A stretch of DNA of 64,000 nucleotides from Peptococcaceae bacterium (GCA_023249405.1 JAHFCR010000002.1:1-64000); one strand, 5' to 3'. Counted from the first letter of the stretch, positions 1 through 64,000 are shown. Made by a program: numbers and translations. The notes: generated by a model not told the origin, from the sequence alone.

Positions 1-16
1 ATTAGAATTTTCCAGC

Positions 17-45
17 TTGTCTTTTTCCAGCTTTCGTTATATAAT
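17..45 (+). promoter_or_regulatory. sigma-A promoter of the M-box transcript
   Basis: A TTGTCT -35 box (17-22) and a perfect TATAAT -10 box (40-45) are separated by 17 bases. They lie about 25 bases upstream of the riboswitch aptamer, as expected for the start of the leader RNA. Confidence 0.8.
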
Positions 46-71
46 CAACGCGAAAATTGAATAAAGGACAT

Positions 72-227
72 TCCTTCGTTAGGCGAGGCTTCTGTATGGA
101 CAGACGCCACTGCCCGGAAACGTCGAAAGACGCCAATGGGTCAACAGGTATTACCGGCTTAAGGTTTTACCTAATGTGGCTGAGACCAATCTCTAAGCCA
201 TGCACGTGCTAAAGCTCAACGAGTGGG
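72..227 (+). promoter_or_regulatory. M-box (ykoK leader) magnesium riboswitch
   Basis: The leader carries the conserved blocks of the M-box aptamer in order: a CTTCGTTAGGCGAGGCTTCT-type 5' block, the ACGCCACTGCCC segment, GACGCCAATGGGTCAACAG, then TGCACGTGCTAAAGCTC and a closing AACGAG that pairs with the 5' CTTCGTT. M-box RNAs fold when Mg2+ is high and shut off Mg2+ transporter genes. A terminator hairpin follows at 258-285, and an MgtE-like gene and an NRAMP-type transporter lie downstream, which fits this role. The identification rests on recognition of the consensus blocks; a covariance search was not possible. Confidence 0.93.
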
Positions 228-257
228 GGGATGAGGTTGTTTGCATTGGCGAGACTG

Positions 258-285
258 AGTCTTCCCCGCGGGGAGGACTTTTTTA
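258..285 (+). terminator. Riboswitch-controlled intrinsic terminator
   Basis: A perfect 10-bp stem (258-267 with 270-279) is followed by six T residues. It stands between the M-box aptamer and the first coding start at 406, so it is the likely expression platform: Mg2+-bound aptamer would allow this hairpin to form and end transcription. Confidence 0.88.
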
Positions 286-405
286 TTGGGTAAATATGCC
301 ACCGCTGCCAGCAGCACCTGCGGCAAGGGCCTCGAGTATGCTGGAGGCAGGAGCAGGGGAGTTTAATACCGGGGACAGCCCCCGCTGAGCGAGGAGGGGA
401 AGGCC

Positions 406-1698
406 ATGGAAAAGGTCAAGGCGCAGAGGGAATTTTTCTTGAGTCAGGCGCTCGGCAAGCAGATCTTCGACAGTGAGGGCAAACTGGTCGGCCGGCTGCG
501 GGATATGGCGGTGCGCTGGGATAACCATTATCCCAGGGTGACCGGGATCAAGTTCGCCAAAGATGTCCAGAAACTGATCGAGATCAGCCAGATCGCCCAG
601 TGGGATGAACGCGGCATCCGGCTCAACGTGGCCTTCACCGAGGAGCTTCGCCCCCTGGAGGAGCAGGAGATCTACGTGGGCAAGTGGCTGCTCGACAAGC
701 AGATCATCGACACCAGGGGATCGAAACTGGTGCGGGTCAACGACATCATGCTGGCCTGGATCGACAGCAGTCCTTCTCCCGACCTGATCCTGGTGGCGGT
801 GGACGTGGGCGTGCGCGGCCTGATGCGCCGCATCGGCGTGGAAAGCCTGGTCAGGGGCCGGCCCCAGAACCTGGTGGACTGGAAGTACATCAACCCGCTG
901 GAGACCAGGATGGAGAGCCTGCGCCTGACCGTGGAGCGCCCCTCCTTGAATGAACTGCACCCCGCCGACCTGGCGGATATCATCGAGGACCTGGACAGCG
1001 TCAGCCGCAGCCAGTTGCTGGCCGGCCTGGACCAGCAGACCGCCATCGAGGCCCTGACCGAGGCGGATATCGATACTCAGGTGGAGATTATCACCGGCAT
1101 GGATACCGCCCAGGCCTCCAAGCTGCTGGCGGATATGCCGCCGGACGAGGCGGCGGATATCCTGGGCGAGCTGCCTGAGGAGAAATCGAATGAACTGCTG
1201 AGCTTGATGGATCAGGAGGAGGCCGAGGATGTACGGGAGCTGATGGAGTACGAGGAGGACACCGCCGGCGCCCTGATGACCACCGAGTTCATCTCCTTCC
1301 CGGCTGATACCACCGCCGAGAACTGCATCAACCGGCTGCGGGAACTGGCGCCTTCGGCCGAGACCATCTACTACCTGTACATCGTGGACCATGACGAGGC
1401 CCTCAAGGGAGTGGTGACGCTGCGGGACCTGATCGTGGCCGCCCCGCAGACCCAACTGGGCGCGATCATGCTGCCCCGCATCTACAGCGTGCAGGGCGGC
1501 GACGATGTGCACAGGGTGCAGGAGATGGTTATGAAATACGACCTGCTGGCCTTGCCGGTCATCGATGATGCCGGGGTGCTGCTGGGGATCATCACGGTGG
1601 ACGACGTCATGGACACCGTCCTCCCGGACCGCAGCAGCCTGGATAGTTTTGCCGACTTCATGACCCGCAGCAAGTCGTGGAGAAGGTGGAAGCCATGA
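406..1698 (+). CDS. Soluble PRC-barrel / MgtE-N / CBS-pair protein (magnesium sensor partner)
   Basis: This 430-residue protein has two N-terminal PRC-barrel-like segments (about 5-80 and 85-165), an MgtE N-terminal superhelix (about 180-285, repeated LADMPPDEAADILGELP-type helices) and a CBS pair (about 290-410, with the VTLRDL and ITVDDVMD motifs). MgtE channels continue into five transmembrane helices. Here the protein stops after the CBS pair and is wholly soluble. In MgtE the N and CBS domains sense cytosolic Mg2+ and gate the pore. By inference this stand-alone version regulates the transporter encoded next, whose start overlaps its 3' end. A GGAGGGG ribosome site precedes the ATG. The M-box riboswitch upstream places both genes under Mg2+ control. 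The domain call is secure; the partner role is inferred. Confidence 0.88.
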   Translation: MEKVKAQREFFLSQALGKQIFDSEGKLVGRLRDMAVRWDNHYPRVTGIKFAKDVQKLIEISQIAQWDERGIRLNVAFTEELRPLEEQEIYVGKWLLDKQIIDTRGSKLVRVNDIMLAWIDSSPSPDLILVAVDVGVRGLMRRIGVESLVRGRPQNLVDWKYINPLETRMESLRLTVERPSLNELHPADLADIIEDLDSVSRSQLLAGLDQQTAIEALTEADIDTQVEIITGMDTAQASKLLADMPPDEAADILGELPEEKSNELLSLMDQEEAEDVRELMEYEEDTAGALMTTEFISFPADTTAENCINRLRELAPSAETIYYLYIVDHDEALKGVVTLRDLIVAAPQTQLGAIMLPRIYSVQGGDDVHRVQEMVMKYDLLALPVIDDAGVLLGIITVDDVMDTVLPDRSSLDSFADFMTRSKSWRRWKP

Positions 1699-2951
1699 AA
1701 TCCCTCTGGAAGATCGGCCCGCTGCGAGGCCTGCTGCTGTTCCTGGCGATCATGGGGCCGGGCATCATCACCGCCAACGTGGACAACGACGCCGGCGGCA
1801 TCACCACTTACTCGGTGACCGGGGCCACCCTTGGCTACAAGCTGCTGTGGGTCTTCATCCCGATGATCCTGGCCCTGATCGTGATCCAGGAGATGAGCGC
1901 CCGCATGGGGGCCGTCACCGGTAAGGGATTGTCCGACCTGATCAGGGAGCGGTTCGGGGTCAAGGTGATCCTGCTGGTGATGGTGGTCCTGCTGGTGGCC
2001 AATCTGGGCAATACCGTTTCCGAATTTGCCGGTGTGGCCGCCAGCACAGAGTTGCTGGGGATCAGCAAGTACATCGCCGTGCCAATTGTGGCTCTGGTCG
2101 TCTGGTGGATCGTCATCAAGGGCTCCTACAAGATGGTGGAGCGGGTCTTCCTGTTCGCCTCCGCCCTGTACCTGTGCTACATACCGTCCACGATCATGGC
2201 CAGGCCTGACTGGGGCCAGGTGGCCCGGTACATGGTGGTGCCCAGCTTCAGCTTCGATCCGGTCTATCTGACTCTGCTGATCGGGCTGATCGGCACGACC
2301 ATCGCCCCCTGGATGCAGTTCTACCTGCAGTCGTCGGTGGTGGAGAAGGGGATCACCATCAAGCAGTACGAGTATACCCGCCTCGACGTGATCGTCGGCT
2401 GCTTCATGACCTGCGTGATCGCCGCTTTTATCGTCGTTGCCTGCGCCTCCACGCTCAACGTACACCACATCCACATCGCGACGGCGAGCGACGCCGCCCT
2501 GGCCTTCAGGCCGCTGGCCGGGCCCTGGGCCTATCTATTGTTTGCCTTCGGCCTGTTCAACGCCTCTCTGTTCTCGGCCTCCATCTTGCCCCTGTCGACG
2601 GCCTACTACATCTGCGAGGCCCTGGGCCTGGAGGCCGGGGTCGACAAGCAGTGGGACGAGGCCCCGGTCTTCTACTGGATGTATACCGCCTTTGTGGCGG
2701 TGGGAGCGGGGATCATCATGATCCCGGACATCCCCCTGATCGGAGTGATGTTGTGGTCGCAGGTGGCCAACGGGATCCTGCTGCCCTTCGTGCTGATCTT
2801 CATGCTGACCCTGATCAACAACAAGGATATCATGGGCCGTTACACCAACTCCAGAGGCTTCAACGCCGTCTCCTGGGTGACTGTGGCGATCATGATCAGT
2901 CTGACCGGGCTATTGATAGCGATCTCCATCTTCCCGCACCTGCTGGCCTGA
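1695..2951 (+). CDS. NRAMP-related (probable Mg2+) transporter
   Basis: This is an 11-TM NRAMP/SLC11 family protein of about 418 residues. The family reads DPGN in TM1 and MPH in TM6; here the TM1 stretch reads NVDNDAGGI and the TM6 stretch GTTIAPW, so the metal-coordinating methionine is replaced by alanine. These replacements are described for NRAMP-related magnesium transporters (NRMTs), which carry Mg2+ rather than Mn2+/Fe2+. The M-box control and overlap with an MgtE-like sensor gene support Mg2+ as substrate. I chose the ATG at 1695 because GGAGAAGG lies 8 bases upstream; a GTG at 1677 is possible but has no site. Substrate assignment is inferred from motifs and context. Confidence 0.9.
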   Translation: MKSLWKIGPLRGLLLFLAIMGPGIITANVDNDAGGITTYSVTGATLGYKLLWVFIPMILALIVIQEMSARMGAVTGKGLSDLIRERFGVKVILLVMVVLLVANLGNTVSEFAGVAASTELLGISKYIAVPIVALVVWWIVIKGSYKMVERVFLFASALYLCYIPSTIMARPDWGQVARYMVVPSFSFDPVYLTLLIGLIGTTIAPWMQFYLQSSVVEKGITIKQYEYTRLDVIVGCFMTCVIAAFIVVACASTLNVHHIHIATASDAALAFRPLAGPWAYLLFAFGLFNASLFSASILPLSTAYYICEALGLEAGVDKQWDEAPVFYWMYTAFVAVGAGIIMIPDIPLIGVMLWSQVANGILLPFVLIFMLTLINNKDIMGRYTNSRGFNAVSWVTVAIMISLTGLLIAISIFPHLLA

Positions 2952-3245
2952 GCGCATAACCGGTTAATCGGCCCCCAGTCTGCTATCAACCGCAGGTGTG
3001 CCAATCCGTTTTTTCGGAAGCATTTCCGCCATTTCGGAAGCCTGGCTCCTTCAACAGCCACCTCAGCAACTCCTCTTCCTCGCAGCCGATCGTCCAGAAC
3101 CTGTCTGCAGCCCGCTATCTCCCCCAGCTGGGATAATTCTCCCCTCACCCCTGATTGTGGCACGTGTCTTGCTTTAATGTATAGGTGAGAACCAAAAATA
3201 AACAGGCAGCCGGAAGCAGCGCCTGAGCCAAAGGGGGAGAATAAA

Positions 3246-3422
3246 ATGGCAGTAGTGCTGAAGCATGAGGAACCCGAGCGCACGGATGAGACCAGGAAAC
3301 TGCACCTGATTCCAGGGAAGCATGGCCAGGCGGCCGGAACTGCAACGGCAGAGATGGAATTCCCCTACGACGACCTCTACCTGATGTACGACTACATCAC
3401 CAAGGAATTAGGAATCAAGTAG
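3246..3422 (+). CDS. 58-residue hypothetical protein
   Basis: The sequence has an ATG preceded by an excellent GGGGGAG ribosome site at a good distance, 58 codons, a TAG stop and a strong terminator 40 bases later, so it looks like a complete monocistronic gene. The product is charged and ends in a tyrosine-rich stretch (DDLYLMYDYITKELGIK). It has no signal peptide or membrane segment. I recognise no family. The 290 bases between it and the transporter upstream hold no other gene. A possible promoter (TTGTGG, 17 bases, TGTATA around 3154-3182) precedes it. Confidence 0.65.
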   Translation: MAVVLKHEEPERTDETRKLHLIPGKHGQAAGTATAEMEFPYDDLYLMYDYITKELGIK

Positions 3423-3460
3423 CAAACAGATGAAACTACAAAAAAATGATGCCAACCTAA

Positions 3461-3508
3461 CAACCGCCTGCTAGGACCGGACAGGAACCTGGCAGGCGGT
3501 TGCATTTT
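3461..3508 (+). terminator. Intrinsic terminator after the 58-residue gene
   Basis: A perfect 11-bp stem (3461-3471 with 3492-3502) with a 20-base loop is followed by CATTTT. It separates the rightward small gene from the leftward efflux operon. Confidence 0.75.
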
Positions 3509-3541
3509 ACTCCGGCCAACCACCGGGTGAGCCGACCCGCC

Positions 3542-4702
3542 CTAGATCTTCGATGCAGCCGTCTCCGCCACCACCATGTTATCCCGCAGCATGCTCACGT
3601 TGGAAGTGGCCACCCGTTCGCCCACCAGCACCCCCGATACCACCTGCACATCGCTGGCGCCTCTCAGACCCAGGGCAGCCTGGCGCCTGTGCGCCGAGGC
3701 GCCGTCGATGACGTAGACGTAATCTTTGCCATCCTCGCTCTGAATGGCGGCCAGGGGCACGATCACCCCGGCCGGCGCCGACAGGTTGAAGGTGGCCCTG
3801 GCAGTCATGCCGGCCAGCAGCCGGCCGGCATTCTGCAGCCTGATCACCACCGGAAAATATTGCCCCGTGGCCGAAGCCGCCGGTCCGACCTGGGTGACCT
3901 GACCCTCAAAACTCTGGCCGGGCAGGGCATCGATGCTCACCGGCACCTGCTGGCCATCGGCCAGCAGGGGTACGGCGTCCTGGAAGACACTGCCCTGCAA
4001 CTTCAGGGCGGAGGTGTCCTCGACGGTCATCAGCGGTGCGCTCGGAGAGGCCATCCCGCCGGGATCGATACTGCGGCTGCTGATGACGCCGTCGATCGGG
4101 CTGGTGATCGTCCCGTTGCCGATCTCCACCTGGAGCAGATTGGCCGCCGCCTCCGCCTGGGCGAGGCCGGACCCGCTGGCGGTCTGGTACTGCTTATTGG
4201 CATTGGCATAGGCGTTGGTAGCCTGGTCCAGCTTGTTCTGGGCATCGTCCAGCTGGCTCTGGGATGCCGCCGCGCTGTCGAAAAGCATCTTTGTCCGATC
4301 ATATGACTTCTGGGCCATGTCCAGATTTGATTTGGCGTTGGCGATCCCGATCTCGGCCTGCCCGGCCTGGTCCCTGACCGCCTGGACCGCCGCCTGGGCC
4401 TGCTGCAGTTGGGCATTCAGCTCCTTGGTGTCGATCTGCGCCAGCAACTGGCCGGACCGGACCCGGTCTCCCACATCCACCCCCACCGTCTGCACCTGGC
4501 CGGATACCTTGCTGAAGATGCTCACTGACTGATCGGGCGTCAGGACGCCTGAAATGGCCACCGCCTTGGCGATCTGTCCGCTTCTGGCAGGCACTGTGGT
4601 CAGGGTCACCTGATCGGCCCCCCGGCCACTGCATCCGGCGATGCCGAAGCCGGTCACGCCGATCAGGAGCACCAACATCGCACGTTTCCACCTGTTCTCC
4701 AT
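3542..4702 (-). CDS. RND-type periplasmic adaptor (HlyD/AcrA family) lipoprotein
   Basis: A membrane-fusion/adaptor protein of 386 residues. It begins with a lipoprotein signal (lipobox IAGC, Cys24), then has a biotinyl-lipoyl half (GQVQTVGVDVGDRVRSGQLL), a long Gln/Ala-rich coiled-coil hairpin (about 95-185), the second lipoyl half (GVISSRSIDPGGMAS) and beta-barrel and membrane-proximal domains. It is the last gene of a four-gene leftward operon (marR, MFS pump, short adaptor, this gene). In monoderm bacteria such adaptors work at the outer face of the cytoplasmic membrane without TolC. A GAGGAG site precedes the ATG. The exported substrate is unknown. Confidence 0.9.
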   Translation of the reverse strand: MENRWKRAMLVLLIGVTGFGIAGCSGRGADQVTLTTVPARSGQIAKAVAISGVLTPDQSVSIFSKVSGQVQTVGVDVGDRVRSGQLLAQIDTKELNAQLQQAQAAVQAVRDQAGQAEIGIANAKSNLDMAQKSYDRTKMLFDSAAASQSQLDDAQNKLDQATNAYANANKQYQTASGSGLAQAEAAANLLQVEIGNGTITSPIDGVISSRSIDPGGMASPSAPLMTVEDTSALKLQGSVFQDAVPLLADGQQVPVSIDALPGQSFEGQVTQVGPAASATGQYFPVVIRLQNAGRLLAGMTARATFNLSAPAGVIVPLAAIQSEDGKDYVYVIDGASAHRRQAALGLRGASDVQVVSGVLVGERVATSNVSMLRDNMVVAETAASKI

Positions 4703-4755
4703 CGTTATTCTCCTCTTTACACAGAACTTTTTATAGCACCCGTCACAGCCGGCGT

Positions 4756-5478
4756 CTATTTGATGTGGATCTTCACGGTGGCGTTCATCCCGGCCATCAA
4801 CTGGGCATCTCCGGTCTCCAGCAGGTGGATCTTGACCGGGATCACCTGCGTCACCTTGGTGTAGTTGCCGCTGTCATTCTGCGACGGCAGCAGCGAGAAG
4901 GTCGAGGTGGTCGCCCGTCCGAGGTTCTCCACCCGGCCCTGAAAATCCCGCCCGGGATAGGCGTCGATGCGCACATCGACCAGTTCGCCGGGATGAACGC
5001 TGCGGATGGCGCCTTCCTTGATGTTGGCGCTGACATACAGGTTGGCGGTATCGGCGATCACCGCCAGGGACATGCCGGAGGCGGCCATCTCACCCACCAC
5101 CGCGCTCGACTGGATCACCTGGCCGGTGATGGGCGCCTTGATCTCGGACTTGTCGGCCATCATTCCGGCCACAGAGGTCATGCTCTGGGGATTGATCGCC
5201 CCCAGGGTGATGCCGTAGGTCAGGGCGGAGCCCAGGTCCTGCTGGCCGATCACATCGCCGGCCTTGACCGTATCCCCTTCTCTGACCTGCCATTCCAGGA
5301 GCTTGCCGGAGATCTCCGGAGTCACCGTCACGGTGTCCGCCGCCACCCGGGCATCCTCCGTGGAGACGTAATGCGCCCCCTCGTACCAGTAGTAGCCGAC
5401 GATCCCCAGGACGCCGAGCAGGGCCACCGCAATCACAATGGCGATCACTGTGCGCCTCGGCAGTTGAATTTTCTGCAT
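4756..5478 (-). CDS. Short HlyD/EmrA-type efflux adaptor
   Basis: This 240-residue protein has one N-terminal membrane helix (about 9-29), the EmrA-like YVSTEDARVAADTVTVTPEI lead-in, a split lipoyl domain and a beta-barrel (VRIDAYPGRDFQGRVENLG). Where EmrA has a coiled-coil hairpin of roughly 100 residues there is only a stretch of about 40, so it is shorter than typical EmrA (about 390). A GAGGAGGAG site sits just before the ATG. It follows the MFS pump gene and precedes a second, full-length adaptor. The pairing with an EmrB-like pump suggests drug or metabolite efflux; no substrate is indicated. Confidence 0.88.
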   Translation of the reverse strand: MQKIQLPRRTVIAIVIAVALLGVLGIVGYYWYEGAHYVSTEDARVAADTVTVTPEISGKLLEWQVREGDTVKAGDVIGQQDLGSALTYGITLGAINPQSMTSVAGMMADKSEIKAPITGQVIQSSAVVGEMAASGMSLAVIADTANLYVSANIKEGAIRSVHPGELVDVRIDAYPGRDFQGRVENLGRATTSTFSLLPSQNDSGNYTKVTQVIPVKIHLLETGDAQLMAGMNATVKIHIK

Positions 5479-5559
5479 AAAAGCTCCTCCTCACCCGAAC
5501 AGATGCATGTTTGCTATTACCTGCTGATGACATCATTCCACGCCGGCAAATCTGGCGTA

Positions 5560-7242
5560 TTACTCACCGGTCACCTGCACCCCGGGCCCCCGGTCGTTTC
5601 GCAGGAACAGGGCCGGGATCACTCCGAACAGGGTGACCGCGGCGGCAATGATGAAGACATCATCGATTCCCTTGACAAAGGCGGCCCGGGCCACGATCCC
5701 CTCCAGGTAGGCAGTCCCCAGCAATTTCACCTGGGCGCTGATCGCCCCCCCGCCCATGTACGCCCCGGCCTTCTGGAAGAAGTCGTTCAGGGCCAGGTTC
5801 CAGGGGGTGACGTTTGTGGCCATCTGCGCACTGTGAACGGCGATCCGCGTGTTCATCATCGAAGTCAGCACGGCGATCCCGAAGGAACTGGCCACCTGCC
5901 TGATGATGTTGGTCATGGCCGACCCCCGGCCCACCAGTTCGGTGGGCAGCACCGCCATCGCCGCTGTCTGGGCGGGCATGTTGGCCAGGGCGATCACCGC
6001 CCCGCGCACCATCACCCAGTAGATTATGGTGGTCGTGGCGGTTTCCAGGCTCAGGCCGTGAAAGACATAGGTCATGTAAGCCAGGGCGGCGATGCCGCAG
6101 ACCGCCAGCAGCCGCGGCCCGAACCGGTCATAGAGATTGCCCGCGATCGGCATCATCACCGCAGACGTCAGGGCGCCCGGCATCATCAACAGGCCGGTGT
6201 CCATCGCCCCCAGGCCCCGCACTTCCTGGAGAAACAGCGGCAGGTAGAACATCCCGGCATACAGCCCGATGGTAGTGATCACCACCATCAGGTTGGCCAT
6301 GGTGAAGGTCGGATACCGGTACACCCGCAGTTCCAGCAGCGGGTTGGCCGAGGTCAGTTCCAGGTAGATGAACAGGATGATGCAAACGGCGCTGGCATAG
6401 AGCAGGAGGGTGATCGATTCCGAGTGCCAGCCCCAGTCGGCGCCCTTGCTCAGCGCCAGCAGCAGGCAGAACAGCCCCGCCGCCGAAGTCAGCGCCCCCC
6501 CGATGTCCAGGCTGCCCGCCTCCCGGGTCTGAAACTCCGGTATCAGGAACAGGGACAGCAGGATCCCGATTGCCCCGATCGGCAGGTTGATGGTGAAGAT
6601 CCAGCGCCAGTTGACGTATTCGACCAGGTAGCCGCCCAGGGTGGGGCCGATCGCCGGAGCGACCAGCAGGGCAATCCCGAAGATGCCCATCCCGCCGCCG
6701 ATCCGCTCCTTGGGCACCATCCGGAAGATCATCGCCATGGTGGTGGGCATGATCATCCCCCCACCCATGGCCTGGATGACCCGGGCGACGATCAGGGAGT
6801 TGATGCTCCAACTCATGGCGCACAGCAGTGAACCGAAGACGAAGACGGCCATCGAAAAAATATACAGCCGCTTGAATCCCAGCTTGTCGCCCAGCCAGCC
6901 GCTCAGGGGCACCACCACGCCCATGGCCAGCATGTAGATGGTGACCACCCACTCCACGGTGCTGGTGCTGGCGTTGAACACGCTCATAATGGTGGGGACG
7001 GCCACATTGACGATGCTGGAGTCCAGGATCGACATGAAGGCGCCGATCAGGGCGACCAGCACCGGGATGATCCAGGGCCCGATCTGCCCGCCGTTGCCGG
7101 CTTCAGCAGTCTTGCCATTACCCGGCACGCCATGGCTGCCGCCTGCGGCTGGTTCCCGACCGGTCCCGTTCGGCGCCGCGCTCCCGCTCGGCAGCCCCGA
7201 GTTCCCGGACTGCCCAAACTTTTTGCCGTTTTTATCGCTCAA
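5560..7242 (-). CDS. DHA2 family (EmrB/QacA-like) MFS efflux transporter
   Basis: A 14-TM major facilitator protein of 560 residues. It shows the DHA2 signature near TM1 (LDSSIVNVAVPTIM), motif A (GWLGDKLGFKRLYIFS) and motif C (GIFGIALLVAPAIGPTLGG). A glycine/proline-rich cytosolic tail of about 50 residues precedes TM1, longer than usual. I chose the TTG at 7242, seven bases after AAGGTG; a TTG six bases upstream is also open but sits on the ribosome site. The start overlaps the stop of the marR gene, so the two are translationally coupled. Proton-driven export of toxic organics is the family role. Confidence 0.92.
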   Translation of the reverse strand: MSDKNGKKFGQSGNSGLPSGSAAPNGTGREPAAGGSHGVPGNGKTAEAGNGGQIGPWIIPVLVALIGAFMSILDSSIVNVAVPTIMSVFNASTSTVEWVVTIYMLAMGVVVPLSGWLGDKLGFKRLYIFSMAVFVFGSLLCAMSWSINSLIVARVIQAMGGGMIMPTTMAMIFRMVPKERIGGGMGIFGIALLVAPAIGPTLGGYLVEYVNWRWIFTINLPIGAIGILLSLFLIPEFQTREAGSLDIGGALTSAAGLFCLLLALSKGADWGWHSESITLLLYASAVCIILFIYLELTSANPLLELRVYRYPTFTMANLMVVITTIGLYAGMFYLPLFLQEVRGLGAMDTGLLMMPGALTSAVMMPIAGNLYDRFGPRLLAVCGIAALAYMTYVFHGLSLETATTTIIYWVMVRGAVIALANMPAQTAAMAVLPTELVGRGSAMTNIIRQVASSFGIAVLTSMMNTRIAVHSAQMATNVTPWNLALNDFFQKAGAYMGGGAISAQVKLLGTAYLEGIVARAAFVKGIDDVFIIAAAVTLFGVIPALFLRNDRGPGVQVTGE

Positions 7243-7676
7243 CTGCAATCACCTTTGTCATTCTCCAAGTGATCGAGAATCCTCTGCAGATCATCGATCA
7301 GCCTTGAGTAGTTTTCCACCGGCAGGATCCCGATCATCGCCTGCAGCTCGGTTTCCACCCTGGCCGTAAGGCGCTCGACGCAGATGGACAGTTTCGGAGC
7401 GCACCTGATCAGGATGCTGCGGCGGTCCTCCGGATCGGGAACCCGCTGCAGCCACCCCCCGGTCACCAGCCGGTCCAGGATGCCGGTGAGGGTGCTCGGG
7501 GGAATACCGATCCTTTCGGACAACTCGCTGGCCCGGCAGGTCTGCCGGCGGTGCATCGCCTTCAGCACCACGATCTCTGTAGCGGACAGGCCCTCTGATT
7601 CGAACAGCGGCGCTAACCGCCGGTGCAGCTTGCGGGATATCTGGCTTAGCAATTCGATCAGTTGAGCATCCTGCAT
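7239..7676 (-). CDS. MarR family transcriptional regulator
   Basis: A winged-helix regulator of 145 residues with recognition segment CRASELSERIGIPPSTLTGI and wing DPEDRRSILIR, both standard for MarR. It is first in the efflux operon, so it probably represses its own promoter and is released by a ligand of the pump. I chose the ATG at 7676, which has AAGGTGG five bases upstream; the open frame extends to 7745 but that stretch contains the -10 box of the promoter. Confidence 0.92.
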   Translation of the reverse strand: MQDAQLIELLSQISRKLHRRLAPLFESEGLSATEIVVLKAMHRRQTCRASELSERIGIPPSTLTGILDRLVTGGWLQRVPDPEDRRSILIRCAPKLSICVERLTARVETELQAMIGILPVENYSRLIDDLQRILDHLENDKGDCS

Positions 7677-7724
7677 ACCTGCCACCTTGCTTCGATTTCG
7701 TATATTTCGATTACGTACTATTAC

Positions 7725-7753
7725 AGGATAGCCATCCTGGAGCATTCTGTCAA
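7725..7753 (-). promoter_or_regulatory. Promoter of the marR-efflux operon
   Basis: On the minus strand TTGACA (7753-7748) and TATCCT (7730-7725) are 17 bases apart. The -10 box forms part of the palindrome AGGATAGCCATCCT. An AT-rich imperfect repeat (CGTAATCGAAATATACG, about 7700-7716) follows and is a candidate MarR operator. Confidence 0.65.
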
Positions 7754-8061
7754 TTCTTTTTTTGCAATATATGGGAGCATCCAGGGCCTATCGGCATTAT
7801 ATGTCCGGCCGCCTTCATGATCAACCGGGCAAGCGCCTTCCCCGGCGCTTTCAATCATGCCAGGCAATGATCATTGACTTTCTCGCCGCAAAACACCTAG
7901 AATAGACTAGGAATTACCTTTTAAATATTTCTGTTATTACTATTTGTTATAGTTGGACAGGCTTTTACACCGCCACCATTGAGTGTAAAAAGGCCTGCAA
8001 TGTTGTATGACAGCCCTGAAAAGGCTAGTCGTAAATAGAGAGATAAGGGAGAGAGTGAGAA
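7754..8061. other. Intergenic region before the double-cubane gene, with an inverted repeat at 7960-7997
   Basis: There is no gene here. The region holds a near-perfect inverted repeat (arms 7960-7972 and 7983-7997, CAGGCTTTTACAC against GTGTAAAAAGGCCTG) located 65 bases before the ATG at 8062. It has no T-run immediately after it, so it looks more like an operator or 5' leader stem than a terminator. AT-rich sequence at 7915-7955 probably holds the promoter. Confidence 0.45.
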
Positions 8062-9336
8062 ATGGCTGATTATCGTCAGATGTGGACCGATCTGGGAATG
8101 GATCTGGAAAAGCATGACCAGCTGTGCGCCGTGCTGCCGGAGGCTTTCGGAGGCATCTACCTGTCGCAGGAGAACCGCCCCGAGGGCATGGGTTTCTTCG
8201 ATTTCGTGGTGTCGGAGATCCACGGGGTGCGGCCGGCGGAATTGATCGAACACCAGAAACAGGGCGGCAAGGTCTTCGGCACTTTCTGCGTCTATGTGCC
8301 GGATGAAGTGATCTTCGCCGCCGGGGCGATCGCCACCGGTCTCTGCGGGGGCTCGCAGTTCTGGGTGCCCGGCGGTGAGAAGGTGCTGCCCGCCAACACC
8401 TGCCCGCTGATCAAGGCCTCGGTGGGAGCACGCCTGGACCGCACCTGTCCGTTCTTCCGCATCGCCGACATGTTTATCGGCGAGACCACCTGCGACGGCA
8501 AGAAGAAGGCCTGGGAGATCTTGAACCAGGACGTTCCGGTCTATGTGATGGACCTGCCCCAGATGAAGCGGGCCAAGGATGTGGCCGCCTGGGAAGATGA
8601 GATCAGACTGCTGATCGCCAAGGTGGAGGAGTTCACCGGCAGCAAGGTGGCCCCGGAGGCCTTGTCAGACGCCATCAAATTGATCAATAACAAACGGGCG
8701 GCCCTGGCCCGGCTATACAAGACCCGCCAGAGTTCACCGGTGCCGATCAGCGGCAAGGACGCCCTGCTGGTCAGCCAGATCGCCTTCTATGACGACCCGG
8801 CCCGCAACGCCACCATGGTCAACAAGCTGTGTGACGAGTTGGAACAGCGGATCGTTGACGGCAAGGGCGTGTTCCCGGCCGATGCTCCCCGGATCATGAT
8901 CACCGGCACCCCGATGGCCATCCCCAACTGGAAGCTGCACCACATCGTGGAGAGCAGCGGAGCGCCGGTGGTAGTCGAGGAGTCCTGTACCGGGGTCCGC
9001 TACTTCGAGCACCAGGTGGATGAGAGCCAGACCACTCTGGAAGGCCAGGTCAAGGCCCTGGCCGAACGCTACATGCAGATCAACTGTGCCTGCTTCACCC
9101 CGAACCCGGGCCGGATCGAGGACATCCTGCGCCTGGCCAGGGAGTACAGGGTGGACGGCGTGATCGACTACAACCTGCAGTTCTGCAATCTCTACACCAC
9201 GGAGAGCTACCTGGTGCAGCAGGCCCTCAAGGAGGCCGGCATTCCGTATTTGCGCCTGGAAACAGATTACAGCGAACAGGATTTCGAGCAGCTCAGGACC
9301 CGGGTCGGGGCTTTCCTGGAGATGCTCGGAAAGTAG
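8062..9336 (+). CDS. Double-cubane-cluster anaerobic reductase (2-hydroxyacyl-CoA dehydratase D/HgdB-like)
   Basis: This 424-residue protein belongs to the HgdB/BcrC/FldC superfamily. It has many conserved cysteines (GTFCVYVP, TGLCGGSQF, ANTCPLIK, DRTCPFF, GETTCDGKKKAWE, EESCTGVRYF, INCACFTPNPGR, LQFCNLYTTES), more than the three per subunit of classical dehydratases. That matches the double-cubane cluster proteins (DCCP) that hold an [8Fe-9S] cluster and reduce small molecules such as acetylene. Such enzymes need an ATP-driven activator (HgdC/DCCP-R type); none is in the window. A GGGAGAGAG site precedes the ATG. The next gene, DUF3343, starts nine bases after its stop, so the two are co-transcribed. 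The true substrate is unknown. Confidence 0.88.
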   Translation: MADYRQMWTDLGMDLEKHDQLCAVLPEAFGGIYLSQENRPEGMGFFDFVVSEIHGVRPAELIEHQKQGGKVFGTFCVYVPDEVIFAAGAIATGLCGGSQFWVPGGEKVLPANTCPLIKASVGARLDRTCPFFRIADMFIGETTCDGKKKAWEILNQDVPVYVMDLPQMKRAKDVAAWEDEIRLLIAKVEEFTGSKVAPEALSDAIKLINNKRAALARLYKTRQSSPVPISGKDALLVSQIAFYDDPARNATMVNKLCDELEQRIVDGKGVFPADAPRIMITGTPMAIPNWKLHHIVESSGAPVVVEESCTGVRYFEHQVDESQTTLEGQVKALAERYMQINCACFTPNPGRIEDILRLAREYRVDGVIDYNLQFCNLYTTESYLVQQALKEAGIPYLRLETDYSEQDFEQLRTRVGAFLEMLGK

Positions 9337-9345
9337 GTCATCAGG

Positions 9346-9609
9346 TTGCCGGAACAGGAGAGCTGCGACTATTACATCCTCTTTCCCAACCATCAGGAGG
9401 GCTTGCGCCTGCACCAGGAACTGAAGGCAGCGGGGGTGCCGTGCATGATTGCGCCCACTCCCCGCTCCGCCAGCAGCTTCTGCGGCATGTCGCTACGGCT
9501 GGCGGAGGACCAGGTGCCCTCCGCCATGCAGGTGATCGCCGCCAGTGGTGTTATAATAGAAGGAATCGCCCGCATTCAGCGTCAGCCCTTTCAATACCGG
9601 GCCACCTGA
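9346..9609 (+). CDS. DUF3343 protein (putative Se/S carrier)
   Basis: An 87-residue protein with the DUF3343 pattern: YYILFPNHQEGLRLHQELKA, then PRSASSFCGMSLRL with one conserved Cys, ending in a short alpha/beta unit. Family members lie beside selenium or sulfur transfer genes and are annotated as putative Se/S carriers. Here the gene sits between the double-cubane reductase and a cysteine-desulfurase-like gene. The start is a TTG; the overlapping end of the upstream gene supplies GGAAAGTAGG as a ribosome site. Its role is inferred from family and context. Confidence 0.8.
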   Translation: MPEQESCDYYILFPNHQEGLRLHQELKAAGVPCMIAPTPRSASSFCGMSLRLAEDQVPSAMQVIAASGVIIEGIARIQRQPFQYRAT

Positions 9610-9635
9610 ATCGGGTATGAGGGGAGGCCGCCAAT

Positions 9636-10781
9636 TTGGGCGTCATCTATCTGGACAATGCTGCCACCTCCTGGCCGAAACCGGAAACCGTCTATCAGTC
9701 AATGGATCGGTTCAATCGCCAACTGGGCGCCAGTCCGGGACGCGGCAACCACAGCCGCACCCTGGAGGCGGGATCGCTGCTGCTGGAAACGCGGGAGGCT
9801 CTGGCGCGGTTATTCAACGTCTCCGACTGCGCCCGGATCATCTTCACCGCCAACGCCACCGAGTCCCTCAACCTGGCTTTGAAGGGCATCCTGAAGCCCG
9901 GCGACCACGCGGTGATCAGCAGTATGGAACATAACGCCGTAGCACGGCCATTGCACACCATGGAACGCTCGGGGGTGTCCTTCTCGATAGCCGCCTGCGC
10001 TCCGGACGGCAGCCTGGATCCCCACGACGTGGAGTCGGCCATCCGGGAGAACACCAGGCTGGTCTGTCTGCTGCACGCCTCCAACCTGACGGGCACGATC
10101 ATGCCGATCGCCGAGGTCGGCGCCATCGCCCACCGGCGCCATGTGCTGTTTCTGGTGGACGCCGCCCAGACCGCAGGCATCATCCCCATCGACGTGCAGC
10201 GCCAACAGATCGATCTGTTGGCTTTTCCCGGCCACAAGGGGCTGTTCGGCCCCCAGGGGACCGGCGGCCTCTATATCGGGCCGGGGCTGGAGATACGAAC
10301 GCTCAAAGAGGGCGGCACCGGATCGCAGTCTGAGCAGATCGAGCAGCCCGAATTCCTGCCCGACAAGTTTGAGAGCGGCACGCACAACACTCCGGGCATA
10401 ATCGGGTTGGGGGCAGGGGTAAAGTTTGTCATGGAGACGGGGCAGGAACAGATCCTCCGCCACGAAGGGCAGCTTGCCGAGATGCTGATCTCCGGGTTGC
10501 AGGAGATCCCCGGAGTCACCGTCTATGGACCGGCAGACGGCAGCCGGCGCCTGGCGGTAATCCCGTTCAACGTTGAAGGGCTGGATTGTGGAGAAGTGAG
10601 CTTCGCCCTGGACCAGGGAGGGATTATCGCCCGTTCGGGCCTGCACTGCGCCCCTCTGGCCCACCGCACCATCGGCATCATCGAGCAGGGCGCCTGCCGC
10701 TTCAGCCCGGGTTTCTTCAATACAGCAGAGGAGATCGAGCGGGTGATCCGGGCAGTGTACGCCATTGCCGCCAACCACTAA
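9636..10781 (+). CDS. Class V aminotransferase, cysteine desulfurase/selenocysteine lyase-like
   Basis: A PLP enzyme of 381 residues in the NifS/SufS/CsdA family. It has the N-terminal YLDNAATSWPKP motif, the substrate-loop SPGRGNHSR, the PLP-lysine region (LLAFPGHKGLFGPQGTGGLY) and a late cysteine (SGLHCAP) where desulfurases carry the persulfide. The start is a TTG with AGGGGAGG eight bases upstream. It is third in the operon with the double-cubane protein and DUF3343 and is followed directly by a terminator. It probably releases S or Se from (seleno)cysteine and passes it to DUF3343, but which element is used cannot be decided here. Confidence 0.88.
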   Translation: MGVIYLDNAATSWPKPETVYQSMDRFNRQLGASPGRGNHSRTLEAGSLLLETREALARLFNVSDCARIIFTANATESLNLALKGILKPGDHAVISSMEHNAVARPLHTMERSGVSFSIAACAPDGSLDPHDVESAIRENTRLVCLLHASNLTGTIMPIAEVGAIAHRRHVLFLVDAAQTAGIIPIDVQRQQIDLLAFPGHKGLFGPQGTGGLYIGPGLEIRTLKEGGTGSQSEQIEQPEFLPDKFESGTHNTPGIIGLGAGVKFVMETGQEQILRHEGQLAEMLISGLQEIPGVTVYGPADGSRRLAVIPFNVEGLDCGEVSFALDQGGIIARSGLHCAPLAHRTIGIIEQGACRFSPGFFNTAEEIERVIRAVYAIAANH

Positions 10782-10792
10782 ACAACAGCAGG

Positions 10793-10819
10793 CCCCGGCA
10801 TTGCCGGGGTTCTTTTTTT
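10793..10819 (+). terminator. Intrinsic terminator of the double-cubane operon
   Basis: The palindrome CCCCGGCATTGCCGGGG (10793-10809) is followed by TTCTTTTTTT. It stands 12 bases after the desulfurase stop and separates this operon from the convergent LysR gene. Confidence 0.9.
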
Positions 10820-10848
10820 GGGCGCCGCCGTTGGCGCCGGGACGCTGC

Positions 10849-11757
10849 TCACTCGGCAGTGGCTGCCGGCAGGGAGGCCTTCATAAAATCGATAAAAGTC
10901 TGCAGCAGATGATCCGGCACCCGGTTCTTCCTGGTGATCAGGTACAGGCCGCGCATTCTGGGGAGGCCGGCGATGCGCACCGCCGCCAGGGCGCCGGACT
11001 GGATCCGGGGTTGGGCGGCCACGGTGGAGAGCAGCGACACTCCGAGGCCAGCCGCCACAGCGCTGAGAACTGCATCAGTGCTGCCCAGTTCCATGCGATA
11101 CTTCAGGGCGCCCGGGTCGATGCCGCGCTCCTGCAGCCACTGCTCGAACACTGCCCGGGTGCCCGAACCCGGTTCCCGGACCACCATCTGTTCGGCGCAG
11201 AGTTCCTCCAGGTCGACCGTCTCCCATCCTTCCCAGCGATGTCCCCTGGGCACCACCACCACCAGTTCGTCATTATAGATCAGCTCGTGCTGCAGATTCT
11301 GGCTGTTGATCTGCACGCCGATCACCCCGGCGGCGAATTCACCTGCCAGGACGCGGCGCGCCACCTCTTTGCTGTCGCTGATCTCCAGGCTGACCGTGAC
11401 CTCCGGGTACCGCTGCTGGAAGGCCCCGAGCAACCGGGGCAGGATGTATTCTCCGGGGATGGTGCTGCCCCCCAGCAGCAACTCGCCCTGGACCGTGTCC
11501 GCCAGATCGCGCACCTCGGCGAGGCTCTTGTCGATCGTCTGCAGAATGCGCTGCCCGTAACGGTAGACGATCTTGCCGGCCTCGGTCAGCTGTGGTTCCC
11601 GGCCGCGGCGGTACAGCAGCGGCGTCCCGTATTGGGCCTCCAATGCCCGCAGCTGCTTGCTGACCGCCGGCTGCGAGATCTCCAGGGCCTCGGCGGCCCG
11701 GGTCAGGCTTTTCTTGTCCATGATCGTGATCAGAGTTTCCAACCAGCTAAGATTCAT
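10849..11757 (-). CDS. LysR family regulator (possibly selenium/sulfur metabolism)
   Basis: A LysR-type regulator of 302 residues: N-terminal helix-turn-helix (SLTRAAEALEISQPAVSKQL) and a two-lobed periplasmic-binding-like effector domain (about 90-295). It lies convergent to the desulfurase and directly downstream of larE on the same strand, 27 bases away. Related LysR proteins in Clostridia accompany selenium-metabolism genes, which would fit this neighbourhood, but that is from memory of the family and not proven by the sequence. I chose the ATG at 11757; a TTG four codons earlier is open. Confidence 0.88.
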   Translation of the reverse strand: MNLSWLETLITIMDKKSLTRAAEALEISQPAVSKQLRALEAQYGTPLLYRRGREPQLTEAGKIVYRYGQRILQTIDKSLAEVRDLADTVQGELLLGGSTIPGEYILPRLLGAFQQRYPEVTVSLEISDSKEVARRVLAGEFAAGVIGVQINSQNLQHELIYNDELVVVVPRGHRWEGWETVDLEELCAEQMVVREPGSGTRAVFEQWLQERGIDPGALKYRMELGSTDAVLSAVAAGLGVSLLSTVAAQPRIQSGALAAVRIAGLPRMRGLYLITRKNRVPDHLLQTFIDFMKASLPAATAE

Positions 11758-11784
11758 GTCTGCCACCAACTTTATCCTGTTTTT

Positions 11785-12675
11785 TTAGCCTCGCTGCCGC
11801 TCTGTCGATGCCAGCACCTCGTTCAGGCTGCCGGTCCGGTATCCGTCCAGATCGAGAGCGGCATAAGTAAAGCCGCAGACCTTGATCCGCCGGGAGATCT
11901 CCTGCAGCAGTTCCGGTTTCAGCACCTTGACCAGTTCCTCCGGGGCAACCTCGATCCTGGCAATCTGACCGTGGTGCCTGACCCGGACATTCTCCAGGCC
12001 AAATTCAATCAGTATCGCCTCTGCACGGGCAATCTGCTCCAGCTTCTCCAAGGTCAGCGGCTCTCCGTAGGGAATGCGGGACGCCAGGCAGGCCTGGGCC
12101 GGCAGGTTCCAGTTGGGCAATCCTAATTGCCGGGCCAACCGCCGTACTTCCGGTTTGGCCAGTCCGCACTCCAGCAAAGGGCTGTGCACCGTCTCGAAGC
12201 CGCGGATGGCGGCCATGCCGGGGCGGTAATCACCGCAGTCGGAGCGGTTCGTGCCGTCCAGCACCGCCTGGTAGCCCTCTTCCCCGGCGATCGCCGTCAA
12301 CAGTCCAAAGGTATTGCTCTTGCAGTAAAAACAACGGTTGGACGGATTGGCTGCTATAGCTTCATCCTGCAGTTCGTCGGTCTTCACGATCCGGCGCCGG
12401 GCGCCCATATCCGCAGCCACCGCAGCCGCCGTTCCCTGGTCGCGCTCCGGCATCAACGGCGAGACCACTGTCACCGCCAGCACGTTCTCCAGACCCAGGG
12501 CCTGAATAGCCGTCCTGAGCACCAGCGAGCTGTCGACGCCGCCGGAAAAGGCCACGATTACCCGCGGCCACTGGGATATGTAAGACTCCAGGGCCATCAG
12601 CTTGCGCCGGAGATCCTCGCCAACCCCCGCATCGCCCTGCAAACTGTCATCGACACCAACGTTCATGGCAGTCAC
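11785..12675 (-). CDS. larE: LarE-type ATP-dependent sacrificial sulfur transferase
   Basis: A PP-loop ATPase of 296 residues with SGGVDSSLV at about residues 42-50, the NRCFYCK Cys pair, DGTNRSDCGDYRPGM, and the ACLASRIPYG motif that contains the LarE sulfur-donor cysteine. LarE transfers sulfur to the pyridine dicarboxylate precursor of the nickel-pincer cofactor of lactate racemase. The extra Cys pair suggests the [4Fe-4S] variant, which can recycle sulfur. No larA, larB or larC is in the window, so the substrate may be elsewhere or different. The start is GTG, with GAGGAG upstream. Confidence 0.9.
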   Translation of the reverse strand: MTAMNVGVDDSLQGDAGVGEDLRRKLMALESYISQWPRVIVAFSGGVDSSLVLRTAIQALGLENVLAVTVVSPLMPERDQGTAAAVAADMGARRRIVKTDELQDEAIAANPSNRCFYCKSNTFGLLTAIAGEEGYQAVLDGTNRSDCGDYRPGMAAIRGFETVHSPLLECGLAKPEVRRLARQLGLPNWNLPAQACLASRIPYGEPLTLEKLEQIARAEAILIEFGLENVRVRHHGQIARIEVAPEELVKVLKPELLQEISRRIKVCGFTYAALDLDGYRTGSLNEVLASTERQRG

Positions 12676-12725
12676 TTCTCTCCTCGTTGATTAACAAAGA
12701 TCCAAAATCGAGCGGCGTCTCCATA

Positions 12726-13850
12726 CTACGAAATGCCAGAACCGTCGCCGCATTTTATGATGGCGCCTCCGCCTAAAACTACCTCCCCATCATACAGGAC
12801 CACTGCCTGGCCCGGAGTGATCGCCTTCTGAGGGGTCTGGAAGTCCACCCGCAGCCGGTCTTCCCCCTCCCGGACGGCCACCGCCTCCACCAGCGGCGCC
12901 TTGTAACGGATCTTGGCCCTGACCGGGCGCGGCCGGCTGAAAGGCACACCCGAGATGTAAATGACATCATCAGCGATCAGGCTATGCTGGTAGAGATCCC
13001 TCTCCGCCCCCACCCAGACGGTGCCAGTTTCCGGATCGATCCGGGTGACGTACAGCGGATGCTCATAAACCAGCCCCAAGCCCTTGCGCTGTCCTACGGT
13101 ATAACGGCAGATACCCCGGTGCCGGCCGAGGATCTCCCCGTTGATGTGCCGGAAGTACCCCTCGGGGCCTGTGGTCCCTGTCCGCCCGGCTACAAAGTCA
13201 GAGTAGCTTTTTTCGGAGACAAAGCAGATCTCCTGGCTCTCAGCCTTCGCTGCCACCGGCAGTCCGGCCTGCAGGGCGATCTGCCGCACTTCCCGCTTAT
13301 GGAGATCCCCCAGGGGAAACAGCACATGCTCCAGCTGTTGCTGAGTGATCTGATAGAGGGCGTAGGTCTGGTCCTTGGATTGGTCTGCCGCCATCTGCAG
13401 CTGCCATCCGCCGCCGTCCTCCCGGCCGATGCGGGCGTAATGGCCGGTGGCCAGATAGGCGGCGCCCAACTCCTGCGCCTTGCGCAGCAGGGTGCCAAAC
13501 TTGAGGTAGCGGTTGCAGGCGATGCACGGGTTGGGGGTGCGGCCGGCGTGGTATTCCCGGCAAAAGTAACCGATCACCCGGTTCTCGAACTCCTCCCGGA
13601 AATCCAGCACGTAGTGGGGAATCTGCAACTTCCAGGCCACCTGCCTGGCATCATCCAGGGCCGACAGGCCACAACAGCTGCGATCACCCGACCCGCTATC
13701 GCGGGTACCCCGGCGCGGCCAGACCTGCATGGTGACGCCCACCACCTCGTAACCCTGGCGCTGCAACAGCAGCGCGGCCACAGCGCTGTCCACCCCGCCG
13801 CTCATGGCCACCACCACCCGTCCCTCCGGCCGGCTGCCGTTCACCGGCAT
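12726..13850 (-). CDS. mnmA: tRNA-specific 2-thiouridylase MnmA
   Basis: A PP-loop enzyme of 374 residues that thiolates U34 of tRNAs for Lys, Glu and Gln. It has the VVVAMSGGVDSAVAALLL ATP site, the NPCIACNRYLKFG catalytic-Cys segment, the second catalytic Cys in SQEICFVSE, and the TVGQRKGLG central loop and C-terminal beta-barrel. Length fits the family. The gene overlaps fdhD by 10 bases and has only a weak ribosome site, so it is probably translated by coupling. Confidence 0.94.
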   Translation of the reverse strand: MPVNGSRPEGRVVVAMSGGVDSAVAALLLQRQGYEVVGVTMQVWPRRGTRDSGSGDRSCCGLSALDDARQVAWKLQIPHYVLDFREEFENRVIGYFCREYHAGRTPNPCIACNRYLKFGTLLRKAQELGAAYLATGHYARIGREDGGGWQLQMAADQSKDQTYALYQITQQQLEHVLFPLGDLHKREVRQIALQAGLPVAAKAESQEICFVSEKSYSDFVAGRTGTTGPEGYFRHINGEILGRHRGICRYTVGQRKGLGLVYEHPLYVTRIDPETGTVWVGAERDLYQHSLIADDVIYISGVPFSRPRPVRAKIRYKAPLVEAVAVREGEDRLRVDFQTPQKAITPGQAVVLYDGEVVLGGGAIIKCGDGSGIS

Positions 13851-14758
13851 GTATCGCTGGCTGCGCCATCCAGGAGAATCCGCTCCGGGTGGGCATAGAG
13901 GTTGCAGCGGCCGCCCCGGGCAAAACCGACCACCGTCACTCCCAGGTCGTCGGCCAGCTGCAGGGCCAGGTCGGTGGGGGCGGACCGGGAGATCAGCACC
14001 GGCACTCCCATCTTGGCAATTTTAAGGAGGATCTCCGAGGAGACCCGGCCACTGAAGACGATGATCTTGTCCTCCCTGGGGATCTCTTCCAGAAAGCACT
14101 GGCCGTAGATCTTATCCAGGGTGTTGTGGCGCCCGATGTCCTCCCGGAAGATCAGGATCTCCCCGCCCTGCGCCAGGGCCGCTCCGTGCACCCCTCCGGT
14201 GTGCTGGAACAGGCGTGACCGCTGTTGCAGCTGCTCTGCCAGGCTGAGGATAGTGGCCAGCGGCACCCGCAGGGAGGCGGTAACCGGTTTGCAGAGCAGG
14301 GCATCGGCCGCAAAATAGAAGGAGGTGCGGGCACGCCCGCAACAGGGAGTGATATAGCGCTTGAGAAACACCTTCTCCCCCAGGTTCTCCTGGTGGCGGG
14401 TCTCCACCCAGGCCATCCCCTGTTCCTCGTCGACGCTGATCCGCCTGAGGTCGTCACGCTTGATTAAAATACCCTCGGCACAGAGAAATCCCACCGCCAT
14501 GTATTTCAGGTCTACCGGAGAGCAGACTATGGTGGCCAGCTCTTTGTCGTTGACATTGACCGTCAGCGCCGCTTCCCGGACGACGATATCCTCCTCTTCG
14601 ACCGCACCGGTCTCATCGATCCTGACTATGCGGCGCGGGACTATAGCCGCCTCCGCCTGGGTACCGGGTACCCTTTGGGTGGGGTGGGGTGGGGTGGGGC
14701 GGAGCGGAGCGGGGGGAGACACCTGCCCCCGGTTTTCAGCGCTATTGTTCTGTTCCAT
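13841..14758 (-). CDS. fdhD: Formate dehydrogenase accessory sulfurtransferase FdhD
   Basis: A 305-residue FdhD that moves sulfur from a cysteine desulfurase to the Mo/W-bis-MGD cofactor of formate dehydrogenase. The active-site pair is in ITPCCGRA; other family motifs are VGFLCAEGI, FREDIGRHNTLDKI, SGRVSSEI and the C-terminal GFARGGRCNLYAHPERI. The first 40 residues are an unusual proline-rich tail encoded by a GGGGT-type pentamer array (14677-14715). No formate dehydrogenase is in the window. The ATG at 14758 has no strong ribosome site; a start after the array cannot be excluded. Confidence 0.93.
   Translation of the reverse strand: MEQNNSAENRGQVSPPAPLRPTPPHPTQRVPGTQAEAAIVPRRIVRIDETGAVEEEDIVVREAALTVNVNDKELATIVCSPVDLKYMAVGFLCAEGILIKRDDLRRISVDEEQGMAWVETRHQENLGEKVFLKRYITPCCGRARTSFYFAADALLCKPVTASLRVPLATILSLAEQLQQRSRLFQHTGGVHGAALAQGGEILIFREDIGRHNTLDKIYGQCFLEEIPREDKIIVFSGRVSSEILLKIAKMGVPVLISRSAPTDLALQLADDLGVTVVGFARGGRCNLYAHPERILLDGAASDTCR
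14677..14715. repeat. Pentanucleotide repeat within the 5' end of fdhD
   Basis: Four GGGGT/GGGGC units and two GGAGC units, with ragged ends, form an array of 5-base period within codons about 15 to 27 of fdhD. Because the unit is not a multiple of three, a gain or loss of one unit shifts the reading frame. Confidence 0.85.
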
Positions 14759-14830
14759 GCCTGCTCATCAACCTTCTTTCTGAATCAGCCTGACCGCCAT
14801 CGCTAGCGGAGGTGAGCCCGAGCCGGACAG

Positions 14831-15982
14831 TTACTGGACCGCTTGCCGGTCCAGGTATGGCCCGAGTATCTGCACTGCAACCCTGGACGAATCCGGATGC
14901 CTCAGGCGAATGGCCGCCTCCCGCATCCGTGCCCGCAGGCTGTCATCCTGCAGCACCGCTCTCAACGACTGCTCGAGTTCGGCCAGGCTGGAGGCAGACA
15001 GTGCCGCTCCCTCCCGCACCAGGAAGTCCCGGTTTCGCTCCTCCTGGCAGGGCAGAGGCTTGTAAATGATCATGGGAAGCTCCGACGCCAGCGCCTCGCT
15101 GGCAGTGATCCCGCCTGCCTTGGAGATCAGGCAGGCAGCCGTTCTCATGAACCTGGGCATATGCCGGGAATAGCCGATGATGAAGACCTTATTGCGCCCC
15201 TTGCTGACCGCTGCCCGCAGGTTCAGGCGCAACCGGGGGAAGCGCACGCCCAGCACCACGGCTACCAGGGGCACCGGCTGGTTGGCCAGCACGTGGCAGA
15301 TCTTGCCCAATTCCCCGCCGAAGCTGGTCGCCCCGCTGACCACCAGCACCAGGGGCAATGACCGCTGTGACTCCGAGAGATCCGGCAATAACCGGCGTAA
15401 TTGTTGTGGTGTTCTCCGCTCGAAGCGCAGGTCGATCGGAATGCCGGTGGCCTCCACCCGCTCCCGGGGCACGCCGCGCCGTACCAGTTCATCCGCCACG
15501 ACGGGGCTGGCTACCAGGTACAGGTCGGTGCCCGGCTGAATCCACTGCTGATGCAGGATATAGTCTGTGACCACAGTCACCAGCGGACAATTGACCAATC
15601 CCCGCTGTTTTAACATAGCCACTGCCGCAGAGGGGACCGGGAAGGTGCTGATGATCAACTGCGGGCTCTTGCGCCTGTAGTACCTGAGAAAGGCCGGAAC
15701 TCCGCAGGCCCTGATGAATCTCTGGAAGAGGGACTGCGGCTGCAACTGGTCGGTGTAGGCAAAAAAACGGCGGTAGATGGGTGGCACTCGGATCATCAGG
15801 TCGTGGTAAGTCAACCTGGTCACCTTGTCGAACAGAAAGCCTGCAAACACCAGGTAGTTGACGACATCCACTTCCAGTGCCGGGTACTCCCTTAACAGCG
15901 CCTTTTTAAGAGCCAGGGCAGCCTGCCAGTGGCCGCTGCCGAAGCGCACCGCCAGGATCAGAACGCGTTTGGTCTCTGCCAT
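14831..15982 (-). CDS. MGDG-synthase-like glycosyltransferase (family 28)
   Basis: A 383-residue glycosyltransferase with the MGDG synthase N-terminal domain (VRFGSGHWQAALALKKAL, then DVVNYL) and a GT-B C-terminal domain with the nucleotide-sugar site (SKAGGITASEAL, PLPCQEERNRDFL). Relatives add sugar to diacylglycerol or make lipid II (MurG fold). It is a probable membrane glycolipid synthase, sugar unknown. I chose the ATG at 15982; the open frame extends 10 codons further. It lies downstream of the hydrogenase protease gene by about 190 bases, with no evident functional link. Confidence 0.85.
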   Translation of the reverse strand: MAETKRVLILAVRFGSGHWQAALALKKALLREYPALEVDVVNYLVFAGFLFDKVTRLTYHDLMIRVPPIYRRFFAYTDQLQPQSLFQRFIRACGVPAFLRYYRRKSPQLIISTFPVPSAAVAMLKQRGLVNCPLVTVVTDYILHQQWIQPGTDLYLVASPVVADELVRRGVPRERVEATGIPIDLRFERRTPQQLRRLLPDLSESQRSLPLVLVVSGATSFGGELGKICHVLANQPVPLVAVVLGVRFPRLRLNLRAAVSKGRNKVFIIGYSRHMPRFMRTAACLISKAGGITASEALASELPMIIYKPLPCQEERNRDFLVREGAALSASSLAELEQSLRAVLQDDSLRARMREAAIRLRHPDSSRVAVQILGPYLDRQAVQ

Positions 15983-16168
15983 ATGCCTGATACCCCCAGC
16001 GTGACTTAGCACAACCCGCTATCTAAAGCCATGCATATCAAATTGACTAATCTTTGCATTTATGGTAGGCGATTATTAAGAAAAGGTCAAGCGCCGGACT
16101 GCACCCGCTGCAGCCCGTCCAACTGCCACACTGCCAACAGCGCTTGAGAGCGCCCGCAATCGGACACG

Positions 16169-16624
16169 CTATCCGGCGATCTCCCTCATCACCAGATCCA
16201 GGATAAAGGGCAGGCTGGCCGACACCTCGGGGGTCAGGTCCAGGCCCACCTCGATCTGGCCGGGTTCGACTCCGATGATCACCGCTGCCGGCATGTACCC
16301 ATCCATCAGTTCCAACATCTTCAAGGCATCCATGATGCCGATGTCGTGCAGCGAGATGACGTCATAATCAGCCTGCTGCTGGAAATCCTGTGGCGTCAGG
16401 CGGTAAACTGCCCCGGGCGGCTCCCCGCCCTTCAAGGCATCCACGATGATGATCTTCTCCGCCCCCGAGAGCAGCGGCAGCAGATCGCAACCGGCCGTGC
16501 CCCCGTCGATGACCTCCACATCCGGAGGCAACCGGCGATCTTCCAGCGCCCGGACCAGATGCACCCCGATCCCATCATCCCTCAATAACAGGTTGCCAAT
16601 CCCCAACACAATCTTCCTGCCCAT
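16169..16624 (-). CDS. [NiFe]-hydrogenase maturation endopeptidase (HyaD/HycI family)
   Basis: A 151-residue protease with the GIGNLLLRDDGIGVH N-terminal motif, the DGGTAGCDLLPLL loop, and SLHDIG, which carry the Asp and His ligands that recognise nickel. It removes the C-terminal tail of the large subunit after Ni insertion. The hydrogenase structural operon on the same strand (22177-25339) is its obvious client, but five unrelated genes lie between them. GGGGAG precedes the ATG. Confidence 0.93.
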   Translation of the reverse strand: MGRKIVLGIGNLLLRDDGIGVHLVRALEDRRLPPDVEVIDGGTAGCDLLPLLSGAEKIIIVDALKGGEPPGAVYRLTPQDFQQQADYDVISLHDIGIMDALKMLELMDGYMPAAVIIGVEPGQIEVGLDLTPEVSASLPFILDLVMREIAG

Positions 16625-16769
16625 GGCTGCTCCCCTTTAAAAACACAATATCCCTAATCGCATTATAACCGAAATTTACGTCTCTTTGCCCACCCGGTGC
16701 GTACCGGTGTCAACAAAAACCGGTTAACCTGGCATTCCAAAGACCTGGCCGTCAACCGGACCCCCCTGT

Positions 16770-17582
16770 TTAGGCAACCGCCGGTTTCTGCACATACTGG
16801 AAATACACCATCGCGAACAGCAGGTACCATATGGGAAAGAGCGCGTAGATAGTCCAGAAGTGCGCTGTCCACAATGCTTTTTCACCCCAAAACAAGCCGC
16901 TGCAAAGGATGATGACGATCCTGATCACGTTCTGCAGCCAGGTGCCCGCCACTCCGAACAGAAAGATTGGCACTGCCCTCTGCCAGGGCAGGGGCAGGTC
17001 CAGCACCATAAACATGAAGATGGAAACAAACACAGCCATCGTTGCGGGGCCGGCGCAAGCGCCGGCGACCATGACCGACATCAATTTGCCTGATGGCGCC
17101 ATGAACTGGAACACCTGGCCATTTACCGCTATGTGCAGGCCGATCAGTCGCAACAGCCAGGCCACCGGTAGCACGGAAGTGCTGGCATAGCCGGCATCCA
17201 GGTAGGTCTCCACCAGCAGGGGAAAATAAATTGTAAAAGCGTAAGCCCCGAGCATGGCAACCGGGATCATCGCTCCCGGGCCGAAAAAGATAGCAAAAGC
17301 GCCCGCGCAGGTGGCCAACAGGCGCAACATCAAGAATGGCGCAGTCGCAGGCACAAAAAAAGCCAGCACTGCGATCATCAGCCCTGAAGCAATGAACACC
17401 GGGGTAGGCATGAGCTTCATGTCCACCCAGACCTGTTTCCTCTTGGCGTAAACCATCAAGATAGCAAGCGCCAGCACTCCCCAGGGAGCCGTGTGGTATG
17501 AGCCAAAGATATAGCCGATAGACAGGGCGCCGGTCAATTCGGCCCAATTCGCCCTGGAAAATAACAACATGATCAACAGCAT
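16770..17582 (-). CDS. Archaeosortase/exosortase family transpeptidase
   Basis: A 270-residue, roughly 8-TM protein. In the C-terminal half it carries the exosortase/archaeosortase catalytic pattern: Cys176 in GACAGPATM, Arg221 in QNVIRIV, and His241 in WTAHFWTIYALFP, each at the start of a membrane helix. These enzymes cleave short C-terminal sorting signals and attach the protein to a lipid or glycan. The gene immediately upstream encodes a surface protein with just such a signal, so it is a dedicated enzyme-substrate pair. The open frame reads further upstream to about 17645 with hydrophobic codons but no ATG, GTG or TTG, so the N-terminus may be longer than drawn. Such proteins are common in archaea and Gram-negatives and rare in Firmicutes. 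Confidence 0.85.
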   Translation of the reverse strand: MLLIMLLFSRANWAELTGALSIGYIFGSYHTAPWGVLALAILMVYAKRKQVWVDMKLMPTPVFIASGLMIAVLAFFVPATAPFLMLRLLATCAGAFAIFFGPGAMIPVAMLGAYAFTIYFPLLVETYLDAGYASTSVLPVAWLLRLIGLHIAVNGQVFQFMAPSGKLMSVMVAGACAGPATMAVFVSIFMFMVLDLPLPWQRAVPIFLFGVAGTWLQNVIRIVIILCSGLFWGEKALWTAHFWTIYALFPIWYLLFAMVYFQYVQKPAVA

Positions 17583-17656
17583 GCTTAATGCTGCCCATAA
17601 AACCAGCCTAACTCGTACCGATCTGATATATATCGCTCTCCATCGTCAGGGTATTA

Positions 17657-19828
17657 CTACGCAAGCCTCTCCCAGTATCTCTTACGGAACCAGGCATAGC
17701 CGGCAGCGCACATCCCCAGTACCAGAATGGCGGCAACTGGTGTCGGGAACTCGGGAATGGCCGAGTCCTCCACTTCGAAAGTTGCATTGATGACTTGGGC
17801 GACAATGTGGCCGTTGCTGTCATCTTCATGCACATCTACGGTCCAGGTGCCAGGCTGGGCGTTACTGCTGCTGCCCTGATTCAGATTGCAATAGCTGGTC
17901 AGGTTGCCGTCATTATCCAGTATTCCAGAATCGACATACGTAAAACCACCATCAGGATCACTATACTTGACATAGTAACAGTTGGGAGCCGGATGTGGAT
18001 CCAGGCCGGAGGCCGTCACATTGACCACATTATTGCTGCCGCTGAAAGAACCGGTAATCTGACCGGAGCTGTCGGTGATGGTGACGGTGGCCAGGCGAAT
18101 TGTGCGGGATACCGTGGTAGAGTTGCCGGCATTATCCGTCGCTGTCACTGTAATGGTGTTGGCGCCTGTAGTAAGGCCTCCAACCGTGCAGTTAAAGTTG
18201 CCATTATTGTCTACGTATGCATTTATGCCATTCACGTTCACTGCGGCCAGGCCCGAGCCGTCATCCGAGGCAGCGCCGCTCACGGCAATAATATTCGTAT
18301 TCACGTAGCTACCATCGACCGGCTGGTCAACTGAGAGCGATGGAGGGGTGTTGTCCCCGGCAACGGCAAGGCTGAGGTTTCTGGAGGCATTGATACTGTT
18401 GGCATCGATGACTTTGACGGTAACGGTGAAGGAAGAACCGGATGTGGTGCTGGGCCTGCCGGTGATCGCCCCGTTGGAGGCGTTGATGCTCAGGCCGGGC
18501 GGGAGGCCGGTGGCTGACCAAGTGTAAGGGGTCAGGCCGCCGCTGGCGGTGACGGTGGCGCTGTAGTAGACGCCCTGGGCAGCGTTGGGCAAACCGGTGG
18601 TGGTAATCTGTAACGGATAGACAGTAAGACTGAAACTCCTGGTAGCCGTGTTGGCGTTCCTGTCAGTGACAGCAATAGTGACGCTGGCCGGAGAGCCGGA
18701 CGTGGTGCTGGGCCTGCCGATGATCAGCCCGGTGTGGGTGTTGATGCTGAGGCCGGCCGGAAGGCCGGTGGCTGACCAACGATATGGACGCAGGCCGTCG
18801 CTGGCGGTGACAAAGACCCAGTAAAATTTGCCTACTGTGGCGTTGGGTAAACCGGCAGTGGTGATTGTCAGTTGAGGGTGAACGGTCAGGCTGAGATTCT
18901 TGGTGGCGGTGCTGCCGCTATTATCGTGAACACTGATCGCGACGCTGAAGGGGGAGCCGGCGGCCGTGCTGGGCGTACCGGTGATCGACCCGGTGGAGGT
19001 GTTTATACTCAGGCCCCCTGGAAGGCCGGTGGATGACCAGGTATAGTTTCCATCACCGCCGGTGGCAGCCAGGATATAGCTGTAGAATACACCCTGGGTG
19101 GCTTCGGGAAGCGAAGTGCTGGTGATCTGTAGCCGACCCATCCTGGTCGCCGTGATAGTGTATGCCTTGATGGTGGCGCCGTCCTGGGCGGTGACCACCA
19201 CACTGATGGTGTTAGAGCCCACGATCAAACTGATTGGGCCGGATGCTGCGCCGCTGGCTTGGGTCGTGCCATTCACCTTGATGGCAGCGGTGGCATCGGC
19301 CGCGGTCGGAGTGACAGTGACGCTGGTAACGGTGTTGGCCACGCTGTCGGCGTAGCTCAGGGTGCCCGTGGCAAAGGTTGGCGTCAGGGTACCGGCGCTG
19401 ATGGTCAGGTTGCTGAGATCGGCGATGCTGCTTTTTGCCCTAGTCACCGTGATGGTGTAGGTCCTGGGAGCGCCTTTTTGAGCGGTGACCCTCACCCTGA
19501 TAATGTTGGATCCCACGTTCAGGCTGATCAGGCCGGATGCTGCGCCATTGGCCACGGTCGTGCCATTCACCTTGATGGTAGCGATGGCATCGGCCGCGGT
19601 CGGAGTGACAGTGACGCTGGTAACGGTGTTGGCCACGCTGTCGGTGTAGGAGACGGTATCGGAGGCGAAGGACGGGGTCAGGGTACCGGCGCTGATAGTA
19701 AGATTGCTCAGGTTGGCGTTGCTGCTAAGCGCCTCCGCCGCCCACGTAAAAAACAGGGGGGCCACAATAGCCGCCAAGATCAGGCAACAGAGCGACATAC
19801 GCTTTATTATCGTTCTAAAGAATGCCAT
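17657..19828 (-). CDS. Secreted multi-domain surface protein with PEF-CTERM-like sorting signal
   Basis: A 723-residue exported protein with an N-terminal signal peptide (about 1-34). It then has two cadherin-like beta-sandwich repeats (about 40-225), three putative Ig (He-PIG) repeats (about 230-500; motif LPxGLSINxxxGxIxGxPS) and a bacterial Ig-like domain (DNTPPSLSV..., about 505-590). A unique domain with two Cys follows. The C-terminus is tripartite: IPEFP (691-695), a hydrophobic helix (about 697-714), and a basic tail (RKRYWER). IPEFP plus helix plus basic cluster is the PEF-CTERM pattern of archaeal surface proteins processed by archaeosortase. The archaeosortase-like gene lies directly downstream. 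A GGGAGGGAG site precedes the ATG. Ligand or adhesion target is unknown. Confidence 0.87.
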   Translation of the reverse strand: MAFFRTIIKRMSLCCLILAAIVAPLFFTWAAEALSSNANLSNLTISAGTLTPSFASDTVSYTDSVANTVTSVTVTPTAADAIATIKVNGTTVANGAASGLISLNVGSNIIRVRVTAQKGAPRTYTITVTRAKSSIADLSNLTISAGTLTPTFATGTLSYADSVANTVTSVTVTPTAADATAAIKVNGTTQASGAASGPISLIVGSNTISVVVTAQDGATIKAYTITATRMGRLQITSTSLPEATQGVFYSYILAATGGDGNYTWSSTGLPGGLSINTSTGSITGTPSTAAGSPFSVAISVHDNSGSTATKNLSLTVHPQLTITTAGLPNATVGKFYWVFVTASDGLRPYRWSATGLPAGLSINTHTGLIIGRPSTTSGSPASVTIAVTDRNANTATRSFSLTVYPLQITTTGLPNAAQGVYYSATVTASGGLTPYTWSATGLPPGLSINASNGAITGRPSTTSGSSFTVTVKVIDANSINASRNLSLAVAGDNTPPSLSVDQPVDGSYVNTNIIAVSGAASDDGSGLAAVNVNGINAYVDNNGNFNCTVGGLTTGANTITVTATDNAGNSTTVSRTIRLATVTITDSSGQITGSFSGSNNVVNVTASGLDPHPAPNCYYVKYSDPDGGFTYVDSGILDNDGNLTSYCNLNQGSSSNAQPGTWTVDVHEDDSNGHIVAQVINATFEVEDSAIPEFPTPVAAILVLGMCAAGYAWFRKRYWERLA
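19267..19654. repeat. 294-bp period duplication in the surface-protein gene
   Basis: The blocks beginning at 19267 and 19561 are almost identical for about 85 bases and encode the two cadherin-like domains (98-residue period). Near-identity at the DNA level points to a recent duplication or gene conversion between repeats. Confidence 0.75.
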
Positions 19829-19879
19829 TGCTTTTCTCCCTCCCGCTGATGGCCGGTGAACAGGATCATACCTTTCTCA

Positions 19880-20605
19880 CTAACTCGTGCTCAGGATCAT
19901 GATGATTTTGGTGTAGACGATCCCCACGAAAACGATCAACAGAATCCAGGTCAGGATGTTGAAACGGAGCCTTAACCGCTGCAGGAAGAGCGCACCTCCC
20001 GACGCCATTCCGACGGAGCTATCCTCGGAGGCCGCCCCCGCCAGTTCCAGAAAGATCAGTAGCAAGATCAGGGTGAGAGAGAACACCAGACCGGCGTTCA
20101 GGTCAGCTGCTGCGCTAAAGTTGTTCTGGTAGTATGCGTTGGTCACCATGGAGCTCATCACAGTGGTGGAAAAAGAGGCAAAAGAGATGAAGCTGCTGCA
20201 AACCTGAGGCGCGAAGGGCGGGATGGAGACCGCTTTTTCGTAATTTCCTGCGGCAGATGAAGTCCTCACCACGAAGCTGACTTTATCGCCGATCTTTACA
20301 GGAGAGGGGTAGGCATACTGGTAGGTCTTGCTGGAGAGTGGCGCCAGAGTTGTTTGTCCTGCCTGTAATAAGTCGGCGTTGGCATAGAGCTGGCAGTTCA
20401 CTACCTTGCTTAAAAGAGAGGGATTGTTCAGTTTCAGGGTGACCAGCAAGGGTTCCCCCAGGCGGGGTGTTTCCGGCAGCACCGTGATGCTGGCGGGCGC
20501 GCCGGTTCCTCTCAGGGTCAGACAGAAGGCGCCTAAAAGGATGATCCCGGCCCAGACGACAACCAGCTTGAAAAGCAGACCCAACAACTTGTTTCTTTCC
20601 CCCAT
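19880..20605 (-). CDS. Membrane protein with extracytoplasmic beta domain (sortase cassette)
   Basis: A 241-residue protein with an N-terminal membrane helix (about 8-32), an Ig-like extracytoplasmic domain (LGEPLLVTLKLNNPSLLSK and following, about 45-140) and two C-terminal helices (about 165-190 and 210-236). No family is recognised; the middle looks like a beta-sandwich of the CARDB type. It lies between the CPBP protease (17 bases upstream) and the PEF-CTERM protein. The ATG at 20605 has GGGGAG upstream; the same frame is open much further but overlaps the CPBP gene and is not coding there. It may help deliver or hold the sorted protein. Confidence 0.7.
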   Translation of the reverse strand: MGERNKLLGLLFKLVVVWAGIILLGAFCLTLRGTGAPASITVLPETPRLGEPLLVTLKLNNPSLLSKVVNCQLYANADLLQAGQTTLAPLSSKTYQYAYPSPVKIGDKVSFVVRTSSAAGNYEKAVSIPPFAPQVCSSFISFASFSTTVMSSMVTNAYYQNNFSAAADLNAGLVFSLTLILLLIFLELAGAASEDSSVGMASGGALFLQRLRLRFNILTWILLIVFVGIVYTKIIMILSTS

Positions 20606-20622
20606 GAATCTCACTCCCCTCA

Positions 20623-21462
20623 CTAGAAGAAAACCCTGAAGAGATGCGGGTATATGACAACCAGGACAACGTTGTTGATGCCATGCACCAGAATAGGCAA
20701 GAACAGACTTTTTGTTTTTAGATAGAGCGACCCGAAGATCAGGCCGGCAATGAACACGAAAAACAGTTCCGGCACCGAGCGCCAGGTGAGGTGCATGATG
20801 GTAAACAGCAGGGAGGCGCCGATCAGCCCCCCCCGCCATCCGAAGAGATTGACCATGTCCCGCTGGATCAACCCCCGGAAGAGGAGTTCCTCTCCCAGCC
20901 CCACAAAGACAGTCATGTAGAGCAGATTCAGAACTAAATAACCGGCCGAAATGCTCGGATAAGCGGGGGCAGGTCTGAGGATCATATATTCGACCAGGCC
21001 CGTGCAGCAGCCTAGCGCCGTACCTCCCAAAAGGTAATAAGGCAGACTGGCGGTTGTGGGAAGCCTGCCGAACAACTCTTGTAAAGAAAGGTTTTTCTGG
21101 TAGATGTGAAAGAAACACAGGGCGATGATGCACGAGTATACGGCTGGTAACAGATATTCCTGGTTGATGAAGAACCAGGGCAGGGATGAGGTGAACAGGA
21201 CGTAGACGGGCACCAGGGCCATAGACTCCACACATAAGGTCAGCCTGTCTTCCGATGACGGTATCGCCAACAACAGGTAGAGCAGGAAGCTGATGGCCAG
21301 GGAGAGCACAATGCCATAGGCAGCGTTGCGGTAAGCAAAAACAAACTCGCTGATACCAATAAAGACCATGATCGCTGTAATTATAAGGGCGTACAATGTT
21401 AACTGGCGCCGGCTATATGATTGCTTAATCACTGCCATATCGCTTTCCTGAATATGGAACAA
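20623..21462 (-). CDS. CPBP family intramembrane glutamic protease
   Basis: A 279-residue, 8-TM protein with the CAAX-protease/bacteriocin-processing motifs: GEELLFRG (EExxxR), LLFTIMHLTW (FxxxH) and HGINN. These residues form the active site of Rce1-type proteases. Members cleave prenylated or bacteriocin-like peptides or protect against them. Being second in the archaeosortase cassette, it could process the sorting-signal remnant or a cassette partner; that is inference. The TTG at 21462 has GGGAGGAG eight bases upstream; an ATG eight codons in is also possible. Confidence 0.85.
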   Translation of the reverse strand: MFHIQESDMAVIKQSYSRRQLTLYALIITAIMVFIGISEFVFAYRNAAYGIVLSLAISFLLYLLLAIPSSEDRLTLCVESMALVPVYVLFTSSLPWFFINQEYLLPAVYSCIIALCFFHIYQKNLSLQELFGRLPTTASLPYYLLGGTALGCCTGLVEYMILRPAPAYPSISAGYLVLNLLYMTVFVGLGEELLFRGLIQRDMVNLFGWRGGLIGASLLFTIMHLTWRSVPELFFVFIAGLIFGSLYLKTKSLFLPILVHGINNVVLVVIYPHLFRVFF

Positions 21463-21527
21463 AACAGCTTCTCCTCCCCGGGCAGCTTAATTAAAATCCC
21501 CGGTCTCTTCATGCCATTGCCGGCAGG

Positions 21528-21920
21528 TTAGATGCCGGATAAATAATAAGTCATGGTTTCCAGCGGGGTTGTTTCCGGCTCCCTATAAATATTTACCAGC
21601 ACTTTCCCGTCGCCGGCCGTACTGATCCTGAGAGGCTGATTGTAGATATAGGCGCCGTCTTTTTTTATCAGGACGGGTTCCTGGTATCTGTTCTGGCCAA
21701 GCATGGTCTGAACACGATAAGAAACATCCCTGTGTTCATGGTTAGCCAGTTGGATCTGGAGAATCCAATGGTCTCTTGTCCTAAGAAGCTGCATTTTCTG
21801 GATGGTGCTCGCTTCCCGATCCCCGGCGAGGGGCCGAAAAAAGCTCACTGCCAAAAGCAGCACCAGTGTAATCAAGGAAAGGGTGTAAAATAGCCTGAGA
21901 CGATGCGGCCAACTCTTCAT
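21528..21920 (-). CDS. Small membrane-anchored protein, first gene of the sortase cassette
   Basis: This 130-residue protein has one N-terminal membrane helix (about 9-30), then a predicted beta-rich extracytoplasmic part rich in charged and aromatic residues, ending YYLSGI. No family is recognised. GAGG lies six bases before the ATG. It is the first gene downstream of an AT-rich promoter region and 66 bases before the CPBP protease gene, so it is most likely part of the same transcript. Confidence 0.65.
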   Translation of the reverse strand: MKSWPHRLRLFYTLSLITLVLLLAVSFFRPLAGDREASTIQKMQLLRTRDHWILQIQLANHEHRDVSYRVQTMLGQNRYQEPVLIKKDGAYIYNQPLRISTAGDGKVLVNIYREPETTPLETMTYYLSGI

Positions 21921-21934
21921 TTTCGGCCTCGCTT

Positions 21935-22093
21935 AACTTGTTAAAAATGTGAATGTATTTAATATATTACCATTAGAATTAATATATTACAATATTACCA
22001 ATTCATATAGTATACCTCAGAATTGCTCTATTCGCAATAGATTTTATTTTCTAAATATTCTATATTATTCTGATATTTCCTCTTCCCGCCAAA
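21935..22093 (-). promoter_or_regulatory. AT-rich promoter region of the sortase cassette
   Basis: The 160 bases upstream of the cassette are strikingly AT-rich in a GC-rich window, with several TATAAT-like hexamers (for example around 22010 and 22065). No gene is present. The composition suggests a foreign origin or a strong promoter region; I could not fix one start site. Confidence 0.45.
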
Positions 22094-22130
22094 AAAATAC
22101 CAGTCCACCATATCGGAGGACTGGTATTTT
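22094..22130. terminator. Terminator after the hydrogenase operon (bidirectional)
   Basis: A perfect 13-bp stem (22094-22106 with 22118-22130), A-rich on one side and T-rich on the other, follows the cytochrome b gene. It insulates the hydrogenase operon from the sortase cassette downstream. Confidence 0.88.
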
Positions 22131-22176
22131 GATATAACAGGGTCAGTCGGATCTAAGGCATAGTCCTGGCCCTCAA

Positions 22177-22830
22177 CTAGCTTTTTACAGCCCTGGCTCC
22201 AGGGGCCGTTGGCGCTTGCTTGCCGTGGCCGGCATGGGATTTAACCGGACGCAGGCCGGAGAACATGCCGTAGATGTTGGCCATGCCCTCGGTGAAGTCC
22301 AGGTACATATGGCCGGCCACGCAGTAGACGAAGATCCAGGCCACGATGTAGTGGATGATCCGGATCCACTTGGCGCCGCCGATCCACACGTCCCAACTGG
22401 CAAAAACGCTTGGCCAGTATAGGATGATGCCCGTGAAGATCTGAATGATCAGCAACGGGGCAAAGGCCGCGTACATCCCCTTCTGGCCGGGGTTGTACTT
22501 CTCGCCGAAATCCGGCTCCTCATCGCTGACGAACATGTAATACTTCATCAGCTTGATCATATTCCCCATGTCGGCCTTGCGCATGGCGAAGTTCTTGTAA
22601 TCGCCGGTGGCGAAGGCGTAGTAGAGCCGCCCGATCAGACCGGCAATCACGCAGTACATGAACACGAAGTGCACCTTGCGGGCCCAATCCATATCCAGGA
22701 AGAAGAACCGGAAGAAGCCATCAGGATTATGGATGTAAAAACCCGAGAAGATCAGCATGAATATGGAGACGGCGTTCCACCAGTGGAAGAAACGCACTGT
22801 CAGGGTATGGCGGGGTTCCAGTCTGGCCAA
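22177..22830 (-). CDS. [NiFe]-hydrogenase cytochrome b subunit (HyaC-like)
   Basis: A membrane cytochrome b of 217 residues with four main helices and histidines suited to heme (RFFHWWNAVSIF, WIRIIHYIVAWIFVYCVAGHMY). It anchors the hydrogenase at the membrane and passes electrons from H2 to menaquinone. The start is TTG with GGGAGGGG upstream, 13 bases after the large-subunit stop. It is third in the operon. Confidence 0.92.
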   Translation of the reverse strand: MARLEPRHTLTVRFFHWWNAVSIFMLIFSGFYIHNPDGFFRFFFLDMDWARKVHFVFMYCVIAGLIGRLYYAFATGDYKNFAMRKADMGNMIKLMKYYMFVSDEEPDFGEKYNPGQKGMYAAFAPLLIIQIFTGIILYWPSVFASWDVWIGGAKWIRIIHYIVAWIFVYCVAGHMYLDFTEGMANIYGMFSGLRPVKSHAGHGKQAPTAPGARAVKS

Positions 22831-22843
22831 TTATATCCCCTCC

Positions 22844-24277
22844 CTAATAGACCCGGAATTCGCGTACTTTCCGGTCCGGGGTGATCACGTGCACGGCGCA
22901 GGCGATGCAGGGGTCGAAGGAACGCACCACACGCACTAGCTCGATCGGGTTGTTGGGGTCCTTAACCGGTGTCCCGATGAGAGCCTGCTCGATCGGGCCG
23001 GGGTGATCGCTGTCGTCGCGCGGGCCGGCATTCCAGGTAGTCGGGACCACGGCGTTGTACTTGGCGATCTTGTAATTTTCGATCTTGATCCAGTGGCCCA
23101 GGGCGCCGCGCTCGGCGTCGGTGAGGCCCATGCCGTGAGCTGACTTCGGCACCTCATTCGGAGCGCAGGTCGGTTCGCCCGGCTTGAGCTGCAGCAGCCA
23201 TTCCATCAGGGAGTGAGCAACCTTGGACGCATCCAGGGCACGGGCGAAGTGGCGGCCCATGACGGAGAAGGCCTTGTCGCCCAAGCCCCTGACATCGGGC
23301 TGCTGGGCTATCCACAGCTTGGCCAGCGGGCCGACTTCCATGACGTTGCCGTCATACCGGGGCGCCTTCAGCCAGGAGTAACCGGCTGCCTTGGTCGGGT
23401 CCGGAGTGATCACGCTCTCGGTCGGAAGCTTGCTGCCGCCGGATCCGTCCACGTACCAGGAGTGCTTGACATCCTCGGTGATCTTGCCGGCATCGAAAGA
23501 GCCATCCTGGCCGTTGACGTAGACACCGGCCGGATAGAGCCTGGTTCCGTTGTTATCCTGCGGGAAAACGCCGTAGGAGAGGAGATTCTTGCAGCCCCGG
23601 CCGATATCCAGCCAGTCACTGTAGACTCCGGCCACCGCTTTCACATCGGCCACGTAGACATTGTCGATGAAGCTGATCAGGTCTTGCAGCAGATACTTGC
23701 TCTGGACGATCTTTTCCACATCAACATTGGCGGTGACGCCGCCGGGTACGATCGCCCTCTGGCCGGGAGCGCGGCCGCCCCAGACAGCCAGCAGCTGGTG
23801 GGCCTTCTTGCGCATCTCCAGGGCCTGCAGGTAGTGATTGACCGCCGCGGCGTTGATGGCGTCCGGCAGGCGGTAGTCGCCCTGATATTGCGGCAGCAGC
23901 GGATCTACACCCGCCGGCGCCTTAACATAGTCCAGAGCCGCCAGGTGATAGAAGTGCAGGATGTGTGACTGCAGGTAGTTGGCGCCCTGGATGATGTTGC
24001 GCACGATCCGTCCATTGTCCGGAATCTTGTCTGTCAATCCCAAGGCGTCATCCAGCGCATAGGTAGCCGCCGTGGCGTGGGCGATCGGACAGACGCTGCA
24101 GATCCTCTGGACATATTCCTGAGCGTCCCGGGGGTCATGGCCCTGCAGGATCAGCTCCAGGCCGCGGAACAGTGTACCGGTGCTTTTAGCGTCGGTTACT
24201 TTGCCGCCGTCCACCTCGCACTCGATCTTCAGGTGGCCCTCAATTCTGGTAATGGGATCAACGATTACTTTTGCCAT
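22844..24277 (-). CDS. Uptake [NiFe]-hydrogenase large subunit
   Basis: A 477-residue catalytic subunit of the group 1 (membrane-bound H2-uptake) type. Ni-Fe ligands come from RICSVCPIAH (Cys60, Cys63) and DPCIACAVH (Cys457, Cys460, His463). The 14 residues after His463 are removed by the maturation protease. The usual first motif reads CGVC; here it is CSVC, a known natural variant. Start ATG with GGGGGTGA upstream, 15 bases after the small-subunit gene. It is exported as a complex through the small subunit's Tat signal. Confidence 0.95.
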   Translation of the reverse strand: MAKVIVDPITRIEGHLKIECEVDGGKVTDAKSTGTLFRGLELILQGHDPRDAQEYVQRICSVCPIAHATAATYALDDALGLTDKIPDNGRIVRNIIQGANYLQSHILHFYHLAALDYVKAPAGVDPLLPQYQGDYRLPDAINAAAVNHYLQALEMRKKAHQLLAVWGGRAPGQRAIVPGGVTANVDVEKIVQSKYLLQDLISFIDNVYVADVKAVAGVYSDWLDIGRGCKNLLSYGVFPQDNNGTRLYPAGVYVNGQDGSFDAGKITEDVKHSWYVDGSGGSKLPTESVITPDPTKAAGYSWLKAPRYDGNVMEVGPLAKLWIAQQPDVRGLGDKAFSVMGRHFARALDASKVAHSLMEWLLQLKPGEPTCAPNEVPKSAHGMGLTDAERGALGHWIKIENYKIAKYNAVVPTTWNAGPRDDSDHPGPIEQALIGTPVKDPNNPIELVRVVRSFDPCIACAVHVITPDRKVREFRVY

Positions 24278-24292
24278 GTTTGTGTCACCCCC

Positions 24293-25339
24293 CTACTCTT
24301 CTTTGCCGCTGAGACGGCCTTTTGCTGCGTTGCCTACCAGGTGGGCAGCCACACCGGCCACCACCACCGCTCCCAGGGTCAGCCCGACGGCATCAGCGCT
24401 GGCGTTGATGTTGGGCAGCGAGACATTCGGGTAGCGCTGGTAGATCGGGGAGGACCCATCCGGGAAGTTCATGTCGGTGCAGGCCATGCATGGGGCGTTA
24501 GCCTTGATGCACCAGTTCACGCCACCATTCCACTGCCGGTCGAAGGCATCGCAGGCGGCAAAGGGGCCCTTGCAGCCCAGTTCCAGGAGGCAGTAAGGCT
24601 CGCTGAAGCTCTTGGCGAACTTGCTGTTGTCGAAGTATTGGCGTCGCGGGCAATTGTCGTGGATGATCCGGCCAAAAAACATGGTCGGACGGTTGTACTT
24701 GTCCAGCGGCGGCAGTTTTTTATAGAGCAACACATGCGCCAGGCTGCCGACCATCCAGTCAGGATGCGGCGGGCAGCCGGGAATATTGATCACCGGTGTG
24801 GTGATGCCCTCTTTTTTGAAGAAGTCCAATACGCTGATGCAGCCGGTGGGGTTCGGTCGGGCAGCGGGGAGGCCGCCAAAAGCGGCGCAGGTGCCGACTG
24901 CCAGCACGGCGTTGGCTTTCTTGCCCAGTTCCCTCACCCTGTCCATAAAGGTGATCGGATTCCCGTCTTTCTCGCCTACGGTGCAGAACATACCGTTGGC
25001 CGCCGTGGGAACAGCGCCCTCCACCACCAGGAAGAAACCGCCGGCAGCCGCCGTGTCGTCGATGACCTTCAAGGCCAGATCGCCGGCAGCAGCCGATACG
25101 TTGGGATGGAACTTGAGATCGATGACATCGGTCAAGATCTTTGCGATTGCGGGTTGTTCCGAGTTCAGCAGGGAGACGGAACAACCGGTACAGCTTGCGC
25201 CCTGAATCCAGAGCACCGGGGGATTTCCTGCAGCTGGAGCAGCCTCTAGCAGGTGCGGCAACAGCGCCTGCGACAGGCCCACTGCGGCAGCAGAACCCGC
25301 GCATAACTTCAGGAAATCACGCCGACTAAGTCCCTTCAC
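24293..25339 (-). CDS. Uptake [NiFe]-hydrogenase small subunit, Tat-exported
   Basis: This 348-residue iron-sulfur subunit begins with a twin-arginine signal (LSRRDFLKLCAGS). It has the proximal cluster motif GASCTGCSVSLL, CAAFGGLPAARPNPTGC and NIPGCPPHPDW, then the distal and medial cluster ligands (HDNCPRRQYF, CLLELGCKGPFAACDAF, WCIKANAPCMACTD), and a C-terminal membrane anchor (about 318-340). It is the first gene of the operon. The GTG start has GGAGGG six bases upstream. Confidence 0.95.
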   Translation of the reverse strand: MKGLSRRDFLKLCAGSAAAVGLSQALLPHLLEAAPAAGNPPVLWIQGASCTGCSVSLLNSEQPAIAKILTDVIDLKFHPNVSAAAGDLALKVIDDTAAAGGFFLVVEGAVPTAANGMFCTVGEKDGNPITFMDRVRELGKKANAVLAVGTCAAFGGLPAARPNPTGCISVLDFFKKEGITTPVINIPGCPPHPDWMVGSLAHVLLYKKLPPLDKYNRPTMFFGRIIHDNCPRRQYFDNSKFAKSFSEPYCLLELGCKGPFAACDAFDRQWNGGVNWCIKANAPCMACTDMNFPDGSSPIYQRYPNVSLPNINASADAVGLTLGAVVVAGVAAHLVGNAAKGRLSGKEE

Positions 25340-25896
25340 ACCAATCCCTCCTCTTTAATCCTCACTTGATAATGAGCAGAACGAACTAAGAAAACGCTAC
25401 GGTTTGCAGTCCCTCATACGAAGAACCTGCCCGACCACCCCCATTTTTGCTAACCAATACCTTTTTTACAAAATAAAAAAACAAAGTGCCCCATCACTCA
25501 TTCTGCAAAAGAATGATCATTAAGCCAGAAACATGATGGGAAGCTTTGCCTTGAAACATCAGCTCAAAACCGGCCGGGTAGCTTCTGCCCACCCTCTGCA
25601 CCTCCAGATGCACTGTATGCGCTTGTCCCTGCCACTTCTCAATTGCGTCGCTCTTTTGGTCTAAACCTGTTTTCAGGCATTATAAAGAGCAACGGATCTA
25701 ACGGAAATATCCCTTATTTCTTTGTGTATTCGAGATAAGAGGCGAAATTCCTGCTGTAATCTTCTAGAAAACTCTACAGAAGTTTTCCCGTGCAGAGAAT
25801 GCCTGAAATCCTGCAAGCTGCATTTTTGCCCTATTAGGACAAGATCCCTGCTCTGAAAAGGCTAGTTTACAAAAAGTTTACATTTGATTTAAAAGT
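25340..25896. other. 557-bp region between era and the hydrogenase operon
   Basis: No gene is visible. It contains an inverted repeat (TCATTCT, 5 bases, AGAATGA, about 25496-25516), a poly-T/poly-A tract at 25462-25488 upstream of the hydrogenase start that probably belongs to its promoter, and three AGTTTA direct repeats (25863-25893) just past the era stop. A candidate stem CCTGTTTTCAGG lies at about 25666. The length suggests a regulated hydrogenase promoter or a long leader. Confidence 0.4.
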
Positions 25897-26781
25897 TTAT
25901 TCGTAGCCGAAAGATTGCAGGTCGACCTGGTTATCCCGCCATTCCCGTTTCACTTTTACCCACAACTCCAGGTAGATCTTGTTGCCGAACAGGGCCTCCA
26001 GGTCCAGCCGGGCCAAACGTCCGACCTCCTTCAACATTCGGCCGCTCTTGCCGATCAGAATCCCCTTCTGGGATTCCCGTTCCACGTAGATGACTGCCGG
26101 CAGGTAGATGGTCTCGTTGGGACGGGTCTGCATCTCCTCAATGACTACCGCGATGGAATGGGGGATCTCCTCACGGGTCAGCAGCAGCACCTTCTCCCGG
26201 ATCAGTTCCGCCGCTACGAAACGTTCGGGCTGGTCGGTCACCATCTCCGGCGGATAATAGCAGGGCCCTTCCGGAATATTACCGTAGATCAGGCTCTTGA
26301 CCTGGTCGAGGCCTTCCCCGGTTAGGGCTGACACCGGCAACACTGCCAGAAAAACGCCGCGTTGCGAAAACCAGTCCATGAGCGGCAACAGATCGACCTT
26401 CTTCACCAGGTCGATCTTGTTCAGCACCAGGATGACCGGAGTGCGCACCCCGGTAAGCTGGCTGAGAATGAACTCCTCACCGGAACCGGCAGTCACGGAG
26501 GCGTCCGTCACATAGAGGATCAGATCGACTCCGTCCATGGCCTGCCGGACCACCTTCAACATGTATTCCCCCAGCCGATGGCGCGGTCGGTGGATGCCGG
26601 GAGTATCCAGAAAGACCGCCTGCCCCTCATCGGTGGTGCAAATACCCAGGATGCGGTTCCTGGTGGTCTGGGGCTTGTCCGAGACGATAGCGATCTTTTG
26701 TCCGACGATCTGATTAAGTAGAGTGGATTTTCCTACGTTCGGTCGTCCGATAATGCATACGAATCCTGATTTGATGGACAC
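25897..26781 (-). CDS. era: GTPase Era
   Basis: A 294-residue GTPase for 16S rRNA processing and 30S assembly. It has G1 GRPNVGKST, G3 DTPGIHRP, G4 NKIDLV, and a C-terminal KH domain with GILIGKSGRMLKEVG. Length and domain order are normal. The GTG start overlaps the ribosome site closely (AGAGGTGA). It lies downstream of dgkA and ybeY as in many Firmicutes. Confidence 0.95.
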   Translation of the reverse strand: MSIKSGFVCIIGRPNVGKSTLLNQIVGQKIAIVSDKPQTTRNRILGICTTDEGQAVFLDTPGIHRPRHRLGEYMLKVVRQAMDGVDLILYVTDASVTAGSGEEFILSQLTGVRTPVILVLNKIDLVKKVDLLPLMDWFSQRGVFLAVLPVSALTGEGLDQVKSLIYGNIPEGPCYYPPEMVTDQPERFVAAELIREKVLLLTREEIPHSIAVVIEEMQTRPNETIYLPAVIYVERESQKGILIGKSGRMLKEVGRLARLDLEALFGNKIYLELWVKVKREWRDNQVDLQSFGYE

Positions 26782-26784
26782 TCA

Positions 26785-26965
26785 CCTCTATTGGTCGTCA
26801 GCCGCCGGCCGTTGGTCGTTGGAATAAACCACTCTGCTAGCTGCTGATGATTTAATCCATTGCTTTTCCAACCACCAACCGCCAACTACTAACCACTAAT
26901 TGCTGTTGGCTCTTTTTCGTTGCTTTTCCAACCGCTAGCCGCCAACCACCAACCGCCAAATTGTC
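26785..26965. repeat. Degenerate GGTTGG-type intergenic repeat cluster
   Basis: The minus strand reads as tandem degenerate units of the form GGCGGTTGGTGGTTGGAAAAGCAA, present at least twice, followed by units such as AACGACCAACGGCCGGCGGC. The cluster fills the era-dgkA gap and enters the dgkA 3' end, where it encodes the final residues WRLVVGG. Similar degenerate stretches occur at about 30103-30136 and 51240-51330. Confidence 0.6.
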
Positions 26966-27315
26966 TGCAGGTGCGGCAGAAACACCAGCACCCCCACTGC
27001 CACCGCATTCAGAGCGGCGACCAACACCGCTCCCGCCGCAATGTGTTTGGCCAGGCGCGCCAGCGGATGGTATGTGTTCACGAACAGATCGACCGTCTTC
27101 TCGATAGCCGTGTTGATCATCTCTGCCACCACCACGAAACTGATGGCAAACAACACCAGCCCCCACTCCGGCCGGGTCAGCTTCAATAACCAGGAGACCA
27201 CCAGGACCACGGCGGCCATGGCCACGTGCGCCTGCATGTTGTGCTGAGTGCTCAGGCAGTACCATAACCCGCCACCGGCATCCCGAAAAGAGATCTTAAA
27301 AGTGCGCTTATACAT
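26935..27315 (-). CDS. dgkA: Diacylglycerol/undecaprenol kinase
   Basis: A 126-residue, three-helix membrane kinase. The conserved core is FAISFVVVAEMINTAIEKTV followed by HPLARLAKHIAAGAVLVAA. The Gram-positive member phosphorylates undecaprenol or diacylglycerol. The ATG at 27315 matches the usual N-terminus (RTFKISFRDAGGGLWY). The last residues (WRLVVGG) are encoded by an intergenic repeat, so the natural C-terminus has been replaced or extended. Confidence 0.9.
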   Translation of the reverse strand: MYKRTFKISFRDAGGGLWYCLSTQHNMQAHVAMAAVVLVVSWLLKLTRPEWGLVLFAISFVVVAEMINTAIEKTVDLFVNTYHPLARLAKHIAAGAVLVAALNAVAVGVLVFLPHLQTIWRLVVGG

Positions 27316-27841
27316 CCCGGACTGCCCCCAGGCCCAGCTTGTCCAACACCTGATAGGCACGCTCCATCATACGGGCGGTTTCCAAATCGGTGGCGTCGTC
27401 ATAGCCCAACAGGTGCAGCATTCCGTGCACCGCCAGCCAGATCAGTTCCTGCTGCAGGGAGTTGCCGTACCCGGCCGCCTGCTTGAGAGCCTGGGGAACG
27501 GAGATCACGATATCCCCCAGCAGCAACTCCGGCCCGGTGGCCGGGTCTGTACCGTCCTGCCCGGCGACAGCATACTCGAGTCCGGCTTCATCAGCATCCA
27601 ACATCGGGAAGGACAACACGTCGGTGGTGCCGGCCAGACCCCGGTACTGCTGATTCAGAGATGCCATCCGGGCATCATCCACCAGCACCAGGCTGACCTC
27701 CGCCTCCTGATCGCCGATCATCCTGGTGACAGGCCCGGAGGGCTCGGTGGCCAGCACCTCGCTCAGGGCATCCCGGAGCAGCGAACACTGCGCCTCATCC
27801 ACCGGCAGTTCGCCCTGCTCATTACTGATTGATAACTGCAC
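27308..27841 (-). CDS. ybeY: Endoribonuclease YbeY
   Basis: A 177-residue rRNA maturation factor. The zinc motif is usually HGxLHLxGYDH; here it reads HGMLHLLGYDD, so the third His ligand is an Asp. Upstream motifs (MASLNQQYRGLAGTTDVLSF) are normal, as is the length. The GTG start overlaps the pgpH stop. Asp can coordinate zinc, so activity may be kept. Confidence 0.92.
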   Translation of the reverse strand: MQLSISNEQGELPVDEAQCSLLRDALSEVLATEPSGPVTRMIGDQEAEVSLVLVDDARMASLNQQYRGLAGTTDVLSFPMLDADEAGLEYAVAGQDGTDPATGPELLLGDIVISVPQALKQAAGYGNSLQQELIWLAVHGMLHLLGYDDATDLETARMMERAYQVLDKLGLGAVRDV

Positions 27842-30002
27842 TCCTGGCCCGCCTCCTTTCGATCTCGGCGATCATGGTCTCCGGATACTCGATGCGGGAG
27901 TGGAAGATACCTCCGAGCACGTTGACAAAAGCAACCGCGATGGTATGCAAGTCTTTGAAGGTCAGGTCGCACTCATCTAGTTGCCCATCGTGCAGCCGTT
28001 CCTTGATGATCTTGCGGGCCAAGCCTTCCAGCCGTCCCGGGGTCGGCTTCTGCAACGACCGGACTGCTGCCTCCACGCCGTCCGCCAGCATCACCAGGGC
28101 CGCCTCCTTGGTCTGAGGTTTGACGTTATCATAGCGGAAGTCCGCCTCAGTCACCAGCTCCGGCCGGTCGCTCTCCAGCGCCCGCTGGTAAAAATAGGCC
28201 ACCAGGCTGGTGCCGTGGTGCTGCTCGATGATCGCCTGTACACTGGCGGGGAGTTTCATCTCCCGGGCCTGCTCCAGACCGTCCTTGACGTGCGAGGTGA
28301 TGATCAGGGTGCTCAGGCTGGGAGCGATCTTCTCGTGCGGGCTGTCCCGGGTCACCTGATTTTCAATAAAGAAATAGGGCCGCTTGAGTTTTCCGATGTC
28401 GTGATAGTAGGCCCCCACCCGCACCAGCAGCGGATCGGCCTGCACCGCCTGGGCGGCAGCCTCAGCCAGATTGCCCACCAGGATGCTATGGTGGTAGGTG
28501 CCCGGCGCCTCCACCAGCAGGCGCTTGAGCAACGGCTCGTTGGGGTTGGCCAGTTCTAACAGCCTGACGGAGCTAGTGATGCCGAACAGAGATTCCAGGT
28601 ATGGCAAAAATCCTAACATCAGGATCGAAGACAGGAAACCGTTGGCGACCCCCAACCCCATCCCTTTCAGGATAGCGGAGGCATCAGGACCGTTCAGCAA
28701 TCCCATGACGAAGATCACCGCGGCGTTCACTGCCGAGACGAAGATGCCACCCCTGATCAGTCCCGCCCGGTCACTCAGGCTGGAAACGCAGTAGATCCCG
28801 GCCAGGCTGCCTGCCAGCCCGGCCACTACAAAGGAGATCTGGCCGGCCAGCATCACTCCCAGCAGCAGGCTTAGAATGAAAGAAGTAAACACCGCCAGCC
28901 CAGCGTCCATCAGCACAGTGATCAGCATCGCCCCACCGGCCAACGGCGCCAGATAGCCGATCAACCCGGCAGTCTCCGCCTGGCTGCCCAGACTGATCAG
29001 GGTGACTACCTTCGCCGCCAGCAGGGTCAGGCTAAAAAGAACGCCGTAAAGCACGATAGACTGTTCCTGCCCGTAAAAACGGGGCTTGAATTTCTTGAGA
29101 TAGGCCGCAGTCAAGCCGGCCATCAGCAGCACCAGAAAGATCACTCCGAACAGGGACGGCCAAATATTTTGGGTCCGCAGCAGTCCTAACTGCTGGAGTT
29201 CGGCCAGATGGTTGCTGTCTATCGGCTCACTCTTCTGCACGATCATCTGGCCAGCCTGGATCCAGCGTTGCACCGGGGCGACGCTCTCCCTGGCCTCCGC
29301 CACCTTGCGGGCGTAAGTAGCCCGGTCAAGCACCAGGTCGGGGCGCAGGATATGGGTCAGAATGAAGCTCACGCCGGGCTGCAGGTCTCTGCTCAGATTG
29401 GATGATGATACCTCACCGGCCAGATTGTCCCGGGCGGTCGGCAGAGCATCCTCGGTCAGACCGTATTTAAAAGAGTCGTCGAGCAGGCTCTTGCTCAAGC
29501 CATAGACCTTGGTGAGCTGGTTGCCGCTGAGGCCCAGCAGGGCGTTCAGAGAATCGGTGATCTGGGAATCGATCTCCTTGTCCGAGGTCCCGGTAGCCTG
29601 GATCAGATAATCCTGCAACAGGCTGACGCTACGCTGGGACGACAGGTCCTGCTGGTTCAAGGCCCTGATCTCGTCAAAGATCCCCTGGAGCTTGGTATCC
29701 CCCTGCTGCGGCACCTGATCGTCCTGCTGGTAGACGTTCTCCACCCGGCTGGCCGCCTCCTGACGGGCACGCTCGGTCTCCGGTTCGTCCACGTAGGCCA
29801 TGGTGCGCGGCGCCCGCAGATCGAAGGGTGAGATCTGGCCCTCCCGGAGGGAATAACCGCGCCCGATCAGGCCGGACCCGACAGTAGCCGCCGCGATCAG
29901 CAGAAAAATAACAATTATGCCCACCATGCGAAAGCCATACCGGTGGGTCAGCCGTTGCCATCTATGCTGGAGCCAGGAGCCCCACTTTTTCCAGGTGATC
30001 AT
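27822..30002 (-). CDS. pgpH: 7TM-HD cyclic-di-AMP phosphodiesterase PgpH
   Basis: A 726-residue membrane receptor: one N-terminal helix (about 20-45), an extracellular 7TMR-HDED domain (about 55-270), seven membrane helices (about 275-465) and a cytoplasmic HD phosphodiesterase (HHSILVGNLAEAAA, YYHDIGKLKRP, TSHVKDGLEQA, IEQHHGTSL). PgpH degrades c-di-AMP. The ATG at 30002 has AGGAG eight bases upstream. It overlaps ybeY, the usual order in Firmicutes. Confidence 0.93.
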   Translation of the reverse strand: MITWKKWGSWLQHRWQRLTHRYGFRMVGIIVIFLLIAAATVGSGLIGRGYSLREGQISPFDLRAPRTMAYVDEPETERARQEAASRVENVYQQDDQVPQQGDTKLQGIFDEIRALNQQDLSSQRSVSLLQDYLIQATGTSDKEIDSQITDSLNALLGLSGNQLTKVYGLSKSLLDDSFKYGLTEDALPTARDNLAGEVSSSNLSRDLQPGVSFILTHILRPDLVLDRATYARKVAEARESVAPVQRWIQAGQMIVQKSEPIDSNHLAELQQLGLLRTQNIWPSLFGVIFLVLLMAGLTAAYLKKFKPRFYGQEQSIVLYGVLFSLTLLAAKVVTLISLGSQAETAGLIGYLAPLAGGAMLITVLMDAGLAVFTSFILSLLLGVMLAGQISFVVAGLAGSLAGIYCVSSLSDRAGLIRGGIFVSAVNAAVIFVMGLLNGPDASAILKGMGLGVANGFLSSILMLGFLPYLESLFGITSSVRLLELANPNEPLLKRLLVEAPGTYHHSILVGNLAEAAAQAVQADPLLVRVGAYYHDIGKLKRPYFFIENQVTRDSPHEKIAPSLSTLIITSHVKDGLEQAREMKLPASVQAIIEQHHGTSLVAYFYQRALESDRPELVTEADFRYDNVKPQTKEAALVMLADGVEAAVRSLQKPTPGRLEGLARKIIKERLHDGQLDECDLTFKDLHTIAVAFVNVLGGIFHSRIEYPETMIAEIERRRARSAVINQ

Positions 30003-30102
30003 CCGACCCACTCCTGATCATTGCCATAGTGCCAGATATTGGTGGCAAAAAACGAATGCCCGCCTGGTGCCCGTTTACGGACGGGGTGTGACGCGATCGC
30101 TA

Positions 30103-30136
30103 TTTGGAAATCAACGACAAACGATCGGCTGCCAAT
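30103..30136. repeat. Short degenerate intergenic repeat
   Basis: A stretch of GAAATCAACGACAAACGATCGGCTGCC character resembles the degenerate units at 26785-26965 and 51240-51330. It lies in the pgpH-phoH gap. Confidence 0.35.
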
Positions 30137-30151
30137 GACTAAAAAATGGCC

Positions 30152-31120
30152 CTACTTATCATCTTCCGCCTCGAAGGAGGCATAGGCTTCCACGATCTTC
30201 TGCACCAGCGGATGGCGGATCACGTCCTCCCCGGTCATGTATTGGAAGGAGACGCCATCTACGCCCTTGAGCACTTTCTGCACTTCGATCAGGCCGGAGG
30301 CCTGGCTGCGGGGCAGGTCAACCTGAGTGATGTCACCGGTGACCACCGCCTTGGAGCCAAAGCCCAGACGGGTCAAAAACATCTTCATCTGTTCGGGCGT
30401 GGTGTTCTGGGCCTCATCGAGGATGACGAAGGAATCATCCAGGGTGCGCCCGCGCATGTAAGCCAGCGGCGCCACTTCGATCATGTTCTTTTCCATATAG
30501 CGTTGGGCGGTCTCCGCTCCGAAAACGCTGTACAGGCCATCGTAAAGCGGGCGCAGATACGGGTCGACCTTCTCCTGGATGTCTCCGGGCAAAAAGCCCA
30601 GCTTCTCCCCTGCCTCCACCGCCGGCCGGACCAGGACGATCCGGGTCACTTCCTTATTGCGAAAAGCCCGCACCGCCATCACTACCGCCAGGAAAGTCTT
30701 GCCGGTTCCGGCGGGGCCAATGGAGAAGACCAGGTCATGATCCCTGATCGCCTGGATATATCGGGCCTGGCCAGCTGTTTTGGGATGAACAGCCTTGCCT
30801 CTGATGTTGGTCAGGATCACCTCTGACCTGATCTCCACCAGATTGGACTGGGACCGCTCTTCTACCAGATGCCAGGCATAATTGATATCGGGAATGGTGA
30901 CCGGATTTCCCTGCTCGGTCCAGGCAATCAATTGCTGCAGCAGAGCTACAGCCCGGGACACCGCGCCCTCTTCGCCCTGAATGATAATCTCACCGCTGCG
31001 GGCAATAATTTTGGTCGCGCTCTTCTCTTCGATGAGCTTCAGGTTCTCATCAAGGTTGCCAAACAGGTTCACCGCATCACGGTTGTTGCTAACGATGACT
31101 TTGGCTTCAGTACCTGCCAA
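30152..31120 (-). CDS. phoH: PhoH family ATPase
   Basis: A 322-residue protein with an N-terminal KH-like part (VIVSNNRDAVNLFGNLDENL) and a PhoH ATPase core with Walker A GPAGTGKTFLA, Walker B FVILDEAQNTTPEQM and the GFGSKAVVTGDITQVDLPR motif. It is linked with YbeY in ribosome and RNA quality control. The start is TTG with GGGAGGT about 11 bases upstream. Confidence 0.93.
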   Translation of the reverse strand: MAGTEAKVIVSNNRDAVNLFGNLDENLKLIEEKSATKIIARSGEIIIQGEEGAVSRAVALLQQLIAWTEQGNPVTIPDINYAWHLVEERSQSNLVEIRSEVILTNIRGKAVHPKTAGQARYIQAIRDHDLVFSIGPAGTGKTFLAVVMAVRAFRNKEVTRIVLVRPAVEAGEKLGFLPGDIQEKVDPYLRPLYDGLYSVFGAETAQRYMEKNMIEVAPLAYMRGRTLDDSFVILDEAQNTTPEQMKMFLTRLGFGSKAVVTGDITQVDLPRSQASGLIEVQKVLKGVDGVSFQYMTGEDVIRHPLVQKIVEAYASFEAEDDK

Positions 31121-31179
31121 ACTGATGAATTACCTCCCGGAGTCAGGCTTATTTTTACATCTTCCAATTGCTGCGGCTG

Positions 31180-32412
31180 TCAGCCGGATGGAGGAACGAA
31201 CTGCTGCGGGGCCCCGATCTCCTCGAGGGTTTCCACCACCAGTTGCACCCCTACGTGATCTTCATCAGCGTCAACTACCTTAAACTGGCGCTGCGTCACC
31301 TGCGCCTGAGCCGAAAGCTGCCCGGCCATGGCCGACTGCGCCCGTTGGGACGCCAGCCGTACGGCCTCATCATAGCTTCGTCGCACTCGAAAGCGCCGGA
31401 TCTCTTCCGCTCTTATTGTAACAAATTCGACGGGTAAAGTAATATTCCTCCACTGAGGCATTTTCCTTTTCTTTTCTGTTAAATCGTAAAGGGGATAGGG
31501 GACCGCAGACGGCCCCTTAATGATTATTTCCCGGTTGGGCATTCTGATACTAACAATGCTGGTGATATGGCCGGTCTTTTGCTCTACCACCTCGTCCCTG
31601 AGAGCGTCTGCGTAACAGCGGTACCAGATCCGGGCCCTCACGATGCCCCGGGCCTCCAGGTAACGAGGCTCATACTGCGGCGGTGGAGGTTGAGGAACGC
31701 CCTCGGTTTTAGGCAGCGGCGGCGGAGCGATGACTCCCGAGATCAGGATCTGGCCGGCATGGACCACATCCCCCTCTTTCACCTGGGGAGAGCCGGCCAG
31801 CACCAGCACATCCTTGACCACCCCGGCCTTTTTGGCAACAATATGGGCCGTACCCAGGGAAGGTTCAGGCAGTTCCTTTTCGTAGATTTTGATACTGGCC
31901 CGGGTACCCCAGAAGTCCACCTCCGCAAAAGCGATTCCCGGCAGCGTCCGCATCAGGCTGTCTGCCACATCCTTGCTGTTGACCAAAAAGCGCAGGTTGC
32001 CAGGGTACAACCCGGCGGCGGCGGCTACCTGGCGCACCCGGTCGGCGTTAAGCTGCTTGACACCGAGCACGTCGACAGTCCAGACCAGGGAGGAGAGCAG
32101 GTACAGCAGCAGGCAGAAGGTGATCGCCCCACCCGTCAGCATCCAGCGGCGCCGCAGGCGCTGCAGGGTGAAAGGCAGTCCCCGCTTCGCCCGGATATGC
32201 ACCCTCACTCTGGTCTGCCGGGCAATATGACGCAGGGGACGGAGGGAGCGCGCCGCCACCTTGACCCGCAGAGTCTCCGGACCCACCCGGGTCACGTCCC
32301 AGAGCGCCACTCCCCGCATCATCGCCAGGTTGATCAACCGCTCAGGGTGCTCCCCCGTGATCGCTAAAACTAAAAAACCAAAAATATAAGCCCAAAAACT
32401 GCGTACCAGCAC
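31180..32412 (-). CDS. yqfD: Sporulation protein YqfD
   Basis: A 410-residue protein of the YqfD/SpoIVB-associated family: an N-terminal cytosolic part (FLVLAITGEHPERLINLAMM), a membrane helix at about 90-112, and a long outer domain (GVKQLNADRVRQVAAAAGLY, EVDFWGTRASIKIYEKELPEP). YqfD is needed for sporulation in Bacillus and belongs to the mother-cell sigma-E programme. I chose the GTG at 32412 behind GGAGGAG; the longer frame overlaps yqfC. Confidence 0.9.
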   Translation of the reverse strand: MLVRSFWAYIFGFLVLAITGEHPERLINLAMMRGVALWDVTRVGPETLRVKVAARSLRPLRHIARQTRVRVHIRAKRGLPFTLQRLRRRWMLTGGAITFCLLLYLLSSLVWTVDVLGVKQLNADRVRQVAAAAGLYPGNLRFLVNSKDVADSLMRTLPGIAFAEVDFWGTRASIKIYEKELPEPSLGTAHIVAKKAGVVKDVLVLAGSPQVKEGDVVHAGQILISGVIAPPPLPKTEGVPQPPPPQYEPRYLEARGIVRARIWYRCYADALRDEVVEQKTGHITSIVSIRMPNREIIIKGPSAVPYPLYDLTEKKRKMPQWRNITLPVEFVTIRAEEIRRFRVRRSYDEAVRLASQRAQSAMAGQLSAQAQVTQRQFKVVDADEDHVGVQLVVETLEEIGAPQQFVPPSG

Positions 32413-32476
32413 TGCCTTCTGCTCTCCTCCGCCCGATAATTGCCCCCGGGTTTGGGGCTTGGATAGCGTTCCTGGT

Positions 32477-32755
32477 CTATTCCACCAGGGCGATGCTGCG
32501 GATCTTGCCATCCACAGCGATCTCCTCGGGGAAGATCGTCCGCAGGGCCAGGTCAGACCCAAGCACGTGCAGCTCTCCGATGCTGGTGCCGATCCTGACC
32601 TTTTCCGCAGTGTACTCGATAATGCCCCGGTGGTTCTCCACGATGATCTGGATATCCCCGAGCATGGTGATCCGGGGCAGGCCCATGACCAGTTCCTTAG
32701 GCAGTTCCAGGTAATGGGCCAGAAAACATTCCAGGTTTTTCATCTCCCTGGGCAC
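32477..32755 (-). CDS. yqfC: Sporulation protein YqfC
   Basis: A 92-residue protein with the family core LELPKELVMGLPRITMLGDI. It pairs with YqfD in sporulation. I chose the GTG at 32755 because AAGGTGG lies eight bases upstream and the length then fits YqfC. An in-frame ATG at 32779 lies within a sequence CATAAAAAT (32786-32778) that resembles a sigma-E -10 box, and would therefore be upstream of or at the transcript start. The promoter idea is tentative. Confidence 0.85.
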   Translation of the reverse strand: MPREMKNLECFLAHYLELPKELVMGLPRITMLGDIQIIVENHRGIIEYTAEKVRIGTSIGELHVLGSDLALRTIFPEEIAVDGKIRSIALVE

Positions 32756-32824
32756 AACAAATCCCACCTTTCCCTCCATTTTTATGCAGATAGCGCCCGA
32801 AAGAGACCGGCCCGGGCCCAAAGG

Positions 32825-32848
32825 AAAAGCCGCCCTGGCGGACGGCTT
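32825..32848 (-). terminator. Terminator of the rpsU-yqeY unit
   Basis: On the minus strand a 9-bp stem (32848-32840 with 32835-32827, one G-U pair) is followed by four Ts. It lies 50 bases past the yqeY stop and separates it from the sporulation pair. Confidence 0.7.
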
Positions 32849-32898
32849 GCTCTTTACCGGTAATCAGTGTTCTATGAACATAATCTTCAGGCTGTCTT

Positions 32899-33357
32899 TT
32901 AATTTGAGGGGGTTAGAAGCGAACGCACAATTTCCTGAACGATCTTGCCGTCTGCACGACCTCTCACCTGAGGCATCAGCATCTTCATGACGTTGCCAGC
33001 CTGCCGCGCCTCAGAGACTCCGGTAGTGGCAATGGCCTGGAGCGCTAGCTCCCGGATCTCCTCCCCACTCAACTGACGGGGGAGATATTCATCCAGGATC
33101 GCTATCTCCGATTCCAACTCGGCGGCCACATCCATCCTGCCAACACGAGTGTATTCCAGAATGGCATCCCGGCGCATCCTAACCTCTCTGGCTAGAACAT
33201 CGAGCACATCCTGCTCGTTCAGTTCCTCACCTTTAGCGATGGCGCGGTTCTTGAGTGCCGCCCGGGCCAAACGAATCACGGATAGTCTCTGCTTTCCTGC
33301 CTGGCGTGCCTTTAATGCCTCTTTCATGTCGTTGAACAGACGTTCTTGCAGTGTCAA
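32899..33357 (-). CDS. yqeY: GatB/YqeY domain protein
   Basis: A 152-residue helical protein of the YqeY family (tRNA amidotransferase GatB tail-like; exact role unknown). The typical start is LxERLxxDMKxALKA, matched by TLQERLFNDMKEALKARQAG after the TTG at 33357, which has TAGGGAG upstream. The open frame continues to 33423 but that part overlaps the rpsU 3' end. It follows rpsU by 13 bases, as in many Firmicutes. Confidence 0.9.
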   Translation of the reverse strand: MTLQERLFNDMKEALKARQAGKQRLSVIRLARAALKNRAIAKGEELNEQDVLDVLAREVRMRRDAILEYTRVGRMDVAAELESEIAILDEYLPRQLSGEEIRELALQAIATTGVSEARQAGNVMKMLMPQVRGRADGKIVQEIVRSLLTPSN

Positions 33358-33370
33358 GAGAGCCAACTCC

Positions 33371-33547
33371 CTAGGACCAGCGACGTTTGCGCGCGGCCTC
33401 GGATTTCTTCTTTCTTTTGACACTAGGCTTCAGATAATGCTCATGCTTACGTGCCTCAACCAGTACCCCGGATTTTTGACAGGAACGCTTAAAGCGCCTC
33501 AAGGCGCTATCCAGGGATTCGTTTTTACCGACCCTAACCTCGGCCAT
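33371..33547 (-). CDS. rpsU: 30S ribosomal protein S21
   Basis: A 58-residue S21 with the canonical [20 protein letters not shown] start and a basic C-terminus ([18 protein letters not shown]). I chose the ATG at 33547 because S21 begins MAEVRV; a GTG two codons upstream is closer to the GGGGGGAGGG ribosome site. Confidence 0.95.
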
Positions 33548-33693
33548 ACCCACTTCTTCCCTCCCCCCGACTAAGTTCCATACAGCGAACTCTGGTGCTG
33601 AAAAGCAAGATTATTGGCCCCATTCTAAGAACAAAAGCACTTACATTATACACCACTGTTTTAAATAGCGTCAACAACAGCTAATCGCACCTG

Positions 33694-34155
33694 TCAATAC
33701 CACAATACCGCTGCCGCAATGACGCTGCCCGCTCTCTCTACCCGGTGGTCGATGCCCAGGACATGCATGGTCTGCAGGGTCAACCCGCGCCTTTCAAACC
33801 CCTCTTCGACCATCCGGCCGACCTGGGCTTCAGCCTCAAGCCTGGTGCAGGCGCCCTCAAACTCCATGATCACGCCATAGTCCTCCGGACTGCCGATCCC
33901 CACCCCGATGGCAGCAGCAATCATCTGACCGTGTTGGCTGCTCGTGATGTAACCGTAGGCAGTCGGGGTCAGAGATCCTGGCTGAATCTCCAACTGTTTG
34001 CTCAACTGGGCAGCCGGCGGTAATATGCTGCTCACCCGCAGCAGATTGAGATTGCCGATGCCTGCCTGGATCAGCGCGGCGTCAAAGGCGTTCAACGGTG
34101 TGCCGCCTTCCCCGCGCCCTGCCACCAGGGTAAACTTGCACGGCATTGCTAACAA
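33694..34155 (-). CDS. Pyruvoyl-dependent arginine decarboxylase
   Basis: A 153-residue PvlArgDC-family proenzyme. The self-cleavage site is the Ser-Ser of RVSSILPPAA, giving a pyruvoyl group on the alpha chain; FTLVAGRGEGGTPLNAFDAAL and the substrate loop YGYITSSQHG are conserved. It converts arginine to agmatine, the first step to putrescine or spermidine. No other polyamine gene is next to it. The start is TTG at 34155 behind GGGGGGA; the ATG at 34146 is an alternative. Confidence 0.92.
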   Translation of the reverse strand: MLAMPCKFTLVAGRGEGGTPLNAFDAALIQAGIGNLNLLRVSSILPPAAQLSKQLEIQPGSLTPTAYGYITSSQHGQMIAAAIGVGIGSPEDYGVIMEFEGACTRLEAEAQVGRMVEEGFERRGLTLQTMHVLGIDHRVERAGSVIAAAVLWY

Positions 34156-34311
34156 ATGGGTCCCCCCTTACCAGCTTAGCTCTATTAATTATATGGATGA
34201 AGAATCGGAATGGTCCCCGCTCCGGAACACCGTGTCGATTTTAATTACATATGAGAAGGTACAGTTTCATATTTATTAACGAATCAACAATCCTCATGAG
34301 GGCGGAACAAT

Positions 34312-34818
34312 ATGATTGCAGAGTTTATCCTGGCAGCATTGGCCTGCATTGGCACCCTGACTGCTACCCTGGCAGTATACTTCCGCTACCAGGGGGATAG
34401 CGAGATCGTCTTCGATGCCAAGGCGGCACGGGATTACCGGGTCACTAAAAACATGCTGCAGCGAACCATTCGCTGCCGCTGCCTGATCCCTCTAGCCAAC
34501 CGCGGGCGACAGAACGGCATGGTAATCAACGTCTTCTGCCAACCGATGTATTATGGAAAGATCATGGAGCAGTTGGAGATCACCGCCAAACTGAGGCCAA
34601 TGGATGCTCCCGTGCGGAACGGCTACTGGGAGGCAGTGATCGTCAAGAAAAAGACAGCCAGCCTGACGGAGTTGGAGGTCGCCATCTACTCGAAGGCTGA
34701 TCTGCATATTGTCGCCAGGGAGATTCCCCGCCTGAAGGTGATTATCTACTACCAGGTAGTCGGGCGCGACGGGATCCAGTGGCACCTGTCAGAGGCACAA
34801 TTTGACATCGCCAATTGA
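34312..34818 (+). CDS. Hypothetical membrane-anchored protein
   Basis: A 168-residue product with one N-terminal membrane helix (about 3-24) and a basic, beta-rich cytosolic or external domain. No family is recognised. GAGGGCGG precedes the ATG. About 100 bases separate it from the CofE-like gene on the same strand. Confidence 0.7.
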   Translation: MIAEFILAALACIGTLTATLAVYFRYQGDSEIVFDAKAARDYRVTKNMLQRTIRCRCLIPLANRGRQNGMVINVFCQPMYYGKIMEQLEITAKLRPMDAPVRNGYWEAVIVKKKTASLTELEVAIYSKADLHIVAREIPRLKVIIYYQVVGRDGIQWHLSEAQFDIAN

Positions 34819-34925
34819 GGGCTGATGGTCTCTAAGGCTACTTTAAATGGTGAGCGTGGCGAACATCAGGTATATTCAAGGGTACTTCAGGCTGAAAGTA
34901 CGCCTGCGCACAGGGAGGAGGCAGC

Positions 34926-35564
34926 ATGTCTCTAGAGGTAATCCCCCTGCCGACCAAGATCATCACCCCCGACGACAATCTGATACAGATTATCGCCACT
35001 TACGCCAAGCCCTACCTCCAGCCCGGCGATACTCTGGTGCTGGCCGAGAGTGTGGTGGCTATCATCCAGGGCCGGCTGATCCGGCCGGAACAGGTCAAGC
35101 CCAGTTTCTGGGCGCTGGCCATGGCCCGCTTCGTAAATCAGAACGGTAGCCTCTCATCGCCCTACGCCATGCAGGCGATCATGAACGAGAGCGGGGCCCT
35201 GCGCACCGTGTTCGCCTTTTGTATTGCCACCGCTACCCGGCTGATACTCGGCCGGCGCGGTGACTTTTACCGGTTCGCAGGGCAACAGGCCTCCCTGGTA
35301 GATGATATTACCGGAAACATGCCTCCTTTTGACAAGCATATCGTGCTCGGCCCAAGCAATCCTGAACGGGTGGCCGCCGAAATCAAGGAGCAGTTCGGAG
35401 TGGAAGCCGCCATCGTCGATGCCAATGACCTGGGCCGTACCAAGATCCTGGCGATCACCTCCGGGGCCAGCCAATCGCTGCTGTTAAAGGTATTCCGCGC
35501 CAACCCCGCCGGCAACGCCGACCAGCAGACCCCTATCGTCATTGTGCGCAAGACTCAGTCCTGA
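34926..35564 (+). CDS. CofE-like F420-0:gamma-glutamyl ligase family protein
   Basis: A 212-residue protein of the F420 ligase family: N-terminal LPTKIITPDDNLIQII, ESVVAIIQGR, SPYAMQAIMNESGALRTV and the C-terminal VDANDLGRTKILA. In archaea CofE adds glutamate to F420-0. Firmicute members are widespread and often lack other F420 genes, so this may join another amide bond. GGGAGG lies upstream of the ATG. No F420 biosynthesis gene is in the window. Confidence 0.82.
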   Translation: MSLEVIPLPTKIITPDDNLIQIIATYAKPYLQPGDTLVLAESVVAIIQGRLIRPEQVKPSFWALAMARFVNQNGSLSSPYAMQAIMNESGALRTVFAFCIATATRLILGRRGDFYRFAGQQASLVDDITGNMPPFDKHIVLGPSNPERVAAEIKEQFGVEAAIVDANDLGRTKILAITSGASQSLLLKVFRANPAGNADQQTPIVIVRKTQS

Positions 35565-35683
35565 TCCCGGTGATCTGCCCAACCGCAGTTCGACCATAAT
35601 TTCCAATATCTTTTTTATCCTGTAGGAGAAATAATAAATTTGTAGAATAAAAGAACCAGTCGTTTTTATAGGGGTGTGATCTG

Positions 35684-36211
35684 ATGCCCTGGTGCCCAAA
35701 ATGCGGGGCCGAGTATGTTCCGGGTTGTATAGTCTGCGCAGACTGCCAGGCGCCGCTTGTAGACAAGCTATCGGAACCGGGTGATGATGCCTGCTCGGAT
35801 CAGGCGGAGGACCGCGGGGAATGGAAACTACTGCTAAACGTGCGCAACAGTTCGGAGGCCAATCTGCTGGTGGCCAGGCTGGAGGGGGAGGGCATACCTG
35901 TCCTCAAACAGGCGCAGGGCGCCGGGCAATACCTGGAGGTGGCCATGGGCAGCGCCAATGACATCGACCTCTACGTTCCCGAGGCCTACTGGCCGCAAGC
36001 GCAATCTCTTCTGTCAGACGCCGGAGCCCCTGTTGCCATGGGGAGCGCCAATAAAGCAGCCGCACCGACAACAGTCCCTATTGCCACAACGACTGCCCGG
36101 CGTAACATTGGGCGGAATTTGCTGATCGCTCTGATGCTGGTTCCGATCCTGATCTACCTCTGCACGACTGTCTACAGCGCTCTGATCGGGGTATGGAAGA
36201 GCCTTTTCTAA
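35684..36211 (+). CDS. Zinc-ribbon / DUF2007 membrane protein
   Basis: A 175-residue product with an N-terminal four-Cys zinc ribbon (CPKCGAEYVPGCIVCADC), a DUF2007-like domain (LLLNVRNSSEANLLVARLEG, VPEAYWPQAQSLL) and a C-terminal membrane helix (about 147-168). DUF2007 is a putative signal-transducing domain. A terminator follows the gene. Function is unknown. Confidence 0.82.
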   Translation: MPWCPKCGAEYVPGCIVCADCQAPLVDKLSEPGDDACSDQAEDRGEWKLLLNVRNSSEANLLVARLEGEGIPVLKQAQGAGQYLEVAMGSANDIDLYVPEAYWPQAQSLLSDAGAPVAMGSANKAAAPTTVPIATTTARRNIGRNLLIALMLVPILIYLCTTVYSALIGVWKSLF

Positions 36212-36271
36212 CACCGGCCCTGCCCTGGCACAGCCGACAATCACAGGGGTGATCATGTGATCCGCATAATT

Positions 36272-36305
36272 AAAAAAGCCGCCTCCGGGGATGGGGTGGC
36301 TTTTT
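36272..36305. terminator. Bidirectional terminator between convergent genes
   Basis: An A-tract, a 7-bp stem with one G-U pair (AGCCGCC with GGTGGCT, 36278-36301) and a T-tract lie between the rightward zinc-ribbon gene and the leftward DUF1287 gene. Confidence 0.82.
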
Positions 36306-36338
36306 CTCTCCTCACGTATCAAAGCCCATAGTTTTTAC

Positions 36339-37043
36339 TCAATTGATATAGCGGAAGTGATGGACGATCTTGCTTGACCAACGCATCAGGTAGTCCCCCT
36401 CCGTCGCATATGGCCAGGCGTTATGAATGACCAGGGGCACGCCGTCCTTGCGTCGTCGGTCAGAGATGATAGCAACGTGATCATACGGGGGACCGAATAC
36501 CACGATGTCTCCAGGCTGCCATTGCGCCAGGTTGTCGGCGTCACCAGGCCTGACGTCGGTGGTCAGCATCACGGCATGATGCCGGAAGAAAACATCAAGA
36601 ATGCTTACCCGCCGGAAATTCATATCGGGGTCCAGTTTCTGATCGGTATAACCAGGATCAAAGGGGCCATTCTGAATATCATCGTCCACCATGTTCTTAA
36701 GATTATAGCCGGCAGCCATGAAGGCCCGCCAGATCACGTCTGCGTCATTGCCCCGCCCTGCCGGGGGATATCCGTCCGGGTAGGAAGAAGCGTCATACCG
36801 GGTGCGCCCGGTCACCTCCTGGCGGGCCCCATTGACCAGATCGAGGGAATCCGGAATTCCGTTGTGGTTCCGGTCCTGTTCAGGGATGATCGTCGGCACC
36901 GGGCACCGCTTCTGTAAAGTGATCGTGTCCAGAAACGGCAGGTAATTGATGCGGCACAGGATCGCATCACCATAGGTCACTACCAGCGCTAATGCAAAAA
37001 GCAGCACCAGTGACGACAGCCAGATTTTTTGCGTGCGTAACAT
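36339..37043 (-). CDS. DUF1287 exported protein (putative NlpC/P60-like amidase)
   Basis: A 234-residue protein with a signal or anchor helix (about 8-27), a calcium-loop-like DRNHNGIPDSLD, then the DUF1287 core: GRGNDADVIWRAFMAAGY, DPDMNFRRVSILDVFFRHH, WQPGDIVVFG, DHVAIISD and HNAWP. The order of Asp and His residues recalls NlpC/P60 papain-like folds. No substrate is known. It stands alone on the minus strand between a terminator and the C-P lyase operon end. Confidence 0.85.
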   Translation of the reverse strand: MLRTQKIWLSSLVLLFALALVVTYGDAILCRINYLPFLDTITLQKRCPVPTIIPEQDRNHNGIPDSLDLVNGARQEVTGRTRYDASSYPDGYPPAGRGNDADVIWRAFMAAGYNLKNMVDDDIQNGPFDPGYTDQKLDPDMNFRRVSILDVFFRHHAVMLTTDVRPGDADNLAQWQPGDIVVFGPPYDHVAIISDRRRKDGVPLVIHNAWPYATEGDYLMRWSSKIVHHFRYIN

Positions 37044-37176
37044 AAATTTCTCCCTACTGACACATTCCGGTCGGGCTTGTAACTTTCAGACATAAGCATA
37101 ACACTCCCGAAGCGTTTTGTCAGCGTCCCCGAGAGGCCTGGCAGGCACCCAGGCAGCAGTTGGCCGATCGTATAAT

Positions 37177-37638
37177 TTAGAGCAGAAGGGAGAAGCCGGC
37201 GTGGGTCTGCTGCCAGCCCAAATGGCGGTAAAATGCGTGCGCCTGACGGCGCTGGAGGTTGGTAGTCAGAGCGAGCTTGTAGCAGCCATGGCTCCGGGCG
37301 ATGCGGCCAGCCTCGGTAAGCAGGGCAGTGCCGACTCCGCGGCCACGGCAATCACGGCGCACCACCACATTCTCCACCGCTGCCCAGGGCCGGCCGTGAT
37401 GCCCCAGGTTGGGGACGATGACCACGGTAGCTGAGCCCAGGAGAACGCCACCACCGACCGCCGCCAGCACCTGTTGCCTGGGGTCGGCGGCAACCTGCAG
37501 CCACAGTGATCGGTAGTCGACCCCGCCCTCATCGGAGAGGGGGTCGTAAGCCTGGTCAAACTCCCGGTACAGCTCCAGAAGGGACGGCAAATCCTGCCCG
37601 GCAGCCGGCCTGACGATCAGATCGGAAGTGACATCCAT
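37177..37638 (-). CDS. PhnO-like GNAT N-acetyltransferase
   Basis: A 153-residue GNAT enzyme with the acetyl-CoA loop RRDCRGRGVGTALL and C-terminal NLQRRQAHAFYRHLGW. The last third resembles PhnO of E. coli ([22 protein letters not shown]), which acetylates aminoalkylphosphonates before C-P lyase acts. It is the last gene of the phn operon, 57 bases after the TIM-barrel gene. Assignment as PhnO is by similarity recalled from memory plus position. Confidence 0.8.
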   Translation of the reverse strand: MDVTSDLIVRPAAGQDLPSLLELYREFDQAYDPLSDEGGVDYRSLWLQVAADPRQQVLAAVGGGVLLGSATVVIVPNLGHHGRPWAAVENVVVRRDCRGRGVGTALLTEAGRIARSHGCYKLALTTNLQRRQAHAFYRHLGWQQTHAGFSLLL

Positions 37639-37695
37639 CGCTCTCCGCCTCCTTGCTGGTTATTAACAGTGTATCCGAATGAACACCGCTGTGTC

Positions 37696-38619
37696 TCAAA
37701 TGCCTAGCAGAGCCCGGGCGTTGATCAGGGCCTCATGGCAATAGGGGCGGTAGCGCGGCCGGATCTCCAGGGTGACCGCCCCACGGTAATCCTGAAGCCG
37801 GTCAAACACTTCCCTGGCCGGGACCTCTCCCCAGCCAACCGGCAGGTGTAGATCGCCCCGGCCGGTGGCCAGCAGCTCACCCTGTTTTTTCTCGTAAGAA
37901 GCGCAGCAGCGGCCAAAGTTGTCGTGCAAGTGGACATGCCCGACGTACGGCGCCACCGCGGCTACTCCCTCCAAGAGATCGTAGCCGTGATGGCATGCAG
38001 CCAGATAGGCGTGCCCCAGGTCAAGGGCAACTCTCACCCGGGGATGGGCGACCTGCCGGGCCATGGCGGCCAGGCTGGCCAGAAACTCCCCGTAACAGTA
38101 TGGGCTGGCGTCCAGGTACGGGCGGGCGTTCTCGATCGCTATGACCACTCCGTGCTGTGCCGCCACTTCCCCCAGTTCCTGCAGCAGGCCGCGCTCCAGG
38201 TCCCACAATTGCTGCGTGTATGCCGGAGTCAGGGAGTCCTGGGCCGGCAGTTGAAACCTCTCCTCGGGCAGGAAACGGCCGGCATGATAGACCAGCACCG
38301 GCGCTCCGATGGCCTCGGCAAACTCCAGGCTGGCCCTGAACATCCGCAGCTCGAGTTGCGGGGCCTCCCGGTCCATCAGGTTCATGGGGTTGGGGCCATG
38401 GACAAGGTAACTGAATGGATATGTTCCTAACACCTGCAGCAAAAGCTCCATCTGCTTACGGCACAGCTCACCGTTCAGCAAAGCGCCAACCCCATGGGGT
38501 GCTATCTCCACGTGGTCAAAGCCCGCCTCCCCGAAATAATCCAGCTCTGACCGCAACAGATCGAGGCTGCCGTCCAGCCTCGTGGCATCAGCGTTGATTG
38601 CGATTCCCGTGATTTGCAA
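37696..38619 (-). CDS. Xylose-isomerase-like TIM-barrel protein in the phn operon
   Basis: A 307-residue member of the AP-endonuclease-2/sugar-phosphate isomerase superfamily. Metal-ligand motifs are present: LVYHAGRF, VIAIENARPY, VALDLGHAYLA, VHLHDNFG and TLEIRP. It lies between phnM and the PhnO-like gene and starts at a TTG with GGAGGGAG upstream. Neither PhnN nor PhnP, which finish C-P lyase product handling, is present. This protein could act on a ribose-phosphate intermediate there, but that is inference from position. Confidence 0.82.
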   Translation of the reverse strand: MQITGIAINADATRLDGSLDLLRSELDYFGEAGFDHVEIAPHGVGALLNGELCRKQMELLLQVLGTYPFSYLVHGPNPMNLMDREAPQLELRMFRASLEFAEAIGAPVLVYHAGRFLPEERFQLPAQDSLTPAYTQQLWDLERGLLQELGEVAAQHGVVIAIENARPYLDASPYCYGEFLASLAAMARQVAHPRVRVALDLGHAYLAACHHGYDLLEGVAAVAPYVGHVHLHDNFGRCCASYEKKQGELLATGRGDLHLPVGWGEVPAREVFDRLQDYRGAVTLEIRPRYRPYCHEALINARALLGI

Positions 38620-38701
38620 TCCTGCTCCCTCCTTCCAATCAGAATGATTACGTCCGTGACCGTTTAAATCCCACCTGCACGGCTGGAATGATCAATCGCT
38701 C

Positions 38702-39937
38702 TCATGGCAAGACCTGGCGGGAACCCTGTTTTGGGGGGCGGCATCCATCCCGGCCACCCCTCTCTCTTGCCTGATCGCAGTAGTTGATCCGGTAGACCTG
38801 CAGACCACCCACCACGGTATTGGTGACCACCGGTACGCCGTCTCGCAGGCTGACCACTACGGCATCCCCGGCACGGCCCGCCTCCAGGCTGCCGATCAGC
38901 CCCTGGCCGATCGCCCGGGCCGGCTCCAGTGAGGCCATGCGTACTGCCTCGGCAAGCGGCATCAGTTCCCTGGAGAGCTTGAAGACTGCCTGCATCATGG
39001 CTGGCGGGTAGTAGTCAGAGCAGATAATGTTGGCTGCCCCGGCAGCGATAGCTTGCGCTGCGCACATCCCCTTGCCGGTCGAGGCCTCCCGCACGATGTT
39101 GGGAGCGCCTACGCAGACGTGGCCGCCCAGTCTTCTGGCAGCCTCCGCCGTGGCCAGGTTGACCGGAAATTCGTGAATGGTGACTCCATGACGACGGTAA
39201 CCCGCCAGGTTTTCCGGGTTGTCATCATCGTGGGAGACGAGAGGAATCCCCGCCTGTTTGGCGGCAGCGCTGAGCAGGGAGATATGCGCAGGAGCCATGG
39301 TCCGGCCACGCTCCTTGGCGGCGATGTTCTCCTGAATATGGCTGAATGGCAGGTGATAGGTCTTTTCCATGTAGCGCCGGTAATCCTCCAGGGTGGGGTA
39401 TTGCCCCTGCCCCGGAGTGTGGTCCATGAAGGAGAGCAGGTCGATCATCCCGTCTTCGACCAGGGATCGGACGATCTCCACCCCGGAGGTGTCGGTGATC
39501 TCGAAACGCAGGTGGATCCGGTTACGGATCAGCCAGCGCTGGGTGGCCATGGGCACGATCTTTCTGATACTGGCGGCGGCAATCTGATCGTTGCGCACCC
39601 CCCACTCTGCGCCGGCAAAAGAGAAGGAATGGTACATGGTCGTAATACCGGTGCCGGCCAGCTTTTTTTCCAGTTCGCCAAAGGCCATCTCTGCGCTAAA
39701 AAACGCCCCCGGCCGCGGCTCCAACTCTTTCTCGATAGCATCGCTGTGCAGATCGATCAGGCCAGGCATCACAAAGCCGCCCAGCGCATCCAGCACCCGT
39801 TTGGCAGCCAGCCCGCGGTGGTTCTGCTGCCGTCCGGCAAACTGAATGATCCCGTCTTCGATCAGCACTTCGCCAGGGGAGAGCGTCCGGTCCGGCAGAA
39901 TCACCTGGCCGTTGGTGATCAGCAGTGATTGTTTCAT
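38702..39937 (-). CDS. phnM: alpha-D-ribose 1-methylphosphonate 5-triphosphate diphosphatase PhnM
   Basis: A 411-residue amidohydrolase that cleaves pyrophosphate from the ribose-triphosphate phosphonate intermediate. Metal-site motifs: GLIDLHSDAIEKELEPRPG, TMYHSF, ISLLSAAAKQ, VSHDDDNPE and NIICSDYYPPAM. The ATG overlaps the phnL stop by four bases. The C-terminus carries about 25 extra residues compared with E. coli PhnM. Confidence 0.94.
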   Translation of the reverse strand: MKQSLLITNGQVILPDRTLSPGEVLIEDGIIQFAGRQQNHRGLAAKRVLDALGGFVMPGLIDLHSDAIEKELEPRPGAFFSAEMAFGELEKKLAGTGITTMYHSFSFAGAEWGVRNDQIAAASIRKIVPMATQRWLIRNRIHLRFEITDTSGVEIVRSLVEDGMIDLLSFMDHTPGQGQYPTLEDYRRYMEKTYHLPFSHIQENIAAKERGRTMAPAHISLLSAAAKQAGIPLVSHDDDNPENLAGYRRHGVTIHEFPVNLATAEAARRLGGHVCVGAPNIVREASTGKGMCAAQAIAAGAANIICSDYYPPAMMQAVFKLSRELMPLAEAVRMASLEPARAIGQGLIGSLEAGRAGDAVVVSLRDGVPVVTNTVVGGLQVYRINYCDQARERGGRDGCRPPKQGSRQVLP

Positions 39938-40674
39938 AACGCATCCCTCTCCATCCTTGTAGGCTGAAGGGCCTCGGAACCTTCCTTCATGTTAAATGCC
40001 CGGTCTACCAGACGCTCCATCACGTCCAGGTCGTGAAAGATACCGATGATGCTGGCGCCGCCCTCCTTCATCTCCCTCAGCACACAAACTACGATCTGCT
40101 TGGTTTCAATATCCAGGGAAGCCGTCGGCTCGTCCAGCAGCAGCAGGCGAGGCCCGGAGATCAGCGCCCGGGCCAGATTGATCCGCTGCTGCTCACCACC
40201 GCTGAAGGTGGACGGATAGGCATCCCAGAGCTTATGGTTGATGCTCATCATCTCCAGATACTCCCGGGCTCGCTGCCGGGCCTGCTCGATCTCCCAGCCC
40301 TTCTGGCGCAGTTCCCCGGCCAGCACATCAACTGCCGGCACCCGGGGCATCACCTTCAAAAACTGGCTGACGTAACCGATCTCCTGGCGACGCAGCCTGA
40401 TCACCTGGCGCTCCGGAGCCAGGGCCAGGTCTACCCTGCTGCCATCACCGGAGGTATAGAGCACGCTGCCCGTGGAGGACAGATAGGTACGGTAGATGCA
40501 TTTGATCACCGTGGATTTGCCGGCGCCGCTGGGTCCTGTAATACCCAGGAACTCCCCCTCGCCCAGGCTGAAACTCACATCCTCGCAGCCGGTGATCATC
40601 TTGCCGTCAAGGATGTGCAAGGTAAAGCGCTTGGATAATTGTCTAACTGCCAGAATTTCGCGCCTGTCAGTCAC
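39934..40674 (-). CDS. phnL: C-P lyase ABC-type ATPase PhnL
   Basis: A 246-residue ABC ATPase: Walker A GPSGAGKST, Q-loop YVSQFLKVMPRV, signature FSGGEQQRINLAR, Walker B LLLLDEPTASLD. PhnL is needed with PhnG-H-I to form ribose methylphosphonate triphosphate. I chose the GTG at 40674, six bases after AGGAGG. It overlaps phnM. Confidence 0.93.
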   Translation of the reverse strand: MTDRREILAVRQLSKRFTLHILDGKMITGCEDVSFSLGEGEFLGITGPSGAGKSTVIKCIYRTYLSSTGSVLYTSGDGSRVDLALAPERQVIRLRRQEIGYVSQFLKVMPRVPAVDVLAGELRQKGWEIEQARQRAREYLEMMSINHKLWDAYPSTFSGGEQQRINLARALISGPRLLLLDEPTASLDIETKQIVVCVLREMKEGGASIIGIFHDLDVMERLVDRAFNMKEGSEALQPTRMERDAL

Positions 40675-40685
40675 ACTATTCCTCC

Positions 40686-41531
40686 TCACAGCGTGGAATG
40701 AACCAGAAGCTGGGTATAGCGGTGCTGTGGATCCTCCAAAATCTGGTCGGTGAGACCGAACTCTAAAACCTGTCCATGCTGCATCACCGCAGTGCGGTCA
40801 GCCAGAATCCGGATCACTCCCAGGTCATGGGAGACCACGAGCATGGCAATGCCCAGGTCCTGCTGAATCTCCTTGATCAGATCGAGCACCCGGGCCTGAA
40901 CCGAGACATCCAACCCTGTAGTCACTTCGTCCAGCAGCAGCACCGGCGGATTGTTGGCCAGGGCCTTGGCGATCTGTACCCGCTGCTGCATACCGCCGCT
41001 GAAGTGCGCCGGGAAGTCGTCCATACGCGCCAGGGGCACCTCGGTGCGTTCCAGTAAGGCAGCCGCCCGCTGTCTGATGGCGGATACGTTGTAGACGTCG
41101 GCGGTCAACAGCTTCTCGGCCACGTTGCCGCCGGCGGTAAAGTGCGGTTTGATCCCCATCAGGGGATTCTGGTAGACGATTCCGAGCAGATGATTGCGTA
41201 TGTAGCGCCGGGCCTGGCTGGTCTGGGCGAAGGCGTTCGCCCGTCCGTCGCCAAAGGCGCTGAAGCAGCACTCACCGCTGGTGGCATCCTCATCGAAGTA
41301 GAGACAGCGCACCAGGGTGCTCTTGCCGGAGCCGCTCTCGCCCACGATCCCCAGGATCTCCCCTGACTCCAGCTCGAAGCTCACCCCGTTGCAGGCCACG
41401 ATCGTATGGCAGCGGGGACAGATATTGGTCCCCGCCTCCGGGCCGGTCAGGGACAGGCAGTCCGGGCAACCAGGCCCATACAGCTTGCTGAGGTTCCGCA
41501 CTGTCAGCACAATCTCCTGTTCCACAGCCAT
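40686..41531 (-). CDS. phnK: C-P lyase ABC-type ATPase PhnK with Cys-rich insert
   Basis: A 281-residue ABC ATPase of the C-P lyase core complex: Walker A GESGSGKST, Q-loop VYQNPLMG, signature FSGGMQQRVQIAK, Walker B LLLDEVTTGLD. Near the N-terminus, between the first two strands, is an insert with two CxxC pairs (GPGCPDCLSL, NICPRCHTI), a likely zinc ribbon absent from E. coli PhnK. It overlaps the phnJ stop by one base. Confidence 0.93.
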   Translation of the reverse strand: MAVEQEIVLTVRNLSKLYGPGCPDCLSLTGPEAGTNICPRCHTIVACNGVSFELESGEILGIVGESGSGKSTLVRCLYFDEDATSGECCFSAFGDGRANAFAQTSQARRYIRNHLLGIVYQNPLMGIKPHFTAGGNVAEKLLTADVYNVSAIRQRAAALLERTEVPLARMDDFPAHFSGGMQQRVQIAKALANNPPVLLLDEVTTGLDVSVQARVLDLIKEIQQDLGIAMLVVSHDLGVIRILADRTAVMQHGQVLEFGLTDQILEDPQHRYTQLLVHSTL

Positions 41532-42421
41532 CAGTCGGCCCTCCTTTCCTGCGCCGCCCGGCGCTTGTCGCAGTAGCCGCTATCCGAACAGGCATACAGC
41601 TTCTGCCCGCTGACCCGGTCAAACAGCTCGTTCATATAGGTATCAGTGGCGCCGCAGCGAAGGCAGGACCGCCCGGAGAACTCCTCCACCCGAAACCGGA
41701 AGTCTTCGAACTCCAGGGGCTCCACCAGGGTGTGCGGCGGCACGGCGTAGATCCGCTTCTCCCGTCCGGCTCCGAACAGGTGCAATGTCGGCGACATACT
41801 GAGCTTCGGCACATCCCAGCGGGGGATCGGTGAAGGGTCCATCAGGTAGCGCCGGTTGACCAGGGACGGGTAGCGCGCCCCGATGCTGATCTCCCCGTAC
41901 TGTACGATATTCTCATACAGGTAGACCCACATCCGGCTGTAGTCCATCTCCCCGTGCATCTCCCGGGTCTTGGCCTCGCTGGCCTCCACATAGCGCAGCG
42001 GCTCCGGGATCGGCACCTGCAGTACCAGGATCTGATCAGCCCGCATCGGCTCCTCCGGCACCCGGTGCCGGGTCTGCACGATGCTGGCGGCAGTGGTGTC
42101 AAAGGTGGTGTCAACCCCGGTGGTCTTTACTAAAAGATTACGAATGTTAACGGCATTGACGCTGCCGTCGCAACCCTGGTCGATCACCTTCAAAACATCC
42201 TCCGGGCCGATGATCGCCATGGTGATCTGTAGCCCGCCGGTGCCCCAACCCCGGGCAATCGGCAGTTCCGGGGAGGCAAAGGGCACCTGGTAGCCGGGAA
42301 TGGCCACTGCCTTCAACAGTTTGCGGCGAATCTCCCGCTTGGTGTTCTCGTCCAGAAAGGCAAAATTATAGCCCCGGGGCTGTCTTGCCGGGGTCGCGGC
42401 GCTGTTCACGGTTGCACTCAC
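41531..42421 (-). CDS. phnJ: alpha-D-ribose 1-methylphosphonate 5-phosphate C-P lyase PhnJ
   Basis: A 296-residue radical SAM enzyme that breaks the C-P bond. The cluster cysteines and the thiyl-radical cysteine are in CLRCGATDTYM and ACSDSGYCDKRR. N-terminal YNFAFLDENTKREIRRKLLK and GTGGLQITMAIIG are typical. The GTG start has GGAGGAGG nine bases upstream and lies within the phnI 3' end. Confidence 0.95.
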   Translation of the reverse strand: MSATVNSAATPARQPRGYNFAFLDENTKREIRRKLLKAVAIPGYQVPFASPELPIARGWGTGGLQITMAIIGPEDVLKVIDQGCDGSVNAVNIRNLLVKTTGVDTTFDTTAASIVQTRHRVPEEPMRADQILVLQVPIPEPLRYVEASEAKTREMHGEMDYSRMWVYLYENIVQYGEISIGARYPSLVNRRYLMDPSPIPRWDVPKLSMSPTLHLFGAGREKRIYAVPPHTLVEPLEFEDFRFRVEEFSGRSCLRCGATDTYMNELFDRVSGQKLYACSDSGYCDKRRAAQERRAD

Positions 42422-43511
42422 TGGCTGTGGCCTCCTCCCGTAGCTGCTGAGTCCGGCGCAGGCGGTCCAGGGTAGACTGGAAGGTCACGTAATGGGGCAG
42501 CTTCCAGTGAGCTGAAAAGCCTGAGGACTCGATGCCGTCGATATGATAAAGGACAAATTCCTCGTCTTCGGCCGGGGATTTATGGGGCGAACGGCTCTGC
42601 ATGGTGCGATCAAGCACGCCCATGGCGATCGCTTTCAACTCGTTATGCCCGAAACATAGCCCATAGCCCAGGGTCAGTTTGGGTTTACCCTGCTCGTCTT
42701 CGTAGTACTCGGAGATGATCTCCGCCTCCGTCACCAGCACCCGGCCGATGTAAACCGGCTGTTCCTTGGCTGGATGGTTGATGCAAAGGGGGACAGTGCC
42801 TACTCGCAACTCTCCCAGGTAGGGATGGATGTCTCCGAAGCCGCGCATGGAACTGTAGGCCAGAGCCATCATCACTCCGGTCTCCCCCCGGGCCAGTGAC
42901 TGCAGCTTGGCAGAGCGCTGGCAGGGAAAACTGATACTCTCCCGCGTGATGTCAAACAGGGTCTCCTTCCGGTCAACCGGCTCCACCAGCAGGCCCTCCC
43001 GGCGCAGCAGGTCGATGATCTTGGGAAAGGAGTCCGGCAGTTGATCAGATCTAGACGTCTGGACGCCGATCCGGTCAAAAAAGGCCCGGACGGTCTCCGG
43101 GGACTCCTCCAGCAGCGAAAAATCCACCAGCCGCTGGGTATAATCCCGGGTTGGCCCCAGGATCTGCCCGCCCGGCACATCCTGAAATGCGGCGCTGATT
43201 CTTCGGATCACTCTCATCTTCCCGGTATCGGCAGGCAGGGAGTAATAGCGCCGCGGCTGGGTCGCCCGGTAGGCCCGCAGGATGAACGAGGCCTCTATGT
43301 TATCCCCCTCCGCCTGCTTGAGGGCGATGGCGGCGATGGTCGGGGCGTAAAGAGCGCCCTCGCTCATCACCTTATCCACTGCCAGCCGCATCTGCTCCCG
43401 GATCTGCCGCACCTCGATGGGAGAGGCGCCGCCCTTCAACCGGTAAAAAGTCAGCAGTTCCTCGGCATTGGCGATCGCTTCCGAACCGCCGGATACTGCC
43501 ACGTAGCCCAT
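42366..43511 (-). CDS. phnI: C-P lyase subunit PhnI
   Basis: A 381-residue PhnI, the nucleosidase-like subunit that with PhnG-H-L makes the triphosphorylated ribose phosphonate. Motifs: MGYVAVSGGSEAIANAEELL, FSLLEESPETVRAFFDRIG, GYGLCFGHNELKAIAMG, HWKLPHYVTFQSTLDR. The ATG abuts the phnH stop. About 25 residues longer than E. coli PhnI. Confidence 0.94.
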   Translation of the reverse strand: MGYVAVSGGSEAIANAEELLTFYRLKGGASPIEVRQIREQMRLAVDKVMSEGALYAPTIAAIALKQAEGDNIEASFILRAYRATQPRRYYSLPADTGKMRVIRRISAAFQDVPGGQILGPTRDYTQRLVDFSLLEESPETVRAFFDRIGVQTSRSDQLPDSFPKIIDLLRREGLLVEPVDRKETLFDITRESISFPCQRSAKLQSLARGETGVMMALAYSSMRGFGDIHPYLGELRVGTVPLCINHPAKEQPVYIGRVLVTEAEIISEYYEDEQGKPKLTLGYGLCFGHNELKAIAMGVLDRTMQSRSPHKSPAEDEEFVLYHIDGIESSGFSAHWKLPHYVTFQSTLDRLRRTQQLREEATASECNREQRRDPGKTAPGL

Positions 43512-44116
43512 TAGCGGCACACCTCCCGGATGATGGTGCTGGAGCGGGGGATGCAGACAAGGGCGCCCCGGCTGTCGCTCAGGATCAGGTCGACTCCCAG
43601 GGGGAACTCCCGGTTCAGGTCGATCACCCGCTCCAGATTGGCGGGGCACAGCCCGCTAAGATGGACAGTCCTGACGCCGAACACCCCCGGCCCCTGTAAA
43701 GCCAGACCGATATCACCGTATTCCGCTCCAATACCGGAGAGCATAATCATCAGGGTTGCACCCCGGTCCGGGAAGAGCAGGTCACCCCGGCGCACATCCA
43801 AGAGTGACGGCAGGTCAGCCTGCCCGTCAACGATGATGAACTCCGCCTCGGATACCGCTGCCGCCCGGCTGCCGCTATTCAGGAGGAGGTAGCGGCTCCA
43901 GGGCTCGCAGCCGGGGAGCACGGCAAAGCTGGTCTCCCGGTCCAGCAGGGTGAAGGCCAGGCCAGCCATAAAGCAGGTAAGCCCCTGCGGCGGATCCAGA
44001 TCCAGCGCCGGAAGGGGGACGATCTTGCCGGGACGGGCCATGGCATCCAGCAGCAGACGGAAGAGGCGCTGTGATGTGAAGACTCTGTCAAAACACGGCT
44101 CCAGCACGCTGCTCAT
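43511..44116 (-). CDS. phnH: C-P lyase subunit PhnH
   Basis: A 201-residue PhnH subunit (PLP-transferase-like fold). Motifs: FRLLLDAMARPGKIVPLP, GLAFTLLDRETSFAVL, GPGVFGVRTVHLSGL, EFPLGVDLILSD. I chose the ATG at 44116, which overlaps the phnG stop; the open frame upstream lies inside phnG. Confidence 0.93.
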   Translation of the reverse strand: MSSVLEPCFDRVFTSQRLFRLLLDAMARPGKIVPLPALDLDPPQGLTCFMAGLAFTLLDRETSFAVLPGCEPWSRYLLLNSGSRAAAVSEAEFIIVDGQADLPSLLDVRRGDLLFPDRGATLMIMLSGIGAEYGDIGLALQGPGVFGVRTVHLSGLCPANLERVIDLNREFPLGVDLILSDSRGALVCIPRSSTIIREVCR

Positions 44117-44532
44117 CACTGTCCCTCCATCATGGCAAAGCGCACCATGGTGCTGGCTACCAGATCCCGCTCCCGCTGCTGCTCCCCCTGCAAACGCCGT
44201 TCCTCGGCAGCGATGGCAGCCCGGATCTCTTGCTCCTCCGGCAGGTGAGCGGTAAGAGCGGCATCGATCACCGCCAGGCACCAGACCCGTTCCGGCTCGT
44301 CCTCAAGGGCAAAACCGTAGCCGGCCGTTCCGTCGACCTGCACACCTGCCTCACACATCAGCGCCTCCCCCAGATAAAAGGGGGTTTTCTCCACGCTGTC
44401 CTTCGCCTGCATCATCACCATGCAGGTCTCCGGCTTTTGCAGCGTCTCCACCCGGTGTCTGGCCGCAATGTCGGCGGCCAGTTGCTGCCAGACCTCAAAA
44501 CGGCCCTCCACCAAGACCTCTTGCTGTTCCAT
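44116..44532 (-). CDS. phnG: C-P lyase subunit PhnG
   Basis: A 138-residue PhnG. Motifs: ETCMVMMQAKDSVEKTPFYL, GEALMCEAGVQVDGTAGYGF and a C-terminal helix with EERRLQGEQQRERDLVASTM. The ATG at 44532 has AGGAG about 10 bases upstream. About 100 bases separate it from the phnE pair. Confidence 0.92.
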   Translation of the reverse strand: MEQQEVLVEGRFEVWQQLAADIAARHRVETLQKPETCMVMMQAKDSVEKTPFYLGEALMCEAGVQVDGTAGYGFALEDEPERVWCLAVIDAALTAHLPEEQEIRAAIAAEERRLQGEQQRERDLVASTMVRFAMMEGQ

Positions 44533-44629
44533 CAAGAGTCCATCTCCTATTGTCTTAAATTTAACTGTAGTCAGAATTCAGTAAGGCCTATTTTCATTCT
44601 GCCTCCTGACTTCTACTGCTCACAAGAAT

Positions 44630-45478
44630 TCAAGCCTGCTTCATGAGCCTGCTCTTCATATTCGTGGCCAACACCTCCAAGATAATGGCAAAAGCTAAAA
44701 TAAAATAAGTGACCAGACCGACCTCATGGAGGTTGAAATAAAACTCGCTGGCCATGAACAGGTCAAAGCCGATCCCGGCTGCTCCGGCAGCGGCGCCCAT
44801 GGCAACGGCATTGCTGAAGTTTATTTCAAACCTCAGGAACGTCCAGGACAGGAGATAGGTAGCCGAGGAAGGGATTACCGCCTGGAAAACTACTTGCCAC
44901 CAATTGGCGCCCGTAGCCATTAACGCTTCAATCACGCTGCGGTCCAGATCCTCAAAGGACTCGGAGTAGGCTTTGGTCAAATAAGCGACAGAATGGAAAG
45001 TCAGGCCAATCACTGCTGCCGTGCTACCCAACCCGGCAGCCACCGCAAAAATCAACACCCACAGGATCGATGGAACTGCCCGGATGAAAGCAACCACACT
45101 TTTAATCACATTGGTGAGCCATTTAGGGGCCAAATTCTGGGCGGCCATAAGGCCCAGAAAGAGGGCGATCACGCCGCCGAACAGGGTGGTCAGGAACGCC
45201 AGTCCCAGAGTGATCACTATTTCCCAGAAGCCCTGCCACACAGTAAAGTGATATGAATACGGCTGAAAAAAAATCGTCCTCAAAGTACTCAGGGTATCGA
45301 GGATAGCCTTGGGCATGTCGATACCGTTGGCATTGATCGTCAGCAAGGCATAGATTGTCGTCACCGCCAATACCAGCAGGGTAAGGCGGATAGCCAGGGC
45401 AGCCCTGTCCAGTGGCTTGGCCGTGTTCAAATTCGGGCTGCTAAATTGCTCTGTGCCTATGCCTTTGATTTCAATCAC
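44630..45478 (-). CDS. phnE: Phosphonate ABC transporter permease PhnE (second)
   Basis: A 282-residue permease with six helices and the EAA loop (VIEALMATGANWWQVVFQAV). It pairs with the upstream permease to form the channel of the PhnCDE importer. The GTG start overlaps the previous gene's stop. An N-terminal cytosolic stretch of about 25 residues precedes the first helix. Confidence 0.92.
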   Translation of the reverse strand: MIEIKGIGTEQFSSPNLNTAKPLDRAALAIRLTLLVLAVTTIYALLTINANGIDMPKAILDTLSTLRTIFFQPYSYHFTVWQGFWEIVITLGLAFLTTLFGGVIALFLGLMAAQNLAPKWLTNVIKSVVAFIRAVPSILWVLIFAVAAGLGSTAAVIGLTFHSVAYLTKAYSESFEDLDRSVIEALMATGANWWQVVFQAVIPSSATYLLSWTFLRFEINFSNAVAMGAAAGAAGIGFDLFMASEFYFNLHEVGLVTYFILAFAIILEVLATNMKSRLMKQA

Positions 45479-46260
45479 AAGATCACCCTTCTGACACCGT
45501 TGGAAACTGTTTCCACAATGAGCACCGCGATCACGATCACAATCACCACCAGGCTGGCTACATGGTAATCGAAGGATTTATAGTAGACATCAAATAAAAA
45601 ACCGATACCAGTGCCGGTGAGCAATCCAACCAGGGTGGCGTCACGAATATTGGTTTCCACCATAAACAATAACCAACTGACGATCTGGGGCATACTGGCA
45701 GGTAAAACAGCTTGGAATATAACCGGAAAATATGCCGCTCCGGTTGACGTCAAGGCCTCAACCGCATTCTCCCCAACTTCATCGATCGTTTCCATAAATG
45801 CACGCGTCAGAAATCCGAGCGAACCAAGAAACAGGGCCAGGAAACCTGTTAACGAGCTTTGGCTGAAAGCTAGCATTAATATCATCGCCCAGGCCACCAG
45901 AGGCATGTTGCGAAAGAATGAGCCGATACCCCTGGCGATCACGGTAAACGAAACGTGGATCCTGGTTGTGCGCGATCCGAAGACCGCCAAGAACATGGAA
46001 AAGATCGCGGCGACGGTGGTGGCGGCGATAGACATCAGCACAGTTTCCCACAATTTGACCAAAATATCGGGCAGTTTCCTGAGCGACCCGGCATCGGGAT
46101 AAAAGTTGGACGCTCCCCAGATAAAGGCCTTGATAAAACTGGTGAACCCCTTCTGCAGATCGTACTGGGTAATGACGATCGAGCCTGCGGTCAGGACAAC
46201 CAATATGGCAAAGAAGACCACAGCGTTGTTCCTGCGCCTGATAAAAACGTCAGCTTGCAT
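45475..46260 (-). CDS. phnE: Phosphonate ABC transporter permease PhnE (first)
   Basis: A 261-residue permease with six helices and the EAA loop (AVEALTSTGAAYFPVIFQAV). It overlaps phnC by 11 bases and the second permease by four. GGGAGAG is close to the ATG at 46260. Confidence 0.93.
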   Translation of the reverse strand: MQADVFIRRRNNAVVFFAILVVLTAGSIVITQYDLQKGFTSFIKAFIWGASNFYPDAGSLRKLPDILVKLWETVLMSIAATTVAAIFSMFLAVFGSRTTRIHVSFTVIARGIGSFFRNMPLVAWAMILMLAFSQSSLTGFLALFLGSLGFLTRAFMETIDEVGENAVEALTSTGAAYFPVIFQAVLPASMPQIVSWLLFMVETNIRDATLVGLLTGTGIGFLFDVYYKSFDYHVASLVVIVIVIAVLIVETVSNGVRRVIL

Positions 46261-47035
46261 TTCTCTCTCCCAGATCAATATTCACATCTTTGGGCTCCTT
46301 GGCATAGATCTCAGCGCTCCGCTGACTGGTCAGTTCGCCCGGCGGCCCGTCAAAAACCACAATGCCTCTGTTAAGGCCGATAATGCGGTCCGTATACTTC
46401 AGGGCTACATCTACCTGGTGCAAGCTGATGATCAGGGTCACGCCGAGCTCTGTGCAGATGCTTCTGAGGTGGTCCATGATCGTCTTCGCAGAACTGGGAT
46501 CCAGGGAAGCGATCGGCTCGTCGCATAAGATCAGCTTGGGGTTCTGCACCAGAGCCCTGGCGATGCCCACACGCTGTTTCTGGCCGCCGCTTAGCTGGTC
46601 GCATCTCTGATAAACCTGCTGATCCAGCCCCAGCATCTGGATAATCCTCAAGGCCTGCCATCTCTCCTCGCGGGTATATATGCCCAAAACGCCCGCCAGG
46701 GTTGACTTATGCCCAAGCCTGCCATGAAGCACGTTCTCGATCACACTCATCCGGTCAACCAGGTTGAACTGCTGAAAGATCATGCCGATTTTGGTTCTTA
46801 CTTGGCGCAGCTCCATTTTCCCCAGCCTGGAAACAACAATCCCGCCGAAGGCGATCTCGCCGCTGGTCGCTTCCACCATGCGGTTAATGCAACGGAGCAG
46901 GGTTGTTTTACCTGATCCGGAAGAACCGATGATGGAAACAAACTCGCCCTCGTTGACAGAAAAGCTGACATCGTCCAGGGCCGGCGCTATCCCGTTATAA
47001 TGCTTGGTGACGTTTTTCAGTTCCAGCAGGGCCAC
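46250..47035 (-). CDS. phnC: Phosphonate ABC transporter ATPase PhnC
   Basis: A 261-residue ABC ATPase: Walker A GSSGSGKTT, Q-loop IFQQFNLVDRMSV, signature LSGGQKQRVGIAR, Walker B LILCDEPIASLD. I chose the GTG at 47035 because AAGGAGG sits six bases upstream; the ATG at 47041 would lie on the site itself. Confidence 0.94.
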   Translation of the reverse strand: MALLELKNVTKHYNGIAPALDDVSFSVNEGEFVSIIGSSGSGKTTLLRCINRMVEATSGEIAFGGIVVSRLGKMELRQVRTKIGMIFQQFNLVDRMSVIENVLHGRLGHKSTLAGVLGIYTREERWQALRIIQMLGLDQQVYQRCDQLSGGQKQRVGIARALVQNPKLILCDEPIASLDPSSAKTIMDHLRSICTELGVTLIISLHQVDVALKYTDRIIGLNRGIVVFDGPPGELTSQRSAEIYAKEPKDVNIDLGERNAS

Positions 47036-47119
47036 GCGCATCCTCCTTCGTAAAAATGGGGGGAGGGGCATCATGGATCCGGGTGACCTTGACGCCCCTT
47101 ATGCCTAACCCCCCAGCGG

Positions 47120-47175
47120 ATTCAGAAGCCGGAACAGGCATCATGCCTCTTGCATCCGGCCTTTTTTGCCTGTAG
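47120..47175. promoter_or_regulatory. Hairpin between phnD and phnC
   Basis: Nested inverted repeats (GCCGGA with TCCGGC, and AGGCAT with ATGCCT) lie in the 155-base phnD-phnC gap. There is no T-run on the phn strand, so it may be an mRNA-stabilising or processing stem that keeps phnD transcripts abundant. Confidence 0.4.
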
Positions 47176-47190
47176 GCAGCCGGTACCTGC

Positions 47191-48231
47191 TCAGGACATG
47201 CTGAGAGCCTGCCGGAGCGGATTATACCAGGAATCGTCCACCTTCAGGAACTTGTCCGGTTGGGTGAAGATGCTCTTGGAATCTTTAGCCCCAAAGATAA
47301 GCGGGTCATGCGTTGTCTGGTCGGAGGTCAGCGCCTGGGCGATCTTGTCCAGGGTCTCCTGGCTCAGCACATTGCCGTTAGCCTCGATCGGTGTGTTCAG
47401 GACCGGGATCGAGTCAATGATCGCGAACTGGGCGCCGCCAAGCTTGGTGAACGGATCGTCGGCGTTATTCTTGATCGTGTAGACAGCCCCGGGCTGTTCG
47501 TCGGTTCCTGATGTCAGATCCACATATCTTGCCACGTCGATATCGTCCACCGCAGCAACATCGGCCTTATCCGTCAGTAAGCTATTTAAGGATAACGGAT
47601 GGGAACCGGCAAAGATTACCTGGCTGAAGAACTTGTCAGCGCCACCTTGCATCAGGTCGGTCTTGGTCAGCGTCTTCCACTTATCCTGCTTGGAGAAGTA
47701 GCCGGCGATTGCTGTTGCCGGCACGTTGAAGCCGGAGGTCGAACTGGTGGAAACGAAGGAGATCTTTTTCCCGGCCAGGTTGTCCAGGGCATAGCTGCTG
47801 CCGGACTTGTATTGATCTTCATTCCCCTTTTTAACGAGGAGCCGGCTGTGATAAAGGGCGTCGCTCAGGGTTCCCGAAGGCCCGCTGGAAACCACCAGGG
47901 CCTTGATGTTGGGGTCTTTGGCGTGTTCCGTCAGGTACTCGAAGGGCCCGAAATAGCCCAGCTGGGCGTCGCCGCTTTCCAGGGCGGCCATGGCAATGTT
48001 GTAGTCGGTGGTCAACTTGTCTTGCACTTGTTTGCCCGTGGCCTGGGCAATGACTTTGTCGATCTCCGCCCGGAATTGCTTCTGATCATCAGATGAATTA
48101 TTCGGTGTCCAGGCAATGGTGATGGTAGCAGGTTCTTTAACCGAAGTGGAGGATGTTTTGGTTGCACACCCCGCTAAAAAGAGAGAAGACAAAAGAAGGG
48201 CGCCCATCAGTAACAAGAGAACTTTTTTCAT
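47191..48231 (-). CDS. phnD: Phosphonate-binding lipoprotein PhnD
   Basis: A 346-residue solute-binding lipoprotein (lipobox LAGC, Cys about 22) of the phosphate/phosphite/phosphonate family. Motifs: TIAWTPNNSS, LGYFGPFEYL, ISFVSTSSTSGFNVPATAI, ADVAAVDDIDVARYV. It captures phosphonate outside the cell for PhnC/E. It is the first structural gene after the regulator. Confidence 0.93.
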   Translation of the reverse strand: MKKVLLLLMGALLLSSLFLAGCATKTSSTSVKEPATITIAWTPNNSSDDQKQFRAEIDKVIAQATGKQVQDKLTTDYNIAMAALESGDAQLGYFGPFEYLTEHAKDPNIKALVVSSGPSGTLSDALYHSRLLVKKGNEDQYKSGSSYALDNLAGKKISFVSTSSTSGFNVPATAIAGYFSKQDKWKTLTKTDLMQGGADKFFSQVIFAGSHPLSLNSLLTDKADVAAVDDIDVARYVDLTSGTDEQPGAVYTIKNNADDPFTKLGGAQFAIIDSIPVLNTPIEANGNVLSQETLDKIAQALTSDQTTHDPLIFGAKDSKSIFTQPDKFLKVDDSWYNPLRQALSMS

Positions 48232-48334
48232 GTGAATACTCCTTTCATGATGGAAATACTTTGTCTGTCAAGCTGGTTAACAAGCTTTTGTTCAAATCTC
48301 TCTGCCAATATTGATTGCCAGATTATAAGACCCG

Positions 48335-49105
48335 CTATCTTTCTTGTCTGATCACTCCTCCCGCATCGTCACTCTCTTGCCATTCAACGCTGATCTTGGA
48401 TAGATCACCGTGGTAGCAGCTAATTGTATATTGAATCAGGATATCATCCTGGGATTTTAGCAGGCTCTCCACCTTGAGCACCGGCATATTGGCGGGAATC
48501 TTCAGGGTTACCGCCTCCGGCTGCCGGGGAAAGGTGGCCCGAAAGGTAGCCTTGACCCGCTGCGGGCTGATCCCATAGTGCTGCTCGTAGATTGCAAAAA
48601 GGGAGGAGAAATGGCACAGGTGGTTCATAAAACCGGGCAGATGCTTCGCGGGTAAGTAGTTGGTAGACAACAGGAAGGGCTGGTCGTTTACCAGACGCAA
48701 GATCTCCAGCAGGTACACTTTTTCGCCGGGAGCCAGGTTGAGGGCCGTGGCCACCTCCTCCGGAGCTATCAGCTCCATCGCTTGCAAGATCTTGCTGCCG
48801 GGCATCTTGCCGGCCTGCGCAATGGTCTGGTGGAACCGGTTCCTGGCAGTCAACTTATACTCGAGCAAGTTCAGGGGATGGTTGGCCACGAAAGTGCCCC
48901 GGCCACGGACCTTGAACAGCAGCCCCTGGCGGCATAGCTCGTCCACCGCCTGGCGCACCGTGTGCCGGTTGATCCGGTAAGTGCTGCCGAATTCGAGAAT
49001 AGATGGCAGTTGTTGCCCCTCTCTCAGACCACCGCTGGCCACCTGATGTTCAATGATCTGCATCAATTGCCGGTAGTACGGGATACCGTTCTCCTTATCG
49101 ATCAC
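48335..49105 (-). CDS. GntR/HutC family regulator of the phn operon (PhnF-like)
   Basis: A 256-residue regulator with an N-terminal GntR winged helix (IPYYRQLMQIIEHQVASGG, FGSTYRINRHTVRQAVDEL, VRGRGTFVA) and a C-terminal UTRA ligand domain. It is first in the phn operon, 103 bases before phnD, as PhnF is in other bacteria. I chose the GTG at 49105 behind GGAGG; the open frame further upstream lacks a site. It probably represses until a phosphonate or derivative binds. Confidence 0.9.
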   Translation of the reverse strand: MIDKENGIPYYRQLMQIIEHQVASGGLREGQQLPSILEFGSTYRINRHTVRQAVDELCRQGLLFKVRGRGTFVANHPLNLLEYKLTARNRFHQTIAQAGKMPGSKILQAMELIAPEEVATALNLAPGEKVYLLEILRLVNDQPFLLSTNYLPAKHLPGFMNHLCHFSSLFAIYEQHYGISPQRVKATFRATFPRQPEAVTLKIPANMPVLKVESLLKSQDDILIQYTISCYHGDLSKISVEWQESDDAGGVIRQER

Positions 49106-49159
49106 GCTGCCGCCTCCAAAGAGATTCACGCTTTCCCTTACCGCTCCATGCCCAATCAG

Positions 49160-49167
49160 GTCTAGAC
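49160..49167. promoter_or_regulatory. Candidate GntR/HutC operator
   Basis: The palindrome GTCTAGAC matches the HutC-subfamily consensus GTnTAnAC and lies about 55 bases before the regulator's start. A second inverted repeat, TTAAACAACGTTTAA on the minus strand (about 49298-49312), and AT-rich promoter-like sequence lie further upstream; either could also be an operator or PHO-type site. Confidence 0.5.
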
Positions 49168-49196
49168 ATCTAGAATACTTGCTTATTAATGCAGAT

Positions 49197-49216
49197 ACCG
49201 CTCTGATTGAGAGCGG
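49197..49216. other. Stem-loop in the phn leader
   Basis: ACCGCTCTGATTGAGAGCGG forms a 7-bp perfect stem with a five-base loop upstream of the candidate operator. It lacks a T-run on the phn strand. Role unknown. Confidence 0.4.
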
Positions 49217-49353
49217 CACCTTATTAAAGAGGGGGGACTTTTTTCTATGCTTTTTCTATGTTGGTTATATTATCACAGTTAAATGTTAGCCCTGTATTAA
49301 ACGTTGTTTAATTATTTGTAAAGTGGCCTGAAAAGCAAGACAGGAAATAGCAA

Positions 49354-49385
49354 AAACCCCTCGCCGGTTTTCTTGCAAGGGGTTT
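49354..49385 (-). terminator. Second terminator after the small membrane protein gene
   Basis: On the minus strand the stem AAACCCCT with AGGGGTTT (49385-49354) is followed by further Ts. It backs up the terminator at 49412-49438. Confidence 0.7.
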
Positions 49386-49411
49386 CATCCGGTTTATCAT
49401 GAGTAAAAAGT

Positions 49412-49438
49412 AAAAAAGCCACTCTCTTTAAGTGGCTT
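49412..49438 (-). terminator. Terminator after the small membrane protein gene
   Basis: On the minus strand AAGCCACT (49438-49431) pairs with AGTGGCTT (49424-49417), followed by TTTTTT. It lies 55 bases past the small gene's stop. Confidence 0.8.
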
Positions 49439-49492
49439 GAAGGAATAGGCCGGTGGCAATATCATGCGGCAAGACTGCTTGACAGCATCGAT

Positions 49493-49732
49493 TCAGCCCA
49501 CCGAGCGAAACTGCTTTTCAATCTCCTGAACAGTGTGAGCGGCGCCGCTCCTGCGGGGAGAGCCCTGCGAATTACGAAGCGCCAGGGCCTGGGGTATGAT
49601 GACATGCTCCTCTTGAAGCTGAACCTGTTCGATCTCCTTGAACTGATCCGATATCTGTTTGTGCCGCATTAGAATACCCAGAATCATAAGCATTAGTCCT
49701 GCTACGGCTAAAACTAGAATCAGCGCAATAAT
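49493..49732 (-). CDS. Small single-helix membrane protein with probable non-standard start
   Basis: The frame encodes about 79 residues: an N-terminal helix (IALILVLAVAGLMLMILGIL), then a charged helix (HKQISDQFKEIEQVQLQEEH) and a polar tail. The first ATG (49693) would cut the helix in half. A good ribosome site (GGAGAGG) lies nine bases before an ATT at 49732, and the frame is closed just upstream by TGA, so ATT may be the start. No family is recognised. Two terminators follow. If the ATG is used the product has 66 residues. Confidence 0.5.
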   Translation of the reverse strand: MIALILVLAVAGLMLMILGILMRHKQISDQFKEIEQVQLQEEHVIIPQALALRNSQGSPRRSGAAHTVQEIEKQFRSVG

Positions 49733-49831
49733 GTTGTTTCACCTCTCCAGGCATACGAGCACAAATGAATAAAGCAAATCCTTTGAATATACTATTACCT
49801 TTTGGCCTGCTCATCAAGATCCGGCAGCAAT

Positions 49832-50521
49832 TTAATCCGGCGTATTCTGTGCAGCCCGGCAGCAGCCAGCCAATGGGCAGGCAGCGCATTGTGGCCTTGT
49901 GGTGCAGATATGATGTCCCAGGGCATCGATCAGGGCGTGGTATTCATTATAGAGGGGAACATCCGGTGGCAGGTGCTCCATGAAGAAGGACTGCATCTCC
50001 CCGTAGCCGATCTTCTCGGGAAAGAAACCCAACCGGTGAAAGATCCGCTGAGTGTAGGCATCGATCACAAAGATCGGCTTGGCGGCGGCATAAAGCACGA
50101 TGGCATCCGCAGTCTCGGGCCCGATCCCGTAGATCTCCAACAAGCGGCGGCGCAGGCTCATGGTTTCCTGGGCCAGGAAGGCATCCAGATTTCCCCCGTG
50201 TTCCACGGATACTACCCGGCAGAAAGCCTGCAGTTTCCTGGCCTTCTGGATATGGTAGCGGGTCGGACGCAGCAGCGGCGACAGATCCTCCTCGCGGATT
50301 GCCAGCAGGCCTTCCAGGCTGAGCAGGCCGGCTGCCTTCAGGTTGCCGATCGCCAACGTGACGCTGCGCCAGGTGACGTTCTGGGTCAGGATCGCCCCCA
50401 CGATCATCTCCAATGTGCTGTCTGCGGGCCACCAGTGACGGGGCCCGAAATGAGCATAGAGCTGTTTGTAAATCTCCATCAACGCCGGGCGCACGACTGC
50501 CATTTGCCTGCCAGTGTCCAT
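49832..50521 (-). CDS. Endonuclease III-like HhH-GPD DNA glycosylase
   Basis: A 229-residue base-excision protein: N-terminal ADSTLEMIVGAILTQNVTWR, helix-hairpin-helix LLEIYGIGPETADAIVLYA, catalytic Asp in FVIDAYTQR, and a C-terminal Cys cluster (CTTRPQCAACPLAGCC) for [4Fe-4S]. Where EndoIII has its catalytic Lys this protein has none in the HhH loop, so it is more like the MagIII/monofunctional branch. It starts one base after the next gene's region ends. Confidence 0.88.
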   Translation of the reverse strand: MDTGRQMAVVRPALMEIYKQLYAHFGPRHWWPADSTLEMIVGAILTQNVTWRSVTLAIGNLKAAGLLSLEGLLAIREEDLSPLLRPTRYHIQKARKLQAFCRVVSVEHGGNLDAFLAQETMSLRRRLLEIYGIGPETADAIVLYAAAKPIFVIDAYTQRIFHRLGFFPEKIGYGEMQSFFMEHLPPDVPLYNEYHALIDALGHHICTTRPQCAACPLAGCCRAAQNTPD

Positions 50522-50522
50522 T

Positions 50523-51209
50523 TTAGCGAAGGGCGGGATCAGCGCCGGCCGGAGGCATCAGATCGAAGTGCCCCAGGCGCTCCATCACCTTGCCCAGCCG
50601 CTCCCCGGGGTTGGCATTTTCCTTGTACAGGTTCAGGATCTTTTCGGCCATGGACAGCACGTCCTCTTCGGTGAGGCCCTCGTATAATACCCGGCCCAGG
50701 CTCGGCCTGCTGCCCAGTTTGCCTCCCACGATCACGGTAAATCCTTTCACCCGCCCGAAGACGCCAAAATCCTTGATCCAGCCCTCGGCGCAGTTGTTGG
50801 GGCAGCCGGAGACGCCAATCTTGAACTTGCCCGGCAGGGTCATGCCCATGAATTTCTCTTCCAATTTCAGGCCGAGACCCATGGCATCCTGCTGGGCGTT
50901 CTTGCAGTAGGGCAGCCCCGGACAGATCTTCACGCTCTTCAGGATCTTCTTGCCGGTGGGCGCCGGCCCCATGCCCAGATCGCTCCAGATAGCCTCGACA
51001 TCTTCCCCCTTGACGCCGAACAGGGCAATCCGCTGAGCCCCGGTGATCTTGACCATCGGTATCCGGTACTTCTCGGCAACAACTGCGAACTTCTTCAATA
51101 TCTCTGCGCTGAGCATGCCGCCCTTCAGGCGCGGGATGATCATGTAGGTCTCTTTGTCACGCTGCAATACGGCACCGCGTGGAGCTTCTCCCGGTGGAAC
51201 CTCTCCCAT
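50523..51209 (-). CDS. Small siroheme/4Fe-4S nitrite-sulfite reductase-like protein
   Basis: A 228-residue protein with the ferredoxin-like half-domain (LSAEILKKFAVVAEKYRIPM, KITGAQRIALFG) and the C-x5-C ... C-x3-C cluster motif (ICPGLPYCKNAQQ, GVSGCPNNCAE) of sulfite/nitrite reductases. It is less than half the length of a full enzyme, with only one half-domain pair. Such small proteins occur in anaerobes and methanogens; their substrate is uncertain. The ATG at 51209 has GGGAGGG eight bases upstream. Confidence 0.87.
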   Translation of the reverse strand: MGEVPPGEAPRGAVLQRDKETYMIIPRLKGGMLSAEILKKFAVVAEKYRIPMVKITGAQRIALFGVKGEDVEAIWSDLGMGPAPTGKKILKSVKICPGLPYCKNAQQDAMGLGLKLEEKFMGMTLPGKFKIGVSGCPNNCAEGWIKDFGVFGRVKGFTVIVGGKLGSRPSLGRVLYEGLTEEDVLSMAEKILNLYKENANPGERLGKVMERLGHFDLMPPAGADPALR

Positions 51210-51239
51210 CTGTTTAACCCTCCCGTACGTTCTATTCAA

Positions 51240-51330
51240 ATCATTCAGGCCAATCATTAACTGCCAGCCGCAGTCACCAGCGGTCAATCGCTGATTGCCC
51301 ACGACCGATGGCTAACGGCCAATCATCATT
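51240..51330. repeat. Degenerate intergenic repeat
   Basis: Units such as AACGGCCAATCA and CGGTCAATCGCTGATTGCCC recur, resembling the clusters at 26785-26965 and 30103-30136. It fills the gap between the HIT gene and the reductase-like gene. Confidence 0.5.
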
Positions 51331-51675
51331 CTAGCCCGGAGGCCAGTTCATGAACCGCCCGCCCAGCAAGTGCAGATGCAGGTGGTGGACGGTCTGCCCG
51401 CCATTATCATTGGTGTTGATTACCACCCGGAAGCCGTCCTCGGCGACGCCCAACTCCCGGGCGATCCCGGCGGCGGTCATCAGCAGACGGGCGGCCAGGT
51501 CTGCCTGCTCCACTCCGACTTCCAGCAGCGAGGACAGGTGCTGCTTGGGAATCAGCAGCACATGGACCGGCGCCTCCGGGTTGATATCCCGAAATGCCAT
51601 AAAATCCTCGTCCTCATAGACGACTTGGGCGTTCAGCTCATGGGCGGCGATCTTGCAGAAGATGCAATCGGTCAT
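51331..51675 (-). CDS. hinT: HIT family purine nucleoside phosphoramidase
   Basis: A 114-residue HINT-type protein: CIFCKIAAHELNAQVVYEDE, HVLLIPKQH and the catalytic HIT motif QTVHHLHLHLLGG. It hydrolyses AMP-lysine and similar phosphoramidates. Complete and normal in length. Confidence 0.95.
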   Translation of the reverse strand: MTDCIFCKIAAHELNAQVVYEDEDFMAFRDINPEAPVHVLLIPKQHLSSLLEVGVEQADLAARLLMTAAGIARELGVAEDGFRVVINTNDNGGQTVHHLHLHLLGGRFMNWPPG

Positions 51676-51751
51676 CGGACCCTCTCCTTTCGGAACCTAG
51701 ATCCCTGAGATCTAAAAACGTAATCATATGTATGCCAAGCTCAGAACGCTT

Positions 51752-53263
51752 TCATTCTACCATACTGCCGCTGGCGCATAAAGACGCAGCAAAGATGGGA
51801 TCAATCTCGCCGTAGAGAATATCTCCCTGTAGCAAGCGCTGCGTCCGTACCATGATCAGCCGGCCTTGCAGCTCAGGACAATCTGGCATGCCTGGACAAA
51901 CTATTCGCAGATAGTTGTCGCTCAGCCCCTCCCAGCAGCCGCACCCAGGGGGGGTGCCCAGGGAGTATTCGGATCGCCGTTCCACCAGCACCGGCAGCGT
52001 CTCCCCGATGAGGCGGCCGGCAAAGGCGGCGGCCTGCTCGTCGGCCAGCCGGCGCAGCCTGCTGCTGCGCTCATCCTTGACCTCCGGCGCTACCTGACCC
52101 GGCAGGTCCGCGGCCCTGGTGCCGGGGCGCGGTGAATACTTGAAGACGTGCAGGTCCCGGAACGGGAGGGCGGCGATAAAACGGTAGGTGCTTTCAAAGT
52201 GGCCGTCGGTCTCGCCCGGAAAGCCCACCATGACGTCGGCAGCCACGGCCACCCCCGGAAGCCGCTCCTGCACCCGGTAGAACAGGTTCCGGTAATCGGC
52301 AGTCCGGTAGGGCCGGCCCATCAGCGCCAGGATCTCGTCATCCCCGGACTGCAGGGGCAGGTGCAGGTGCCGGCAGATGCGACCCGAAGCCAGCACCTCC
52401 AGCAGTTCGGCGGTCACTTCGGCCGGCTCCACCGAACTCAGGCGGAGCCGGAACTCCCCGGGCGACTGCAGCAGCAGCCGCAGCAGAGAGGCCAGGTTGA
52501 CGCCGTCCGGCAAGTCCTTTCCATAGGCGGAGGTGTGCACACCGGTCAGCACTACCTCCCGGTACCCGGCTGCCAGCAGCTCCTTCAGCCGCTCCCGCAC
52601 CCGTTCCGGTCTCAGGCTGCGCACCGGTCCCCTGGCGAAGGGCACTATGCAGTAGGCGCAAAATTGATCGCAGCCGTCCTCGATCTTGAGAAAGGCTCTG
52701 GTGCGATCCTGGGGCCGGGGCAGCGGGAGTTCCTCGAAACCGTCTGATTGTCTCAGGGGCATCACTGTATTCAAAACAGACCCGACAGTCTGACTAGGGC
52801 CGGTTTTTTTGCCGGAGACCGAGCCAGCGTCATCTTCGACAGCCTCAGCGCCGGTCTTTGACGCAAGCCCCTGCTTGCGCCCCGCAGCCTGCTCCACCAG
52901 GTCCACGATCCGGCCCCGGTCCTGGGTGCCTACCAGCACGTCTACTCCCAGGGGCAGCACAGCCTCCGGCGCCGCCTGAGCATAGCATCCGACCGCGACA
53001 GTCACTGCCCCCGGATGATGGGCGGCAGCCCGGCGGATCATCTGCCGGGATTTATGATCGGCCAGGTGGGTGACGGTGCAAGTATTGATTATGTAAACTT
53101 CCGCCGCAGTGTCAAATCCGACGATCTCGTATCCCCGCTCCCGGAACAACTCCTGGAGAGCGGCAGTCTCCTGCTGGTTGACCTTGCAGCCGAGCGTAAA
53201 AAAGGCGGCCCTTCCGGGACGCCTGGTATCTTCCGATCCAAACTCAGACACTGGCGGCGCCAT
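51752..53263 (-). CDS. mtaB: tRNA t6A37 methylthiotransferase MtaB
   Basis: A 503-residue radical SAM enzyme that makes ms2t6A37. UPF0004 domain with TLGCKVNQQE, INTCTVTHLADHKSRQ and AVGCYAQ; radical SAM core CDQFCAYCIVPFARG; C-terminal TRAM-like part. A linker of about 50 polar residues (SKTGAEAVEDDAGSVSGKKT region) between the first two domains makes it longer than the usual 430-450. GAGGTGA precedes the ATG. Confidence 0.93.
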   Translation of the reverse strand: MAPPVSEFGSEDTRRPGRAAFFTLGCKVNQQETAALQELFRERGYEIVGFDTAAEVYIINTCTVTHLADHKSRQMIRRAAAHHPGAVTVAVGCYAQAAPEAVLPLGVDVLVGTQDRGRIVDLVEQAAGRKQGLASKTGAEAVEDDAGSVSGKKTGPSQTVGSVLNTVMPLRQSDGFEELPLPRPQDRTRAFLKIEDGCDQFCAYCIVPFARGPVRSLRPERVRERLKELLAAGYREVVLTGVHTSAYGKDLPDGVNLASLLRLLLQSPGEFRLRLSSVEPAEVTAELLEVLASGRICRHLHLPLQSGDDEILALMGRPYRTADYRNLFYRVQERLPGVAVAADVMVGFPGETDGHFESTYRFIAALPFRDLHVFKYSPRPGTRAADLPGQVAPEVKDERSSRLRRLADEQAAAFAGRLIGETLPVLVERRSEYSLGTPPGCGCWEGLSDNYLRIVCPGMPDCPELQGRLIMVRTQRLLQGDILYGEIDPIFAASLCASGSMVE

Positions 53264-53390
53264 TCAATTCACCTCAGTCGTACACCATCAGGGCCCGGCC
53301 CTCTTCCCCGCCTGCTCCTGACTATAGCCAGGATGCAAGCAGCAGAGACAGCCTAGAGCAGACTCCGGCAATCAAAACCGTTGCTACCTG

Positions 53391-54536
53391 CTATCCGATA
53401 AAGGCATCCTTCATCTTCTCAAAGAAGCCCTTGCCTCGCGACTGATACTGGTCGTCCCGTTCCAGTTCTTCGAATTGTTTCAATAAGTCCTTCTGCTTCT
53501 CGGTCAGCCGGGACGGGATCATCACGTTGATTTTGATCACCTGGTCACCGCGCCCATAGCCTTGCAGGTGAGTGACTCCCTTGCCCCGCAGGTGGAAGAC
53601 AGCCCCGGGCTGGGTTGCCTCGGGGATCTTCAGGCTGGTCTTGCCATCCAGGGTAGGAATCTCAATCTCATCCCCCAGGGTTGCCTGAACGAAGGAGATG
53701 GGGACATCGCAGATCACGTCATCCCCCTGGCGCTTGAAAAACTTGTGCGGTTTGACGTGCAGGGCTACGTAAAGATCTCCGGGCGGGCCACCTTTGGCGC
53801 CCAGTTCACCCTCCCGCCCCAGGCGCAGAGTGGAACCGTTGTCCACACCGGCGGGTATGGTCAACTTGACCTTGCGGGCTTTTTTCACCTTGCCCCGGCC
53901 CTGGCAAGCAGGGCAGGGCTTTTCGACGATCCGGCCCTCGCCGTGACACTGGTCGCAGGCCTGCACCGTCTCAAAACGCCCGAAGGCGATGGATTGGGTG
54001 ATCCGCACCTGCCCGGTGCCCTTGCACCGGGAGCAGGTGACCGGCTTTGTACCGGGCGCGGCGCCGGAACCGCCGCAGTCGTCGCAGTCCTCCCAGCGAT
54101 TGATCCTGACCTCTCTCTCCACACCGAAGGCCGCTTCTTCAAAGCTCAGATCCAGCTCCATCTGGATATCAGCCCCGCGCTGCGGTCCGCGCTGCCGCTG
54201 CTGCTGGCCGAAACCGCCAAAACCGTTGAAGAAGACGTCGAACAGGTCGCCAAACCCGCCTCCGAATCCAAAATCAGCCCCGGCATTCTGGCCGCCAAAA
54301 TCACCGTTGCCAAAACCGGCGTGGCCGAGTTGGTCGTAGCGCGCCCGTTTCTCCTGATCGCTCAGAACCTGATAGGCCTCAGCCGCTTCCTTGAACTTTT
54401 CAGCGGCCTCCTCCTTGTGCTCCGGGTTCATATCTGGATGGTACTTGCGGGCCAACTGCCGGAAGGATTTCTTGATCTCCGCCTCCGTGGCCGTCTTGCC
54501 GACCCCCAGCACCTCGTAATAATCTCTCTTGGACAA
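53391..54536 (-). CDS. dnaJ: Chaperone protein DnaJ
   Basis: A 381-residue type I J-protein: J domain with HPD ([10 protein letters not shown]), Gly/Phe region, four zinc-finger repeats ([32 protein letters not shown]) and C-terminal substrate domains. The start is TTG with AGGAG upstream. A 490-base gap with a repeat element separates it from dnaK. Confidence 0.96.
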
Positions 54537-54648
54537 TCAACTCACTCCTAAAAAAACCAGTGATCAGACCATAGTTCTACCTCTAACAAGATACCAGCAA
54601 TACCGCCGGCATTCAATGCCATTCTCCTGTTTCCGGGTGCCTCCTCGA

Positions 54649-54863
54649 ATAAACAAATTCTTGATTCAGGCGGGGTTAAAACCCCGCCTGAATCTGCTCT
54701 GAAAATAAACAATTTTCATTCTCTGATGACGCCGCCGGGCGGCGTGATGTCTTAGAAGATGTTATCCCGCCCCACCCAGAGGGTACCCGGGCACCCAGCT
54801 TAGCGCCGCTTATCTCCCGCTTCAAGAAGCGGGGGTCTTAGCGGCGGTTAGCTATCGGATAAA
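54649..54863. repeat. Hairpin-rich repeat element, copy 1
   Basis: A 215-bp element that recurs at 63597-63797. It begins ATAAACAAATTCTTGATTCAG and ends GTTAGCTATCGGATAAA. It contains a perfect 15-bp stem (54663-54677 with 54680-54694), a CGCCGCC/GGCGGCG stem (about 54727) and a CTCCCGCTT/AAGCGGGGG stem near the end. It lies in the dnaK-dnaJ gap (54537-55025), which has no gene. Confidence 0.85.
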
Positions 54864-55025
54864 AGCGGGAGGCGCCAATGCAACTACAATACCGCCTACA
54901 TTATATTCAACAGCATGCTGCTTCTCCAATGGTTATCCGCTCTAATATCCCCCAACGGGGGAAGAAGAATGGCTAAGCCCTTGATAGCAATTGCTAAACT
55001 TCAGAGGAAAAACTCCCCCCTGAAG

Positions 55026-56891
55026 CTAAGAATCTTGTTGATGTTCGTCGTCCACAACCTTGTAATCGGCGTCCACCGTCGGTCCGCCGTCAGCCTCGCC
55101 CGTCTCCTGGGCGCCGCCGGCCTGGCCGCCCTCGCCCCCTGGGGCCTGTTGCCCGGCATTGGCCTGCTGATAGATCTTGGAGGTGAGATCGTAGAGCACC
55201 TTGGTCAGACTCTCGGTCTTCTGCTTGATCAGGTCCAGGTCCTGCCCCTCCATGGCCTTCTTCAACTCATCCTTGGCCTCGTTGATCTTGCCGGCATCCC
55301 CTTCGGGCACCTTGTCGCCCAGGTCCTTGAGGGTCTTCTCCGTCTGGTAGATCAGGCTGTCCGCCTGGTTGCGGGTCTCAGCGGCGGTTTTCTTCTTGCT
55401 ATCCTCTTCGGCAAACTGCTCGGCATCCTTCACCATTTTCTTGATCTCGTCCTCGTTCAGGTTGGTGGATGCGGTGATGGTGATCGCCTGTTCCTTGCCG
55501 GTGCCCATATCCTTGGCGGTGACGTGGACGATGCCGTTGACGTCGATGTCAAACTTGACCTCGATCTGCGGCACTCCTCGCGGCGCCGGGGCGATCCCAG
55601 ACAGTTGGAACCGGCCAAGGGTCTTGTTGTCCCCGGCCATGCCCCGCTCACCCTGGAGCACGTGGACGTCGACGCTGGTCTGCATGTCGGCGGCGGTGGT
55701 GAACATCTGGCTCTTGGAGGTGGGAATGGTGGTGTTGCGTTCGATGGTCCGGGTCATCACGCCGCCCATGGTCTCGATCCCGAGGGACAGCGGCGTCACG
55801 TCCAGCAGAACGATGTCCTTGACCTCGCCGGCCAGCACCCCGGCCTGGATGGCGGCGCCCAGGGCCACCACCTCGTCCGGGTTGATCCCCTTATGCGGCT
55901 CCTTGCCCAACAGGTTGCGGATCTTCTCCACCACCATCGGTACCCGGGTGGAACCGCCCACCAGCAGCACCCGGTTGATATCCTTGGGCTCCAGACCGGC
56001 ATCCGCCAGGGCCTGTTTGGTGGGGCCGATGGTCTTGTCGACCAGGTCCTCGATCAGTTCCTCCAGTTTCGCCCTGGTCAGAGTGATCTCCAGGTGCTGC
56101 GGCCCATCGGCGGTGGCAGTGATAAAAGGCAGGCTGATGGACGACTGCGTCACTCCGGACAGTTCATGCTTGGCCTTTTCGGCGGCATCCCTCAGGCGCT
56201 GCAGAGCCATCCGGTCCTTGGACAGGTCGATCCCGCTGCTCTTCTTGAATTCGGCCACCAGGTAATTGACGACTCGCTCATCGAAGTCATCACCGCCCAG
56301 GAAGTTGTTCCCGTTGGTGGCCTTGACCTCAAAGACTCCTTCCCCCAGTTCCAGGATGGAGACGTCGAAGGTGCCCCCGCCCAGGTCGAACACCAGGACG
56401 GTGTGGTCCTCGCTCTTGTCGATACCATAGGCCAGAGCGGCGGCAGTCGGCTCGTTGATGATCCGCAGCACGTCCAGGCCGGCGATGCGCCCGGCATCCT
56501 TGGTCGCCTGGCGCTGGCTGTCGGTGAAGTAGGCGGGGGTGGTGATCACCGCCTGAGTGACCTTCTCGCCAAGGTAGGCCTCCGCATCCGCCTTCAGCTT
56601 CTGAAGAATCATGGCGGAGATCTCCTGGGGCGTGTATTCATTATTGTCTATGTGAACGCGGTAGTCGCTGCCCATTTTCCTCTTGATCGAGCGAATGGTG
56701 CGGTCCGAGTTGGTGATCGCCTGCCGCTTGGCGATCTCACCGACCAGGCGCTCCCCATTTTTTGTGAATGCCACCACCGAGGGTGTGGTTCTGTTTCCCT
56801 CTGCATTCGGAATTACCACCGCCTGGCCGCCTTCCATGATAGCCACGCAGGAGTTGGTGGTTCCCAGGTCAATTCCGATTACTTTGCCCAA
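55026..56891 (-). CDS. dnaK: Chaperone protein DnaK
   Basis: A 621-residue Hsp70: [63 protein letters not shown], substrate domain and acidic C-terminal lid. I chose the TTG at 56891, giving the canonical [14 protein letters not shown], with AGGAGG nine bases upstream; the ATG at 56900 abuts the site. The stress operon runs hrcA, chaperonin, grpE, dnaK, dnaJ. Confidence 0.97.
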
Positions 56892-56948
56892 TGCCTTCAT
56901 CCTCCTCTATAAATTATATGTGCTCTCACCCGTCAAATCCGGGTATGT

Positions 56949-57542
56949 TCAAACTTCGGCAAAATCGTCAAGGGATGGGCGTTTGGCCACCCTCACCAGG
57001 GCCGGGCGCAGGACCTTGCCGTTCAGCAGATAGCCCTTCTGCACCTCTTCAATGACGGTTCCCTCGGGAAGATCGTCGGCCTCCACCTGTTCGAAGGCCT
57101 CATGCCTGGCGGGGTCGAAGGGCTGGCCGGCCGCTCCCATCAGTTGTGCCCCCGATTGCTCCAGCACATGCCATAACTGACGGTGGATCATATCGATGCC
57201 GGTCACCACATTCTCAGGAAACGCCGTTCTGGCGCTGGCCAGGGCCCGCTCGAAATTATCCAGTACCGGCAGCAGTTCACCGATCAGGCGCTCCGCCGCG
57301 GTCTTACGAACATCCTCCAATTCCTGCCGCGTCCGGCGGCGGAAGTTGTCAAAGTCGGCCGCCAGGCGCAGGTACCGCTGTAGGGCCTCCTCCAGTTCTT
57401 TTTGCTTGGCATCAAGCTGTTCGTTCAGTTCATTGACATTATTTTCTGGACCGGGCGCCGGCGCCACACCTTCCACGCCGGCAGGTTCCGGTTGACGTCG
57501 CTCTTCTGACTGTCCCTGAATATCCTCTGTCTCCTGGTTCAA
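56949..57542 (-). CDS. grpE: Nucleotide exchange factor GrpE
   Basis: A 197-residue GrpE: acidic/Pro-rich N-terminus, long coiled coil (ELNEQLDAKQKELEEALQRY), YLRLAADFDNFRRRTRQE, and C-terminal beta domain with PFDPARHEAFEQVEADD, GTVIEEVQKGYLLNGKVLRP. TTG start overlaps the chaperonin stop. Confidence 0.96.
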   Translation of the reverse strand: MNQETEDIQGQSEERRQPEPAGVEGVAPAPGPENNVNELNEQLDAKQKELEEALQRYLRLAADFDNFRRRTRQELEDVRKTAAERLIGELLPVLDNFERALASARTAFPENVVTGIDMIHRQLWHVLEQSGAQLMGAAGQPFDPARHEAFEQVEADDLPEGTVIEEVQKGYLLNGKVLRPALVRVAKRPSLDDFAEV

Positions 57543-59131
57543 AAGTCATCCCCTCTTTTCGGCATAGAATCAAGGCGCTGGTCGGCCACGCCCGCATTAG
57601 CGGGCGCTCTTTTCTTAATGATCGTATCGATGCGCAGGACCGCCTGAGCCAGTTCACCGGCCGCCCGCAGGGCGTTGGTCTTCACCGGCAGCGGGTCGAT
57701 GATGCCCAGCTCCCAGAGGTTGACCAGGGCGCCACTGTCGCAGTCGATGCCCAGGCAGTCGCTCTCTGCAGCGATCTGGGCGGAGACGGCATCTCCGAGC
57801 TTTTCCAGGGGGTTGAATCCGGCATTGGCGACGATCTGGGTAAAGGTACGTTTCAGGGCAGCGCCCACGCATTCCACCCCGTAGGCAGTCATCCCTTTAA
57901 GCCCCGGCTTTACGGCCTCCAGGTCGCGCCCGACCGCCAACTCCACTGTCCCGCCGCCAGGGACCACTCCCCCGTTCAATGCCGCCTGGACAGCGCTGGC
58001 GGCGTCCTTGGCGATCCGTTCCCGTTCGCCCAGCACCTCTTCAGTGGCTGCGCCCACCAGCACCGTAGCGCAAGGCTTCCCGCCCCCGCCCTCGATCCGG
58101 AACTGCTCCCGCTTCTCATCCTCCCAGGCACGCCGCGCCCGGCCGAGGTATCTGGCCAATTCCACCGGACTCTTCTTCAAGGCGGTGCGCTTGACCGGCC
58201 AGGCCCCGGTATGCTCTGCCGCACGGCGCCACTCCCGGGTGGCCACCCGGGACAGGGCGATCACCCCGGCATCAGCCAGCATCTCCCCGGCAGTGTCGTC
58301 AATCCTGCGGTCCACCAGGATCAGGCTGACTCCCATCCCGATGATCTTGGCTATGTTGTCATGAAATTCAGCCTCCAGAGCCAGGTAACGGTTGAAGCCG
58401 GCCTCGGTGGCCAGGGCGCCCTCATCTAGCTCCTCCGGGGCCAGGGCATCGTCGATGACCAGTACCCGGGGTGCCTCCATGCTGACCGGCATCTGCTTGT
58501 GCCAGCGGCCGCGACCGATCAGCACCCCTTCGAAAACATCACTGTCCACACCGGCAGCGGCAAAGACCGAGTCCCTCAGCTTGAAGCCGGGGTCGCCCAG
58601 CTTCTCCGGGCCGACCAGCAGGGCCGCCTGGACCACCAGATCGGCAATCTCCCCGTTGCCCCGGCCGGAGACCAGGGCCACCTTGCGCAGCAGGGGATCC
58701 TCGCACCCCCGCACCGGACGCTTCCGCCGATCAAAGGATTCCAGCGCCCGCCCGATACCGATCTGCAGACCCTCGATCACATGAGCCACGGGTACCCCGC
58801 GCAGCACCTGGTTCAGACCCTCGCTGACCAGAGCGCCGGCCCAGACGGTGGCGGTGGTGGTGCCATCGCCGACCTCCTTCTCCTGGGCGCGAGCGGTGTT
58901 GATCAGCATCTTGGCGGCGGGATGGGTGGCTTCCATCTCCTCGAGAATGGTGACCCCGTCGTTGGTGACGGTGACCGTTCCGAACCGGTCAACCAGCATG
59001 GTATCCAGGCCCTTGGGGCCCAGGGTGCCTTCGATCGCCGCAGCCACCGCCTGTACGGCGCCGGCGTTGGTCATCAAGGCAGCAAGGCGCTGGTCGACCT
59101 CCTTGCCGTCGGTTACTTGCTTAATATTCAA
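57539..59131 (-). CDS. Group III (archaeal-like) chaperonin
   Basis: A 530-residue HSP60 homologue of the thermosome/CCT type, not GroEL: TLGPKGLDTMLVDRFGTVTV, TNDGVTILEEMEATHPAAK, EVGDGTTTATVWAGALV and the C-terminal GGVVPGGGTVELAVG, with an apical segment that could form a built-in lid as in group II. Bacterial members were reported in a few Firmicutes (Carboxydothermus and relatives), placed in the dnaK operon as here, between hrcA and grpE. The TTG start has AGGTGG seven bases upstream. Under CIRCE/HrcA control. Confidence 0.93.
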   Translation of the reverse strand: MNIKQVTDGKEVDQRLAALMTNAGAVQAVAAAIEGTLGPKGLDTMLVDRFGTVTVTNDGVTILEEMEATHPAAKMLINTARAQEKEVGDGTTTATVWAGALVSEGLNQVLRGVPVAHVIEGLQIGIGRALESFDRRKRPVRGCEDPLLRKVALVSGRGNGEIADLVVQAALLVGPEKLGDPGFKLRDSVFAAAGVDSDVFEGVLIGRGRWHKQMPVSMEAPRVLVIDDALAPEELDEGALATEAGFNRYLALEAEFHDNIAKIIGMGVSLILVDRRIDDTAGEMLADAGVIALSRVATREWRRAAEHTGAWPVKRTALKKSPVELARYLGRARRAWEDEKREQFRIEGGGGKPCATVLVGAATEEVLGERERIAKDAASAVQAALNGGVVPGGGTVELAVGRDLEAVKPGLKGMTAYGVECVGAALKRTFTQIVANAGFNPLEKLGDAVSAQIAAESDCLGIDCDSGALVNLWELGIIDPLPVKTNALRAAGELAQAVLRIDTIIKKRAPANAGVADQRLDSMPKRGDDF

Positions 59132-59295
59132 GCCTGTGCCACCTTTCCCGCTGTTGCCGGCATTGATCCGTTCAGTATAGCCATTTTTTATTATATATCA
59201 TTGACCAGTCTGGTTGCCCTTAACCACAATTATCCTCAGCCAAATCCGGTCACACCAAAACCAACCCGCGGCCGGTAGGTAATACGCAGGCTGGC

Positions 59296-60333
59296 TTAGA
59301 AGCAATTGCCGGAACTGGACAGGAATGCCGAGAGCGACTGGGTGATGCACTCCACTACAGTGCTGGCCCGGGCATAGTTCATGCGCACCGGGCCCAACAG
59401 GCCCATGGCTCCCACGATATTGCCGCCCAACATGTACACTGCGGTGATCACCCCGCAGTCCTGCACCTGGCCCTGCCGGTTCTCCCTGCCGATGCGCACC
59501 GTAATCCCCTCATGGTTGGCATCCGACAGGATCTCGCGCAGGGTCTGCTCGCTCTCGACCAGTTCCAGCAGCTTGCGCACCTGCTGAATATCCTGGTATT
59601 CCGGCTGTTTGAGGACATTGCGGGTACCGCCCAGGTACAACCCGTCCGAGTGCTCACTGGTATTCAGGGATTCCATGACCTCCAGCACGTAATCGACCAG
59701 CAGGCGCTGTCTGCTGAGTTCCTGGTAGATGCTGCTCAGCACCGTGCGGGTAATCTGCGAGAAGGTCAGGCCCCGGAAGTGTTCATTCAAGACTCCCGCC
59801 ACCTGCTCCAGGTCCTCTCCCGTTACCGGAAAACTGAAGTCCACCAGCTTGCTCTCCACCCAGCCGGTCTCGCTGATGATCACCATCAGGGCGCGCTGCG
59901 GCGCCAGGGCGATCAGCTGCACCTGCTGCAGGGCAGAACGCTCCAATTGGGGGCCGGAAAAAAAGACCAGATAATCGGTGAGCCGGGTTACCAGTTTGAT
60001 CGTATGCTGTACCGTGAGCGCCAGCTCGTGCGCCTGCCGGGCAAAGACAGTGTGGATCTGGCCCTCTTCGTCCTCTGTCAGCTCACTTCTTCGCATCAGC
60101 CGGTCTACGTAGTAGCGGTAACCTTGCTGGGATGGAATACGGCCGGAAGAGGTATGGGGCTGTTCGATCAATCCCATCTCCTCCAGGTCTGCCATTTCGT
60201 TGCGAATGGTGGCCGGACTAACGCCGAGTTGATACTTGCGGGCAATTGTCCTGGAACTGACCGGTTCCGCGGAGATGATATGATCCTCGACCACCGCTTC
60301 CAGAACCTGCTGCTTTCTCTGGTTTAGCTGCAT
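59296..60333 (-). CDS. hrcA: Heat-inducible repressor HrcA
   Basis: A 345-residue repressor of class I heat-shock genes: winged helix (VSSRTIARKYQLGVSPATIRNE), DLEEMGLIEQPHTSSGRIPS and the C-terminal GAMGLLGPVRMNYARASTVV. It binds CIRCE, found 23 bases upstream. First gene of the chaperone operon. Confidence 0.96.
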   Translation of the reverse strand: MQLNQRKQQVLEAVVEDHIISAEPVSSRTIARKYQLGVSPATIRNEMADLEEMGLIEQPHTSSGRIPSQQGYRYYVDRLMRRSELTEDEEGQIHTVFARQAHELALTVQHTIKLVTRLTDYLVFFSGPQLERSALQQVQLIALAPQRALMVIISETGWVESKLVDFSFPVTGEDLEQVAGVLNEHFRGLTFSQITRTVLSSIYQELSRQRLLVDYVLEVMESLNTSEHSDGLYLGGTRNVLKQPEYQDIQQVRKLLELVESEQTLREILSDANHEGITVRIGRENRQGQVQDCGVITAVYMLGGNIVGAMGLLGPVRMNYARASTVVECITQSLSAFLSSSGNCF

Positions 60334-60355
60334 CGGCGCCCCCTTCTCCCTGGTA

Positions 60356-60382
60356 TTAGCACTCTACACGGCAGAGTGCTAA
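60356..60382. promoter_or_regulatory. CIRCE operator
   Basis: A perfect TTAGCACTC-N9-GAGTGCTAA inverted repeat, identical to the CIRCE consensus, lies directly upstream of hrcA. It is the binding site for HrcA and controls the hrcA-chaperonin-grpE-dnaK transcript. Confidence 0.97.
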
Positions 60383-60443
60383 TAATCTGAGATCAACATA
60401 CCACCGCCCACATTTTTTGTCAATAGGAGCCCAGCAAACCGGG

Positions 60444-61694
60444 CTAGATGAAATGAGACAGCACGTAGTTGGATAGCAACAGTCCCCTTTCCGTGAGAAA
60501 CACCGCCTGATCGCTGGCGGCCATCAGGCCATCCCCGGTCATGACCTCCAACTGCTCCCCGTAGAAAAATTCAAAAGGGTGACCGAACCGGGCCTGAAAA
60601 GCGGCGCGGTCAAGCCCGCCGGTCAAGCGCAGTCCCATCATCACCGTATCCGCCCGCTCCTGCAGGACGGTCTCCCGCTCCTCCCAGGCCCGGGGCCGCT
60701 CCCCCCGGTCCACCGCAGCCATATAAGCCTCGATATCATCATAATTGGCATATCGGACCATACCGTTTTCTGATGCCGGAGGCCTGCCCCCCGGCATCAG
60801 ATCTGTCTTTGGCAAATCTTTTTCCTGTCTCTGACCTCCTGCCTCTGACCTCCGAATATACCCGGCGGCGCCCGCCCCCAAGGCCAGGTAGGGCTCGTTC
60901 CACCAGTAGGCCAGGTTGTGGCGGCTCTCCCGGCCAGGCCGGGCATAGTTGGAGATCTCGTAGCGCCTGAGGCCGGCGGCGGAGGTGAGCCGCTGCGTCT
61001 CCGACCACATGGCCAGCTGCTCATTCTCATCGCATTCAGCCAATACCCCTGCAGTTACCGATGCCGCCAGTGGAGTGCCCGGCTCCAGCTTCAGCCCGTA
61101 GGCCGACAGGTGCTCGGGGCACAGGCTGAGGGCTTGCTCCAGGTTTTCTCTCCAGGCAGCCGCGGTCTGGCCCGGCAGGCCGTAGATCAGGTCCAGGCTG
61201 AGGTTGTCGAAGCCTGCCGCCCGGGCATCCCGGCAAGCGGCATAGATGTCCGCCACGCCATGCACCCGGCCGAGCAGTTGCAGTTCCAGGGCATTAAAGG
61301 ATTGGGCGCCCAGTGAGAGACGGTTGAAACCGGCCCGGCGCAGTTCCGTCAGCCTGGCCTGATCAACTGTGGCCGGGTTGGCTTCCACGGTGATCTCGAT
61401 CTCATCAGCCCAGTGAAACTGCAGTTTCAATGATTTCAGAAGGGAGCATAATGCAGGTGGGTCGATAACGGTGGGAGTGCCGCCGCCAAAATAGATGGAG
61501 CGCAGGCTTGACCCGGGAGCGGGCGCCCGCCTGGCGGGCGCGGCTGCCGCCAGTTCGAGTTCCCGGCGCAGGGAATCGAGGTAGTCATGGACCAGCCTGT
61601 CTCCTGCAGTGCCCGGCGGCAAGGGCTGTGAGTTGAAAGCACAGTAGCGGCATTTATGCAGGCAGAAGGGAATGTGCAGATATAGGGCGAGCAT
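60444..61694 (-). CDS. hemW: Heme chaperone/coproporphyrinogen oxidase-like HemW
   Basis: A 416-residue radical SAM protein: YLHIPFCLHKCRYCAFNS, FGGGTPTVI, SLGAQSFNALELQLLGRVH, LDLIYGLPGQT and a C-terminal HemN-like domain. Between LGAGAAGYI and VRYANYDD there is an insert of about 30 polar residues not seen in typical HemW, encoded by a repeat-like sequence. I chose the ATG at 61694 with AAGGAG eight bases upstream; the longer open frame overlaps lepA. Confidence 0.93.
   Translation of the reverse strand: MLALYLHIPFCLHKCRYCAFNSQPLPPGTAGDRLVHDYLDSLRRELELAAAAPARRAPAPGSSLRSIYFGGGTPTVIDPPALCSLLKSLKLQFHWADEIEITVEANPATVDQARLTELRRAGFNRLSLGAQSFNALELQLLGRVHGVADIYAACRDARAAGFDNLSLDLIYGLPGQTAAAWRENLEQALSLCPEHLSAYGLKLEPGTPLAASVTAGVLAECDENEQLAMWSETQRLTSAAGLRRYEISNYARPGRESRHNLAYWWNEPYLALGAGAAGYIRRSEAGGQRQEKDLPKTDLMPGGRPPASENGMVRYANYDDIEAYMAAVDRGERPRAWEERETVLQERADTVMMGLRLTGGLDRAAFQARFGHPFEFFYGEQLEVMTGDGLMAASDQAVFLTERGLLLSNYVLSHFI
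60764..60857. repeat. Repeat-like in-frame insertion in hemW
   Basis: A segment of roughly 90 bases holds a perfect 10-bp inverted repeat (CTGATGCCGG with CCGGCATCAG, about 60769-60800) and near-duplicate GGAGGTCAGAG units (about 60829-60857). It interrupts the conserved HemW sequence without breaking the frame. Confidence 0.65.
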
Positions 61695-61699
61695 CCGGG

Positions 61700-63502
<1,803 letters not shown>

Positions 63503-63596
63503 GTCTGAGCACACCTACTAAGGTTATAGCATACGTAGTCTTGACGGATGTAGCGCCCGTTTCCGATACTGATGATATCACGCTTCACCTTTAGGA

Positions 63597-63797
63597 TAAA
63601 CAATTTCTTGATTCAGACGGGGTTAAAACCCCGTCTGAATCTGCTCTGAAAATAAACAATTTTCATTCTCTGATGGCGCCGCCGGGCGGCGTGGTGTCTT
63701 AGAAGATGTTATCCCACCCAAAGGGTACCCGGCTAACCGCCGCTTGTCTCCCGCTTCAATAAGCGGGAGTCTTAGCGGCGGTTAGCTATCGGATAAA
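63597..63797. repeat. Hairpin-rich repeat element, copy 2
   Basis: A 201-bp element matching 54649-54863 over its whole length. The first stem is again a perfect 15 bp but with an A-T pair in place of a G-C pair at the same position. The last part forms a longer perfect stem (GCTAACCGCCGCT with AGCGGCGGTTAGC) that is degraded in copy 1. It lies between lepA and the flippase gene. Confidence 0.85.
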
Positions 63798-63832
63798 CCA
63801 TATTCGGTCAGATCACACCAGGCTACTGTGCA

Positions 63833-64000
63833 CCCGAACGCCTGCGGCGGGCATTGAAGCGCCGCCCCACCATCTCCAGAACCAGCTGTGATTCCTCCAT
63901 CCGCAGCAGGTAGGCTATCAAGAAGTAGACAAGAATGCCCACGACGATGCTGCCTCCCACCTCAATCAACTGAGATAGTTTGGAGGTGACACCGAGCAGT
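63833..64000 (-). CDS. C-terminus of MurJ/SpoVB-like flippase (partial)
   Basis: Fifty-five codons and a TAG stop are visible before the window ends. The product ends in a membrane helix (SIVVGILVYFLIAYLLRMEE) and a basic tail (GRRFNARRRRSGAQ), the pattern of the last helix of polysaccharide/lipid II flippases. The N-terminal part is outside the window; the identity is tentative. Confidence 0.6.

Follow-up and report, generated by a model that had tools for sequence, protein, structure and literature searches.

A five-gene cassette on the minus strand

The window analyzed here is a stretch of 64,000 nucleotides from a Peptococcaceae bacterium (GCA_023249405.1, JAHFCR010000002.1:1-64000). Positions 16770-21920 hold five co-directional minus-strand genes, SMP, CPBP, MP3, Sub and Xrt, and all five open reading frames proposed in the initial annotation are present. 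As a kit, these genes are covered by no family model tested. The start of MP3 was corrected to the ATG at 20605, the mechanical ORF list having fused MP3 with a longer frame. The start codon of Xrt is uncertain, since both the frame and its family homology continue past the listed ATG by about 11 codons in the upstream direction (HMM match 16779-17615).

The exosortase-superfamily enzyme

Xrt (16770-17582, minus strand, 270 aa) exceeds the cut-offs of TIGR04178 (35.5 against 23 bits) and PF09721 (36.6 against 25.7) in HMM searches and belongs to the exosortase/archaeosortase superfamily, as had been expected of a membrane transpeptidase at this position. Cys176, Arg221 and His241, the pattern on which that expectation was built, are invariant in an alignment of 11 homologues from Bacillota, Chloroflexota and archaea; a Glu aligns at the His241 column in one divergent archaeal Xrt (G747).

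No named exosortase or archaeosortase subfamily model is passed by Xrt at the curated NCBIfam cut-offs. ArtC (TIGR03762) is the best named model after the superfamily signature, with 33 bits for a cut-off of 100, and it is matched weakly by 11 of 11 homologues; XrtX (30.9 against 170), XrtY (17.8 against 160), CrtC (21 against 225) and XrtG (TIGR03110; 22.2 against 102.75) also reject the protein. NCBIfam includes XrtG, an exosortase family known from Gram-positives, and an exosortase in such a host is therefore not new by itself. As judged from its sequence, Xrt belongs to an unnamed exosortase subfamily, with cleavage as its predicted activity.

The predicted substrate and its sorting tail

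Sub (17657-19828, minus strand, 723 aa), the predicted secreted substrate, begins with a signal-peptide-like N-terminus and continues with two cadherin-like domains, three He_PIG domains and one glucodextranase-B-like Ig domain (Pfam). A conserved membrane-proximal domain follows, and then the sorting tail, SAIPEFPTPVAAILVLGMCAAGYAWFRKRYWERLA (17657-17764, minus strand). The tail consists of IPEFP, a hydrophobic stretch and the terminal RKRYWERLA; conserved within it, by tail alignment, are IPEF and a Cys and a Tyr located 16 and 20 residues after the Ile. The secreted multi-Ig architecture with an IPEFP-helix-basic tail, as first described, was thus found, but its assignment to PEF-CTERM was not upheld by the corresponding model (TIGR03024; 10.3 bits, cut-off 23).

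Substrates from different genomes share the C-terminal region, comprising the membrane-proximal domain and the tail, despite unrelated ectodomains (Ig, NHL/DUF5050, SLH plus CarboxypepD_reg, SBBP, RCC1 and disaggregatase repeat). The tail, whose conservation mattered to the initial reading, is therefore kept and not lost. Enzyme and tail also occur as pairs: 10 of the 11 enzyme-bearing genomes have a detectable substrate, with cognate tripartite tails, and in the exception (G408) the enzyme contig is short and ends inside the CPBP gene. In one Chloroflexota MAG (L012), enzyme and substrate lie in a single 670-aa frame with no stop, the two halves being linked by a signal-peptide-like helix; an internal ATG makes separate translation possible.

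All 13 core IPEF tails carry Cys at a fixed helix position, and nearly all of them the Tyr as well. In both tails of G413, which are of the IPEL type, Ala replaces this Cys and CPBP is retained; the Cys is likewise missing from the tails of the divergent archaeal clade. These cases led us to reject the idea that the tail Cys is invariant in, or essential to, the family.

The rank of ArtC among the named models and the PEF motif of the tail might suggest an ordinary ArtC/PEF-CTERM system (TIGR03762/TIGR03024) transferred sideways from archaea. Both systems indeed have enzymes of the same superfamily, the Cys/Arg/His triad and a tripartite tail with a PEF motif. We regard such an origin as highly improbable, however. 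The window proteins fail both curated models. In G410, moreover, a true ArtC (275.8 bits) has a true PEF-CTERM protein (23.0 bits) for a neighbour, while the five-gene system of that genome lies apart from both and no SMP, MP3 or CPBP was seen at the ArtC locus; the archaeosortase/PEF-CTERM label initially given to the cassette is not supported on these grounds. In addition, five ArtC-type control tails have no Cys at the helix position, in contrast to the core tails described here. The present system differs further in its few, apparently dedicated substrates, its CPBP protease, its two novel membrane proteins and its distribution, which covers Bacillota and Chloroflexota besides archaea.

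The CPBP protease

CPBP (20623-21462, minus strand, 279 aa) is a CPBP/Rce1-like glutamic intramembrane protease, as previously annotated: it scores 71.6 bits against the PF02517 cut-off of 22.4, and its residues E191, E192, R196, H224, H260 and N264 (EExxxR, H and HxxxN motifs) are invariant in 10 homologues and also in three divergent archaeal ones. It falls below every named subfamily cut-off tested, including that of TIGR03008, the PEP-CTERM-linked CAAX protein (27.2 bits, cut-off 81). Among tail-sorting proteases it is closest to the Mrt families (MrtS 42.8 bits, Mrt_core 40.5 bits).

In this regard, CPBP members sort MYXO-CTERM proteins (PMC11980579), and the myxosortases MrtX, MrtJ and MrtS, like the present system, join a CPBP protease to a tail-tagged substrate, in some cases as dedicated pairs of two genes (PMC11980579). 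CPBP could thus be the sorting enzyme here, with Xrt in a secondary role such as attaching a new group, a notion with which both the proximity to the Mrt families and the near-invariant Cys of the core tails, as in Mrt substrates, are consistent. Nevertheless, the protein lies below all Mrt cut-offs (100 bits for Mrt_core), and an exosortase is present. The Cys sits deep in the helix, whereas in MYXO-CTERM it precedes the helix, and G413 keeps its CPBP although both of its tails have Ala at that position. Moreover, IPEF is an exosortase/archaeosortase-type motif, and it is Xrt, not CPBP, that is naturally fused with the substrate in L012. Taking both sides into account, we find it quite improbable that CPBP is the sorting enzyme.

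The accessory membrane proteins

SMP (21528-21920, minus strand, 130 aa) is a small membrane protein with homologues in the cassettes. Its AlphaFold2 model (mean pLDDT 81) shows a transmembrane helix at residues 6-28 followed by seven strands that form an Ig-like beta-sandwich, for which a PDB fold search returned only generic Ig-like sandwiches. No family model covers SMP: the window protein scores 13 bits with DUF1616 (PF07760), well below the cut-off of 31.6, and six of eight SMP homologues match that model weakly (best E 9.5e-4). MP3 (19880-20605, minus strand, 241 aa) is predicted to comprise a transmembrane helix, an Ig-like domain and more C-terminal helices; its homologues in the cassettes are 42-60% identical, and no Pfam or NCBIfam family lies above cut-off. 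The AlphaFold2 model of MP3 has a pLDDT of 61, with about 75-80 in the Ig part.

The Ig-like domains of SMP and MP3 are probably extracytoplasmic, and the predicted folds, of low confidence for MP3, suggest that both proteins could act as partners of Xrt and CPBP. Their common strand pattern had raised the idea that they are sequence paralogues, which was rejected after comparison with hhalign (probability 4.7%, wrong region).

Genomic setting

The cassette sits between hyaC and hyaD on a 128.7-kb contig. In a genome of the same genus (G002), hyaC, hyaD and an MGDG-synthase-like gene are consecutive, and the gap of about 310 bp between hyaC and hyaD corresponds to the place filled by the cassette in the window. 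The two genes are also close in nine other genomes of the same family (within about 0.2 kb in seven, about 0.4 kb in one and about 0.8 kb in one). Since hyaC and hyaD stand close together without the cassette in these relatives, it is most simply explained as a lineage-specific insertion. Archaeal contamination introduced by binning was rejected, given the length of the contig and the adjacency of the same flanks in the same-genus genome, and phage or plasmid origin was discarded for want of any viral or plasmid match. A promoter scan was uninformative.

The window also contains PgpH and Era homologues, in a gene order typical of Firmicutes. From this gene content and the Bacillota relatives, the host is probably Gram-positive. 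No sortase (PF04203) was detected in its genome, in agreement with the contrast to LPXTG sortases drawn at the outset.

A second cassette and recurrence of the five families

A whole-genome search with an IPE[FY]-type DNA pattern gave 19 matches, only three of which are such tails, all from the Sub family. Besides the tail in the window, these are two on contig C148. One belongs to a second complete cassette (L006), with Sub at 8818-10512, SMP at 10579-10992, CPBP at 11043-11957, MP3 at 11985-12710 and Xrt at 12774-13661, this Xrt being 53% identical to that of the window. The other is a decayed fragment (6701-6940) that lies upstream of L006 at a distance of about 2 kb. The original picture of a single enzyme with a single adjacent substrate must therefore be revised for this genome, which has two cassettes with one target each and a decayed third tail; in G405, one enzyme has two targets.

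A GTDB genome scan yielded ten loci, in Bacillota (Peptococcaceae, Clostridiales), Chloroflexota including Dehalococcoidia, Methanophagales, Methanosarcinales and Candidatus Argoarchaeum, and was followed by profile searches and inspection of wider neighbourhoods. About a dozen clusters outside this genome bring all or most of the five families together, in shuffled order. All or most of the set thus recurs in the second cassette, in Bacillota MAGs, in Chloroflexota and in ANME-type archaea, and no family model tested covers it as a kit, which sustains the early view of a self-contained, largely undescribed system. G405 has Sub-SMP-MP3-CPBP with a divergent Xrt and a second set, Sub-SMP-CPBP-MP3, without Xrt; the same families are found in varying order in G404, G406, G407, G409, G410, G411, G412 and G413. 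MP3 was not found in G407, and the families are split over contigs in G411 and G412. As the named relatives with the system are all MAGs, these apparent losses may be assembly gaps.

In the sample of the archaeal phylum, three genomes (G588, G747 and G786) have a divergent set in which Xrt, SMP and MP3 stand together and CPBP is encoded on the other strand; G588 and G786 also have a protein with LPEF or VPEF. The system is infrequent in the samples: 12 of 394 genomes of the archaeal phylum gave matches at E<=1e-40, some of them enzyme-only, compared with 1 of 400 in Chloroflexota. A close Xrt was seen in none of the 19 other sampled genomes of the same genus or family, and in no other of the 399 sampled in the phylum. 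The matrices of sequence identity for Xrt, CPBP and MP3 are correlated, with r of 0.69-0.79, a level that 0 of 2000 permutations reached; the three proteins appear to have diverged together, although shared species history also yields such a correlation. Most of the Xrt tree lacks resolution, and it does not show in which direction any transfer between domains of life took place.

A proposed mechanism of surface anchoring

We consider it likely that Xrt is a dedicated exosortase, that it cleaves the tail of Sub and fixes this target to the membrane, and that CPBP, SMP and MP3 are its partners. We infer cleavage, nucleophile, anchoring, order of steps and partner roles as follows. Sub would be exported by means of its N-terminal signal, its C-terminal helix and basic tail holding it in the membrane. 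Cys176 of Xrt, with Arg221 and His241, would cut at IPEF on the outer face. An amine in the membrane, probably the head group of a phospholipid, would then resolve the acyl-enzyme, and the ectodomain would end up anchored to lipid; this nucleophile is a guess, since none of the genes in the window cassette was identified as one for lipid synthesis. CPBP may work on this tail as well, removing the helical stub after its release or cutting a second time, while SMP and MP3 may offer Sub to the enzymes through its conserved membrane-proximal domain.

A similar mechanism is presumed for the ArtA/PGF-CTERM system of Haloferax, in which ArtA cuts a tripartite tail and links the protein to lipid; an active-site Cys and an amine as nucleophile have been proposed for it (PMC7157517). 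That system differs in its motif, its several targets and its dependence on PssA/PssD, and no CPBP partner is described there (PMC7157517). The lipid-linked end state of ArtA substrates (PMC7157517) also argues against hydrolysis by Xrt with liberation of Sub into the medium, which would turn the cassette into a release system and not an anchor. In favour of release, none of the cassette genes was identified as serving wall linkage, and several ectodomains (propellers, Ig) would suit released proteins. However, exosortase-type enzymes appear to leave their substrates on the surface (PMC11980579), and the G405 substrate, with its three SLH domains, fits a cell-bound protein; release seems to us very unlikely.

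The window system resembles exosortase E/protease with VPEID-CTERM (TIGR04162) and other EpsH-CAAX fusions in combining an exosortase with a CAAX/CPBP protease (PMC1569441), and differs in having two separate genes, no model match and another tail motif. Four EpsH-CAAX fusions were noted in 2006 and point to joint function (PMC1569441), which gives a joint role of exosortase and CPBP a precedent. An extended version of the model, which we deem unlikely, would have both enzymes cutting the same C-terminal helix from opposite membrane faces, with the core helix Cys lipidated and a CAAX-like site for CPBP; no obligate partners of an exosortase would have been known before SMP and MP3, and archaea and Gram-positives would have exchanged the whole module. 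The helix Cys of the core clade is usually followed by a small residue and, four positions on, by an aromatic one.

A compact module in two domains of life

The chemistry of exosortase and archaeosortase systems is difficult to investigate, because their substrates are usually numerous and scattered and their partners undefined. The apparently dedicated module reported here is a variant of known systems and is undescribed in the literature and models examined. It combines an enzyme with one substrate, another protease and two membrane proteins of unnamed families in a compact unit that occurs in bacteria and in archaea; given this compactness and the natural enzyme-substrate fusion, the system could be rebuilt gene by gene in a laboratory host. 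In a probable Gram-positive without detectable sortases, the cassette suggests a route of surface attachment. A Methanophagales MAG carries the cassette as well (L009), and ANME-1-type archaea, reported to be without ArtA, ArtC and PEF-CTERM (PMC5244752), thereby gain a candidate surface-anchoring enzyme.

In the window, the cassette is flanked by NiFe hydrogenase genes (16169-16624 and 22177-25339) and cuts off the hydrogenase operon, with its genes for the small subunit, the large subunit and cytochrome b, from the maturation protease gene hyaD, which in relatives adjoins this operon with no cassette between.

Upstream of the second cassette of the same genome (G000:C148, locus L006), positions 6701-6940 hold a third substrate in decay, of which the tail, FTVADGAIPEFPTVLSFLAVTVICGPIYRWLRRKA, is the sole part left. 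In a relative (G404), a Sub-SMP-CPBP-MP3 cluster (substrate, small membrane protein, intramembrane protease and Ig-like membrane protein) ends in a 63-residue fragment of the exosortase-superfamily enzyme Xrt (L096, 8099-8290), and full-length Xrt is found on a different contig; the fragment looks like a duplicate enzyme in decay. Additionally, a Chloroflexota MAG encodes exosortase and substrate in one open frame of 670 aa (L012, 7908-9920), the two parts being separated by a signal-peptide-like helix.

Among archaea, an additional Xrt clade (L084 and L086-L089; G423, G433, G443, G452 and G414) carries its active Cys in RCAG in the members read, and CPBP, SMP and MP3 were not found in the Xrt neighbourhood at these loci. 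One archaeal stretch (L090, G500) contains a single MP3 alongside three SMP-like ORFs; it also encodes a Cys-rich, VPEFP-tailed protein of 504 aa and, on the opposite strand, a related Xrt. PEF-CTERM has been reported absent from ANME-1 (PMC5244752); in contrast, an ANME-1-type MAG (Methanophagales) contains the cassette (L009) together with PEF-CTERM-like tails on a separate contig (L101).
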